A stretch of DNA of 39,712 nt from Nitrospiria bacterium (GTDB lineage: Bacteria > Nitrospirota > UBA9217): positions 1 to 39,712 of the forward strand of contig CAKKRC010000056.1 in assembly GCA_919902495.1 (NCBI GenBank), in the 5' to 3' direction. The translations under genes and the position numbers were made by a program. Of this stretch, positions 1 through 39,712 are shown piece after piece (within the stretch, counting starts at the first letter, position 1; each line of letters begins with the position of its first letter). The notes below the pieces were generated by a model. It saw only the letters and a list, made by a program, of their open reading frames with translations, had not been told where the DNA came from and did not search any database.

Positions 1-77
1 TGTGCGGTGATGTGAACCGGGGTGCAGAAAAAAATGATGGTAATTTCACGGACATTCCTCTTAACTAATCTGTCCGA

Positions 78-106
78 TTGACACCCCCGTCCCATCCTAC
101 TATAAT
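78..106 (+). promoter_or_regulatory. Consensus sigma-70 promoter of activase gene
   Basis: TTGACA at 78-83 and TATAAT at 101-106 are both exact sigma-70 consensus hexamers with the optimal 17-base spacer. Predicted transcription start is near 113, giving a leader of about 65 bases with GGGGAG at 164-169 ahead of the ATG at 179. No operator-like palindrome is obvious. Bases 1-77 show no gene. Confidence 0.8.
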
Positions 107-178
107 GAATTTCTGTTCCAAACAGAAACATCCCGTATCCTAATTCTTGCCTGTTACCGCACCGGGGAGTCCGACCCT

Positions 179-3100
179 ATGAACAAGGACCTTTTTCTTG
201 GGATCGACATCGGCTCCGTCAGCGTCAAGACGGCGATCCTCGATCAAAAAAAAGCACTGCTTGCCGAGACCTGCACCCGCATCAAGGGAGACCCGGTCAA
301 GACCCTGCGGGATGAACTGACGCCGCTCCTGTCCCGCTTCCCCGAGGGACGGATCGCCGCCTGCGGCGTCACCGGCAGCGGCGGGAAGCAGGTGGCCGTT
401 TCCCTGGGAGCGCTTTTCGTCAACGAGATCCTCGCTCAAGCCGCGTTCGCCGGCGCTTTCCAGCCTGAGGCCAGGACCATCATCGAGATGGGCGGCGAGG
501 ACGCCAAGCTCATATCCCTGGGACAGGAACAGGGCGGCGGGACCAAGATCGATGACTTCTCCATGAACACCGCCTGTGCCGCGGGCACGGGCTCCTTCCT
601 TGACCAGCAGGCGAACCGCCTCAACCTCACGATCGAGGAGTTCGGCGCCATCGCCCTCAAGTCCAAGATCCCTCCCGCCTTCGCCGGCCGCTGCAGCGTC
701 TTCGCCAAGATCGACATGATCCATCTCCAGCAGATCGCCACGCCCGACCACGATATCGTCGCGGGGCTCTGCTACGCCATGGCCAGGAACTTCAAGGCCA
801 CCGTGGGCAAGGGCAAGAAGTTCATCGCGCCCATACTGTTCCTGGGCGGTGTTGCCGAGAATCCCGGGATGCGCCGGGCGTTCCAGGACGTGCTGAAGCT
901 CGCGGACGGCGCAATGACCGTTCCCGGCCATTTCCGCACGTCCGGCGCCATCGGCGCGGCGATCATGGTCATCGACCACCCGAAGAAGGCGGTGCCCTTC
1001 CGCGGCCTCGACGGGCTCTTGACCTGGCGGGAGGCGGAGCGGACGGGGGGGAACGGCGACAATGATCCTCTTGTCATGCCGCGAGGGATCATGCCGAACC
1101 CGGACCAGGACGTAGTGACGGGCGACGACGGTCTCATCGAGGCGTACCTCGGCGTGGACGTGGGGTCCGTGTCCACGAACGTGGTCGTCATCGACAAGGA
1201 GATGCGCGTGCTCTCCAAGCGCTACCTGCCGACCGCGGGCCGGCCCATCGAGGCGGTGAAGCAGGGGCTGACCGACGTCGGGGACGAGATCGGCCGGCGT
1301 GTCCGGATCATGGGCGCCGCCACCACGGGTTCGGGACGCTACCTCACGGGCGACATGATCGGCGCCGACCTCGTCAGGAACGAGATCACCGCCCAGGCGA
1401 CGGCCGCCGCGGCCATCGACCCCCGCGTCGACACCATCTTCGAGATCGGCGGGCAGGACTCGAAATTCATCAGCCTTCGGGACGGCGCCGTGGTGGACTT
1501 CGAAATGAACAAGGCCTGCGCGGCCGGGACCGGCTCGTTCCTCGAGGAGCAGGCGGAGCGGCTCGGCATCCGGATCAAGCAGGAGTTCGCCGACAAGGCG
1601 TTCTGCTCCGATTCACCCTGCCGCCTCGGCGACCGGTGCACGGTGTTCATCGAATCGGACCTCGTGCACTGGATGAACCGGGGTTCGGGCGTCCAGGACC
1701 TTACCGCCGGCCTCGCCTACTCCATCGTCCAGAACTACCTGAACAAGGTCGTTGCCGGAAAAAAGGTGGGCGATCATATCTTCTTCCAGGGGGGCGTGGC
1801 CGCGAACCGGTCCGTTGTTTCCGCCTTCGAGAAGGTCACGGGAAAACCCGTCACCGTCCCGCCCCACCACGAGGTGACCGGCGCCATCGGGGCGGCCATT
1901 CTCGCCCTGCGCAGCCAGAACGGGAGGCCCAGCTCGTTCAAGGGCTTCGACCTGACCAAACGGGCCTACACGGTTTCCACCTTTCAGTGCGCCGAATGCG
2001 CGAACCGCTGCGATATCCGGCGCGTCAGCTTCGAAGGCGAAGCGCCGCTGTTCTACGGGAGCCGGTGCGAGAAATACGACGTCAAGAAAAAGACGAAGGA
2101 GGACAGTCTCCCCGATCTCTTCGCCGAGCGGGACCGGCTCATTGCCGCGGCGATCGCGTCGCGCGTAGCGACCGAAGCCCCGGTCATCGGCATCCCGCGC
2201 ATGCTCTATCTGAACGACGAAATGCCCTTCTGGCAGACCTTCTTCTCCGAGCTCGGCTTCCGGGTCGCTCTGTCCGACCGGACCAGCAGGACCATGGTGA
2301 ACCGCGGGCTGGAGAGCACCGCCGCGGAGACCTGCTTTCCGGCCAAGGTCGCGCTCGGCCACATCCAGGACCTGGTCGATAAAAAGGTGGATGTTCTCTT
2401 TCTCCCCAGCTTCGTTCGCTTCCCCGCGGCCCATGGGGACGGCAAATATTCCCAGGCATGCCCCTATGCCCAGGCGCTTCCGTACCTGGCAAAGGCCGCG
2501 CTTCGGCTCGGCGGGATGAAGGTCATCGAGGCGGTCCTCCGGCTTCAGAACGGGCGGCAGTTCGCCGCGAGCGTCAGGGAGGTGGGCAAGGCCCTGGGCA
2601 AAGGGAGCCGTGCGGTCGCGCACGCGATGCGGCTCGGCAAGGAAGCGCAGGAACGCGCCGGGCTGGCGGTGAGCAAGAAGGGCGGCGAAGTGCTGTCCGG
2701 CCTCAAGCCGGGCGAGCGGGCGCTGGTCCTCATCGGCAGGACCTACAATACCTGCGACCAGGGCATGAATATGAACCTTCCCGCCAAGATCAGGGACCTC
2801 GGCATCCAGGCGGTCCCCATGGACTTCCTCCCGCTCCATGACGAGGACTTCACGGACCCCTCGAACATGTACTGGCGCTCGGGCCAGAAGATCCTGGCCG
2901 CCGGCCGGTACATCAAGGACCATCCCAACCTGTACCCGGTGTACATCACGAACTTCGGCTGCGGGCCGGACTCGTTCATCTCCCATTTCTTCAAGGATGC
3001 GCTCGCGGGCAAACCCTTTCTCCAGCTCGAGATCGACGAGCACAGCGCCGACGCCGGAGCGATCACGCGGATCGAGGCGTTCCTCGACAGCCTCAGGAAC

Positions 3101-4345
3101 GTGAACGGCGCGAAGCCGGTCCGGTCATGCTCCCTCCACCCGAAGACGGCCCCGCACCGGAGAAAGGTCTTCCTCCCGCCCATGGCCGATCATGCCCACG
3201 CCCTTGCCGCGGCGTTCCGCGCCTGCGGCGTGGAGTCCGAGGTCCTGCCCGAGTCCGATGCGGAGACCGTCCGCATCGGAAAGCAGAACTGCTCGGGCCG
3301 GGAATGCTATCCCCTGGCGCTCACCACGGGCGATATGATCAAGGCCACGCGTCGGCCGGATTTCGATCCGCGCAACAGCGCCTTCTTCATGCCGTCGGGC
3401 AAGGGGCCCTGCCGGTTCGGCCAGTACAACAGCTATCACCGCCTGGTGCTGGACACCATGGGTCTGCATGACACGCTGATCGTGGCGCCCATGCAGGACG
3501 AGAGCCTGTACCGCGATCTCGGTATGGTGGGAAAGGACTTCCTCCGCCTGCTCTGGAAAGGCATCGTTGCCGTGGACATGCTCCAGAAGATCAACTGGGA
3601 GCACCGCCCCTACGAGAAGAAGAAGGGCGCCGCGGACCACATCTACCAGAAAGCGCTCCTTGACGCGATGGGAGCGATCGAGCGCAGGGAAGACCCTCTG
3701 CCCGTGCTGAAGCGCGCGTATGAGGAATATACCGCGATGGAGATCGGCGAGCGGAACAAGCCGGTCGTCGGCATTGTGGGAGAGATCTACATCCGGGCGA
3801 ACCGATTCGGGAACGAGGACGTCGTCGGCCAGATCGAGCGCCTCGGCGGCGAGGCGTGGGTCGCGCCGATCGGGGAGTGGTTCCTCTACGTGAACGAGAC
3901 GGCAAAGGTCGCCGCACGGATGAGCCGTTCCTGGGGCGATCTCGCGAAGGCGCACCTGTCCAACCGGGTGCAGGTGCGGGACGAGCACCGCCTCATGAGC
4001 GGGTTCAACGGAAGCCTCCGGAGCCTGCACGAGCCGTCGATCGGAACGACGCTCCAGCGCGCCCTGCCGTATATTCACCACTCCTTCGAGGGCGAAGCGG
4101 TCCTCTCCGTGGGAAAGGCCATCGATTACATCGGGCGGGGCGTCTCGGGCATCGTGAACGTCATGCCCTTCTCGTGCATGCCGGGGACCATCGCCGGCGC
4201 GCTGCTCAAGCGCGTGCAGGAGGACCACGGCAACATCCCGCTCCTCTCCATCGCCTACGAAGGCCAGCAGGATACCCAGACCGTCACGCGCTTGGAAGCC
4301 TTCATGCACCAGGCGAGGGCGTACCAGAAGGGGAAGAAGGGGTGA
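179..4345 (+). CDS. Acyl-CoA dehydratase activase, two-domain giant form
   Basis: The protein has 1388 residues. Two ASKHA-type activase domains lie in tandem (about 1-280 and 320-590). Each starts with a phosphate-binding motif (GIDIGSVSVKT; GVDVGSVSTNV) and has the GGxDxK signature (MGGEDAKLISL; IGGQDSKFISL). Each carries the cysteine pair that in HgdC/BadFG-type activases holds a [4Fe-4S] cluster at the dimer interface: Cys133/Cys172 and Cys447/Cys487. A DUF2229-like region follows (about 660-760), then a C-terminal part related to the HgdB/BcrC dehydratase subunit with several Cys. HgdC-type proteins use ATP hydrolysis to push one low-potential electron into a 2-hydroxyacyl-CoA dehydratase or benzoyl-CoA reductase. 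The fused form is common in anaerobes but its substrate is generally unknown. No separate dehydratase gene is in the window, so the partner may be the C-terminal half itself (inference). Confidence 0.88.
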   Translation: MNKDLFLGIDIGSVSVKTAILDQKKALLAETCTRIKGDPVKTLRDELTPLLSRFPEGRIAACGVTGSGGKQVAVSLGALFVNEILAQAAFAGAFQPEARTIIEMGGEDAKLISLGQEQGGGTKIDDFSMNTACAAGTGSFLDQQANRLNLTIEEFGAIALKSKIPPAFAGRCSVFAKIDMIHLQQIATPDHDIVAGLCYAMARNFKATVGKGKKFIAPILFLGGVAENPGMRRAFQDVLKLADGAMTVPGHFRTSGAIGAAIMVIDHPKKAVPFRGLDGLLTWREAERTGGNGDNDPLVMPRGIMPNPDQDVVTGDDGLIEAYLGVDVGSVSTNVVVIDKEMRVLSKRYLPTAGRPIEAVKQGLTDVGDEIGRRVRIMGAATTGSGRYLTGDMIGADLVRNEITAQATAAAAIDPRVDTIFEIGGQDSKFISLRDGAVVDFEMNKACAAGTGSFLEEQAERLGIRIKQEFADKAFCSDSPCRLGDRCTVFIESDLVHWMNRGSGVQDLTAGLAYSIVQNYLNKVVAGKKVGDHIFFQGGVAANRSVVSAFEKVTGKPVTVPPHHEVTGAIGAAILALRSQNGRPSSFKGFDLTKRAYTVSTFQCAECANRCDIRRVSFEGEAPLFYGSRCEKYDVKKKTKEDSLPDLFAERDRLIAAAIASRVATEAPVIGIPRMLYLNDEMPFWQTFFSELGFRVALSDRTSRTMVNRGLESTAAETCFPAKVALGHIQDLVDKKVDVLFLPSFVRFPAAHGDGKYSQACPYAQALPYLAKAALRLGGMKVIEAVLRLQNGRQFAASVREVGKALGKGSRAVAHAMRLGKEAQERAGLAVSKKGGEVLSGLKPGERALVLIGRTYNTCDQGMNMNLPAKIRDLGIQAVPMDFLPLHDEDFTDPSNMYWRSGQKILAAGRYIKDHPNLYPVYITNFGCGPDSFISHFFKDALAGKPFLQLEIDEHSADAGAITRIEAFLDSLRNVNGAKPVRSCSLHPKTAPHRRKVFLPPMADHAHALAAAFRACGVESEVLPESDAETVRIGKQNCSGRECYPLALTTGDMIKATRRPDFDPRNSAFFMPSGKGPCRFGQYNSYHRLVLDTMGLHDTLIVAPMQDESLYRDLGMVGKDFLRLLWKGIVAVDMLQKINWEHRPYEKKKGAADHIYQKALLDAMGAIERREDPLPVLKRAYEEYTAMEIGERNKPVVGIVGEIYIRANRFGNEDVVGQIERLGGEAWVAPIGEWFLYVNETAKVAARMSRSWGDLAKAHLSNRVQVRDEHRLMSGFNGSLRSLHEPSIGTTLQRALPYIHHSFEGEAVLSVGKAIDYIGRGVSGIVNVMPFSCMPGTIAGALLKRVQEDHGNIPLLSIAYEGQQDTQTVTRLEAFMHQARAYQKGKKG

Positions 4346-4440
4346 TGCAAGCGGAAATGGAGAGAATCTCAGGAAAACGTGGGTGACCCAGCAGTACTGT
4401 GACCCCAACAGCACTCTTAACGCTTAAAAAGGAGGACTCT

Positions 4441-4668
4441 ATGAATCCAGTGACGGTACTCATTGGAATAGCAGCCCTGGGCTTTGGTATCTACACGTCC
4501 TACGTCCGTGCCACAAGCCCCGCCAAGTTCGGCAAGTTGGAGGCGATGAAGAAGCAGTGGGGCGAGGGCGTGGGCAAGGCTGTTCATTTTGTCGCGTACA
4601 CCGTTATTCCGATCATCTTCGGAATCGTCATGATCGTGGCCGGCATCAAGGGCGTGTCATTCTTTTGA
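4441..4668 (+). CDS. Small two-helix membrane protein
   Basis: 75 residues starting at ATG 4441 behind a strong AAAAAGGAGG site. There are two hydrophobic segments (about 3-20 and 49-70) with a basic connector (KFGKLEAMKKQW), so both ends probably lie on the same side of the inner membrane. I recognise no family. It lies 95 bases after the activase; those bases hold no gene. It may share the activase transcript or have its own promoter; neither can be shown. Confidence 0.7.
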   Translation: MNPVTVLIGIAALGFGIYTSYVRATSPAKFGKLEAMKKQWGEGVGKAVHFVAYTVIPIIFGIVMIVAGIKGVSFF

Positions 4669-4770
4669 TAACATTCGCTCGGTCTGGGGATTTCAGCCAT
4701 CGCTTCGAGAGGGCCGGGACAAAGCGCCCGCCCATCAACTCATCGTTGAGTCATAAAAAAGGAGGATAAC

Positions 4771-5256
4771 GTGCGTATTGCAGCGCTCAACATTATTATT
4801 TTAGCTGTTCTGGCATCGGGGGCGCTTGCTGCTGAACCAGGCAATGCATTTGTCTCGCGCGACCTTGGTCTTTCAATAGATGTGCCCGTTGTGAAAGATA
4901 CCAAAAACCCGAATTACCAGATAGCCATGTTCTTTCTGCCCGTCTCAGATAATTTTTCCGCCAACGTGAACATCCAGAAACAGCAATTTACCGAACCGGT
5001 CGAGGCCTACGATACATTGACAATGAGCCAATTCAAGCAATTCAACATGACTGTTTTGAATCGCACGATAAAGGGCAACGATCTTCGGTATGAATATAAA
5101 GGCGAGATAGAGGGAAGAACGCTGCATTGGTATGCTAAAGCGATTAAATCCGGACAACATGTATACCTTGTTACCGCAACCGGCCTTGACAGCCAATGGG
5201 CGCAACAGAAAGCATTGCTGATAAAGTCCGTTGACAGTTTTGCAGTAAAGCAGTAG
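4771..5256 (+). CDS. Secreted DUF1795/DcrB-like protein
   Basis: 161 residues starting at GTG 4771, chosen because AAAAAAGGAGG sits just upstream and the Sec signal peptide (MRIAALNIIILAVLASGALA, AxA-type cleavage about residue 20) begins there. The mature part (LTMSQFKQFN, YEYKG, HWYAKAIK, VDSF at the end) has the pattern of the PsbP-like/DUF1795 family of small periplasmic or lipid-anchored proteins. Function is not established; a cell-envelope role is inferred from export. Confidence 0.65.
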   Translation: MRIAALNIIILAVLASGALAAEPGNAFVSRDLGLSIDVPVVKDTKNPNYQIAMFFLPVSDNFSANVNIQKQQFTEPVEAYDTLTMSQFKQFNMTVLNRTIKGNDLRYEYKGEIEGRTLHWYAKAIKSGQHVYLVTATGLDSQWAQQKALLIKSVDSFAVKQ

Positions 5257-5341
5257 CCCGGCTTGTCGTTCGAGAGGGCCGCGGCAAAAAATACCGCCGC
5301 GCTCCTCAGTTCAGTGCTGTCCTGAATGAAAGGAGACCAAT

Positions 5342-5845
5342 ATGGCAACATGCGGTTATTGCGGGACGACGATCCTGTTCGGCGGGGTCAAGGATAATGA
5401 TCTGCGGTTTTGCAATAACGAGTGTCACCAAAAAGGACAGGTGCTCGTTGTTTCGCGCTCGGTCCCGAAAGATATCGTCGATAACCAGGTCAGGCAGGTC
5501 CACCGCGGTCCCTGCCCGAAGTGCAAGGGCAGCGGCCCCGTCGATGTCCATACCGCGCACCGCATCTATTCCGCGCTGGTGTACACCTCCTGGAGCAGCA
5601 CTCCGAACGTGAGCTGCCGGTCGTGCGGGATAAAGAGCCAGATCGGCAATACGATATTCTCTCTCGCGTTGGGCTGGTGGGGATTCCCCTGGGGACTTAT
5701 CATGACGCCGATACAGATAGGTCGGAACATCTTCGGTATCATAAAGGGTCCCGATGAGTCGAAGCCGTCGGACAAGCTCGAGAATCTTGTCCGCATCAGC
5801 ATTGCCTCGCAGGCGCTGCAGGACCAAAAGACAGTCCGGCCATGA
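5342..5845 (+). CDS. Zinc-ribbon protein with hydrophobic segment
   Basis: 167 residues. The N-terminus has CGYC followed by CNNEC, then CPKCKG and CRSCG pairs, suggesting two zinc-binding ribbons within residues 4-100. A hydrophobic glycine/tryptophan-rich stretch follows (LALGWWGFPWGLIMTPIQIG, about 117-136), perhaps a membrane-inserted hairpin. AAGGAG lies just ahead of the ATG. The stop overlaps the tag start (ATGA), so the two are probably co-transcribed. I do not recognise a named family. Confidence 0.65.
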   Translation: MATCGYCGTTILFGGVKDNDLRFCNNECHQKGQVLVVSRSVPKDIVDNQVRQVHRGPCPKCKGSGPVDVHTAHRIYSALVYTSWSSTPNVSCRSCGIKSQIGNTIFSLALGWWGFPWGLIMTPIQIGRNIFGIIKGPDESKPSDKLENLVRISIASQALQDQKTVRP

Positions 5846-6444
5846 TGAAAAAGATAGTGAAGCGCTGCGCATGGACGAACAATGATGAGCTGATGATCGC
5901 GTATCATGACCATGAGTGGGGAGTTCCCCTTCATGACGAGAACCGGCTGTTCGAATTCCTCATCCTTGAAGGGGCGCAGGCCGGCCTCAGCTGGCTGACA
6001 ATCTTAAAAAAACGGGAGAACTACCGGCGCGCCTATGATGATTTTGATGTCAACAAGGTCGCGGGCTATAAAAGCAGGAAGATCGGGCAGCTATTGAACG
6101 ACCCCGGCATCGTACGGAACAAGCAGAAGATCAGCGCGTCCATCGTCAATGCGAAAGAGGTCATCAGGGTCCGGAAAGAATTTGGAAGTTTAGATGCGTA
6201 TCTCTGGGGATTTGTGGGCGGCAGGCCGGTGATCAGCAAGCGGAAAAAAATGAGCGATATCCCGTCGCATACGCCGGAATCGGACGCCATGAGCAAAGAT
6301 ATGAAAAGACGGGGCTTCAAGTTCGTCGGCACGACCATCTGTTGCGCGTTCATGCAGGCCGTGGGGATGGTCAACGACCATGAAGCATCCTGTTTCAAAT
6401 ACGGACCAAAACGAGCATCGCGTGACCATCAGGACAACCGCTAG
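5842..6444 (+). CDS. tag: DNA-3-methyladenine glycosylase I
   Basis: 200 residues, the usual family length. Diagnostic motifs are RCAWTNND near the N-terminus, YHDHEWGVPLHD, LEGAQAGLSWLTILKKRENY, KKRGFKFVGTTICCAFMQ (split here as RRGFKFVGTTICC) and GMVNDH. The N-terminal Cys and the C-terminal His/Cys residues correspond to the zinc snap that joins the termini in E. coli TAG, and the Glu in LEGAQAG lies in the substrate pocket. It removes 3-methyladenine from alkylated DNA as the first step of base excision repair in the cytoplasm. It overlaps the preceding gene by four bases. The 175 bases after it carry no gene until the brnT promoter. Confidence 0.95.
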   Translation: MMKKIVKRCAWTNNDELMIAYHDHEWGVPLHDENRLFEFLILEGAQAGLSWLTILKKRENYRRAYDDFDVNKVAGYKSRKIGQLLNDPGIVRNKQKISASIVNAKEVIRVRKEFGSLDAYLWGFVGGRPVISKRKKMSDIPSHTPESDAMSKDMKRRGFKFVGTTICCAFMQAVGMVNDHEASCFKYGPKRASRDHQDNR

Positions 6445-6584
6445 CAAGACGCCGCGAAGCCGCTCCTCCGGGTCCTGTGTCCTGTGTGGTTGCTGCTCGC
6501 TTGATGACAGCCCCGTCGCGCAATGATATGGTCCCCGGGCCGCTTCCCCGCAAGAGTATCCTGACTTTTCCCCCGTAATTCAGT

Positions 6585-6617
6585 TTGACAAATCATTATC
6601 ATATATTTACAATGTAA
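6585..6617 (+). promoter_or_regulatory. brnTA promoter with palindromic operator
   Basis: TTGACA at 6585-6590 and TACAAT at 6608-6613 are separated by 17 bases. The predicted transcription start falls at or within a base or two of the ATG at 6620, so the mRNA would be essentially leaderless. TTACA-A-TGTAA, a perfect palindrome at 6607-6617, covers the -10 box and is a plausible site for autorepression by the BrnA antitoxin (inference from the known autoregulation of BrnTA). Confidence 0.65.
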
Positions 6618-6619
6618 TT

Positions 6620-6907
6620 ATGGCTCAAGTATCCTTCGAATGGGACAAAGAAAAGAGCGCATCAAACCAAAAGAAGCACGGGATATCATTCGAGGAGGCA
6701 CAGACGGTATTCCTTGACGAGAAGGCCCTGATGATACATGATCCGGACTCTGCGGCCGATGAGGACCGGTTCATCCTTCTTGGGCTTAGTGCTAAATTTC
6801 GAATACTGATTGCTTGCCACTGCTATCGGAAAAGCAGCGAAGTCATAAGGATCATTTCTGCTCGCAAGGCGACTCGCGCGGAACAAAGACCTTATTGTGA
6901 AAGGTGA
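6620..6907 (+). CDS. brnT: BrnT-family toxin
   Basis: 95 residues with the BrnT signature: FEWDKEKSASNQKKHGISFE at the N-terminus, FLDEKALMIHDPD in the middle and VIRIISARKATRAEQ near the end. BrnT proteins are RelE-fold ribonucleases that block translation and are neutralised by BrnA. No Shine-Dalgarno sequence precedes the ATG, in line with the leaderless promoter geometry. It is followed after 5 bases by the antitoxin gene, the toxin-first order typical of BrnTA. Confidence 0.9.
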   Translation: MAQVSFEWDKEKSASNQKKHGISFEEAQTVFLDEKALMIHDPDSAADEDRFILLGLSAKFRILIACHCYRKSSEVIRIISARKATRAEQRPYCER

Positions 6908-6912
6908 CCGAA

Positions 6913-7128
6913 ATGAGAAAAGAATACGATTTTTCAAAGGCACAAAAAAATCCGTATGCGCGCAGGCTCAAGCGTCAAGTAACGCTCAGGATGGACGAAG
7001 GTACGATCAGCTACTTCAAGAGTCTCGCGCAGGAGATCGGCGTCCCTTATCAAACACTGATCAATCTCTACCTGAGGGATTGCGCGGCCTCGCACAAAAA
7101 ACTTGCCTTTCACTGGAAGACCGCGTAG
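6913..7128 (+). CDS. brnA: BrnA/CopG-type antitoxin
   Basis: 71 residues from ATG 6913; an in-frame GTG at 6904 overlapping the brnT stop would add three residues. The ATG is preferred because AAAGG lies about 8 bases upstream. The basic N-terminus and the stretch KRQVTLRMDEGTISYFKSLA form the strand and first helix of a ribbon-helix-helix fold, followed by GVPYQTLINLYLRDC, the second helix. It should bind BrnT and the operator upstream of brnT. It ends 80 bases before the next gene. Confidence 0.88.
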   Translation: MRKEYDFSKAQKNPYARRLKRQVTLRMDEGTISYFKSLAQEIGVPYQTLINLYLRDCAASHKKLAFHWKTA

Positions 7129-7208
7129 CAGGCCATCAGGACGATCCACTCCGGATGCGCGTATGCCGATGGGGAATGATGAGCGCTGGTATCATAGAGA
7201 GGGACCGC

Positions 7209-7706
7209 ATGGACGATCTGAGAAAGGCCTACCGCATTGTCGTGATCATCGGCCTCGCCATGATGGCGAGCCTCCTGGTGTACGCGGCCGTCGTGGGGAT
7301 CCTGGATAAGGAGCCTGCGTTGATCCGCAGCGCCCCGGCGTTGTCGGGCAGTCAGACGGAAATACTGAAGTTTGCGCTGCTCGGCATATCGGTGGTCGTC
7401 TTCTTCGTGATCCGGTTCGTCAACGATCAGGTCCTTAATGCCAGCGGGGAGCAGGCGAAGAAGCTCGATCAGCGACCGCCGTTGGCCAAAGGGATAGCGC
7501 CCGAGTTCGGCCGCCTGACGACCGCTGCGGTCATCACGTATGCCCTGTGCGAATCGCCGGCGATCTTCGGGCTGGTCCTGTTCTTCCTCGGCAGAAGCCC
7601 ATCGGATTTCCATATCTTCCTGCTCATCTCGCTGTTCTTTTTTGCCGTCCACTTCCCCAAATTCAGCCGGTGGGAGGAGTGGTACCGGAAGCAGCAGGGC
7701 CGGTGA
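7209..7706 (+). CDS. Small multi-pass membrane protein
   Basis: 165 residues from ATG 7209, preceded by AGAGAGGGA; upstream in-frame ATGs at 7155 and 7176/7179 lack a better site. Four hydrophobic segments (about 9-31, 50-70, 98-122, 128-146) indicate an inner-membrane protein. The RPPLAKGIAPEFGRLTTAAVITYALCE section resembles small uncharacterised membrane proteins found beside ATP synthase or stress genes, but I cannot name a family. Confidence 0.65.
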   Translation: MDDLRKAYRIVVIIGLAMMASLLVYAAVVGILDKEPALIRSAPALSGSQTEILKFALLGISVVVFFVIRFVNDQVLNASGEQAKKLDQRPPLAKGIAPEFGRLTTAAVITYALCESPAIFGLVLFFLGRSPSDFHIFLLISLFFFAVHFPKFSRWEEWYRKQQGR

Positions 7707-7768
7707 TGGAAACCACGGTCCGAAAGGCCGGATACACGGTTAAAACAAAATGACAAGAATGTTTTCTC

Positions 7769-7850
7769 GCAAAGCCGCAAAGGCCGCAAAGAGGTCTTTA
7801 AGTTCTGATTATTACACCGAATGAGTTGCTTTTCTTTGCGAGCTTAGCGA
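7769..7850 (+). repeat. CGCAAAG tandem-word repeat with inverted partner
   Basis: Three CGCAAAG words at 7769-7793 are followed by the complementary CTTTGCG at 7834-7840, so the whole segment can fold back on itself. It occupies the gene gap 7707-7912 ahead of the PAS protein. Words of this kind are dispersed in many bacterial genomes; here it is the chromosomal counterpart of the repeat families seen in the prophage. Confidence 0.55.
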
Positions 7851-7912
7851 CTCGCATAGAGGCGCCCACTGTTGGTTGCGAGAGATGCCTTTTCGTTCTT
7901 TTTAGGATCTTC

Positions 7913-10495
7913 ATGAGCGACAAAGATAGATCAAAGAAGTCCGCACCGAAGCGCGCCAGGCCGGCGGCGTCCTCAGCGGGAAAGAAACCCGCGAAGAGGA
8001 AAACTGTCCACGCGGCAGCGCCACGTGCGAGGAAGACGTCCCTGCGGGAGCTCGAGGCGCTGTTCCAGGAGACCTTCGACCTCGCCGCGGTCGGCATCGC
8101 CCACATCGCTCCTGACGGCCGCTGGCTCCGCGTCAACAAGACGCTCTGCGAGACCATCGGCTACAGCCGGAGCGAACTGCTTGCAAGGTCCCTCCCGGAC
8201 ATCACCCATTCCGAGGACCGTGCCGGCGCGCAGAACAGCCTGCAGCATATGCTCCGGGGGGATGTCCAGTCGTGCTCGATCGAGCTTCGCGCGGTACGCA
8301 AGGACGGGTTCACGGCCTGGATCAATCTCACCCTCTCGGCAGTGCGGCAGCGCTCAGGAAAGGCCAGCTATTTCGTCGCCGTGATCGAGGACACCACCGG
8401 CCGCAGAAGGATGGAGGATGGCCTCAGCCTGTTCCGGACCGCCGTGCAATCCCTTCCTCTGGGCGTCACGATCACCGACCTGGACGGCAAGGTCATCTTC
8501 ATGAACCCTTCCGAGGCCCGGATGCACGGTTACACCGTGGACGAGCTGCTCGGCAAGGCGGCCACGATCCTCGGCCAGTCCCAACAGCGGAGCGGGCCGA
8601 GCGTGCGGGAAATGATCTCCCGGAACCTCATCGGGGACACCCCCTTCACGCGCGATGCGACCAACGTCCGGCGCGACGGCACGGTGTTCCCGGTCAACAT
8701 CAGCTCGGTCGTCGTGCGCGATATGCGCGGGACCCCTCTGGGACTCATCAGCGTTTCCGAGGACATTACCGAGCGCCAGAACATGATGGAAGCGCTGCGG
8801 GAGTCGGAGCAGCAATACCGCAGTCTTTTCGAAAGCGCCAGTGACGCCATCTTCATAACGGACCACGAATCCGGCATCCTGACCGACTGCAACGTGAAGG
8901 CCTGCGAGCTTCTGGGAATGGCCCGGGAGGATATCCTCGGCATGCACCAGAGCCGCATGTATCCTCCGGAAGAAGCCGAGGCGTACCGCCTGCGGTTCAG
9001 TACGCTGAACGAGCAGCAGCGCACGGGCATGTTCCACGACAATGTCGTATGCCGGAAGGGCGGGCGGCGCGTCTGGGTGGACATCAGCGCGAATTACTTT
9101 GAGAACGGCGGCCGAAAGTTCGTCATGGGCATCTACCGGGACGTGAGCCAGCGCAAGCTGGCGGAGGAGCAGTTCATCCAGTGGATGGACCAGCTCAAGG
9201 AGAGCGAGGCGCGCTTCCGCGAGCTCGCGGACCTGCTGCCGCAGCCGGTCTTTGAAACGAACCTGCACGGTGTGCTCACCTTTGCGAACCAAAGCGCCTT
9301 CGATTATTTCGGCTATCGCCCCGAGGATTTCGCCGCGGGCCTGCATTCGCTGCATATGGTCTCCCTGTCCGAGCGGGTGCAGGCGCTCGATGATATCCAG
9401 CGGATATTCCGGGGCGAGAGCATCGGCGCGCGCGAATATACCGCCATCCGCAAGGACGGCGAGGAATTCCCCGCCATCTTCTACACGTCGCTGGTCGTCA
9501 GGGACGGCAAGCCCGCCGGCCTGCGAGGCATCATTCTGGACATTACGGAGCGAAAGCGCTCGGAGGAGGAGGTGCGGCAGAGCCGGGGCCGTCTCCAGCT
9601 CCTGATCGACCGGATGCCGCTCGGTTTTATCCTGTGGAACAGGGATTTTCGCGTCGAGCTCTGGAACCCCACGGCGGAGACGATCTTTGGCTATTCGGCT
9701 GAGGAGGCCATCGGCAGGAGCGCCGATGACCTGATCGTTCCGCCTGAAGTCAAGCCGCACGTGGCCGGGATCTGGAAGCGGCTTCTCGAAGGCGATGCCA
9801 CCGCCCATAGCGAGAACGAGAACATGACGAAGGACGGCCGGCGGATCACCTGCAGCTGGTACAATACGCCGATCAAGGACGCTGACGGGACGGTCGCCGG
9901 GGCGCTGTCCATGGTCCAGGACGTGACCGAACGCCGGAAGATCGAGACCGCCATTGCCCAGTCGAAACAGGACTGGGAGAACACCTTCGATACCATTACC
10001 GACATGATCACGATCCATGATGAGGACTTCAATATCATCCGGTCGAACAAGGCCGCGGCGACGATCCTGGGCCTTCCCTGGCTCGAGGTGGGCAAGGCCA
10101 AGTGCTTTCAGTACTACCACGGCGCCGATTGCCCGCCCGAGCGCTGCCCCAGCTGCGAAAGCTTCCGGACGGGCAAGCCCAGCGTCCACGAGATGTTAGA
10201 GCCGCACCTGGGGCGGTACCTGGAGATCCGCGGCATCCCCCGCCTCGACGAGAGCGGGAAGATGGTGGGGCTGATCCACGTCGTGCGCGACATCAGCAGC
10301 CGGAAAAAGGCGGAAGAGGCCCTCCGGGCGAGCGAGGAGAAGCTGAAGCTGATCCTGGAGAACGCCGGCGACGCCATCTACGTGATCAGTTTCGACGGTG
10401 AGGTCAAGTACATCAATTCCGCGGCCTCCCGCATATCGGGGTATGCGTATGAGGAACTGATGAAAAGGCCGTTCTTCGAATTTGTGCATCACTAG
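7913..10495 (+). pseudogene. Multi-PAS sensor truncated by prophage insertion
   Basis: 860 residues from ATG 7913 (AGGATCT upstream; an earlier in-frame ATG at 7826 lies within repeat-like DNA). A Lys/Arg/Ala-rich N-terminus precedes six full PAS domains, most ending in the typical DITER / DVTER / DISSR PAC signature. The sixth contains a Cys-rich insert (CPPERCPSC) that might bind a metal or heme. A seventh PAS begins at about residue 805 and breaks off at FFEFVHH, where the family normally continues with P-D-D. No transmitter domain remains; a histidine kinase, diguanylate cyclase or other output was presumably lost. The break coincides with the left edge of the Mu-like prophage, so I call this an insertional truncation. 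The remaining protein may still be made but cannot signal in the usual way. Confidence 0.75.
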
Positions 10496-10545
10496 GGGGA
10501 CATGATAACTAAGTATCGATAATCATGATAAATGCCTTTGTGGAT

Positions 10546-10670
10546 GCTTGACGAATCAACGAAAAAGGGGTTATAAAAAGGCCCGCGTCAATTTATGTTT
10601 GACAGGTTAAACGTCCGCGGGAAGGGCATTTTGTGACTAACTATGATGGATGTTTAGTCGAGTAAGACGA
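10546..10670. other. Candidate left-end transposase-binding repeats
   Basis: Three related motifs occur at regular spacing inside the left end: GCTTGACGAATCAACGA (10546-10562), GTTTGACAGGTTAAACGT (10597-10614) and GTTTAGTCGAGTAAGACGA (10652-10670). The first and third are each preceded by TGGAT. The spacing of 51 and 55 bases and the position beside the prophage end suggest the L1-L3 sites bound by the transposase in Mu. The 184 bases from 10496 to 10679 hold no gene. Confidence 0.4.
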
Positions 10671-10679
10671 GTCAAAATT

Positions 10680-11426
10680 CTAAAATCCAGTCGCCGCACC
10701 ACGCTTGATAGATTTATCTAGATCGGCCTTTTTCTCCTGGTCTATTTCACCCTGAATTTTCTCAGAATAAATGAGTAGAGATCCATCATTAGAAACATCA
10801 TTATACAGAGTAATTATTGAGGTCTTCTCTCCCCTCCAACTCATAGAAAAGCCCCGATTATAAACAAGCCCAGTCCCGAACTTTTCAGACAACGAACCCC
10901 TGATCATTTCCCAGTTTTTATTCCCCTTAAAGAGAGCAACAACAGAGTGTAGATTCCCCTTCCAAAAGCCATAATTGAGGCTCGTCAATTTGGCGTCACC
11001 GATCTTCAGTGAATCGTTTTTGCGACTGTAATATTTTATGCCCTCCGTGTCTTTCAAAACAAACAGCAGGCCTTTTATTGAGCCGATGGATGCACCCCAT
11101 TTAAAGTCTCTAAATCCAACGGGCTCCTGCGGGTAGCTTCTGATCGAACCATCCTCATGCAGATATTCAATGGTCCGCTGACAGGGTTCCCAAGAAGCAT
11201 CTGATGCAAAGGTGACCTTTAGCTTAGCCGGATAGAGCCACACGGCCTCCCAGGTAAAGCCCTTTGTTTTTTCCCAAGGGCTCGCAGACGCCGGATCTCC
11301 GTATTCCTTCTTTGTTTCCTCCATCACCCCGGCACACGGGTTAGGAGCTTCAGCGCGCGAGGACGAGACAACAGTCAGCCAGGCGGCCAGGCCGATCCCC
11401 GCCAGAGCAATAATTCCATTTTTCAT
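10680..11426 (-). CDS. Secreted prophage protein, putative conversion gene
   Basis: 248 residues with a Sec signal peptide (MKNGIIALAGIGLAAWLTVV, cleavage near SRAEA). The mature part is mixed alpha/beta in appearance with FKWGASIGSIKG and a Lys-rich C-terminus; I recognise no family, though the FRDFKWG start of the core resembles periplasmic proteins of unknown function. The start is 13 bases after the repressor stop on the same strand with GGGGATT upstream, so it is probably co-transcribed with the repressor and expressed in the lysogen. AT content is higher than in neighbouring phage genes, pointing to separate acquisition. An envelope-modifying or superinfection-exclusion role is only a guess. 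Confidence 0.7.
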   Translation of the reverse strand: MKNGIIALAGIGLAAWLTVVSSSRAEAPNPCAGVMEETKKEYGDPASASPWEKTKGFTWEAVWLYPAKLKVTFASDASWEPCQRTIEYLHEDGSIRSYPQEPVGFRDFKWGASIGSIKGLLFVLKDTEGIKYYSRKNDSLKIGDAKLTSLNYGFWKGNLHSVVALFKGNKNWEMIRGSLSEKFGTGLVYNRGFSMSWRGEKTSIITLYNDVSNDGSLLIYSEKIQGEIDQEKKADLDKSIKRGAATGF

Positions 11427-11439
11427 ATAATCCCCACGT

Positions 11440-12123
11440 TCATCGTTCCAACTCCCTCCCGAACCAGATCACCTTCCCATTCACCTTCACCTGAAGAGGA
11501 TCCGCGTCGATCGGTTCATACCGTCCGTTGTCGCTGATGATCCGAACCTTCCCCGTGGTCTGTATCATCTGCATGCGCTTGATCATGATCGTGTGATCCA
11601 TCGAGATCGCGTAAATCCCGCCGTGGGCGTCTATATAGTTCCGGCCATGGTCCACCAGGATAAGGTCCCCGGAGAACAACGTTGGCTCCATGCTGTCACC
11701 GGACACCCGGATCAGCGACATGTTCGTTGGGTCCCCGCGCCTGGCGATCCACTCCCGCCGAAAAGCCACCTTCATGTCAACGGTATCGTCAGGCAGCAGC
11801 CCGCCGCCCGCGCTGATCTCGCCGCGGACCTGCGGGACGAAACAGTAATTTTCCGGATCTTCCTTAACGAGCGATGCCCCATTGAGGGAGAACATCGGCT
11901 CATCAGAGCGCGTCATTTTCCCCTTCCCCGTCAGCAGCCAGTCGACCGACAGGTTGAACTTCATTGCAAACTGCACAATGCGATCCGCGGGAAGCTCGCC
12001 CTTGCTTTTAAAGTTAGAAAGCGCCTGCGGAGTGATATCCAAGGCCTTGGCGATCGCCGTCTCGTTCTTTAGATCAGCACCGCTTAACATTCTTTCAATT
12101 ATTGCTGAATAGTAGTAAATCAT
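11440..12123 (-). CDS. CI/S24-type phage repressor
   Basis: 227 residues. An N-terminal CI-type helix-turn-helix (about 17-66; ETAIAKALDITPQALSNFKS) is joined to a C-terminal LexA/S24 peptidase-like domain. The nucleophile serine sits in SGDSMEPT (Ser144), the general-base lysine in IMIKRMQ (Lys182), and a candidate self-cleavage bond is Ala105-Gly106 in EISAGGG. It should hold the prophage silent by binding the array at 12148-12192 and be inactivated by RecA-stimulated autocleavage. This differs from Mu Rep, which has no S24 domain, and implies SOS-linked induction. No clear Shine-Dalgarno precedes the start. Confidence 0.9.
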   Translation of the reverse strand: MIYYYSAIIERMLSGADLKNETAIAKALDITPQALSNFKSKGELPADRIVQFAMKFNLSVDWLLTGKGKMTRSDEPMFSLNGASLVKEDPENYCFVPQVRGEISAGGGLLPDDTVDMKVAFRREWIARRGDPTNMSLIRVSGDSMEPTLFSGDLILVDHGRNYIDAHGGIYAISMDHTIMIKRMQMIQTTGKVRIISDNGRYEPIDADPLQVKVNGKVIWFGRELER

Positions 12124-12139
12124 AGGTTTAAATTAATGC

Positions 12140-12192
12140 TTGACACTATGTAAGCATGGGTGTATATTTACACCTGTAATTTACAAATGTAA
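12140..12192 (+). promoter_or_regulatory. Early rightward promoter with five-half-site operator
   Basis: TTGACA at 12140-12145 and TATATT at 12163-12168 with a 17-base spacer form a strong promoter for the Ner-like gene. TGTAA or its complement TTACA occurs five times: 12149-12153, 12168-12172, 12175-12179, 12181-12185 and 12188-12192. The last four alternate in orientation at 6-7 base steps and form overlapping palindromes. GGTGTA-tatt-TACACC at 12159-12174 covers the -10 box, and ATGTAAGCA is directly repeated at 12148 and 12187. These are likely repressor and Ner-like binding sites. Confidence 0.75.
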
Positions 12193-12211
12193 GCAAACAT
12201 GGACTTAAAAA

Positions 12212-12433
12212 ATGACCAAGACCCGTACCAATAAGAAAGTACTCAAAGCCCTGATCGATCAAGACTGGGAAGAGTGCACCATAACCGAGCTGGCCAGGCG
12301 CGCAGGTTTGTCACGCATCTGGACGAGCAATGCCATCCACGGCAATACACAGAGCAGATCGGCAAGAGAGGCGATCGCGAAAGCTCTCGGATTCAGCTAC
12401 GAACATCTCTGGCAAAACAACCGGGCTGCATAA
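12212..12433 (+). CDS. ner: Ner-like DNA-binding regulator
   Basis: 73 residues, close to the 75 of Mu Ner. A helix-turn-helix lies at about 25-60 (TITELARRAGLSRIWTSNAI, then AREAIAKALGFSYEHLW), and the closing pattern of Ala-Leu, hydrophobics and Leu-Trp matches the Ner/Nlp family ending. It is the first gene of the rightward early transcript and divergent from the repressor, as ner is in Mu, where Ner turns down both early transcription and repressor expression. The ribosome site is weak. Confidence 0.75.
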   Translation: MTKTRTNKKVLKALIDQDWEECTITELARRAGLSRIWTSNAIHGNTQSRSAREAIAKALGFSYEHLWQNNRAA

Positions 12434-12453
12434 TTCTACCAGAACGGTAGAAT
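12433..12453 (+). terminator. Hairpin at end of ner-like gene, possible attenuator
   Basis: ATTCTACC-agaac-GGTAGAAT is a perfect 8-base inverted repeat that starts on the last base of the ner-like stop codon. A run of six T follows ten bases after the stem (12463-12468). The gap between stem and T-run makes a full intrinsic terminator doubtful; attenuation or an additional operator are alternatives. Confidence 0.35.
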
Positions 12454-12479
12454 TGTAGCCCATTTTTTGTGACCTGTCT

Positions 12480-12965
12480 ATGTCTAAAACGCGAACGAAA
12501 ATAGATTCCGCCCGCCAGATGGACCTGGATGTCTTCGGACTGATCCGCGAGGTATCTCAGCGCCAGGCCGAGACCGCCGGTCCGCTCGTGGAGTCCGGAA
12601 AGTTCAACATCGACATACGTTTGCGCGAGCTGCTGTCCGCCGCGCTGAAACGATCCCACCTCTCACGCTACGAGGTCGCCGGCAAGATGAGCGAACTCAT
12701 GGGCGTGGAAATTACCAAAGCACAATTAGACTCCTGGACCGCCGAAAGCAAGGAGTGTCACCGCTTCCCGTTTGCCTACGCAGCCGCGTTTTGTGCGGTC
12801 ACGGGAGATCGGTCGATCCTGCGCCTCGTCGCGGATCTGTGCGGCGGGTATTTCATCGACGGAGAGGACGCCCTTCGTCTCGAGCTGGGGAAGATCGAAG
12901 AAGAGAAGGAACACATCGCGGAGCGAGAGACTGCAATCCGAGAGTTTCTCAGAAAGGGGCACTGA
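12480..12965 (+). CDS. Early phage protein, unknown
   Basis: 161 residues. The central part (RELLSAALKRSHLSRYEVAG, then KMSELMG and ITKAQLDSWTAES) looks like a helix-turn-helix-containing domain, and the block SKECHRFPFAYAAAFCAVTGD is a pattern I associate with early proteins of Mu-like phages of Desulfovibrio/Geobacter type. The last 30 residues are a charged, probably coiled-coil tail. Function is unknown; regulation of early genes is plausible. The stop overlaps the next start (TGATG). Confidence 0.7.
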   Translation: MSKTRTKIDSARQMDLDVFGLIREVSQRQAETAGPLVESGKFNIDIRLRELLSAALKRSHLSRYEVAGKMSELMGVEITKAQLDSWTAESKECHRFPFAYAAAFCAVTGDRSILRLVADLCGGYFIDGEDALRLELGKIEEEKEHIAERETAIREFLRKGH

Positions 12966-13195
12966 TGGGAGCGGATTATCCGGGACAGGAAAAAGCGATA
13001 GCGATCCTGCAGACCATGCCGGACGCGGCAAAGGAATACCTCGCCCATCACATGCGGAACGCCCTGGCCGGATCCATCGGGAACATAGACCTGGCAATGC
13101 GCCAGGCAACAACGCCCGCGCTGAAAGAGCGGCTGGAAAAAGCGAACGACGGGCTGTTCCACGCGGTCTCTGACCTCGCGCGGATCGGCTGCTGA
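12965..13195 (+). CDS. Small helical early protein
   Basis: 76 residues from ATG 12965, with AAAGGGG inside the upstream gene as ribosome site and a TGATG overlap implying translational coupling. The sequence around YLAHHMRNALAGSIGNIDLA looks like the H-box helix of histidine-kinase dimerisation domains, but no ATP-binding domain follows, so kinase activity is not implied. Function unknown. Confidence 0.6.
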   Translation: MGADYPGQEKAIAILQTMPDAAKEYLAHHMRNALAGSIGNIDLAMRQATTPALKERLEKANDGLFHAVSDLARIGC

Positions 13196-13245
13196 ATAAG
13201 GGCAGGCTGAAGGTAGAAGACTGAAGTAAAGGAGGAGGTGAGAAT

Positions 13246-13524
13246 ATGGCAAAAACAGATTACACGATCGAAGCACAGCAGAACCTGATCAAGATCGTCC
13301 ACTACCTGGCGACGGACGTGACCAGACACGCGACAGCGGGAGAGATCGCCGAGGCGCTGGAGATCAGCAAGAGCAAGACGATGTGGACGCTGCACAACCT
13401 GCGCGAGCGCGGGTGGGCGGAGCAGAGCGGAGACGGCTGGCGGCTGGGCGTCGGCATAGTGAAGGTGGCCGAGGCGGTGCGGAAGGGCCTGACCGATACG
13501 GCACAGCGGTATCTCGGGGCATAA
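13246..13524 (+). CDS. Small winged-helix DNA-binding protein
   Basis: 92 residues with an excellent AAAGGAGGAGGTGAG ribosome site. The stretch ATAGEIAEALEISKSKTMWT-LHNLRERGWAEQ is an IclR/MarR-like winged helix (helix-turn-helix at about 29-50, wing following). There is no effector domain, so it probably acts as a local phage regulator. The gap before it (13196-13245) contains GGCTGAAG-type words. Confidence 0.65.
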   Translation: MAKTDYTIEAQQNLIKIVHYLATDVTRHATAGEIAEALEISKSKTMWTLHNLRERGWAEQSGDGWRLGVGIVKVAEAVRKGLTDTAQRYLGA

Positions 13525-13615
13525 GTCAAAAAGTCAAAGCTAAAAAACGCAACTTAATAAAATCAGTTAGTTAGCGTTGAAAAAGTCAAACAAATTTGAC
13601 TCGGAGGAGAGATCG

Positions 13616-14365
13616 ATGGCGGTCAAGAAAGAGCGACAGTATGGATTTTTGCAGGGCATGAACTTCATGTCTCGCATTAACGAGGTGTCCTTCCTGGCGA
13701 TGGTTCAGAAGGTCATCGAGAGCGGCGAGTATAAGAAGGACTACGACAGCGTCAAGGAGTTTGTCAAAGAGGAACTCGGAATCACCTACCAGACCTACCT
13801 CAACCGCACCGAGGCCATGCGCGTCATCGGTCCGGAGATCACCAGCATCCTCGTAAGCTCCGGTCTTCACCTGCGCGACGTAAAGATGATCGAGCACATG
13901 ATGACCGACGAGCAGAAGGCCAACCTGAAAAAGGGCGTGCTCGAGATCGGCGACCGGAAGATCCCGATCAACGAGGCCCACTCCGAGGACATCCGCATCG
14001 CCGTGGCGAACCTGATCGAGTCCGCGGACCTCTCCCGCAAGGCCGAGAAGCAGGCGAATAAAGATCTGGCTCGGCTCAAGAATGAGTTCGACAAGGGCGA
14101 CTCGCCGGCGAAGAAGCGGCTGGCGGAGCTGGAGGCGATCGCGGGTGTGCCCGACACGCCGGAGAAAGTGATCGCCGGGTTCGAGCGCATCGACCAGGCG
14201 TTCTCCGACCTCGAGACGACCATCCGCGTGTTCGTCTGGAAAGACGCAAAGAAGCTGATCGCCGATGACCCCGCGCTCCAGGCCAAGGTCGAAGGGCTCC
14301 AGCGGCAGATGCAGGCGCGGGTCGAGCAGCTGATCAAGGACTGGGATGGGGAGATCAACGGATGA
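13616..14365 (+). CDS. Early phage protein, helical, unknown
   Basis: 249 residues from ATG 13616, preferred over the in-frame TTG at 13577 because GGAGGAGAG directly precedes it. The N-terminal half (VKEFVKEELGITYQTYLNR, IGPEITSILVSSGLHLRDV) resembles a helical DNA-binding or recombination-accessory protein. The second half (about 120-230) is predicted coiled coil (KAEKQANKDLARLKNEF; LQRQMQARVEQLIKDW). Similar proteins lie between ner and the transposase in Mu-like phages; function is not known. The stop overlaps the next ATG. Confidence 0.7.
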   Translation: MAVKKERQYGFLQGMNFMSRINEVSFLAMVQKVIESGEYKKDYDSVKEFVKEELGITYQTYLNRTEAMRVIGPEITSILVSSGLHLRDVKMIEHMMTDEQKANLKKGVLEIGDRKIPINEAHSEDIRIAVANLIESADLSRKAEKQANKDLARLKNEFDKGDSPAKKRLAELEAIAGVPDTPEKVIAGFERIDQAFSDLETTIRVFVWKDAKKLIADDPALQAKVEGLQRQMQARVEQLIKDWDGEING

Positions 14366-14631
14366 AAACCCTGACGATCAAAAAGGCCAGGCAACTGATC
14401 CGAAAAAACAAACCGAACACCGAGAAAATGTTCGAGGCCATGAAGGACTGGCCGTTCCGCGTACGGCTGTCGCTGGCGATACAGCTTTTGCTGGGGTGGC
14501 GCAAGGGCGGTGTGAGATTTGAGGCGGACATGGTGAGTATGAAGGAAAAGAGGAGGAGCGATGAAAAAGCAGGCGCGAAAAAGAGTCACGCAACGGACCA
14601 ACCTCGACCGGGCCGTAACGGAGTTTGCTAA
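14362..14631 (+). CDS. Short basic early protein
   Basis: 89 residues starting in an ATGA overlap with the preceding stop. It is Lys/Arg-rich (KKARQLIRKNKPNTEKMF) with one amphipathic-to-hydrophobic helix (RLSLAIQLLLGW). The last 23 codons overlap the next gene in another frame, so the C-terminus is under double constraint or is simply unconstrained run-on. No family recognised. Confidence 0.5.
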   Translation: MKTLTIKKARQLIRKNKPNTEKMFEAMKDWPFRVRLSLAIQLLLGWRKGGVRFEADMVSMKEKRRSDEKAGAKKSHATDQPRPGRNGVC

Positions 14632-14884
14632 AGCACAAGCGTTGATCCACTCCGGAATTGAGACGGCGGTTCGGGCGTTCGACCGGCTTGAGCGGCACAT
14701 GAACAACCGCATCGCCGCGCACAAGGCGCACGCGACGATGACAAAGCAAAAGGTCAATATCAGGATTAACGGAGCCCCAGTGGACTTTTCAAAGGTGGAC
14801 TGGGCAGGGATTGCAGTGAGTCCTCGTATCAAAGGCCGGATGGAAAAGACCCTCCGTGATGCTATTAAAGGAGGCAAGCCATGA
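14561..14884 (+). CDS. Early phage protein, unknown
   Basis: 107 residues with a strong AGAGGAGGAGC ribosome site. It begins with a basic segment, has a long helix (TEFAKAQALIHSGIETAVRA-FDRLERHM) and ends in a short beta-like domain (VNIRINGAPVDFSKVDWAGI). It overlaps the previous frame by 71 bases and the next start by four. No function recognised. Confidence 0.6.
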   Translation: MKKQARKRVTQRTNLDRAVTEFAKAQALIHSGIETAVRAFDRLERHMNNRIAAHKAHATMTKQKVNIRINGAPVDFSKVDWAGIAVSPRIKGRMEKTLRDAIKGGKP

Positions 14885-15054
14885 AAAACATCGCTATAAA
14901 AACGGCGCTGTTCGTCGCCTGGCCGCTGTTGGCGTGTGGGATCGCCGCGTGTGTGGTATTTGTTCTCTTCGCGGCGTGGTTCGCAATCCCGTTCATGGCA
15001 CTTACCAGAAAAGCGGATGGTTCTGTTTCTTATTCCATGGGAGGCAAATCATGA
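14881..15054 (+). CDS. Single-pass membrane peptide
   Basis: 57 residues: a short basic start (MKNIAIK), then a continuous hydrophobic stretch of about 30 residues (ALFVAWPLLACGIAACVVFV and on to IPFMAL), then a polar tail. AAAGGAGG precedes it and ATGA overlaps join it to the genes on both sides. Possibly one helix or a tight hairpin in the inner membrane. Early-region membrane peptides in phages often affect superinfection or host physiology; nothing specific can be said. Confidence 0.6.
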   Translation: MKNIAIKTALFVAWPLLACGIAACVVFVLFAAWFAIPFMALTRKADGSVSYSMGGKS

Positions 15055-15242
15055 CTGGCGGCGATCTGGTGAAGCTGAGGAACGCGGGCTTCCGCGTGTT
15101 TTAGAAGAACATCATCAAACGGGTGATCCACGAGTGCGACAACGGCACATTGAAAAAGTTCGGCGGGCCTTACGCGACCATGGCCGAAATGAACCGAGAC
15201 TGGACCGAGCTGATGGAAGATCCGAAGCATATTTTCCGATAG
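15051..15242 (+). pseudogene. Small Mu-like early gene with in-frame TAG
   Basis: From ATG 15051 the frame reads 17 codons (MTGGDLVKLRNAGFRVF), meets TAG at 15102-15104, then stays open for 45 more codons to TAG at 15240-15242. The downstream part (KNIIKRVIHECDNGTLKKFG through the TMAEMNRDWTEL block to DPKHIF) continues the composition and pattern of small conserved proteins found upstream of the transposase in related phages. The gene is thus split by one codon. Either it has decayed, the base is an assembly error, or amber suppression occurs; other genes here use TAG as a normal stop. Confidence 0.6.
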
Positions 15243-15315
15243 CCGTTCCCCCACATTGTGGGGTATCACCGTTTCGCCGGGCTCCGGCGTGAGGCGCGCG
15301 AGCGCAGAGGGGACA

Positions 15316-15352
15316 CCACCCCTCACCTGACCTCTCCCCCAAGGGGCGAGGG
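15316..15352. repeat. CTCACC/CTCTCCCC palindromic repeat, copy 1
   Basis: Pattern CACCCCTCACC...CCTCTCCCCC-AAGGGGCGAGGG. The arms CTCTCCCC/GGGGcGAG can pair. Related copies are at 18311-18350 and 21575-21614 with a variant at 16978-17023. It fills most of the 130-base gene gap 15243-15372 before the transposase. Confidence 0.7.
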
Positions 15353-15372
15353 ATAGACAACACGAGGAGCCC

Positions 15373-16968
15373 ATGGCAATCAACCCACAAGTCAGAGAGC
15401 AGATCAGGATGGACCTGATGAACGCGCCGCACGGGCACAAGGCCGAGACGATCCGCCGCTGGGCGATCATCGTCGGGCTGAAGCCACAGACCGTCTACAG
15501 CGCTCTCGAGCTGAACGCTCGCACGCGCAAGAGCGAGCCCGTCCGTCCGGAGCTGCGCGACTGGGCGAAGATCGTTGCCCAGGTCAAGAAGCGGCCGCCG
15601 ACGGAAGCCGGAGAGATCAGCACCGACCAGGCCGTGCGCATCGCCATCGAGAGCAAGCTCCTTCCTGTATCAGCCATGGATGTCTCCATCGGGACGTTCG
15701 ACCGCATCATGCGCGAGCTGGGCACAAATAAAAAATCCGTCCGCTGCAACCGGATCCAGGCCGACCGGCCGAACAAGGCGCATCATTTTGACGGCTCATC
15801 GAGCAACCACTTCTACATAGCGAACAAGGTCGGCAGCGAGTACGTCATGAAGATGCACCGCCCCGGCGCCGGCGGCTACAAGAACAAGCCCATCCCGGTG
15901 GACCGGCTTCGCCCGTATTACTATGGCCTGATCGACGATCACTCCGGCCGCGCCATCGCCCGCGTGACCGCGGCGATGAACGAGAACGCCGCGGACTCCG
16001 CGCTGTTCCTGTCATGGGCCTGGGCGGAGATGGGCCTGCCCGACGAGCTGCACATGGACCAGGGCATGCTCAAGAAGTGCTTTGCAACACGTGATTTCAT
16101 TGACCGGCTCAATATAGGATTGCCGGAGTACACGCCCTTCAACTCACGAGCGCACGGCAAGATCGAACGCACCTGGCGTACCACCTGGCAGCGGTTCGAG
16201 AAACAGTTTTTTGCCATGGATGACTGGCAGAAGTTTGAGATCCCGATGACGGAGTTCAACGCCCGGCTGCTCGGTTTTCTGGAGGAGCTGAACGCCCAGC
16301 CCCATCGGTACGAAAAGACCGTCACGCGGATGGACGCCTGGCGCCGCGTCATGTTGAACGGCGGGATCATCACCCTGCCGGCGGACGCCATCAGCACCAT
16401 CGCCCGGCGCGAGAAGCGCAAGGTGGATATCGCCGGGATGTTCGAGTACCGCGGCACGCCCTATGAGGTCAAGGGCTTGCACGACGCATGGGTGTACGTC
16501 TATGAGGGCGTGTTCGAAGACAAGCTCGTGGTCGAGGACATCGTCACACGCGAGCGCTTTGAGGTCCGGAACTTCAAGCCGTTGAACATCGGGGAGTTCA
16601 GGGGGCATGTTGAGACCGCTCACCAACGGGCAGTGAAGGACGGGGCGGAGTTGAACATACCGGAGGCGGCGACGTTATACAGCGGACGCGGAGACGCGGA
16701 GACGCGGGGACGCGGGGAGAACGTCATCAGCCTGCCGATCAGGACGACCGAGCGCGAAGTGGCGAGCGTGTTCGATGTGGAGCACTACGCGAGCCTCGAG
16801 GACGCGATGGCGGAGTTCACGGCGATCGTCGGTACGTTTCTGTCCGACCAGGACCGGCAGGCGATTGAGGGATTGATCGAAGAGAACAAGTTGGACAAGG
16901 CATACGTCGCCAACCTGGCACAGGAGATCAGGGGCGAATTGGAAGCTCGGAGAGCGATAGCGTTATAG
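15373..16968 (+). CDS. Transposase A, DDE integrase-core (MuA equivalent)
   Basis: 531 residues, against 663 for MuA. An N-terminal helix-turn-helix (about 22-48; KAETIRRWAIIVGLKPQTVY) precedes an RNase-H-like integrase core with Asp140 (HHFDGSSSN), Asp229 (LHMDQG) and Glu265 (RAHGKIERTWR). The core helper strand YYYGLIDDHSGRAIA is typical of rve domains. A C-terminal beta-barrel-like part (residues 345-410) and a charged tail complete the protein. It should cut and join phage ends during integration and replicative transposition with the ATPase at 17050. The second Asp to Glu spacing is 35, unlike the longer spacing in MuA. Around residues 436-449 the tandem DNA word GGAGACGCGG is read in frame as GRGDAETRGRGEN. 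Confidence 0.93.
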   Translation: MAINPQVREQIRMDLMNAPHGHKAETIRRWAIIVGLKPQTVYSALELNARTRKSEPVRPELRDWAKIVAQVKKRPPTEAGEISTDQAVRIAIESKLLPVSAMDVSIGTFDRIMRELGTNKKSVRCNRIQADRPNKAHHFDGSSSNHFYIANKVGSEYVMKMHRPGAGGYKNKPIPVDRLRPYYYGLIDDHSGRAIARVTAAMNENAADSALFLSWAWAEMGLPDELHMDQGMLKKCFATRDFIDRLNIGLPEYTPFNSRAHGKIERTWRTTWQRFEKQFFAMDDWQKFEIPMTEFNARLLGFLEELNAQPHRYEKTVTRMDAWRRVMLNGGIITLPADAISTIARREKRKVDIAGMFEYRGTPYEVKGLHDAWVYVYEGVFEDKLVVEDIVTRERFEVRNFKPLNIGEFRGHVETAHQRAVKDGAELNIPEAATLYSGRGDAETRGRGENVISLPIRTTEREVASVFDVEHYASLEDAMAEFTAIVGTFLSDQDRQAIEGLIEENKLDKAYVANLAQEIRGELEARRAIAL

Positions 16969-16977
16969 CGGGAGTAA

Positions 16978-17023
16978 CCCCACCCTGCCCCTCCCCTTAG
17001 GTAAGGGGAGGAAAAAGGAGGGG
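16978..17023. repeat. CCTCCCCTTA palindromic repeat
   Basis: CCTCCCCTTA (16990-16999) and TAAGGGGAGG (17002-17011) form a perfect 10-base inverted repeat with a two-base centre. It is flanked by CCCCACCCTG and GGAGGGG, a variant of the CTCACC/CTCTCCCC family. It lies between the transposase stop and the ATPase ribosome site and lacks a T-run, so it is not an obvious terminator. Confidence 0.65.
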
Positions 17024-17049
17024 TTAATTTATCACAAGGAGGATGTGCG

Positions 17050-18048
17050 ATGACAAAGCAGGTATCAGTATCGAAGTTAGAAGTGCTCAGCGAGTTCGGT
17101 TACAGCAGGGACCCTTTCAAGGGGTTCCTCATGGAGACGGCGGACAGTCTCCGCATCAAACGGCTCTTGAAGATCGGCGTCGAGAGCCGCGCCATGATCA
17201 GCATCATCGCGACGTATTGCCAGGGCAAGACCAGCGCGCTGGACCTCGCGTTCCAGGAGATCGACGCAACGGTAGTTCGGCTGTTCACGCCGGACAAAGA
17301 GCGCGTCGTAGTGAGCGACATAGAGAAGGCGCTGATACTCGGCCTGTCGAACGAGAGCTGCAAACGGACAAAGGAAGTCCGCGCCCGCCAGATCCGGCGC
17401 ATCATCGGCGAGGCCGCCCTGGTCAAGCCCGTGGTCCTCATCCTGGAGGAAGCTCACCGTATGCACGGCCAAACCCTCCGCGCCTTGAAGACCTTCCGCG
17501 AGCTGGAGTATCACGGCATGTCCCCGCTCTTCACCGTCGTGATGGTCGGCCAGTACGATCCCATGAGCAAGCGATACGTGGACGAGGTCCGGCTGCGGAC
17601 CGACAGCGTGAAGCTCAAGGGGCTCACCCGTGACGAGTCGAAGCAGTACCTCCTCCAGACCGTGGGCAAGAGCTTCGAGGACGACGCGGCTGAGGCGATC
17701 TCCCGCCTCGAGGTGGCGCGGAACTTCGGCACGCTCCAGGAGGCGGCCATCAACCTGATGGGCCGCGCCATGCAGCACGGCTCGAAGAAGGTCACTCCCG
17801 TGCATGTGTTCGAGATGTACAACGGCGGGATCAAGGAGCTGATGAAAAAGGCGCGCGTCAGTCTGGAGGACCTGTCCAAGGAAACCGGGATCCCGAAGAG
17901 CACGCTCTCCCTCGTGACGAACGAAAACCAGGGCACCATGACCGACGACAAAATGAGCGAGACCCGGAGCGCCGTGGCCAGTGTTCTCGGCAAGCGGCTG
18001 AAGGTGAACATCGAGCAGGCCGAGGCGGCGGAGGTGAAGGCGTCGTAG
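17050..18048 (+). CDS. Transposition AAA+ ATPase (MuB equivalent)
   Basis: 332 residues, near the 312 of MuB. The AAA+ core has a P-loop that departs from GxxGxGKT (ATYCQGKTS, residues 54-62), a Walker B VVLILEEAH (128-136) and a sensor region ending FTVVMVGQYDP. Unlike MuB, the helix-turn-helix lies at the C-terminus (about 270-295; VSLEDLSKETGIPKSTLSLV). MuB-type ATPases coat target DNA, deliver it to the transposase and give target immunity. CAAGGAGG precedes the ATG. The gap to the transposase is 81 bases of repeat. Confidence 0.88.
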   Translation: MTKQVSVSKLEVLSEFGYSRDPFKGFLMETADSLRIKRLLKIGVESRAMISIIATYCQGKTSALDLAFQEIDATVVRLFTPDKERVVVSDIEKALILGLSNESCKRTKEVRARQIRRIIGEAALVKPVVLILEEAHRMHGQTLRALKTFRELEYHGMSPLFTVVMVGQYDPMSKRYVDEVRLRTDSVKLKGLTRDESKQYLLQTVGKSFEDDAAEAISRLEVARNFGTLQEAAINLMGRAMQHGSKKVTPVHVFEMYNGGIKELMKKARVSLEDLSKETGIPKSTLSLVTNENQGTMTDDKMSETRSAVASVLGKRLKVNIEQAEAAEVKAS

Positions 18049-18113
18049 AAACAGAGGTCAGAGGACAGACCGCTGCGCTGACAGAGGACAGACAAAGGAC
18101 AAGGAGAAGAGCG

Positions 18114-18326
18114 ATGAAAGGACGAGATAAGAGGCGGAGAGTAAAGAGCCGCAAGAACGAAGTTCCACTTGAGCGGCTGCGGCACTGCAGCGGTGTCATG
18201 GCCGCGTTAATAGACGCATCCACCTGCACCGCAGAGCAGCGCTTCCAGAAAAGCCAGGCGATCAACTGCTGCGACGGGTGCCCACATGCAGCGGTCGACG
18301 CGGCTACAAGACCACCCCTCACCTAA
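18114..18326 (+). CDS. Small Cys-rich early protein
   Basis: 70 residues with AAGGAGAAGAG upstream. A very basic start (MKGRDKRRRVKSRKNE) is followed by four Cys in HCSGVMAALIDASTC and CCDGCPHA, a likely zinc site. The last residues (RPPLT) and the stop come from the inserted palindromic repeat at 18311-18350, which has replaced the natural end. Similar small Cys-containing proteins occur beside MuB in related phages; function unknown. Confidence 0.6.
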   Translation: MKGRDKRRRVKSRKNEVPLERLRHCSGVMAALIDASTCTAEQRFQKSQAINCCDGCPHAAVDAATRPPLT

Positions 18327-18350
18327 CCTCTCCCCCAAGGGGAGAGGGAT
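18311..18350. repeat. CTCACC/CTCTCCCC palindromic repeat, copy 2
   Basis: ACCCCTCACCTAACCTCTCC followed by CCCAAGGGGAGAGGG. The arms CCTCTCCCC and GGGGAGAGG are perfectly complementary around a short centre. It overlaps the 3' end of the gene at 18114 and lies just before the ribosome site of the next gene. Confidence 0.75.
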
Positions 18351-18366
18351 GAGAACAGGAGGACAC

Positions 18367-18819
18367 ATGGACAAAAGGGACAAAGTGATAGCAACGCTGA
18401 TCGTGCTGATCGTTCTCACGATCGCCGCGCTGCAGTTCGGCATGTACGTCGGCCGTACAGCGAACGCAGAGGCAACGGTACGAACGCCGGAGCAGGCGAC
18501 CATCGACCTGCTCAAACAGCAGTTGGCCGAGGCCCGGCTCAACGCGGAAGTGGAAAAGGAGAAACTCTCGATCATCCTGTGCGAGAGCGACTACAACAGG
18601 AACAACGGCACCATCCGTCACACGGCCTGGGGCGACGGCGGCAAGAGCTACGGCGTCGCGCAATTCCAGTTCCGGACGTTCAACGATCTGCGGACCCAGG
18701 CGGGCCGTCCGGATCTCCGGTGGAAGAACAGGGACGATCAGATCTGGCTCCTGGACTGGGCGCTGCGGCACGGGTATGGGAAGTACTGGACGTGCTACAG
18801 CAGACGGGGTGAGTCATGA
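18367..18819 (+). CDS. Membrane-anchored lytic transglycosylase-like protein
   Basis: 150 residues from ATG 18367 (AGGAGGACAC upstream). One N-terminal transmembrane segment (8-28, VIATLIVLIVLTIAALQFGM) and a helical stalk (40-70) lead to a compact muramidase-like domain: Glu73 in LCESDYN, then GDGGKSYGVAQFQFRTFNDL and WLLDWALRHGYGKYW. The E-S ... G-K-S-Y-G-x-x-Q-F order is that of small SLT-type transglycosylases. The catalytic domain should face the periplasm. It is encoded among early genes rather than in the late lysis region, and is the only peptidoglycan-cutting candidate in the window. It may be a signal-anchor endolysin or act earlier. The stop overlaps the next ATG. Confidence 0.65.
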   Translation: MDKRDKVIATLIVLIVLTIAALQFGMYVGRTANAEATVRTPEQATIDLLKQQLAEARLNAEVEKEKLSIILCESDYNRNNGTIRHTAWGDGGKSYGVAQFQFRTFNDLRTQAGRPDLRWKNRDDQIWLLDWALRHGYGKYWTCYSRRGES

Positions 18820-18977
18820 GCGCCTGCATCTACCGCCACGCCGGGAAGCCCCGGATCTGCGGCCAGGACAAACGGCCCTGCCGGTGGTGGCGCGCCGCGT
18901 GGTGCATCAGCACGGACGTGATCGGCGCCGCGTGTCAGGCGTTTTTGAAAATGATACTCGGAGGAGGGTGCGACTGA
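18816..18977 (+). CDS. Small Cys/Trp-rich protein
   Basis: 53 residues in an ATGA overlap with the preceding gene and a TGATG overlap with the next. It contains six Cys (SACIY, ICGQ, PCRWW, AWCIS, ACQA, GCD) and a Trp/Arg cluster. It may bind metal. The short length, but tight coupling on both sides, supports it being translated. Confidence 0.5.
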   Translation: MSACIYRHAGKPRICGQDKRPCRWWRAAWCISTDVIGAACQAFLKMILGGGCD

Positions 18978-19138
18978 TGGAAGCCCCGGAGAGAGAAGAG
19001 CTCTTGCGCAACATGCTCCTTGATCTGGTCGAAAAGGGCAACACTGTCGACGATGCCGAGGAGATCATCGAGAACAACCTTGAATACGTCGCAGATGAGG
19101 CCCGCAGCAGCCTGGTTAACATTCTGAGGGAGGAGTAA
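18977..19138 (+). CDS. Small acidic helical protein
   Basis: 53 residues from ATG 18977, preceded by CGGAGGAGGG and coupled to the upstream stop. The composition is strongly acidic (EAPEREELLRNMLLDLVEKG; DDAEEIIENNLEYVADEARS) and fully helical in appearance. It could be a small protein inhibitor or adaptor; no homologue recognised. Confidence 0.55.
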   Translation: MEAPEREELLRNMLLDLVEKGNTVDDAEEIIENNLEYVADEARSSLVNILREE

Positions 19139-19140
19139 AA

Positions 19141-19665
19141 ATGACAACCATGTTCGACATAGACAAAGCCGCCCAGGCCTACAGCCAGGCGCACGACGCG
19201 CTGCGCGACGAGATGCAGATCGTCGAGTTGGCTATCTCGGGAATCAAGGATGCGCACCACAAGGCCCTGCGCAAGCTCGTGGCCCAGGCGGCGGACAAGA
19301 AGGCGATGCTCGGGAACATCATCAAAGAAAACCCCGCGCTGTTCGCGAGTCCGAAGACGCGGATCATCCACGGCGTGAAACTCGGGTTTAGGAAAGGCTC
19401 GGGCAAGCTCGACTGGGACAGTGATGAACTGGTCGTAAAGCTCATCAAAAAGAAACTCCCCGAGGAAATGTGGGAGATCCTGATCAAGAAGACCGAGAAG
19501 CCGCGCAAGGACGGGTTGAACGGCCTCGACGTGAACGACCTGAAAAAGATCGGCGTCACCGCCGAGGACACCGGCGACCAGGTCGTCATCAAGCCGACGG
19601 ACAGCGAGATCGACAAGCTCGTCGACGCGCTGCTGGCGGAAGCGGAAGAGCCGGAGGCGGCGTGA
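19141..19665 (+). CDS. Gam-like host-nuclease inhibitor
   Basis: 174 residues, the same length as Mu Gam. An N-terminal helical, coiled-coil part (AAQAYSQAHDALRDEMQIVE) leads to KPKTR-like SPKTRIIHGVKLGFRKGSGKL, then VVKLIKKKLPEEMWEI, LKKIGVTAEDTGDQVVIKPT and a C-terminal helix. The order matches the Gam family of Mu, relatives of bacterial Ku, which bind DNA ends and shield them from exonucleases. The early position after the transposition genes agrees with Mu. The assignment rests on pattern similarity and length. Confidence 0.65.
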   Translation: MTTMFDIDKAAQAYSQAHDALRDEMQIVELAISGIKDAHHKALRKLVAQAADKKAMLGNIIKENPALFASPKTRIIHGVKLGFRKGSGKLDWDSDELVVKLIKKKLPEEMWEILIKKTEKPRKDGLNGLDVNDLKKIGVTAEDTGDQVVIKPTDSEIDKLVDALLAEAEEPEAA

Positions 19666-19967
19666 TGGAAAACAGGGGCCAGGGTCCAGGGGCCGGGGTT
19701 CGGGAAGAGATCCAGTTCACCGCCGAGGACCTCGCCCGGCTCAGATCGTCCGCCGAGTCCGCCGCGGCGATCGCCAGGCGCCACGGCTGCCGTGATGCCA
19801 CCTACCAGGAGCGGCGCTGGGAGTTCGCCAAAGACTGGGCAGCGGGCAACCGGTGGAACACCAAGAAGAGCTGGAACTGGGCACGGGAGATAAAGAAGGA
19901 ACTGGACGAGATGAAGCGGAAAGGCATCGAGGGATCGCGCTACGGGACGGCGAGGGCGGCGCGATGA
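19665..19967 (+). CDS. Small basic early protein
   Basis: 100 residues from ATG 19665 in a TGATG overlap. The first 15 codons are made of the GGGTCCAGGGGCC-type repeat (MENRGQGPGAGVREE). The rest contains a possible helix-turn-helix (LRSSAESAAAIARRHGCRDA, then TYQERRWEFAKDW) and a basic tail. The repeat seems to have supplied a new N-terminus. Function unknown. Confidence 0.55.
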   Translation: MENRGQGPGAGVREEIQFTAEDLARLRSSAESAAAIARRHGCRDATYQERRWEFAKDWAAGNRWNTKKSWNWAREIKKELDEMKRKGIEGSRYGTARAAR

Positions 19968-20095
19968 GCGACGAGAAAAAGACCTGCGGGCAGTGCGGCC
20001 GGTACAACCTCGGGAAGTGCATGCGGTATGGATATTTCATAAGCGCCCGCGGGCTCGCGTGCGAGAGCTTCGAAGGTAGGAAGGAAGGAAGGTAA
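19964..20095 (+). CDS. Small zinc-finger protein
   Basis: 43 residues, ATGA overlap with the previous gene. CGQCGRYNLGKC and CESF give a four-Cys zinc site, a layout common among tiny phage proteins. The last codons are GAAGG words (GRKEGR). Too short for a function call. Confidence 0.5.
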   Translation: MSDEKKTCGQCGRYNLGKCMRYGYFISARGLACESFEGRKEGR

Positions 20096-20104
20096 GAGGG
20101 AAAG

Positions 20105-20272
20105 ATGAACTGCCACATCTGCAACGCGACGATCAATCCACCCGAGCCCCGCCTCACGGCGACGACGTTCCATTTCTGGGCGCGGTGCTGTCCGGCCTGC
20201 CAGCAGAAATACGGAGAGAGGGATGCGGACGGGAAGATCATCACCAAGCTGGAGAAGAAGGAAAAGGTATGA
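20105..20272 (+). CDS. Small zinc-ribbon protein
   Basis: 55 residues reading MNCHICNATINPPEPRLTAT then CCPACQQKYGER and a Lys-rich tail. Two CxxC pairs about 25 residues apart suggest a single zinc ribbon. GAGGGAAAG precedes the ATG and the stop overlaps the next ATG. Not recognised further; Mu Com is also a small zinc protein but lies elsewhere in Mu. Confidence 0.5.
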   Translation: MNCHICNATINPPEPRLTATTFHFWARCCPACQQKYGERDADGKIITKLEKKEKV

Positions 20273-20451
20273 GCAGCAAGCGCGGCATACGGCGAAAGCA
20301 GTGCCAGGGGAAGCGGGCGCTCTGCAACGAGGACCACGCCCGCCGCGAGGCAGCGAAAGGCCGCCGCCGGACCGGCGACGATATCCGGTCCTACCGCTGC
20401 CCGCATTGCAGCTGGTGGCACATCGGACACCACAGCGCGAGGAAGATCTAA
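20269..20451 (+). CDS. Small basic zinc-finger-like protein
   Basis: 60 residues, highly basic (KRGIRRKQCQGKRALCN; ARREAAKGRRRTGDD), ending RCPHCSWWHIGHHSARK. The CPHC-x(n)-HxGH arrangement is a small treble-clef/HNH-like zinc motif frequent in phage early proteins. Overlaps both neighbours (ATGA, TAATG). Nucleic-acid binding is likely from charge. Confidence 0.55.
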   Translation: MSSKRGIRRKQCQGKRALCNEDHARREAAKGRRRTGDDIRSYRCPHCSWWHIGHHSARKI

Positions 20452-20828
20452 TGAGCAGCAGCGATCAAATAACGCTTGACCTGAGCGAGCCGCAGATGAC
20501 CTCGGAAGAGACTGCGGTTTGGAACGTGCTCCGCATGTGCAAGGGCCGCGAGCTCGCCATCCTCGGGCCGGACATCGAAGACCTCACGGGCATCCGGTAT
20601 AAGCAGGTCCAAAAAGTGATCAACGGCCTCCGCTGCCATCACATGAAACTGATCGGCTCCGGGACGTTCGGTTATTACCTGCCACAGACGCGGGAAGAGA
20701 TGGACGCGGTGACGCACTACATCAGCCACCGGGCGATCATGGCTCTGCACACGATCAGTAAACTGCGGAAGCTCAGCATGGATGAGGTTTACGGACAGGC
20801 GAAAATAGTGTATGAGAGGGCGGGGTAA
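20451..20828 (+). CDS. Winged-helix-like early protein
   Basis: 125 residues from ATG 20451. A central winged-helix pattern (VWNVLRMCKGRELAILGPDI, LTGIRYKQVQKVINGLRCHH, then GSGTFGYYLP as the wing) resembles small regulators of phage early operons. The C-terminal helix region (YISHRAIMALHTISKLRKLS) may dimerise. No specific family. Confidence 0.6.
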   Translation: MSSSDQITLDLSEPQMTSEETAVWNVLRMCKGRELAILGPDIEDLTGIRYKQVQKVINGLRCHHMKLIGSGTFGYYLPQTREEMDAVTHYISHRAIMALHTISKLRKLSMDEVYGQAKIVYERAG

Positions 20829-20857
20829 GAAAAACTGGTTGGAACTTGGAGGTTGCT

Positions 20858-21211
20858 TTGAAACACATTGGACTTCACGCCCACAGATTGAACGAGAATA
20901 ACCCCCGCGAGATCGCATTCTCCGAAATATGGAAAGAAGAAAACAATCGGGACAGGGCTATTGGACTCGGAAATGGAACCTTGCAAGACCTGATGATTCA
21001 AATTTCCAGCGAACCTAAAGAGGGATTTCATCGAACATTCGGGCATCATCTGTCTGCAGGCGGAAGCTATGCAAAATGTTCCTATGAAATCACGCAACGA
21101 GACGCAGAGATCGTCGCCACGGTGGTTCAATGGCTCGGGTCGAACGTCGGCATGTGCTTTCTCGGGCAAGCGTTGAAAAAGTTTGGAAAGCAAATAGTCG
21201 ATATTAAGTAG
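20858..21211 (+). CDS. Low-GC cargo gene, unknown
   Basis: 117 residues from TTG 20858, chosen because GGAGG ends five bases upstream; an in-frame TTG at 20846 is less well placed. Composition is visibly more AT-rich than the surrounding phage genes, with AAT, GAA and ATT codons. The C-terminal portion (EITQRDAEIVATVVQWLGSN, GMCFLGQALKKFG) looks like a compact alpha/beta domain. I recognise no family. Base composition and isolation by gaps on both sides suggest a recently acquired cargo gene. Confidence 0.6.
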   Translation: MKHIGLHAHRLNENNPREIAFSEIWKEENNRDRAIGLGNGTLQDLMIQISSEPKEGFHRTFGHHLSAGGSYAKCSYEITQRDAEIVATVVQWLGSNVGMCFLGQALKKFGKQIVDIK

Positions 21212-21284
21212 TTCCAACCCGCGGATGAGCGGCGAAGCGCAGCGGAGTCCGTCTCGATCCGCTGGTTGAAAAGGAGGCGCGACA

Positions 21285-21827
21285 ATGGCGATGAACACCG
21301 CAACCAATCATGATTTGAAAATCCGCAAACGAGTGCAGCTCGTCCACATCGCCGCGAACGAACTGGGGCTCCTGGACCCGAAGAAGCACGACACGGATCC
21401 TGACGACGAATATCACACGATCCTGAAACGCTGGAACCGCCCCGGCACCCGCCAGCCGGTCACCTCGTCGCTACAGATGAGCTATCAACAGCTCGGGGAG
21501 CTGTTGGATTTTATGACGGCGCTGGGGTTCAAACTGAAAAGCAAGGGTCCAGGGTCCGGGGTCCAGGGGCCAGTTCACCCCTCACCCCAGCCCTCTCCCC
21601 CAAGGGTAGAGGGAACATCGAAGAAATACGCCTCAAGTCTTGACGGCCTCCGCGAAGAAATAACCGACCTGGCCCGCGAGCGCTGGGGAGACTCCTGGGA
21701 GCAGAGCCTGAACAAGCTCTGCCGGAAGTTCGGCGTGAGCCATTGGCGGTTTCTGAACGTGAACCACGGCAAGGCGGTGAAACAGCGGATTGAGAGCTGG
21801 CAGCAGGGAGAGGCGGAAACGGTATGA
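21285..21827 (+). CDS. gemA: Mu gp16/GemA-like protein
   Basis: 180 residues, AAAAGGAGG upstream. The N-terminal domain (RKRVQLVHIAANELGLLDPK, EYHTILKRW, MSYQQLGELLDFMTALGFKL) matches the DUF1018/gp16 family. The C-terminal domain (LAREHW-like LARERWGDSWEQSLNKLCRK, FGVSHWRFLN) completes it. Between them, residues 87-110 are encoded by two different inserted repeats (see the separate entry). GemA of Mu affects host gene expression and DNA topology, but its biochemical role is unclear. The stop overlaps the Mor/C-like start. Confidence 0.75.
   Translation: MAMNTATNHDLKIRKRVQLVHIAANELGLLDPKKHDTDPDDEYHTILKRWNRPGTRQPVTSSLQMSYQQLGELLDFMTALGFKLKSKGPGSGVQGPVHPSPQPSPPRVEGTSKKYASSLDGLREEITDLARERWGDSWEQSLNKLCRKFGVSHWRFLNVNHGKAVKQRIESWQQGEAETV
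21543..21614. repeat. Two repeats inserted in frame in gemA-like gene
   Basis: Bases 21543-21574 are AGGGTCCAGGGTCCGGGGTC-type words and 21575-21614 are a CTCACC/CTCTCCCC palindromic repeat. They lie back to back and read in frame as KGPGSGVQGPV and HPSPQPSPPRVEG. They enlarge the linker between the two domains of the gp16-like protein without breaking the frame. Confidence 0.8.
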
Positions 21828-22195
21828 ACGAGACCGAAGAACCAAAGTCAAAATACGACTGGCTCCTGGACATGAAGCAGACGGAGCTGCGCGCCGTGCT
21901 CAAACAGCACGAGGGCGACATGCTGCACGCCTACGACAAGGGCGGCATCGACCTGGTCACCGCGCTGTGGGAGCACCTCGCCGGGATCCCGGTGTATCCC
22001 TCGAAAAAGGCGTTCTATAAACTCGCCGCCATGTACGTGCGCCAACACTACGATCCGGCGGACTCGGCGTTCAGCAAAAAGATGCTGGCCGCGCGGATAG
22101 GCGTGTCGCTGCGGTTCGTAGAGCTGGCCCTGGCGACGACGGACAAGACGGATGTGCGGCAGATAGACGCGTTTGAGAAGCAGGCTGAAGGCTAA
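21824..22195 (+). CDS. mor: Mor/C-family transcription activator
   Basis: 123 residues, near the 129-140 of Mu Mor and C. The dimerisation part (DKGGIDLVTALWEHLAGIPVY) and PSKKAF are followed by the helix-turn-helix (about 84-104; FSKKMLAARIGVSLRFVELA). This is the family layout in which a G-Y-P/V-P strand precedes the DNA-binding helix. It probably switches on middle/late transcription. Only one family member is seen here, so it may combine the Mor and C roles. Its proposed targets are the 23-base elements at 23600 and 33739. The last codons run into GGCTGAAG words. Confidence 0.8.
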   Translation: MNETEEPKSKYDWLLDMKQTELRAVLKQHEGDMLHAYDKGGIDLVTALWEHLAGIPVYPSKKAFYKLAAMYVRQHYDPADSAFSKKMLAARIGVSLRFVELALATTDKTDVRQIDAFEKQAEG

Positions 22196-22213
22196 AGGCT
22201 GAAGGGAAAACCA

Positions 22214-22645
22214 ATGGTCCGAAAAAAGATCGACATAGCCGAAAAGAAAAAGCACCTGAACTTTGTGATGCTCTCCGAGAAAGAATACTCCGACCTCTGC
22301 AACCGGCTCGGGCCGGACGGCGCAGCGGACTGGATCGAGGAGCTGGATCTCTACCTGGGCAGCAAGGGCGATCCCTACGAGAGCCACTATTACACCATCC
22401 TCACCTGGGCGCGGAGAAAAATGAAGAAGGACGCGGTGACGAGTCCGGGGAACAGCGCCGTCCTGGACCGGTTCATCGAGGACCTGAAGACCTGCCCCTC
22501 CATGCCGGTCATGAAGCCCGAGGCGCATGCCGCCGCGTTCGCCGCGCTGCAGAAGCTCAAGACCCCCTGGCCGAAGCTCCGGCAGCAGCTCCTGGACGAC
22601 CCGACAATTGAAAAAAAGATCAGGGCGGCGTATCTCGCCCCTTGA
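22214..22645 (+). CDS. Phage protein resembling replication-protein C-terminus
   Basis: 143 residues, AAGGGAAAACC upstream. The block FVMLSEKEYSDLCNRLGPDG then WIEELDLYLGSKGDPYESHY and YTILTWARRK is the pattern found at the C-terminus of many phage replication/DnaD-like proteins, where it may contact DNA or helicase. Here it is almost a stand-alone domain. Role unknown. The stop lies within the -35 box of the next promoter. Confidence 0.55.
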   Translation: MVRKKIDIAEKKKHLNFVMLSEKEYSDLCNRLGPDGAADWIEELDLYLGSKGDPYESHYYTILTWARRKMKKDAVTSPGNSAVLDRFIEDLKTCPSMPVMKPEAHAAAFAALQKLKTPWPKLRQQLLDDPTIEKKIRAAYLAP

Positions 22646-22670
22646 CGTATGAACTGGAGTCAAATATACT
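22642..22670 (+). promoter_or_regulatory. Sigma-70 promoter of lipoprotein moron
   Basis: TTGACG at 22642-22647 and TATACT at 22665-22670 with a 17-base spacer, each one mismatch from consensus. Predicted start is near 22677, 13 bases before the lipoprotein ATG with its GGAGG at 22678-22682. It needs no phage activator, so the gene can be expressed in the lysogen. Confidence 0.7.
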
Positions 22671-22689
22671 TTGGTCTGGAGGTAGAGCG

Positions 22690-23286
22690 ATGAAACAGAT
22701 TATAGCACTTGCATTATTGGTACTGATCACGGCATGCGGCGGCAGCAACGGTGGCGGAGGCGGCGCAACCCCGGGAGTGCAGCAGACCGGCGTAACGGTA
22801 AAATGTCTTTCGCTCAATACGAGCGGCGTGTGCAATTCAACGCCGGTCGGAAAGCCCACGATCCTCTCGGCGCTCAGCAGCAGCCTTACGTTCACGACGG
22901 CATTTCAGGGGCCGGATCTGAGCCTGTCCCTGGGCGGCTCCGTGCTGATCAGGATGGAGGTCTCGAACAACGATCCGATTGTGTTTCAGGGCTACGCGAT
23001 ATCTCACCTAATCGTGGGCGGCATGGACTTCGGACTGATCGGCGCGCCCGTCGAGATCCAGCCTGGCGCAACCTCCGTCGTCCTCAATGGCGGCGTCGGC
23101 ATGGTGAGCTCGTCCATGGCGCTCGGTGCGGACTCGGTCTCCGCATACCTGCTCCAGTGCGACGACACAAACTTCACCTGGCACGACGCCAACTACAACA
23201 CCGCCGCCCAGATCATGTCCTATCTGACGGGGACCGCTGCGAACACCGCGGCCGTCGCCGTGAATAGCTATACGATCGTACCGTAG
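22690..23286 (+). CDS. Prophage-encoded lipoprotein (moron)
   Basis: 198 residues from ATG 22690. A lipoprotein signal peptide (MKQIIALALLVLITAC, lipobox ITAC, Cys16) is followed by a Gly/Ser linker and a beta-rich domain (VTVKCLSLNTSGVC; SLSLGGSVLIRMEVSNND; MVSSSMALGADSVSAY). No Asp at +2, so outer-membrane sorting is expected. I recognise no family. Its own promoter and the downstream terminator at 23556 make it an independent unit, the classical moron arrangement. Possible roles are receptor masking or another surface change in the lysogen (inference). Confidence 0.7.
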   Translation: MKQIIALALLVLITACGGSNGGGGGATPGVQQTGVTVKCLSLNTSGVCNSTPVGKPTILSALSSSLTFTTAFQGPDLSLSLGGSVLIRMEVSNNDPIVFQGYAISHLIVGGMDFGLIGAPVEIQPGATSVVLNGGVGMVSSSMALGADSVSAYLLQCDDTNFTWHDANYNTAAQIMSYLTGTAANTAAVAVNSYTIVP

Positions 23287-23305
23287 TTATCGGAGGTGTT
23301 CTGTA

Positions 23306-23527
23306 ATGGTAAAAAAATTGATACAAATGGCGTATGACTTTGAACAGAAACAGGGAAAGAAGGCGATCGGAATATATCTCGGAGCGGACGAATGGGATAT
23401 TCTGATTCACGACCCGGAAGCAAGGATGTGGTTCTATCAGAACGGGCCGATCGTAAATGCACGCCCGGAGATTGACGGGGTCCCTGTTTACAGAATTTTT
23501 GCGCAGACGCATTTAAACATCGGATAG
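23306..23527 (+). CDS. Small unknown protein of moron unit
   Basis: 73 residues with CGGAGG upstream, 19 bases after the lipoprotein and before the terminator, so in the same transcript. The sequence (IQMAYDFEQKQGKKAIGIYL; IDGVPVYRIF) looks like a small alpha/beta domain. AT-richer than neighbours. No family recognised. Confidence 0.6.
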   Translation: MVKKLIQMAYDFEQKQGKKAIGIYLGADEWDILIHDPEARMWFYQNGPIVNARPEIDGVPVYRIFAQTHLNIG

Positions 23528-23555
23528 ACAGACCCGCATTCCCCGCGTCCCATCC

Positions 23556-23588
23556 AGGCCGTTGCTCTCCATGAGCATCGGCCTTTTT
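23556..23588 (+). terminator. Rho-independent terminator
   Basis: AGGCCGTTGCTC (23556-23567) and GAGCATCGGCCT (23573-23584) pair over 12 positions with one mismatch around a five-base loop, followed by T5. It separates the moron unit from the late region that starts at the next element. Confidence 0.85.
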
Positions 23589-23599
23589 AATTAAACTTG

Positions 23600-23642
23600 C
23601 CCGAATGCTTCGCAAGATTTGTATTGCCCTCTGCGGTATTCT
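23600..23642 (+). promoter_or_regulatory. Late promoter element 1 (Plys position)
   Basis: A 23-base element (23600-23622, core GAATGCTTCGCAAGATTTGT) is identical to 33739-33761. TATTCT at 23637-23642, 15 bases further on, can serve as -10; nothing resembles a -35. This is how Mor/C-dependent promoters are built. Predicted start near 23649 coincides with the first base of the structured leader. Confidence 0.6.
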
Positions 23643-23648
23643 CCCCCC

Positions 23649-23727
23649 ATCGCGCATCCTCTCTCTTTACCCCGTTAGAGGTGTAAGCCTCTAACGGGGC
23701 CTCCTTCCGATGCGCGATAGGAGAGAG
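23649..23727 (+). promoter_or_regulatory. Nested-stem 5' leader of late mRNA
   Basis: Outer stem ATCGCGCATC (23649-23658)/GATGCGCGAT (23709-23718), 10 perfect pairs. Inner hairpin CCCCGTTAGAGG (23670-23681)/CCTCTAACGGGG (23688-23699), 12 perfect pairs around a six-base loop. The ribosome site AGGAGAGAG (23719-23727) lies directly after the outer stem. Two complementary tracts, CTCTCTCT (23659-23666) and CTCCTT (23701-23706), sit in the internal loop, so alternative pairing could hide the ribosome site. Confidence 0.65.
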
Positions 23728-23731
23728 CAAC

Positions 23732-24271
23732 ATGATAGAGATCAGCGACAGCGCGGTCCTCGACGACAAACAGCGGCGGGTCATCGCAAAGATCGAGCCG
23801 TTCACCACCGGGCTGGACCTGCGCGTCACGCGCGGGCACTCGACCCCTCTTTCCCAACTCTCCACGATCGCCAAGCTCGCCAAAGAGTACAAGGTCTCCT
23901 TCCCTGAATTTTCGCAGGACAACGTAGACGAGATGGTAGAGGTCCCCGGCGTCGGCCTGGTCTACCGCTGGCAGCGGACCCACAGCCGCCTGCTCCACAT
24001 CGGCGTCATCGTCAATCCGCCCCGCACCTGCACCATCCTCGAAAGCTACGTCCGGCCGACGGGCGAAGAGATGCTCGGCAAGCTCATGGACCCGAGCCCG
24101 CACATCACATCAGATCCGATCGACTTTTCCCAGAAGGTGAACGGCGTCCCGAACATCAAACTCGCCGCACGGATCCTCACGCGCGCGAAGGCAGCCGGCG
24201 CCGGGATCAAGTACGTCAAGATCGAGAACGTGAACGGCTGCTGCCACTGCGACCTGGAAAGGACGGCATGA
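23732..24271 (+). CDS. First late-operon protein, unknown
   Basis: 179 residues. N-terminal IEISDSAVLDDKQRRVIAKI and a central LVYRWQRTHSRLLHIGVIVN block, then PPRTCTILESYVRP, and a Cys/His cluster at the end (NVNGCCHCDLERT). It is first in the late operon, where Mu has the endolysin gene, but I see no recognised muralytic motif. The gene is preceded by the structured leader and coupled to the next by ATGA. An unrecognised lysis or packaging role is possible. Confidence 0.6.
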   Translation: MIEISDSAVLDDKQRRVIAKIEPFTTGLDLRVTRGHSTPLSQLSTIAKLAKEYKVSFPEFSQDNVDEMVEVPGVGLVYRWQRTHSRLLHIGVIVNPPRTCTILESYVRPTGEEMLGKLMDPSPHITSDPIDFSQKVNGVPNIKLAARILTRAKAAGAGIKYVKIENVNGCCHCDLERTA

Positions 24272-24567
24272 CGACTGACGCGGGAAAAAAGCCTTTTTTG
24301 ATGATCACCCGGAACGACGCAGGACAGCACGCCATGAACAAGGTGCTCGCGTTCGCGGCCGCAGCGGTGATGTCCATCGCGTTCATTACCGAGTCCTGGA
24401 CCCGCGAGCTGCTCTGGCTCGACTATATCGGCTATTCCTTTGGCATGGCGTTTTCTTATGCGCCCGTCGCCGTGGCAAAAGCGCTCAAGTCCCTGCGGCC
24501 CGGCATGTCGTATCAAGGTCCGGTCCGACAGCCGACAACCGTTGTGTCCGGACAGGAGGAGTCATGA
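24268..24567 (+). CDS. Putative holin-like membrane protein
   Basis: 99 residues. Two hydrophobic stretches (about 24-40, KVLAFAAAAVMSIAF; and 48-70, LLWLDYIGYSFGMAFSYAPV) and a polar Gln/Ser tail. Size, topology and place in the late operon fit a class II holin, but the sequence is not diagnostic. ATGA overlaps join it to both neighbours. Confidence 0.5.
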   Translation: MTTDAGKKPFLMITRNDAGQHAMNKVLAFAAAAVMSIAFITESWTRELLWLDYIGYSFGMAFSYAPVAVAKALKSLRPGMSYQGPVRQPTTVVSGQEES

Positions 24568-25070
24568 TCACGCGCACCGCTCTATTTATTTTTTGCATGG
24601 CGATAGCGGCCTGCGGCACCTCTCACGGCCCCACGCCCGTGCGCGAGCTGACGAATGCCGGCGAGGTGGTGACCCGGCTCGAACCGACACCGACAGCAAG
24701 CCGGGACAATCTGCCGGCAGGAGTAAAGCGGCAGGACGTGGCGGTGATCATCACGCTCACTCCGGAAGCGGAGACGAACAAAAATACCAATGCGGCATCG
24801 CCGCCCAAAAGTGGCACGCACGGCGGCTCCGGACGGATCACCGTAACCAAAGACGGGAAAGTCTACGCGGACGATCTTGCCATGTCCGCAATCGAAGCGG
24901 TGGAAACCCCGGAGCCGTCTCATGCCTGGCGCTGGTGGGCCGGCGGGATCCTGTTCACGATCCTCAGCCTCGCCTGGGCGTCAAAACAGTTTGCCTGGGT
25001 CGGCGCGCTGCTCTCGCCGATCGGCGGGCTTATCAAGCGCCTCCGGGCGCTCCTCGGAGGCAAACCCTGA
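24564..25070 (+). CDS. Lipoprotein with C-terminal TM, candidate unimolecular spanin
   Basis: 168 residues. Lipobox IAAC with Cys17 after a short hydrophobic signal (MITRTALFIFCMAIAAC). A periplasmic stretch follows (about 18-120, Pro/Thr-rich, then SGRITVTKDGKVYADDLA), then a C-terminal transmembrane helix (WRWWAGGILFTILSLAW, about 124-140) and a short basic tail. An outer-membrane lipid anchor at one end and an inner-membrane helix at the other is the layout of u-spanins such as T1 gp11, which fuse the two membranes at the end of lysis. Neighbouring holin-like genes support this. Confidence 0.5.
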   Translation: MITRTALFIFCMAIAACGTSHGPTPVRELTNAGEVVTRLEPTPTASRDNLPAGVKRQDVAVIITLTPEAETNKNTNAASPPKSGTHGGSGRITVTKDGKVYADDLAMSAIEAVETPEPSHAWRWWAGGILFTILSLAWASKQFAWVGALLSPIGGLIKRLRALLGGKP

Positions 25071-25387
25071 TGGAAGAACAACTCTTCGAAGCGGTGATCA
25101 ACGCGGGCGTGGGCGCGCTCATCGCCATCGCGATTATCTTTTTCACCTACAAGCTCGTGAGCGCCCTCCTGCTCAAGGTCGGCGCCGAGATGGTCGGGGC
25201 GTTCAAAGGCCAGACCGAGGCCATGACGCGCCAGGCGGTGTCCATGGAAATGCTCACCAAGTCCCTGTCGGACTACGTGCTGCGGGACAACAGCGAACAC
25301 CGGGAGATCATTATTCTGCTCAAAGTAATAGCCGAGCGGCTCACTCACCTGGAGGAAAAGAATGGATGCTCAGAAAGAACGTTATAA
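25070..25387 (+). CDS. Single-TM late membrane protein
   Basis: 105 residues from ATG 25070 in a TGATG overlap. One N-terminal transmembrane helix (about 10-36, AGVGALIAIAIIFFTYKLVS) and a helical cytoplasmic or periplasmic tail ending LLKVIAERLTHLEEKN. Such small proteins beside holins (XhlA- or Rz-like) assist lysis; the precise role cannot be told. The last 26 bases overlap the next gene. Confidence 0.55.
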   Translation: MEEQLFEAVINAGVGALIAIAIIFFTYKLVSALLLKVGAEMVGAFKGQTEAMTRQAVSMEMLTKSLSDYVLRDNSEHREIIILLKVIAERLTHLEEKNGCSERTL

Positions 25388-25661
25388 GCGCATACGCGGC
25401 ATGCTGCTGAAGCTGCTTGTCCACCAGCACCCGCACCCGCTCGATGCCAAGGTCCTCTACGTGCTCCTGGACGATCTCCAGTACAGCGTCTCCGACGAGG
25501 AGTTCGGCAGCCACATCGTGTACCTGGAGGAAAAAGGGTTTGTCCGCAAGGACGTGCGCAAGACCACCGGCGTCACCATCGAGATGATCACCATCACGCC
25601 CGGCGGCATCGATCTCATCGACGGGTTCCGCGAGGACTGCGGCGTGGACGTGAGGTTCTGA
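25362..25661 (+). CDS. gp26-like winged-helix late protein
   Basis: 99 residues with TGGAGGAAAAG upstream. The sequence MLLKLLVHQHPHPLDAKVLY then DEEFGSHIVYLEEKGFVRKD and VTIEMITITPGGIDLIDG is a winged-helix pattern seen in the gene just before the small terminase in many Mu-like phages (Mu gp26 position). Role unknown, perhaps in packaging. Confidence 0.65.
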   Translation: MDAQKERYKRIRGMLLKLLVHQHPHPLDAKVLYVLLDDLQYSVSDEEFGSHIVYLEEKGFVRKDVRKTTGVTIEMITITPGGIDLIDGFREDCGVDVRF

Positions 25662-25671
25662 AAAGGCCGAA

Positions 25672-25704
25672 GGTGGGAAGTTGGGAAGTTGGGAGGGTGG
25701 GAAA
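25672..25704. repeat. GAAGTTGGG tandem words before small terminase
   Basis: GTGGGAAGTTGGGAAGTTGG continuing to GGAGGGTGGGAA fills the gap between the winged-helix gene and the small terminase. The GGGAGGG part is the only Shine-Dalgarno-like stretch for the ATG at 25709, so the repeat supplies the ribosome site. Confidence 0.75.
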
Positions 25705-25708
25705 CGGC

Positions 25709-26221
25709 ATGGGTAAATCAGTTGACGACGAGATAAAAGAAAAAGCCTTTCAGCTCTGGCGCAAATGCGGCCGCTCTCCCGAGCGCGTCGTGAAGGAGCT
25801 GCGGGACCAGGGGCACATGGTCACGCGGCAGTCCATCGATACCTGGAAGAACAAGGGCCTCTGGGAAGACCGGGCCGCGCGCGCCGAGGCGCTGGAGCAG
25901 ACGGTGAACGACCCGCAGCTCTCCGGCGAGGAAAAGATGATCGCCGCGCTGCTCGGTCAGAAGGACCGCTATGAGAAATATTTTGAGACCCTGCCGATCG
26001 GCGAGATGGACACCCAGGCCGTCTATGCCTACACCAACATGATCACCACCATCCAGTCCATCCGGCAGAAGACCGCCGCATACAAGGCCGAGCAGTTCAT
26101 CGACTTTATGAAAGACCTGATCGGGTGGCTATCGAAGAATGACCCGGAGAGCGTGCCCGCGATCGAGAAGAACTTTGACGATTTCATAGCCTTTGCCAAG
26201 GAGAAGTATGGCAAGCGGTAA
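25709..26221 (+). CDS. Terminase small subunit (gp27/DUF1804-like)
   Basis: 170 residues. An N-terminal helix-turn-helix (KAFQLWRKCGRSPERVVKEL, then MVTRQSIDTWKNKGLWEDRA) of the Mu gp27/DUF1804 type, followed by a helical multimerisation region. It should recognise the packaging start and recruit the large subunit, whose start it overlaps by 14 bases. Confidence 0.78.
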   Translation: MGKSVDDEIKEKAFQLWRKCGRSPERVVKELRDQGHMVTRQSIDTWKNKGLWEDRAARAEALEQTVNDPQLSGEEKMIAALLGQKDRYEKYFETLPIGEMDTQAVYAYTNMITTIQSIRQKTAAYKAEQFIDFMKDLIGWLSKNDPESVPAIEKNFDDFIAFAKEKYGKR

Positions 26222-27854
26222 GGAAAAACTATTTGACCGCGCCATCGAGGAGCTGCGGCAGCAGATCCAGGCGAGCACCAAGCCGTTCCCCGAGGACAAG
26301 CTGGCGCAGAAGGTGCGCATCGCCACGGCTGAGAAAAACATGGAGTACTTCGGGAAGATCTATTTCCCGCACTATGTGACCTCGCCTCCCTCGGCGCTGC
26401 ACAAGTACATCTGCACCCGCTTCCCGGCCATGATCGAAAAGTCGATCGCAACCGGCCTCGGCGACAAGGAAGCGGACGCGGCCCCGCGCGGGAACGCGAA
26501 GTCTACCTGGACGACGCTCATTCTCGTGCTCTGGGTCGCCGCGTTCAAGAAGCGCAAGTTCCCGCTGATCATCTCCGAGACCAACAGCCAGGCCGCGGAC
26601 TTCATCAGCTTCATCAAACTGGAATTGGAAACGAACGAGCGCCTCGCCCAGGATTATCCGGACCTCTGCGGCGAAGGGCCGATCTGGCAGGCGGACACCA
26701 TCATCACGCGGAACGGCGTCAAGGTCCGCGGCGTGGGCGCGGGCCAGAAGCTCCGCGGCATGCGCCACGGGTCCCGCCGACCGGATCTCGTGATCGTGGA
26801 CGACCTGGAAAATGACGAGGCGGTGGAGAGCGCCGAGCAGCGCAAGAAGCTGGAGAAGTGGTTCTTCAAGGCGCTGATGAAGATCGGTCAGAAGTACACC
26901 GTCTTCATCGTCATCGGCACGATCCTGCACTACGAAAGTTTATTGAACAACCTGCTGCTCAAGCCGGGATGGAAAGGCCTGAAGTTTAAATCGATCATCA
27001 AGTACTCCAGCTCGCACCTCTGGAACGACTGGGAGTTGATCTTCACCAACATCACCATCGGCAAGGAACAGGCCGAGGCCGCAGCCGACGCCTTTTTTGA
27101 AGCGCACAAGGCCGAGATGCTCGCGGGCACGGAGGTCCTCTGGCCCGAGGTGGAGGACTACTACTACCTCATGAAGATGCGGATCTCCGAAGGCCCCGCA
27201 TACTTCGAGAGCGAGAAGCAGAACGAACCCATCAACCCCGAGGACGCCGCTTTCCTCGAAGAGTGGATCACCTACTACGATGACGACGAGGTGGACCTGA
27301 CCGGCCTGGCGCACGGCGGATCAGTTGACCCGTCGCTCGGGAAAAAGAGCAAGAACGCGGATCCGTCGGCGATCATCGGCGGAAAGAAAAAAGGCGAGAT
27401 CATTTACCTCACCTTTGCCGACATTGAGAAGCGCCACCCCGACAAGATCCTGACGGACCTGCTCGCGTACCACGAGAAGCAACACCTCGACCAGGTGGCG
27501 ATCGAGGCCGTGCAGTTCCAGGAGTTCTTCGCCGGCCACGTGGAGAAGGAAGCGCACAAACGGAACCTGACGCTGAACGTGCTCGCGGTCCCGGAGAACA
27601 CCGACAAGGACCTGCGCATCATCCGGCTGCAGCCCTGGATCAAGAACGGCTGGATCCGCTTTCGCAGGAGCGGCATGCAGGAGCTGATCCGCCAGATCAT
27701 CTACTACCGGCCCAAGGGCAAGGGCGGACACGACGACGGACCGGACGCCCTGGAGAAGCTCGTGAACCTCCTCGTCACCGGCGTCGGCAAGATAGAATAC
27801 CAGACCGTGGCATCGCGCACGTCCGGATTCGGAAAACAAAAGGGCGCGTGGTAG
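26208..27854 (+). CDS. Terminase large subunit (gp28-like)
   Basis: 548 residues from ATG 26208 (AAGGAGAAGT upstream). The ATPase half has Walker A APRGNAKST (92-100) and Walker B LVIVDDLEND (194-203). The nuclease half has Asp374 (GSVDPSLG), Glu433 (VAIEAVQFQ) and Asp510/Asp513 (HDDGPDAL), the metal ligands of an RNase-H-like fold. It drives headful packaging of prophage plus flanking host DNA in Mu-type phages. The motifs and length (Mu gp28 is 551) make the call secure. Confidence 0.93.
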   Translation: MASGKEKLFDRAIEELRQQIQASTKPFPEDKLAQKVRIATAEKNMEYFGKIYFPHYVTSPPSALHKYICTRFPAMIEKSIATGLGDKEADAAPRGNAKSTWTTLILVLWVAAFKKRKFPLIISETNSQAADFISFIKLELETNERLAQDYPDLCGEGPIWQADTIITRNGVKVRGVGAGQKLRGMRHGSRRPDLVIVDDLENDEAVESAEQRKKLEKWFFKALMKIGQKYTVFIVIGTILHYESLLNNLLLKPGWKGLKFKSIIKYSSSHLWNDWELIFTNITIGKEQAEAAADAFFEAHKAEMLAGTEVLWPEVEDYYYLMKMRISEGPAYFESEKQNEPINPEDAAFLEEWITYYDDDEVDLTGLAHGGSVDPSLGKKSKNADPSAIIGGKKKGEIIYLTFADIEKRHPDKILTDLLAYHEKQHLDQVAIEAVQFQEFFAGHVEKEAHKRNLTLNVLAVPENTDKDLRIIRLQPWIKNGWIRFRRSGMQELIRQIIYYRPKGKGGHDDGPDALEKLVNLLVTGVGKIEYQTVASRTSGFGKQKGAW

Positions 27855-27856
27855 TT

Positions 27857-27900
27857 TTTAAATCTGAAATCTGCAATTTGCAATCTGCAATTTGCACTTA
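27857..27900. repeat. ATCTGCAATTTGCA tandem words
   Basis: AAATCTGAAATCTGCAATTT and the following GCAATCTGCAATTTGCA fill the whole gap between the large terminase and the portal gene up to its AGAGG ribosome site. Another family of the same kind as the GAAGTTGGG and GGGTCCA words. Confidence 0.7.
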
Positions 27901-27909
27901 GAGGTTCTC

Positions 27910-30633
27910 ATGCCTTTACTCGACCAATACGGAAAAGAGATCAAAGCCAACAAGCCCATCCTGGAGCCCGTCGCGGTGCAGACCATCCGCGATCGATACT
28001 CCTCCTACCCCAGCCAGGGCCTCACGCCCGAGCGGCTCGCCGCCATCCTGAAGGAAGCGGACCAGGGCTATGTCCTGCGCCAGGCGGAGTTGGCTGAAGA
28101 GATCGAAGAAAAGGACGGGCACCTCGGGTCGGTCCTTCAATCGCGCAAGCTCGCCGTGGCCGGGCTCACCTGGGAGGTCCTTCCCGCGTCCGAATCGGCG
28201 GAAGATAAAAAGATAGCCGAAGCGGGCAAGGAGATGCTGGATTACATCGGCAGCACGGACCCGCACGAGGAAGGCTTTGAGGGCGCGGTCATCGATTCGC
28301 TCGACGGCCTCTTTAAGGGCTTCGCCGTGCAGGAGATCATGTGGGAGATCGCCGAGGGCCAGGTCTGGGCCAAGAGCCTGGAGTGGATCCACCAGAAGCG
28401 CTTCACCTTCTCCGGCCCGCAAACGACCGTCGGCAATCAAACCCTCTGGCCGCTGCTGAACATTCCGCGCCTGCTCACTGACGCGGAGCCCATCTATGGT
28501 GATGAACTGCTGCCGAACAAGTTTGTGTTCCACCGCCACAAGGCGAGAAGCGGCGCGACCAGCCGCGGCGGACTGCTCCGCGCGTGTGTGTACATGTACC
28601 TGTTCAAGAATTACGACATCAAAGACTGGCTCGTCTTTAACGATCTGTTCTCCGTGCCCATGCGCGTGGGCAAGTATAAGTCCGGCGCGAGCCCCGCGGA
28701 CATCGACGCGCTCAAGACCGCCGTGTTCAACCTGGGCGTGGACGCAGCGGCGGTGATCTCCGACAGCACGGTGATCGAGCTGCTTGAAGCCGCGACCAGG
28801 ACAAACGCCGGTGGCTTTAAAGAGCTGGCGGAATACTGCGAGAAGACGCAGACCAAGGTCGTACTGGGACATTCCAGCGCGGCGGACTCCACGCCCGGCA
28901 AGCTCGGCAACGAGCAGCAGGGGCAGGACCTCCAGCAGAACCTGCTCGAGTCCGACGCGAAACAGATCGAGCGCACGGTCCGGTTCCAGATCCTCGGGCC
29001 GTGGAAGACCTACAACTACGGACCGAACGCGAGCATCCCGAAGTTCAAAATGCACTACGAGGCCGACGAGGACCTCGCCTCTCTCGCCGAAACCTACGGC
29101 AAGCTCGTAACGTCGGTCGGGTTCACCGGAATCCCGGTCTCGCATGTGCATGAGCGGTTTGGGATCCCCGAGCCGAAGGATGGGGAGAAAACTATTGTCC
29201 CCCCGCAGCCGGCAAACCCGTTTGCGGGGTTGATGCCTTCAGCGCCAGGACAGAAGACAGCGGCGACAAGCCCTGACGATGTTCCTCCGGTGGATGAGTC
29301 CGGCGCCGCGAAGGAGTTGCAGACCACACAGGCCTCCGTGCTGAACGGCGCGCAGATCACCGCGGCGACCGCCATCGTTATGGCCGTGGCCAACGGCGAG
29401 ATCCCGCGCGACGCGGGGCTCGGACAGCTACAGGTGTTGTTCAACCTCACGCCGCAGCAAGCCGAGCAGCTCATGGGCACGGCAGGAACGGCGCAATTTA
29501 AACAGGCCGCGTCTCCCGAGCCGCCCGCGCCGATCGACAAACAGCCGCCTCCGGACAAACAACAGAATAAGCTCTGTTCCTGCGGTGTTGATCATCACTC
29601 CGCACTCCGCACTCCGCACTCCGAACTGGAGCTGATGCTCAATGCCCTCGAAGGCGCCGACGCCGCATGGGTCTCGGAATACATGAAGCGCCTGGAGCCC
29701 AGCCTCCACGGAGCAAAACAGTCCGCTCTGAACGAGATCGAGCGCTGGCTCGCGGAGCTGACAGAGCCGCCCACGGCGGAAGAGTTCAACGCGAAGATCC
29801 AGCAGATCCTCGGCGACGCCTACGCGAAGATGGACAGACAGACGGTAGACAACACCGTCGCCGACATGTACCGCTACTACAAAAACAGCCTGCCGCTCGC
29901 GAACGTCTCGACCTATTTCGGCGGAGCGGACGCCCGCGCCATGGAGTGGCTCGCCGAGAACGACAACCAGTTCTATTCCAAGTTCATCAAAAATCCCGAG
30001 TCGCAGGACGCGCTCACACAGTTCCTGAACGACCGCTATCTGCAGGGCGGCGAGGGTCTGTTCGGCCGGGGCGATCCGAAAGTCATCGCAGAGCTGAAAG
30101 CCCTGCTCGGCGAGAAGCTCACCGACATCAGCGGCTTCCAGGCGAACAGGATAGTAGACACGAGCGTGCAAAGAATACGCAATTTTGCCCATCTCGAAAA
30201 AATGGCCTCCGCGGGGATCCCCGAGGTGGAGATCTACGAACCAACCGAGGAGTGCGCCTTCTGCGCCAGCATGAACGGCAGGGTCATCCAGGTGGCAACG
30301 GCCTACGGACGGATGCAGGAGATCCTGGACATGACGCCCGACGAGTACGTCGAGTCCATGCAGCAGACCCCGGACAAGGTGGACAATCTCGAGGCGCTGC
30401 AAAATTCCGGAGCGATGCCGCCCTATCATCCGCACTGCCACGGCCGCCCCATCATGCGGATACAGAAGAACAGGTCAGACGTTGGTAGCCGCAGGCTTCA
30501 GCCTGCGCCGATCATCACCGTCCCCGTGCATCTGACGTTCCACGGCAGCGGGGGAAATAAAAAGATCGTGAGCCGGGACGCCGAGGGAAATGTTCTTAAG
30601 ACGTGGGAGTCTTCCCCGTCAAACGAGGATTGA
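27910..30633 (+). CDS. Portal-MuF fusion (gp29 + gp30-like)
   Basis: 907 residues from ATG 27910. Residues 1 to about 440 are a DUF935 portal (EIEEKDGHLGSVLQSRKLAV; GLFKGFAVQEIMWEI; NYDIKDWLVFNDLFSVPMRV). After a Pro/Ala-rich linker, residues about 580-850 are a MuF/gp30-like minor head domain with helical repeats and the zinc-type end CAFC (Cys782, Cys785) ... HPHCHGR (840-846). In Mu these are two genes. The portal ring is the DNA gate; MuF-type proteins enter the head and may be ejected. Two repeats are read in frame: SALRTPHSE at 29598-29627 in the linker, and SRRLQPAPI from GCAGGCT-tc-AGCCTGC (30491-30506) in the C-terminal tail. Confidence 0.9.
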   Translation: MPLLDQYGKEIKANKPILEPVAVQTIRDRYSSYPSQGLTPERLAAILKEADQGYVLRQAELAEEIEEKDGHLGSVLQSRKLAVAGLTWEVLPASESAEDKKIAEAGKEMLDYIGSTDPHEEGFEGAVIDSLDGLFKGFAVQEIMWEIAEGQVWAKSLEWIHQKRFTFSGPQTTVGNQTLWPLLNIPRLLTDAEPIYGDELLPNKFVFHRHKARSGATSRGGLLRACVYMYLFKNYDIKDWLVFNDLFSVPMRVGKYKSGASPADIDALKTAVFNLGVDAAAVISDSTVIELLEAATRTNAGGFKELAEYCEKTQTKVVLGHSSAADSTPGKLGNEQQGQDLQQNLLESDAKQIERTVRFQILGPWKTYNYGPNASIPKFKMHYEADEDLASLAETYGKLVTSVGFTGIPVSHVHERFGIPEPKDGEKTIVPPQPANPFAGLMPSAPGQKTAATSPDDVPPVDESGAAKELQTTQASVLNGAQITAATAIVMAVANGEIPRDAGLGQLQVLFNLTPQQAEQLMGTAGTAQFKQAASPEPPAPIDKQPPPDKQQNKLCSCGVDHHSALRTPHSELELMLNALEGADAAWVSEYMKRLEPSLHGAKQSALNEIERWLAELTEPPTAEEFNAKIQQILGDAYAKMDRQTVDNTVADMYRYYKNSLPLANVSTYFGGADARAMEWLAENDNQFYSKFIKNPESQDALTQFLNDRYLQGGEGLFGRGDPKVIAELKALLGEKLTDISGFQANRIVDTSVQRIRNFAHLEKMASAGIPEVEIYEPTEECAFCASMNGRVIQVATAYGRMQEILDMTPDEYVESMQQTPDKVDNLEALQNSGAMPPYHPHCHGRPIMRIQKNRSDVGSRRLQPAPIITVPVHLTFHGSGGNKKIVSRDAEGNVLKTWESSPSNED

Positions 30634-30722
30634 CAGGGCCGCTGTTTTGGCAGGGGCAAAACCGAGAATCAGCTCCTTCCCGGACCACAAGGCGGGGCGT
30701 TATAGCCGGTCGGAACGAAAAA

Positions 30723-30761
30723 GAACGCTTGCCCGTTTATAAACGCACTCAGGCCTATAGG
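30723..30761 (+). promoter_or_regulatory. Possible degenerate third late promoter
   Basis: GAACGCTTGCCCGTTT (30723-30738) resembles the start and end of the late element core (GAATGCTTCGCAAGATTT) with two bases missing. TATAGG at 30756-30761 falls one base from the expected -10 position. It lies in the 195-base gene-free interval 30634-30828 before the fibre genes, an interval that otherwise contains only short inverted words. Confidence 0.3.
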
Positions 30762-30828
30762 ATGAGGGGCGAATAGCAGCATTCAGGATTCAAAAATCAA
30801 TATTCAAGATGTTTGAGGAGGTTTACCC

Positions 30829-31242
30829 ATGTCAGACATGAGCAATTATCTGGAAACGATGATCGGCAACCTGCTGTTCCGCACGCAGGTTGCCTGGAAA
30901 CCGGCAGCCATCTGGATCGCGCTGTACACCACCCTGCCTGCCGAGGACGGCACCGGCGGCGTGGAGGTCACCGGTGGGAACTATGCCCGCGTGCAGGTGG
31001 CCCAGCTCGACGCGAACTGGAACGCGCCGGCAGCCGGCAACGGCCTGTTCGACAACGTGGCCGATATTGTGTTCCCCGCGCCGAACGCCAACTGGGGCAA
31101 CATCGTCGGCTGGGGCGTCCTGGACGCGAACGCGGCCGGAAATCTTTTGATCTTCAAAACCCTCACCGTGCCGAAGACCGTGAACAACGGGGACCCCGCG
31201 CCGAAGTTCGCGGCGGGCGCGCTCGACGTGACGTTCGCGTAG
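30829..31242 (+). CDS. Phage fibre-associated structural protein
   Basis: 137 residues, GAGGAGG upstream. SNYLETMIGNLLFRTQ, IWIALYTTLPAEDGTGGVEV, GGNYARVQV, NWGNIVGWGVLDANAAGNLL and KTVNNGDPAPKFAAGALDVT follow a pattern well known from small phage proteins annotated as tail-fibre or head-fibre components. It is probably a virion surface protein; its position between MuF and the neck protein points to the head or neck. Confidence 0.7.
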   Translation: MSDMSNYLETMIGNLLFRTQVAWKPAAIWIALYTTLPAEDGTGGVEVTGGNYARVQVAQLDANWNAPAAGNGLFDNVADIVFPAPNANWGNIVGWGVLDANAAGNLLIFKTLTVPKTVNNGDPAPKFAAGALDVTFA

Positions 31243-31251
31243 AGAAAAATT

Positions 31252-32277
31252 ATGATCCTCGACGCCATCACAAAAAAGCTGGAGATCATTCTCGCCGGAG
31301 CGGTAACGGCAAATCAACTGCCATTCCAGTGCGACTGGGTGGACGTTACGACTACGGCGTCCACGCCCGGCACGAACGGAGGCCTGACGAACAGCGCCGT
31401 TGCCGTGGACCTCGTTCCCGTTCCCGGAGGGACGACTCAGCGCATCGTCAAATACATCAACATCTACAACGCGGACACCGCGGCGGCCACGGTCACGGTT
31501 CGGTTCAATGATAATTCCACACTCCGCACTCTCGTCAAAATAGTTCTTCAGGTAGGCGAGACCATCATCTACAACGGGACTGAGTTTCTGGTGCTCGATG
31601 CCACGGGGTCAAAGAAGCTCGCGCAGTCCGGAACGGGCCGCTGGCTCAGAACCGTCGTGCTTACCGCCGGATCTTCTCATGTGACCGGACCGCAGGCGAC
31701 CAGCATCTTTGTCCGCATGGTCGGCGGCGGCGGCGGCGGCGGCGGATGTTCCTATGCCGCCAGCAACTTTGCTTTCGGCGGCGGTGGAGCTTCCGGGGCA
31801 TACGCGGAAAAGACCTTCACCGTCACGCCGAACACCGCATACACCTACGCAATCGGCGGAGCGGGCGCGGCGGGCGCGAACACCGCCGGCACGGGTGGAA
31901 CGGGCGGGGACAGCACCTTCGCGGTAGGCGGAGTTACCGTCACGGCCAAGGGTGGACTGGGCGGCGTGGGTATGGCAACGGGAGCGACGCTTATCTTTGC
32001 CCGGGGCGGAGCCGGTGTAATAGCAACACTTGGCGATGTGAACGGACGCGGTATGGCAGGGCGACCCGGTATACGTCACAGCGGACTGCTCGGCTGTTCC
32101 GGCAACGGCGGGTCAAACCCGCTGGGCGGCGGAGGCGGGAACGGATCAAACGCGCACGCTGTAGGAGCGGCAGGCTTGGGGTACGGCGCCGGCGGCGGCG
32201 GCGGCGCGGCCATGACTGCAGCGGTCCTGGGCGGAGCGGGCACGGCAGGCTGCATCATCGTGGATGAGTTCGCATGA
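31252..32277 (+). CDS. Glycine-rich fibre/adhesin
   Basis: 341 residues. The N-terminal 110 residues form a beta-rich attachment domain (QRIVKYINIYNADTAAATVT). From residue 158 the protein is dominated by glycine: FVRMVGGGGGGGGCSYAASN, GAGAAGANTAGTGGTGGDST and so on to the IIVDEFA end. The MVGGGGGGGG start and I-I-x-(E/D) finish are typical of the glycine-rich domain of phage adhesins, which in known examples packs as polyglycine-II helices and binds receptors. Its coding sequence stays in frame through long GGC runs, a likely slippage hotspot. The stop overlaps the next ATG. Confidence 0.75.
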   Translation: MILDAITKKLEIILAGAVTANQLPFQCDWVDVTTTASTPGTNGGLTNSAVAVDLVPVPGGTTQRIVKYINIYNADTAAATVTVRFNDNSTLRTLVKIVLQVGETIIYNGTEFLVLDATGSKKLAQSGTGRWLRTVVLTAGSSHVTGPQATSIFVRMVGGGGGGGGCSYAASNFAFGGGGASGAYAEKTFTVTPNTAYTYAIGGAGAAGANTAGTGGTGGDSTFAVGGVTVTAKGGLGGVGMATGATLIFARGGAGVIATLGDVNGRGMAGRPGIRHSGLLGCSGNGGSNPLGGGGGNGSNAHAVGAAGLGYGAGGGGGAAMTAAVLGGAGTAGCIIVDEFA

Positions 32278-33200
32278 AATATACCATAGACAAATTCGGG
32301 AACGATTCATTCTACCAGACGGCAACCTCGTTTGGCGTGGATGCGTTCCTCTCGATCTCGTACCTGTTCGCAGTAGGCGGCGTGCAGGCCCTGCTCGAAG
32401 GCGCGGCCTCGTGTTCGATCACAGCAGCCGGACAGCTCGCCACGGCGATCCCCCTCGCGGGCGCGGCGCAGGATGCGGCAACGGCAGCGGGCAGCCTCAC
32501 CACGGCTATTCCACTTGCCGGCGCGGCGCAGGATTCGGCAATAGCGGCAGCAGCGCTCACCACGGAGATACCCCTCGTGGGATCCGCCCAGGACGCGGCA
32601 ACGGCGGCGGCGGCGCTCACCACTGAGATACAACTGGAGGGCAGCGCGGTCTGCTCTATGAGCGCCGATGCAGAGCTCACGGCGCCGCAGCCGATCCTGC
32701 TTGAGGGCTCGGCCCTTGACACGGCAACGACAGCGGCGGCGGCGCTCACCACGGAGATCCCTCTCGCGGGCGGAGCAGAGGCATCCGCGATCGCCGAGGG
32801 CGATCTCACGGCGGGGGCCGCTCCGGATATTCTGCTCGAAGGGTCGGCCCTGTGTTCGATATCGGCGACAGCGGACCTCACCACCAGCCCGGCACAGCCC
32901 GCTACCGGCGGGGGCGGCGGCAGCGACGCGAAGCCGAGCTACATCACGCCGTACCGACGGGCGCGGGAGCAGGCGGCGATCGGCGCGGAGTTATCCGGCT
33001 CGGCCAGGATCTCCTACCGGGCGAGCGGAACGCTTACGGATGACAAACAAGAGGGCAACCACGCGGGGTTGCCCCTACAGGGCTCGGCGCGGATCTCGAT
33101 GACGGCGGCCGGAGAATTGACCGACAGCGCGTTCGACGGGCTCACCGATGACGACATCGTCGCGCAATTGATGTTTGACGAGGAGCTGCTCGCGGCATGA
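32274..33200 (+). CDS. Ala-rich repeat protein of virion surface
   Basis: 308 residues. After a short start (MKYTIDKFGNDSFYQTATSF) there are about nine to ten degenerate 20-residue repeats of the form L-x-G-(S/A)-A-x(5)-A-x(2)-A-x-L-T-x(3), for example IPLAGAAQDAATAAGSLTTA. A Gly/Ser linker and SYITPYRRAREQAAIG precede the last two repeats. Between these a dispersed DNA repeat (GGGCAACC-acgcg-GGGTTGCCCC, 33053-33075) is read in frame as EGNHAGLPL. The C-terminus is acidic. Repeats of this type occur in phage fibre proteins; copy number probably varies by recombination. Confidence 0.65.
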   Translation: MKYTIDKFGNDSFYQTATSFGVDAFLSISYLFAVGGVQALLEGAASCSITAAGQLATAIPLAGAAQDAATAAGSLTTAIPLAGAAQDSAIAAAALTTEIPLVGSAQDAATAAAALTTEIQLEGSAVCSMSADAELTAPQPILLEGSALDTATTAAAALTTEIPLAGGAEASAIAEGDLTAGAAPDILLEGSALCSISATADLTTSPAQPATGGGGGSDAKPSYITPYRRAREQAAIGAELSGSARISYRASGTLTDDKQEGNHAGLPLQGSARISMTAAGELTDSAFDGLTDDDIVAQLMFDEELLAA

Positions 33201-33637
33201 ACATCTCCGTCAAAAGCAACACCAACGTGGAGGCTATGATGAAGCGCCTGGGCGAGGACGTTGCCGGCGGTCTGATCGCCGGGACGACGACGGTGCTCGA
33301 AACCGCCGACGCGTTGATCTCTCCGGAGGTCCCGGTCAAGACCAGCAACCTGGTGAACTCCGGGACCATCGAGATCTCGCCGGACGGACGAAAGGGCGTC
33401 CTCCGATGGCTCGCGGACTATGGCCGCTACGTGGTTGAAGGCACCGGCCTCTTCGGCCCGTTTAAACGCAAGATCGTCCCGAAGAACGCCAAGGCGCTCA
33501 AGACGCCCTGGGGTCCGCGCAAGAGCATCAAAGGCCAGGAGCCGAACGACTTCATCACGCGCGGCGTCGAGAAGCTGAATCCGCCGGAAGCGTTCGAAGA
33601 GGGCATGGGGAGATACCTGAAGAAGAAGGGATGGTGA
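33197..33637 (+). CDS. HK97 gp10-like/Mu G-like neck or tail-completion protein
   Basis: 146 residues in an ATGA overlap. ISVKSNTNVEAMMKRLGEDV, PVKTSNLVNSGTIEI, YGRYVVEGTGLFGPFKR, PPEAFEEGMGRYLKKKGW fit the HK97-gp10/tail-completion family: helix at the start, P-V-D/K-T-G/S-x-L-x-x-S in the middle and a C-terminal helix. It should lie at the head-tail joint. In Mu the corresponding gene (G) also lies between gp30 and protease I. Confidence 0.72.
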   Translation: MNISVKSNTNVEAMMKRLGEDVAGGLIAGTTTVLETADALISPEVPVKTSNLVNSGTIEISPDGRKGVLRWLADYGRYVVEGTGLFGPFKRKIVPKNAKALKTPWGPRKSIKGQEPNDFITRGVEKLNPPEAFEEGMGRYLKKKGW

Positions 33638-33644
33638 AGGGCGC

Positions 33645-33730
33645 GAAGTTGAGAAGATGAGAAGTTGAGAAGGTAGGCTGTTGGTTTTACTCAACCTCTC
33701 AACCTCGGCTTCATCAACCTCTCAATCTCG
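33645..33730 (+). repeat. GAAGTTGAG hairpin element, copy 1
   Basis: A purine-rich arm (GAAGTTGAGAAGATGAGAAG...), a unique centre TAGGCTGTTGGT (33674-33685) and a pyrimidine-rich arm (CTCAACCTCTCAACCT...). The whole element recurs in inverse orientation at 37241-37321. The arms pair imperfectly. It fills the gap between the neck gene and late promoter element 2. Confidence 0.75.
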
Positions 33731-33738
33731 TGAATTTC

Positions 33739-33781
33739 CCCGAATGCTTCGCAAGATTTGTCTGGACGAATAGCCTACTGT
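33739..33781 (+). promoter_or_regulatory. Late promoter element 2 (PI position)
   Basis: The 23-base element 33739-33761 is identical to 23600-23622. TACTGT at 33776-33781 occupies the same place as TATTCT in copy 1, 15 bases after the element. Predicted start is near 33788, only about 16 bases before the protease ATG, with AGGAG at 33790-33794. There is no -35 box. Confidence 0.6.
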
Positions 33782-33803
33782 ACGGGCACAGGAGAAACCT
33801 TCC

Positions 33804-34925
33804 ATGTCAAAGCGCATTTTGATCGTTGATTCCGCACCCCGCACTCCGCACTCCGCACTTGGGCTGCTGCTCATGTTACATAACATAACACCCGACGGCG
33901 ACATGGTGCTGCTGAACAGCATCGACCTGAACGGCAAGGTCCCCACGGAGATCCAGGTGATCCCCTACGGTGTGCTCAATACGCCGAAGTACGGAAAGCT
34001 TGTCGTGGACGATGAGTCTCTCGCCTCCATCATGTCCTTCCGGATGAAACAGAAGAACGACAGCGTGATCGACTACGAGCACCAGACCTTTGCCGAGCCG
34101 CCGATCGCCTCGCCCGCTGCCGGCTGGATCAAGCGGTACGTCAACAAAGGCAAGGACGGCATCTGGGCCGTCGTCGAGTGGACCGCCAAGGCGCGGCAAA
34201 TGATCCTGAACAAGGAGTACCGCTACTTCTCGCCCGTGACGCTCACGCGCAAGAGCGACGGGAAAGTGCTGGCGCTCCTGGGCGGCGGGCTCACCAACAT
34301 GCCGAACATCGACGGGATGGTTCCGTTGACGAACAAATCCGCAATCCACAATCCGCAATCCGCAATTCAAAAGGAGGGTCCAAAAATGAAGAAGCTTCTC
34401 GCAGCACTCGGGCTTTCGGAAACGGCCACCGAAGACGAGGGAATAATCGCACTGAACAAACTGAAGGCCGACAGTTTCGCGATCGTGGCCAATCGCGCGG
34501 TGCTCGCCATTCTCGGCGTGTCCGACTCCGCGTCGGAGTCCGAGGTCACCGGCACCATCATGGCCATGAAGCAGAGCCACACGCAGGTCGCGTCGCTCCA
34601 GACGGAGCTGAACACGATCAAGATGGCCAACGCTGAGCGCGAGGCCACGGAACTCGTGACCAACTCCATGCGTCCTGATGAGAAGGGCATGGTGAAGGTC
34701 TCCCCCGCCATGAAGGACTGGGCGCTCGCCTATGCCAAGCGGGACCCGGAAGGCTTCAGGGTGTACATCAACAAGGCCCCCGGCGTCATCAGCACCGAGA
34801 AGATCGCGGGCGACGACAAGGGCGGCGGGTCCGGCGGGCAGCAGCTCGACGAGACCGAACTGCAGGTCTGCAAGGCCTTCGGCAACAAGCCGGAGGATGT
34901 GATGAAAAACAAGGCGGCCGCTTAA
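33804..34925 (+). CDS. Mu gpI-like head protease with scaffold domain
   Basis: 373 residues from ATG 33804. The protease half has PTEIQVIPYG, FRMKQKNDSVIDYEHQTFAE, AAGWIKRYVNKGKDGIWAVV and EYRYFSPVTLTRKSDGK, hallmarks of the Mu-like I protease. It is joined to a helical scaffold half (about 195-340; SLQTELNTIKMANAEREATE). It processes the scaffold during prohead maturation. Two tandem-word repeats are in frame: SAPRTPHSA near the N-terminus (33832-33860) and SAIHNPQSAIQ (34337-34372) exactly between the two halves. The protein begins right after late promoter element 2. Confidence 0.88.
   Translation: MSKRILIVDSAPRTPHSALGLLLMLHNITPDGDMVLLNSIDLNGKVPTEIQVIPYGVLNTPKYGKLVVDDESLASIMSFRMKQKNDSVIDYEHQTFAEPPIASPAAGWIKRYVNKGKDGIWAVVEWTAKARQMILNKEYRYFSPVTLTRKSDGKVLALLGGGLTNMPNIDGMVPLTNKSAIHNPQSAIQKEGPKMKKLLAALGLSETATEDEGIIALNKLKADSFAIVANRAVLAILGVSDSASESEVTGTIMAMKQSHTQVASLQTELNTIKMANAEREATELVTNSMRPDEKGMVKVSPAMKDWALAYAKRDPEGFRVYINKAPGVISTEKIAGDDKGGGSGGQQLDETELQVCKAFGNKPEDVMKNKAAA
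34386..34925 (+). CDS. Scaffold protein (gpZ-like), nested in-frame start
   Basis: 179 residues translated from an internal ATG of the protease gene. AAGGAGGGTCC directly upstream is one of the best ribosome sites in the window, which is hard to explain inside a gene unless used. The product is the helical scaffold region alone (MKKLLAALGLSETATEDEGI to the C-terminus). Mu likewise makes its scaffold Z from within gene I. The repeat at 34337-34372 lies just before the internal ribosome site. Confidence 0.75.
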   Translation: MKKLLAALGLSETATEDEGIIALNKLKADSFAIVANRAVLAILGVSDSASESEVTGTIMAMKQSHTQVASLQTELNTIKMANAEREATELVTNSMRPDEKGMVKVSPAMKDWALAYAKRDPEGFRVYINKAPGVISTEKIAGDDKGGGSGGQQLDETELQVCKAFGNKPEDVMKNKAAA

Positions 34926-34935
34926 CGGCGAGAGG

Positions 34936-34975
34936 CCGAAGTTGGGAAGGTGGGAAGTTGGGAAGTTGGGAAAAA
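34936..34975. repeat. GAAGTTGGG tandem words before decoration gene
   Basis: CCGAAGTTGGGAAGGTGGGA then AGTTGGGAAGTTGGGAAAA, followed by an A/G-rich leader with AAGGAGA at 34994 for the ATG at 35007. Same family as 25672-25704 and the purine arms of the hairpin elements. Confidence 0.75.
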
Positions 34976-35006
34976 GCACAAGGGGAAAAAAACAAGGAGA
35001 AAAAAC

Positions 35007-36062
35007 ATGAAAAAGAAAATGAAACAGATGGCGTTGTTCGGACTGCTGATGGTCAGCATCATGCTGGCCGCGGCGGTTCTCATGGCGGTGGGCTCGCTCA
35101 AGACACCGCTGGTTGTCATCATCCCGGCGATCGCCGCGGTCCTCTTTGTCGCATCCGGCACGGGCCTGCGGATCCTGGGCAACCAGATCGGCGCGCTCAC
35201 CGCGGACCGCGACACGCCGCGCAGGGCCGGGCAGCAGGTATCGCTCGGCGTGGCAACGACTAAGAAGATCTACGCGGGCTCGCTGGTCATGCGCAGCGCA
35301 ACGGGCTACGCCACTCCCGGGGCGATCGCAACGGGCTGCATCGGCGTGGGCCGGGCGGCGGAATATGTGGACAACACCCTCGGCGCGGACGGCGCGGTCT
35401 CGGTGCTCATCGACAAAGGCGTGTACCGGTTTAAGAACAGCGCCGCCGGCGAGGCCATTGCCGTCTCCGAGATCGGCAATCTCTGCTACGTCGTGGACGA
35501 TGAAACGGTATCCAAAACGGACAACGGCGGGACCCGGTCCATCGCCGGACGCATTCATGATGTCGATTCGTCCGGCGTCTGGGTGGAGTTCAGCGTCATC
35601 CCGCGCACGGCCACGGTCGGCAGCGCGGACCTGGACCCGACCGCGATCAAGTACGCCACGGTCGCCCTGACCAATGCGAACATCAAAAACCTGCGCGCCA
35701 CGCCTATCACCCTCGTGGCGGCCCAGGGCGCAAGCAAGGTGATCGAGTTCGTCTCGGCGCAGCTTCGGCTCGACTACGGGTCCAACGTCTTCACGGAGAC
35801 CGCCGACAACCTGGCGGTGCGCTATGAGAACGGGGCCGGCGCGCTCGCGTCACAGGCGATCGAGTGCACGGGCTTCATCGACGCGGCGGCGGACACCATC
35901 ACCAACGCGCTGCCGAAGATCGATGCCATCGTGGCCCAGGCCAGCATGGCGAACAAGGCCATCGTGCTGCACAACACCGGCGATGGAGAGTTTGGCGGCA
36001 ACGCGGGCGCCGACACGCTCATGGTCGTCAAGGTCGCGTACCGCGTCCATGACTTTGCGTAA
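35007..36062 (+). CDS. Capsid-decoration-like protein with hydrophobic leader
   Basis: 351 residues from ATG 35007. The first 52 residues are a basic start (MKKKMKQMALFG) and two hydrophobic helices (about 8-28 and 33-51). From LTADRDTPRRAGQQVSLGVA the protein follows the DUF2190-like decoration pattern (GQxxxxGVA...K.IYAGSLVM, GYATPGA, IGVGRAAEYVDN). A second beta-rich domain with YATVALTNANIKNLRATPIT, RLDYGSNVFTETADNLAVRY and AYRVHDFA follows. The position between scaffold and gpT suits a head decoration protein. Membrane-spanning leaders are not expected in such proteins. AAGGAGA precedes this start, and I see no better internal start. Confidence 0.6.
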   Translation: MKKKMKQMALFGLLMVSIMLAAAVLMAVGSLKTPLVVIIPAIAAVLFVASGTGLRILGNQIGALTADRDTPRRAGQQVSLGVATTKKIYAGSLVMRSATGYATPGAIATGCIGVGRAAEYVDNTLGADGAVSVLIDKGVYRFKNSAAGEAIAVSEIGNLCYVVDDETVSKTDNGGTRSIAGRIHDVDSSGVWVEFSVIPRTATVGSADLDPTAIKYATVALTNANIKNLRATPITLVAAQGASKVIEFVSAQLRLDYGSNVFTETADNLAVRYENGAGALASQAIECTGFIDAAADTITNALPKIDAIVAQASMANKAIVLHNTGDGEFGGNAGADTLMVVKVAYRVHDFA

Positions 36063-36069
36063 ATAAATC

Positions 36070-36136
36070 AGGGTCCGGGGTCCAGGGTCCGGGGTCCAGG
36101 GTTAAACCTGGCTCCTGGCTACTGGCCCCTGGCCCC
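36070..36136. repeat. GGGTCCAGG tandem-word hairpin
   Basis: GGGTCCGGGGTCCAGGGTCC continues to a centre CCAGG-GTTAAA-CCTGG, then pyrimidine-rich CTCCTGGCTACTGGCCCCTG. Purine arm, short centre and complementary pyrimidine arm are the same architecture as the GAAGTTGAG elements, but with other words. It lies between the decoration-like and capsid genes; related words occur at 19668-19700 and 21543-21574. Confidence 0.75.
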
Positions 36137-36165
36137 ATCTTTCATCTTTTAGGAGGAACCACAAA

Positions 36166-37221
36166 ATGAAAAAGCTTGGAACCATCACCCTCTGGCTCGT
36201 CATGCTGACGATCGCGCTCGTCGCGTTTGCGGCTGCGCCCGCCGGAGCTCTCGCGGCCACGGGGGCCGCTGCCCTGCCGATGCCCTTCATCGGCCTCATG
36301 ATCGTAAACCGATCAACCATCAGCGCCATCTTCGTGAACCTGAAAACGACCTTCAACAACGCCTTCGACGGGGCGCCGTCGACCTGGCAGAAGATCGCCA
36401 TGCTCGTGCCGAGTTCCAGCAAGAGCAACGACTACGCCTGGCTCAGCATGTTTCCCAAGATGCGCAAGTGGGTGGGCGAGAAGGTAGTAAAGAGCTTCAG
36501 CGCATTCAAGTACACCATCACCAACGACGACTGGGAAGCCACCGTCGAGGTGGACCGGAACGACATCGAAGACGACAACCTCGGGATCTACGCGCCCCAG
36601 GCGCAGATGGCCGGCTGGTCCGCGAAGCAGCTCCCCGATGAGATCGTCATCGCCCTGGTCAACGGCGCTTTCACCGCGCTCTGCTACGACGGCCAGTTCT
36701 TCTGCGACACCGACCATCCCGTGGGCAACGAGTCCACCGGCGTGGCCAGCGTCAGCAACAAGGGCGTGGTGGTCCTGTCCTGCGCGACCCTGGCCCTTGC
36801 CCAGGCGTCCTACGGCGCGGCCCGCACGGCCATGAAGAAGTTCAAAAACGACGACGGCCAGCCGCTGAACATCACGCCGAATGTTTTACTGTGCGGCCCT
36901 GCCCTGGAGGACACCGCGCTCACGCTCAAAAACAACGAGCGCCTCGAGGACGGAAAGCAGAACCCCTACCGCGGGACCTTCGAAGTGGTTGTGGACAGCC
37001 GGATCACCAGCGACACCGCCTGGTTCCTTTTGGACACGACCAAGCCCATCAAGCCGTTCATCTACCAGGAGCGCAAGGCCCCGAACTTCGTCGAGGTCAC
37101 GGATCCGCAGTCCGAGGACGTGTTCAAGCGGAAAAAGTTTCTCTTCGGCGCCGAGGCGCGCGCGGCCGGCGGCTACGGCTTCTGGCAGCTCTGCTGGGGC
37201 AGCACGGGTCTGGGAGCGTAG
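36166..37221 (+). CDS. Major capsid protein (gpT-like) with signal-peptide leader
   Basis: 351 residues. From Met45 (MIVNRSTISAIFVNLKTTFN) the sequence follows Mu gpT closely in pattern: GAPSTWQKIAMLVPSSSKSN, YAWLSMFPKMRKWVG, DRNDIEDDNLGIYAP, PDEIVIALVNGAFT, CYDGQFFCDTDHPV. Ahead of this lies a 44-residue leader with basic start (MKKLGT), hydrophobic core (ITLWLVMLTIALVAFAAA) and Ala-x-Ala sites (GALA, AAA). The upstream ATG has TAGGAGGAACC before it, whereas Met45 has no ribosome site, so the leader should be translated. It might be cut by signal peptidase or by the gpI protease, or might tether assembling heads to the membrane. Confidence 0.9.
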   Translation: MKKLGTITLWLVMLTIALVAFAAAPAGALAATGAAALPMPFIGLMIVNRSTISAIFVNLKTTFNNAFDGAPSTWQKIAMLVPSSSKSNDYAWLSMFPKMRKWVGEKVVKSFSAFKYTITNDDWEATVEVDRNDIEDDNLGIYAPQAQMAGWSAKQLPDEIVIALVNGAFTALCYDGQFFCDTDHPVGNESTGVASVSNKGVVVLSCATLALAQASYGAARTAMKKFKNDDGQPLNITPNVLLCGPALEDTALTLKNNERLEDGKQNPYRGTFEVVVDSRITSDTAWFLLDTTKPIKPFIYQERKAPNFVEVTDPQSEDVFKRKKFLFGAEARAAGGYGFWQLCWGSTGLGA

Positions 37222-37240
37222 CGTCGTAACGACAACATCG

Positions 37241-37321
37241 GAAGTTGGGAAGTTGGGAAGCTGGGAGGTTGAGAGAAACCACCAACAGCCTAACTTCTCA
37301 ACTTCTTAACCTCTCAACTTC
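37241..37321 (-). repeat. GAAGTTGAG hairpin element, copy 2 (inverted)
   Basis: On the minus strand this reads GAAGTTGAGAGGTTAAGAAG..., then TAGGCTGTTGGT (complement of 37281-37292), then a pyrimidine arm, the same order as at 33645-33730. It fills the gap after the capsid gene. Confidence 0.75.
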
Positions 37322-37342
37322 AGACCTTTCATCGGAGGTTTT

Positions 37343-37666
37343 ATGATCATCACCGTCACATCAAAATCCGAACTCGGCTTCCGCCGCTGCGGGACCCGGT
37401 TCACCCGCGAGCCACAGGACGTCGAGGTCGACGCAAAGACCCTCGCCGTCCTGAAGGCCGAGACAAACCTCGTTGTTGTAGAGACAACGGAAAAGGCCAA
37501 GACGCCGCCCCCCCCGGTTGACACCGCGAAGGAGCTGATCGAAAAGATCAAGACCATGACCGACGTGGCCGCCCTGGGCGAGCTGTTCAAGGGCGAGACC
37601 CGCAGCACCGTCAAGGACGCCTTGAAGGCGCGGATCAAGGAGCTGAAGGACGCGGAAAAGAAATAA
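37343..37666 (+). CDS. Mu gp35-like small head-region protein
   Basis: 107 residues, CGGAGG upstream. The N-terminal part (SELGFRRCGTRFTREPQDVE, then LAVLKAETNLVVVE) matches the FluMu/gp35 N-terminal domain (xFRRaGxxFxxxxxxvxv). A Pro-rich linker and a C-terminal helical domain follow (AKELIEKIKTMTDVAALGEL). The position directly after gpT agrees with Mu gp35. Function unknown. Confidence 0.75.
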   Translation: MIITVTSKSELGFRRCGTRFTREPQDVEVDAKTLAVLKAETNLVVVETTEKAKTPPPPVDTAKELIEKIKTMTDVAALGELFKGETRSTVKDALKARIKELKDAEKK

Positions 37667-37672
37667 TGCGAA

Positions 37673-37759
37673 ACGCCCGCGTCCCCGGCGGCGAATGTCG
37701 TCGGGGTCAGTGCTCCGCAGAGGAGCAGCGCGGGCGTCACCATGGCGCGGCGGCCATGG
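37673..37759 (+). ncRNA. Predicted three-way-junction RNA element
   Basis: Closing stem ACGCCCGCG (37673-37681)/CGCGGGCGT (37729-37737), nine perfect pairs. It encloses hairpin A CCCCGGCGGC-GAAT-GTCGTCGGGG (37683-37706, ten pairs including two G-U) and hairpin B TGCTCC-GCAGA-GGAGCA (37711-37727, six pairs). A third hairpin CCATGGC/GCCATGG (37740-37759) follows. It fills the 122-base gap between the gp35-like gene and the SGNH fibre gene. There is no T-run, so it is not a simple terminator; processing site, leader or independent RNA are options. Confidence 0.5.
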
Positions 37760-37788
37760 CCTGAAGAGCAGCCAAGGAAAATCAACCA

Positions 37789-39432
37789 ATGACAACGATC
37801 CCCGTCATACATCCATTCGTCTCCGCCTCCCGGCAGAACAACTGGTACAACTTCGCCGCCTGGGGCGACAGCCTCACCAACGGCGCGGGCGGCAACGGGA
37901 CGACCTATCCCGCGGTCCTGTCCAGCTTGTTCGGCTATCGCAACGTTCACAACAACAACAACGCCGGCGGGACCAGCGTCGATATCCGGGCGCGGTTCGA
38001 GGCCGATATTGCCGTCCACGCCGGAGACTTCACAATCATCTGGGCGGGCCGGAACAACTACACCGACCCCACGCAGGTAAAGGCCGACATCGCCGCCATG
38101 GTCGCGGCCCTGCCGAGCCCCAGGCGGTTCCTCGTGATGTCCGTCCTCAATGGGAATTATGCGGGCAGTGAGTACCTCGGGTTCGCCAATTACAATCTCA
38201 TCATCGCGCTTAATAATGATCTCGCGGCCCTGTACCCGGACAATTATCTCGACATCCGCGCCCATCTCGTCAGCTTGTACGACCCCGGAACTCCGCAGGA
38301 CGTAACCGACTTCGGCAACGACATCCCTCCGTCAACGCTTCGGTCAGACGCCATTCACCTGAACGCCGCCGGATATACCGCCGTGGGGAATCGCGTGCAT
38401 ACGTGGATCGCCGCGAACGACGCAGGCCTGGGCCGCACGCTGCCCGATCTGCAGGACCTCGTCACGATCTTCGGCTCGCCCCCGCCCGTCGGCACGGTCA
38501 TCCCGGCGATCGGAGCATTCACGGACCTGACGGCACAGCGGATCGACGTCGTCTCCGGGACGGGCGCAAACAGCGTTGCCGGCCCCACCCTGGCACTGTC
38601 CACGAGCAATTACGGCTACCAGTTCACCATAGCTGCTATCAACATGTACTCCAGCTATGGCGGCACGCAAACCGCGACGCTGAACTCCGGGCCGAAGATC
38701 CTGGCGCTGGCCATGGACCAGATAACCAAAACAGCGCTGACCTTCTGGACCGCAAACCCCACGACCGCCGCCACGGGCGGCTCGGAAAAGATGCGGATAG
38801 ATTATGACGGGCGCGTGGGGATAGGGATCGCCGCGCCCCTGGGCAGGCTGCAAGTGCATAGCTACAGCGATCCCTATATCACGGGCACTGCCGTTTACGG
38901 ACATCTCGTGTTAAGTGCAACCTCAACCTCGCTGCAAATGGGAGTCAGCGCCGCGTCCCCCTACGAAGGCTGGATACAGATGCGCCATACAACCCAGTCG
39001 GGGTTCACCTATCCGCTCTCCATCCAGCCCCTGGGCGGCAAGGTAGGCTTCGGCATCATCACGCCGACCTCGTGGCTCCATGCAGTCACTGGTCTGATCG
39101 CGGCGACCGGGGACGAGATAGCTTATCGGCTCGAATACACCACCAACAAGCAGACGTCCGGGAACGACACCGGGCTGCTCATCCAGCAGACCGACACGCT
39201 GAGCCCCGGCACGTCCCTGATGCTCGATCTCCAGGTGGGGACCACGAGCAAGCTGTCCGTGAATAACACGGGCGTCCTCACCTGCGCGCAGTACCGGCTT
39301 ACCGCCCTCAACACCGCCCCCGCGAACGCCGGAGACACCGGCACGCTCGGCGAGGTGCGGATAGACGCTTTGAACATATACGTCTGCACCGCTACCAATA
39401 CCTGGAAGCGTGCGGCGACATCGACATGGTAA
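37789..39432 (+). CDS. SGNH/GDSL-hydrolase fibre protein
   Basis: 547 residues, CAAGGAAAATC upstream. The N-terminal 200 residues are an SGNH hydrolase: block I AWGDSLTNG (Ser28), Gly61 in NNAGGTS, block III WAGRNNY (Asn89/90) and block V SDAIHLNAAGY (Asp187, His190), a complete catalytic set. The remaining 340 residues are a beta-rich fibre (SGTGANSVAGPTLALSTSN; EKMRIDYDGRVGIGIAAPLG; LSVNNTGVLTCAQYRLTALN), typical of trimeric tail-spike shafts. No self-cleaving chaperone motif is seen. It probably de-esterifies O-acetylated surface polysaccharide during adsorption. Its place right after the head genes, before tail genes, is unlike Mu. Confidence 0.85.
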   Translation: MTTIPVIHPFVSASRQNNWYNFAAWGDSLTNGAGGNGTTYPAVLSSLFGYRNVHNNNNAGGTSVDIRARFEADIAVHAGDFTIIWAGRNNYTDPTQVKADIAAMVAALPSPRRFLVMSVLNGNYAGSEYLGFANYNLIIALNNDLAALYPDNYLDIRAHLVSLYDPGTPQDVTDFGNDIPPSTLRSDAIHLNAAGYTAVGNRVHTWIAANDAGLGRTLPDLQDLVTIFGSPPPVGTVIPAIGAFTDLTAQRIDVVSGTGANSVAGPTLALSTSNYGYQFTIAAINMYSSYGGTQTATLNSGPKILALAMDQITKTALTFWTANPTTAATGGSEKMRIDYDGRVGIGIAAPLGRLQVHSYSDPYITGTAVYGHLVLSATSTSLQMGVSAASPYEGWIQMRHTTQSGFTYPLSIQPLGGKVGFGIITPTSWLHAVTGLIAATGDEIAYRLEYTTNKQTSGNDTGLLIQQTDTLSPGTSLMLDLQVGTTSKLSVNNTGVLTCAQYRLTALNTAPANAGDTGTLGEVRIDALNIYVCTATNTWKRAATSTW

Positions 39433-39443
39433 AGGAGACGATC

Positions 39444-39712
39444 ATGAAGGTGGACATGGACCAGGTATTCAAGGAACTCGACGGGAAGGTGATCAAGGAC
39501 GGGGGCGCCGAACTCAAGCTCGAAAACCTCGCCGTCCGGGCATTGAACGCGCCGTCGAGCAAAGTGGGACCCGATGGAAGGATCATCCAGATAGGGGCCG
39601 AGGAAAAGATCGCGCGGTTCAATCTTTCACGGAAAGTATTTTCCGGCGGTGAGGTCGATCTCACCACGGACGAATGCGTGCTCATCAAAAAGTGCATCGA
39701 CGCGGCGTATGA
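39444..39712 (+). CDS. Late phage protein, partial (runs off window)
   Basis: 89 residues visible from ATG 39444 (AAAGGAGACG upstream); the frame is open at the window edge. MKVDMDQVFKELDGKVIKDG, LKLENLAVRALNAPS, FNLSRKVFSGGEVDLTTDEC and VLIKKCIDAAY look like the small pre-tail chaperone or tail-assembly proteins of phages that carry an L-T-x-E-x(3)-I-K-x(2)-I pattern. Not identifiable further. Confidence 0.6.
   Translation, partial: MKVDMDQVFKELDGKVIKDGGAELKLENLAVRALNAPSSKVGPDGRIIQIGAEEKIARFNLSRKVFSGGEVDLTTDECVLIKKCIDAAY

Follow-up and report, generated by a model that had tools for sequence, protein, structure and literature searches.

The capsid proteins gpT of phage Mu and gp38 of phage JBD30 (PF10124, phrog_371) are leaderless and start at the codon that is canonical for their family. 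For Mu gpT, this start is annotated in its record as 'confirmed by amino acid sequencing'. Tailed-phage shell proteins are thought of as purely cytoplasmic. Removable N-terminal stretches are found on other HK97-fold capsid proteins, namely the delta domain of HK97 (about 100 residues) and the propeptide of T4 gp23 (about 65 residues), neither of which is signal-like. T4 relies on gp20, gp40 and YidC to start its prohead at the inner membrane (PMC9958956). In SPN3US, proheads are located on the inner membrane, and the prohead protease is required for their release (PMC7411985).

The window analyzed here (39,712 nucleotides) spans contig C56 of its genome from end to end. The Mu-like phage genes on it cover the transposase, repressor, terminase, portal, protease/scaffold, head and tail fibres. 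Its major capsid protein (MCP) belongs to the same family as Mu gpT and JBD30 gp38 over the whole body and has the same fold. The capsid gene also has the same neighbors as in those phages, with the protease/scaffold before it and connector genes after it. However, where gpT and gp38 begin at the canonical codon, the window MCP begins with a 44-residue hydrophobic leader.

The capsid and decoration genes of the window

PF10124 (Mu-like_gpT, E = 1.8e-97) and phrog_371 (E = 1.9e-108) both match the gpT-like MCP (351 aa; Table 1) from residue ~45-53 onward, and the start of Mu gpT aligns with residue 45. The window gene starts 44 codons upstream of this canonical position. Residues 1-44 read MKKLGTITLWLVMLTIALVAFAAAPAGALAATGAAALPMPFIGL and are followed by the canonical MIVN. 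AlphaFold predicted a confident helix at residues 2-22, a disordered linker at residues 27-41 and then the gpT body. The best Foldseek matches of the model were the JBD30 procapsid (E = 7.3e-19) and the Mu capsid (E = 5.6e-17), an HK97 fold. The body of this protein is an ordinary gpT capsid protein, and the novelty lies in the leader. No gpT gene other than this leader-bearing one was found in the genome to which the window belongs.

AGGAGG, with a spacer of 9, serves the ATG at 36166. The canonical Met45 (36298) has no Shine-Dalgarno sequence, and neither do two further in-frame ATGs, which lie at -32 and -6 counted from it. As judged from these ribosome sites, the leader is translated from the upstream ATG. 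The initial annotation had described a Sec-like leader of 44 residues, AGGAGG at the upstream ATG and a Met45 lacking a ribosome site, all of which the sequence confirms. Its further statement that the decoration-like protein opens with two hydrophobic helices agrees with the helices predicted at residues 2-27, 35-49 and 51-60.

The decoration-like gene lies directly before the MCP gene, and the two adjoin in nearly all loci that we collected. In the window protein, phrog_1731 matches residues 63-195. With few exceptions, the top Foldseek matches of this domain were capsid decoration proteins of phages, among them lambda gpD; the best had E = 1.6e-3 (probability 0.99) and none fell below 0.001. 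The structural model thus gives good but not decisive grounds for a lambda gpD-like fold. Residues 206-301 weakly match (E = 0.0011) the orf16 chain of the LME-1 phage capsid (PDB 9eg4).

Within the gene for the gpI-type protease, an internal ATG at 34386 stands behind AAAGGAGGG, a strong ribosome site that we read directly. This ATG is the probable start of a nested scaffold gene resembling Mu gene Z.

Table 1. Features of the window in and around the head genes
Feature	Position	Strand	Basis
gpI-type head maturation protease with in-frame internal scaffold Z	33804-34925	+	PF10123 Mu-like_Pro (E = 1.2e-68), phrog_328
Probable nested scaffold gene (Z-like)	34386-34925	+	internal ATG with ribosome site
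Shine-Dalgarno AAGGAG of the decoration gene	34994-34999	+	read from sequence
Decoration-like gene, start ATG 35007	35007-36062	+	
Two-helix hydrophobic leader, residues 1-62	35007-35192	+	predicted helices; same leader in L003
Decoration body: putative lambda gpD-like domain (~residues 68-197) and second domain	35193-36062	+	phrog_1731, Foldseek, LME-1 orf16
Shine-Dalgarno AGGAGG of the MCP gene	36151-36156	+	placed for upstream ATG
MCP gene	36166-37221	+	
44-residue Sec-signal-like MCP leader	36166-36297	+	sequence, start scoring, leader statistics, AlphaFold
gpT (HK97-fold) MCP body from canonical Met45	36298-37221	+	Pfam, phrog, Foldseek; no ribosome site at Met45
Tandem arrays	21544-21573, 25669-25703, 27861-27896, 29596-29627, 33831-33859, 34336-34366, 34938-34972, 36069-36133, 37240-37271		

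Distribution, anatomy and evolution of the leaders

We collected gpT loci from IMG/VR scans with the window protein, the family profile and a distant member, from decoration-gene scans, from one species-genome scan and from related-genome searches. Among the matches listed, this gave a sample of 205 distinct loci. Translation starts were scored by ribosome sites, and 158 were canonical, 44 upstream and 3 unclear, so that 202 loci had a clear start. Scored in this way, both start states occur within the gpT family as sampled. Since the loci were picked by similarity to leader-bearing and leaderless queries, the resulting figure of a fifth is a share of the sample and not of nature. The leaders were 39-57 codons long in 44/44, with no intermediates between leader and canonical start, and the extensions with a usable ribosome site were hydrophobic in every case (44/44). 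One leader-bearing locus (L054) is on a 1.4-Mb scaffold of Mariprofundus ferrooxydans PV-1, and at least one leader-bearing copy is therefore a prophage in a cultured bacterium. A search of the window's own phylum returned only distant relatives, whose matches start at or after the canonical start.

The initial annotation had itself raised two ways in which the leader could prove spurious, and neither holds on sequence grounds. A random recent extension in one genome is ruled out by the presence of leaders in 44 of 202 loci. A mis-called start, with translation beginning at Met45 and the upstream codons unread, would be consistent with the Met found at the canonical position in the window and in 24 of the 44 leader-bearing proteins. 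However, Met45 lacks a ribosome site, and the remaining 20 proteins have Leu (19) or Ile (1) at this position, which means that there is no ATG at the old start. The leader frame is also kept and its hydrophobicity is selected, as described below. We rejected this explanation on these three grounds and find it scarcely credible.

Sequence statistics on the 44 MCP leaders give a Sec-type anatomy with a basic n-region, an uncharged hydrophobic core and an AxA-type site. Residue 2 is Lys or Arg in 39/44, the core comprises 13-25 residues, none of them charged, strongly polar or Pro, and the N-terminal flank is more positive than the C-terminal flank in all 44. AxA follows the core in 38 leaders, whereas shuffles that keep composition gave 29.6 (p = 0.0015). 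For the looser motif [AVSTGLC]xA, the leaders showed no excess over shuffles. After the AxA region comes a variable, often acidic linker and then a brief run of hydrophobic residues that closes with [GA]-[FLIM]-[GA]-Gly. Gly occupies position -1 of the canonical start in 40/44 leaders, while two, those of the window and L002, have Leu there. The n-h-c anatomy, the AxA sites and the fast change with hydrophobicity kept are shared with Sec signal peptides and anchors. Those normally occur on exported or membrane proteins, whereas here they are on a cytoplasmic shell protein.

The position of the leader, exactly before the canonical start with its conserved Gly, would also suit an internal propeptide like the delta domain. 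Hydrophobic N-termini would then cluster inside the procapsid, aid its formation and be cut by gpI, with no membrane involved. Other HK97-fold capsid proteins do have removable N-terminal stretches, and those of HK97 and T4 gp23 have the same N-terminal placement as the MCP leader, although they are longer and not signal-like. The N-arm of JBD30 rearranges upon maturation (PMC11445458). However, export-type anatomy (Lys/Arg at residue 2, an uncharged core, AxA in excess of shuffles) is not expected of a scaffold internal to the capsid, nor are similar leaders on the outer decoration protein, and the Z scaffold is present anyway. We consider an internal propeptide unlikely.

We built a quick tree of 113 gpT bodies, on which change counts are approximate. 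The leader state changes about 15 times on this tree, and at least nine changes are forced by the starred branches. L003, the sister of the window (86% identical), lacks an MCP leader, and the next relative, L002 (81% identical), has one. In alignments of sister phages, the leader is an exact insertion or deletion behind a common ribosome site and start, which indicates that it is gained and lost as an exact cassette. Values of pN/pS were 0.46-0.92 for the leader versus 0.06-0.37 for the body. Leader hydrophobicity was kept beyond simulated random nonsynonymous change (combined p = 4e-4 for eight pairs sharing no sequence). By these measures, the leader is selected for hydrophobicity despite fast sequence change, as signal sequences behave.

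The decoration gene shows the same dichotomy of leader-bearing and leaderless forms as the MCP gene, with leaders in 15 loci. Three forms were seen. Signal-like leaders occur in L196, L207, L062 and the L015 group, and the one in L062 ends in LPLIGFAG, closely resembling MCP leaders. L018, L220 and L227 have single anchors with positive charge after the helix, for which an N-out/C-in topology is predicted. The two-helix form is found in the window and L003. Overall, signal-like N-termini were present on 38/195 MCPs and 11/184 decoration proteins, compared with 5/563 of the other genes upstream and 9/1020 of those downstream in the same loci (about 0.9%). The concentration of signal-like starts in these two genes exceeds chance.

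A signal-peptidase cut in the L196 and L207 decoration proteins would give TALSADK and TALTADK, which is the N-terminus of leaderless decoration proteins minus Met. This match, together with the textbook signal peptides, would suit true export, in which part of the MCP or decoration protein acts in the periplasm, for example by coating virions at lysis. The C-in decoration anchors would not export, however. Secretion of the MCP would moreover starve head assembly, since DNA is packaged in the cytoplasm and no second gpT gene was found in the genome. True export is therefore, in our view, very unlikely.

Both genes were readable in 185 loci, of which 38 had a leader on the MCP only, 14 on the decoration protein only and one, the window, on both. 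These counts suggested a strict either/or use of the leader, which we did not retain: the depletion of leader pairs was not significant (Fisher p = 0.13-0.20, in statistics that ignore relatedness). Paired leaders on neighboring genes, which the initial annotation had read as a pattern, thus co-occur once in 185 loci. What stands of that reading is the translated, Sec-like, conserved and selected leader; the pairing does not.

The claim that no such arrangement is known for gpT capsids is in line with our literature search, which found no description of a gpT capsid leader; most subscription journals were outside its reach. When three leader-bearing MCPs were compared with phage records by tblastn, none of the matches listed reached into the leader. 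No 40-residue extension was present in any of 12 annotated gpT records examined out of 216 (Mu, Klebsiella ST405-OXA48phi1.1, Faecalibacterium Mushu, a Helicobacter prophage, HS6, RC1, RS1, Pelagibaca P1, Mannheimia 3927AP2, CF53c, Fc22 and Vibrio ZX4290). The sig_peptide annotated on the MCP of Salinibacter phage M31CR41-2 was considered as a precedent and rejected, because it spans the whole gene and the protein has no hydrophobic leader. In RefSeq, sig_peptide features cover an entire capsid or protease gene in L178 (NC_042352.1, 3872-4879) and L179 (NC_042351.1, 598-1869). These whole-gene features in two Salinibacter phages look like an annotation error.

Membrane docking as a proposed role for the leader

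The most economical and most likely reading is that the leader docks head proteins at the membrane and is later removed; insertion, assembly at the membrane and cleavage are what we infer. In this scheme, the leader is attached in frame to one of the abundant head proteins, most often the gpT MCP, in certain lineages the gpD-like decoration protein, and in the window to both. Being made first, it would bring the nascent head protein, with its ribosomes and messenger, to the inner membrane, where proheads would form. Signal peptidase at the AxA-type site, the phage protease near the conserved Gly, or both would then cut the leader, so that the N-arm would be like that of ordinary gpT and the prohead would be free. 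We put a modular, removable membrane-targeting leader of this kind at a little under an even chance. The broader proposal, that head building on the inner membrane through an exchangeable, removable export-type leader on the capsid or decoration protein is common to a widespread class of Mu-like phages, is one that we rate slightly lower.

The topology of the leaders bears on docking in two directions. C-in and two-helix decoration leaders are predicted to hold their domain in the cytoplasm at the membrane, and they fit docking better than export. However, the charge polarity of the MCP leaders predicts an N-in/C-out orientation with the capsid domain sent to the periplasm, which is a difficulty for docking: a body placed in the periplasm by classic-signal insertion would be unable to join DNA packaging. 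As a conjecture, the signal topology and docking would be compatible if translocation of the capsid domain, which would have to fold fast, were slow or arrested. The window itself, with Leu at -1, lacks the conserved Gly near which the phage protease would cut. We also sought a cut motif for gpI shared with the I/Z polypeptide, and the conserved junction motif was not found elsewhere in gpI/Z beyond shuffles. The leader is dispensable in the gpT family, since most gpT loci, including those of phages proved to grow (Mu and JBD30), lack one.

The varying topology, and the presence of a leader on either of two abundant late proteins, could also be explained if the leaders were directed against the membrane. 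They would accumulate in the inner membrane, or block it or the Sec machinery, and so aid lysis timing, host take-over or the exclusion of other phages; capsid assembly would not be their target. Capsid protein stuck in the membrane would cost virions, however, and we regard such an attack as distinctly improbable.

If docking is correct, the leader phages would resemble T4 in starting their heads at the inner membrane (PMC9958956). The route would differ, because T4 uses its portal and a phage chaperone, whereas in the leader phages the shell or decoration protein would carry the membrane signal within its own sequence. Release by the prohead protease in SPN3US is like one version of the leader model, although SPN3US is a giant, unrelated phage and the accessible part of its description (PMC7411985) mentions no Sec-type leader on the capsid protein. 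In about one fifth of the sampled gpT loci, the main shell protein has a leader that is of export type and under selection, and this leader switches on and off between sister phages. It is relevant to two questions: why certain phages assemble their heads at the membrane, and how capsid proteins come to have removable N-termini. Natural relatives with and without the leader make a direct test of the site of head formation possible.

Other features of the window and related loci

Short tandem arrays with units of 7-8 bp (AATCCGC, GAAGTTGG, AGGGTCC, CACTCCG) are found at many phage gene junctions of the window (Table 1). Some are read inside genes, as with 33831-33859 and 34336-34366 within the gpI gene. 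Large genes for proteins of 1388 and 889 aa, with no family assigned, lie left of the repressor (1-10500), and head genes run to the right end (26193-39712). The gene order of the phage looks wrapped; the contig ends have no exact overlap.

In L270, where the MCP also has a leader, the gpI-type protease encoded ~1630 bases before the MCP start has an apparent signal-like leader of its own, MKKTAVALLTLALALQATADVHLLPVGEF. In some phages with leaderless MCPs, the capsid gene is soon followed by genes for small proteins that have textbook signal peptides. Such genes are at 5166-5732 and 5823-6146 in L007, at 5223-5879 in L062, ~1.3 kb after the MCP start in L207 and ~1 kb after it in L186 and L287. 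Behind the signal, some of these small proteins have sequence that seems to resemble fibronectin type III.
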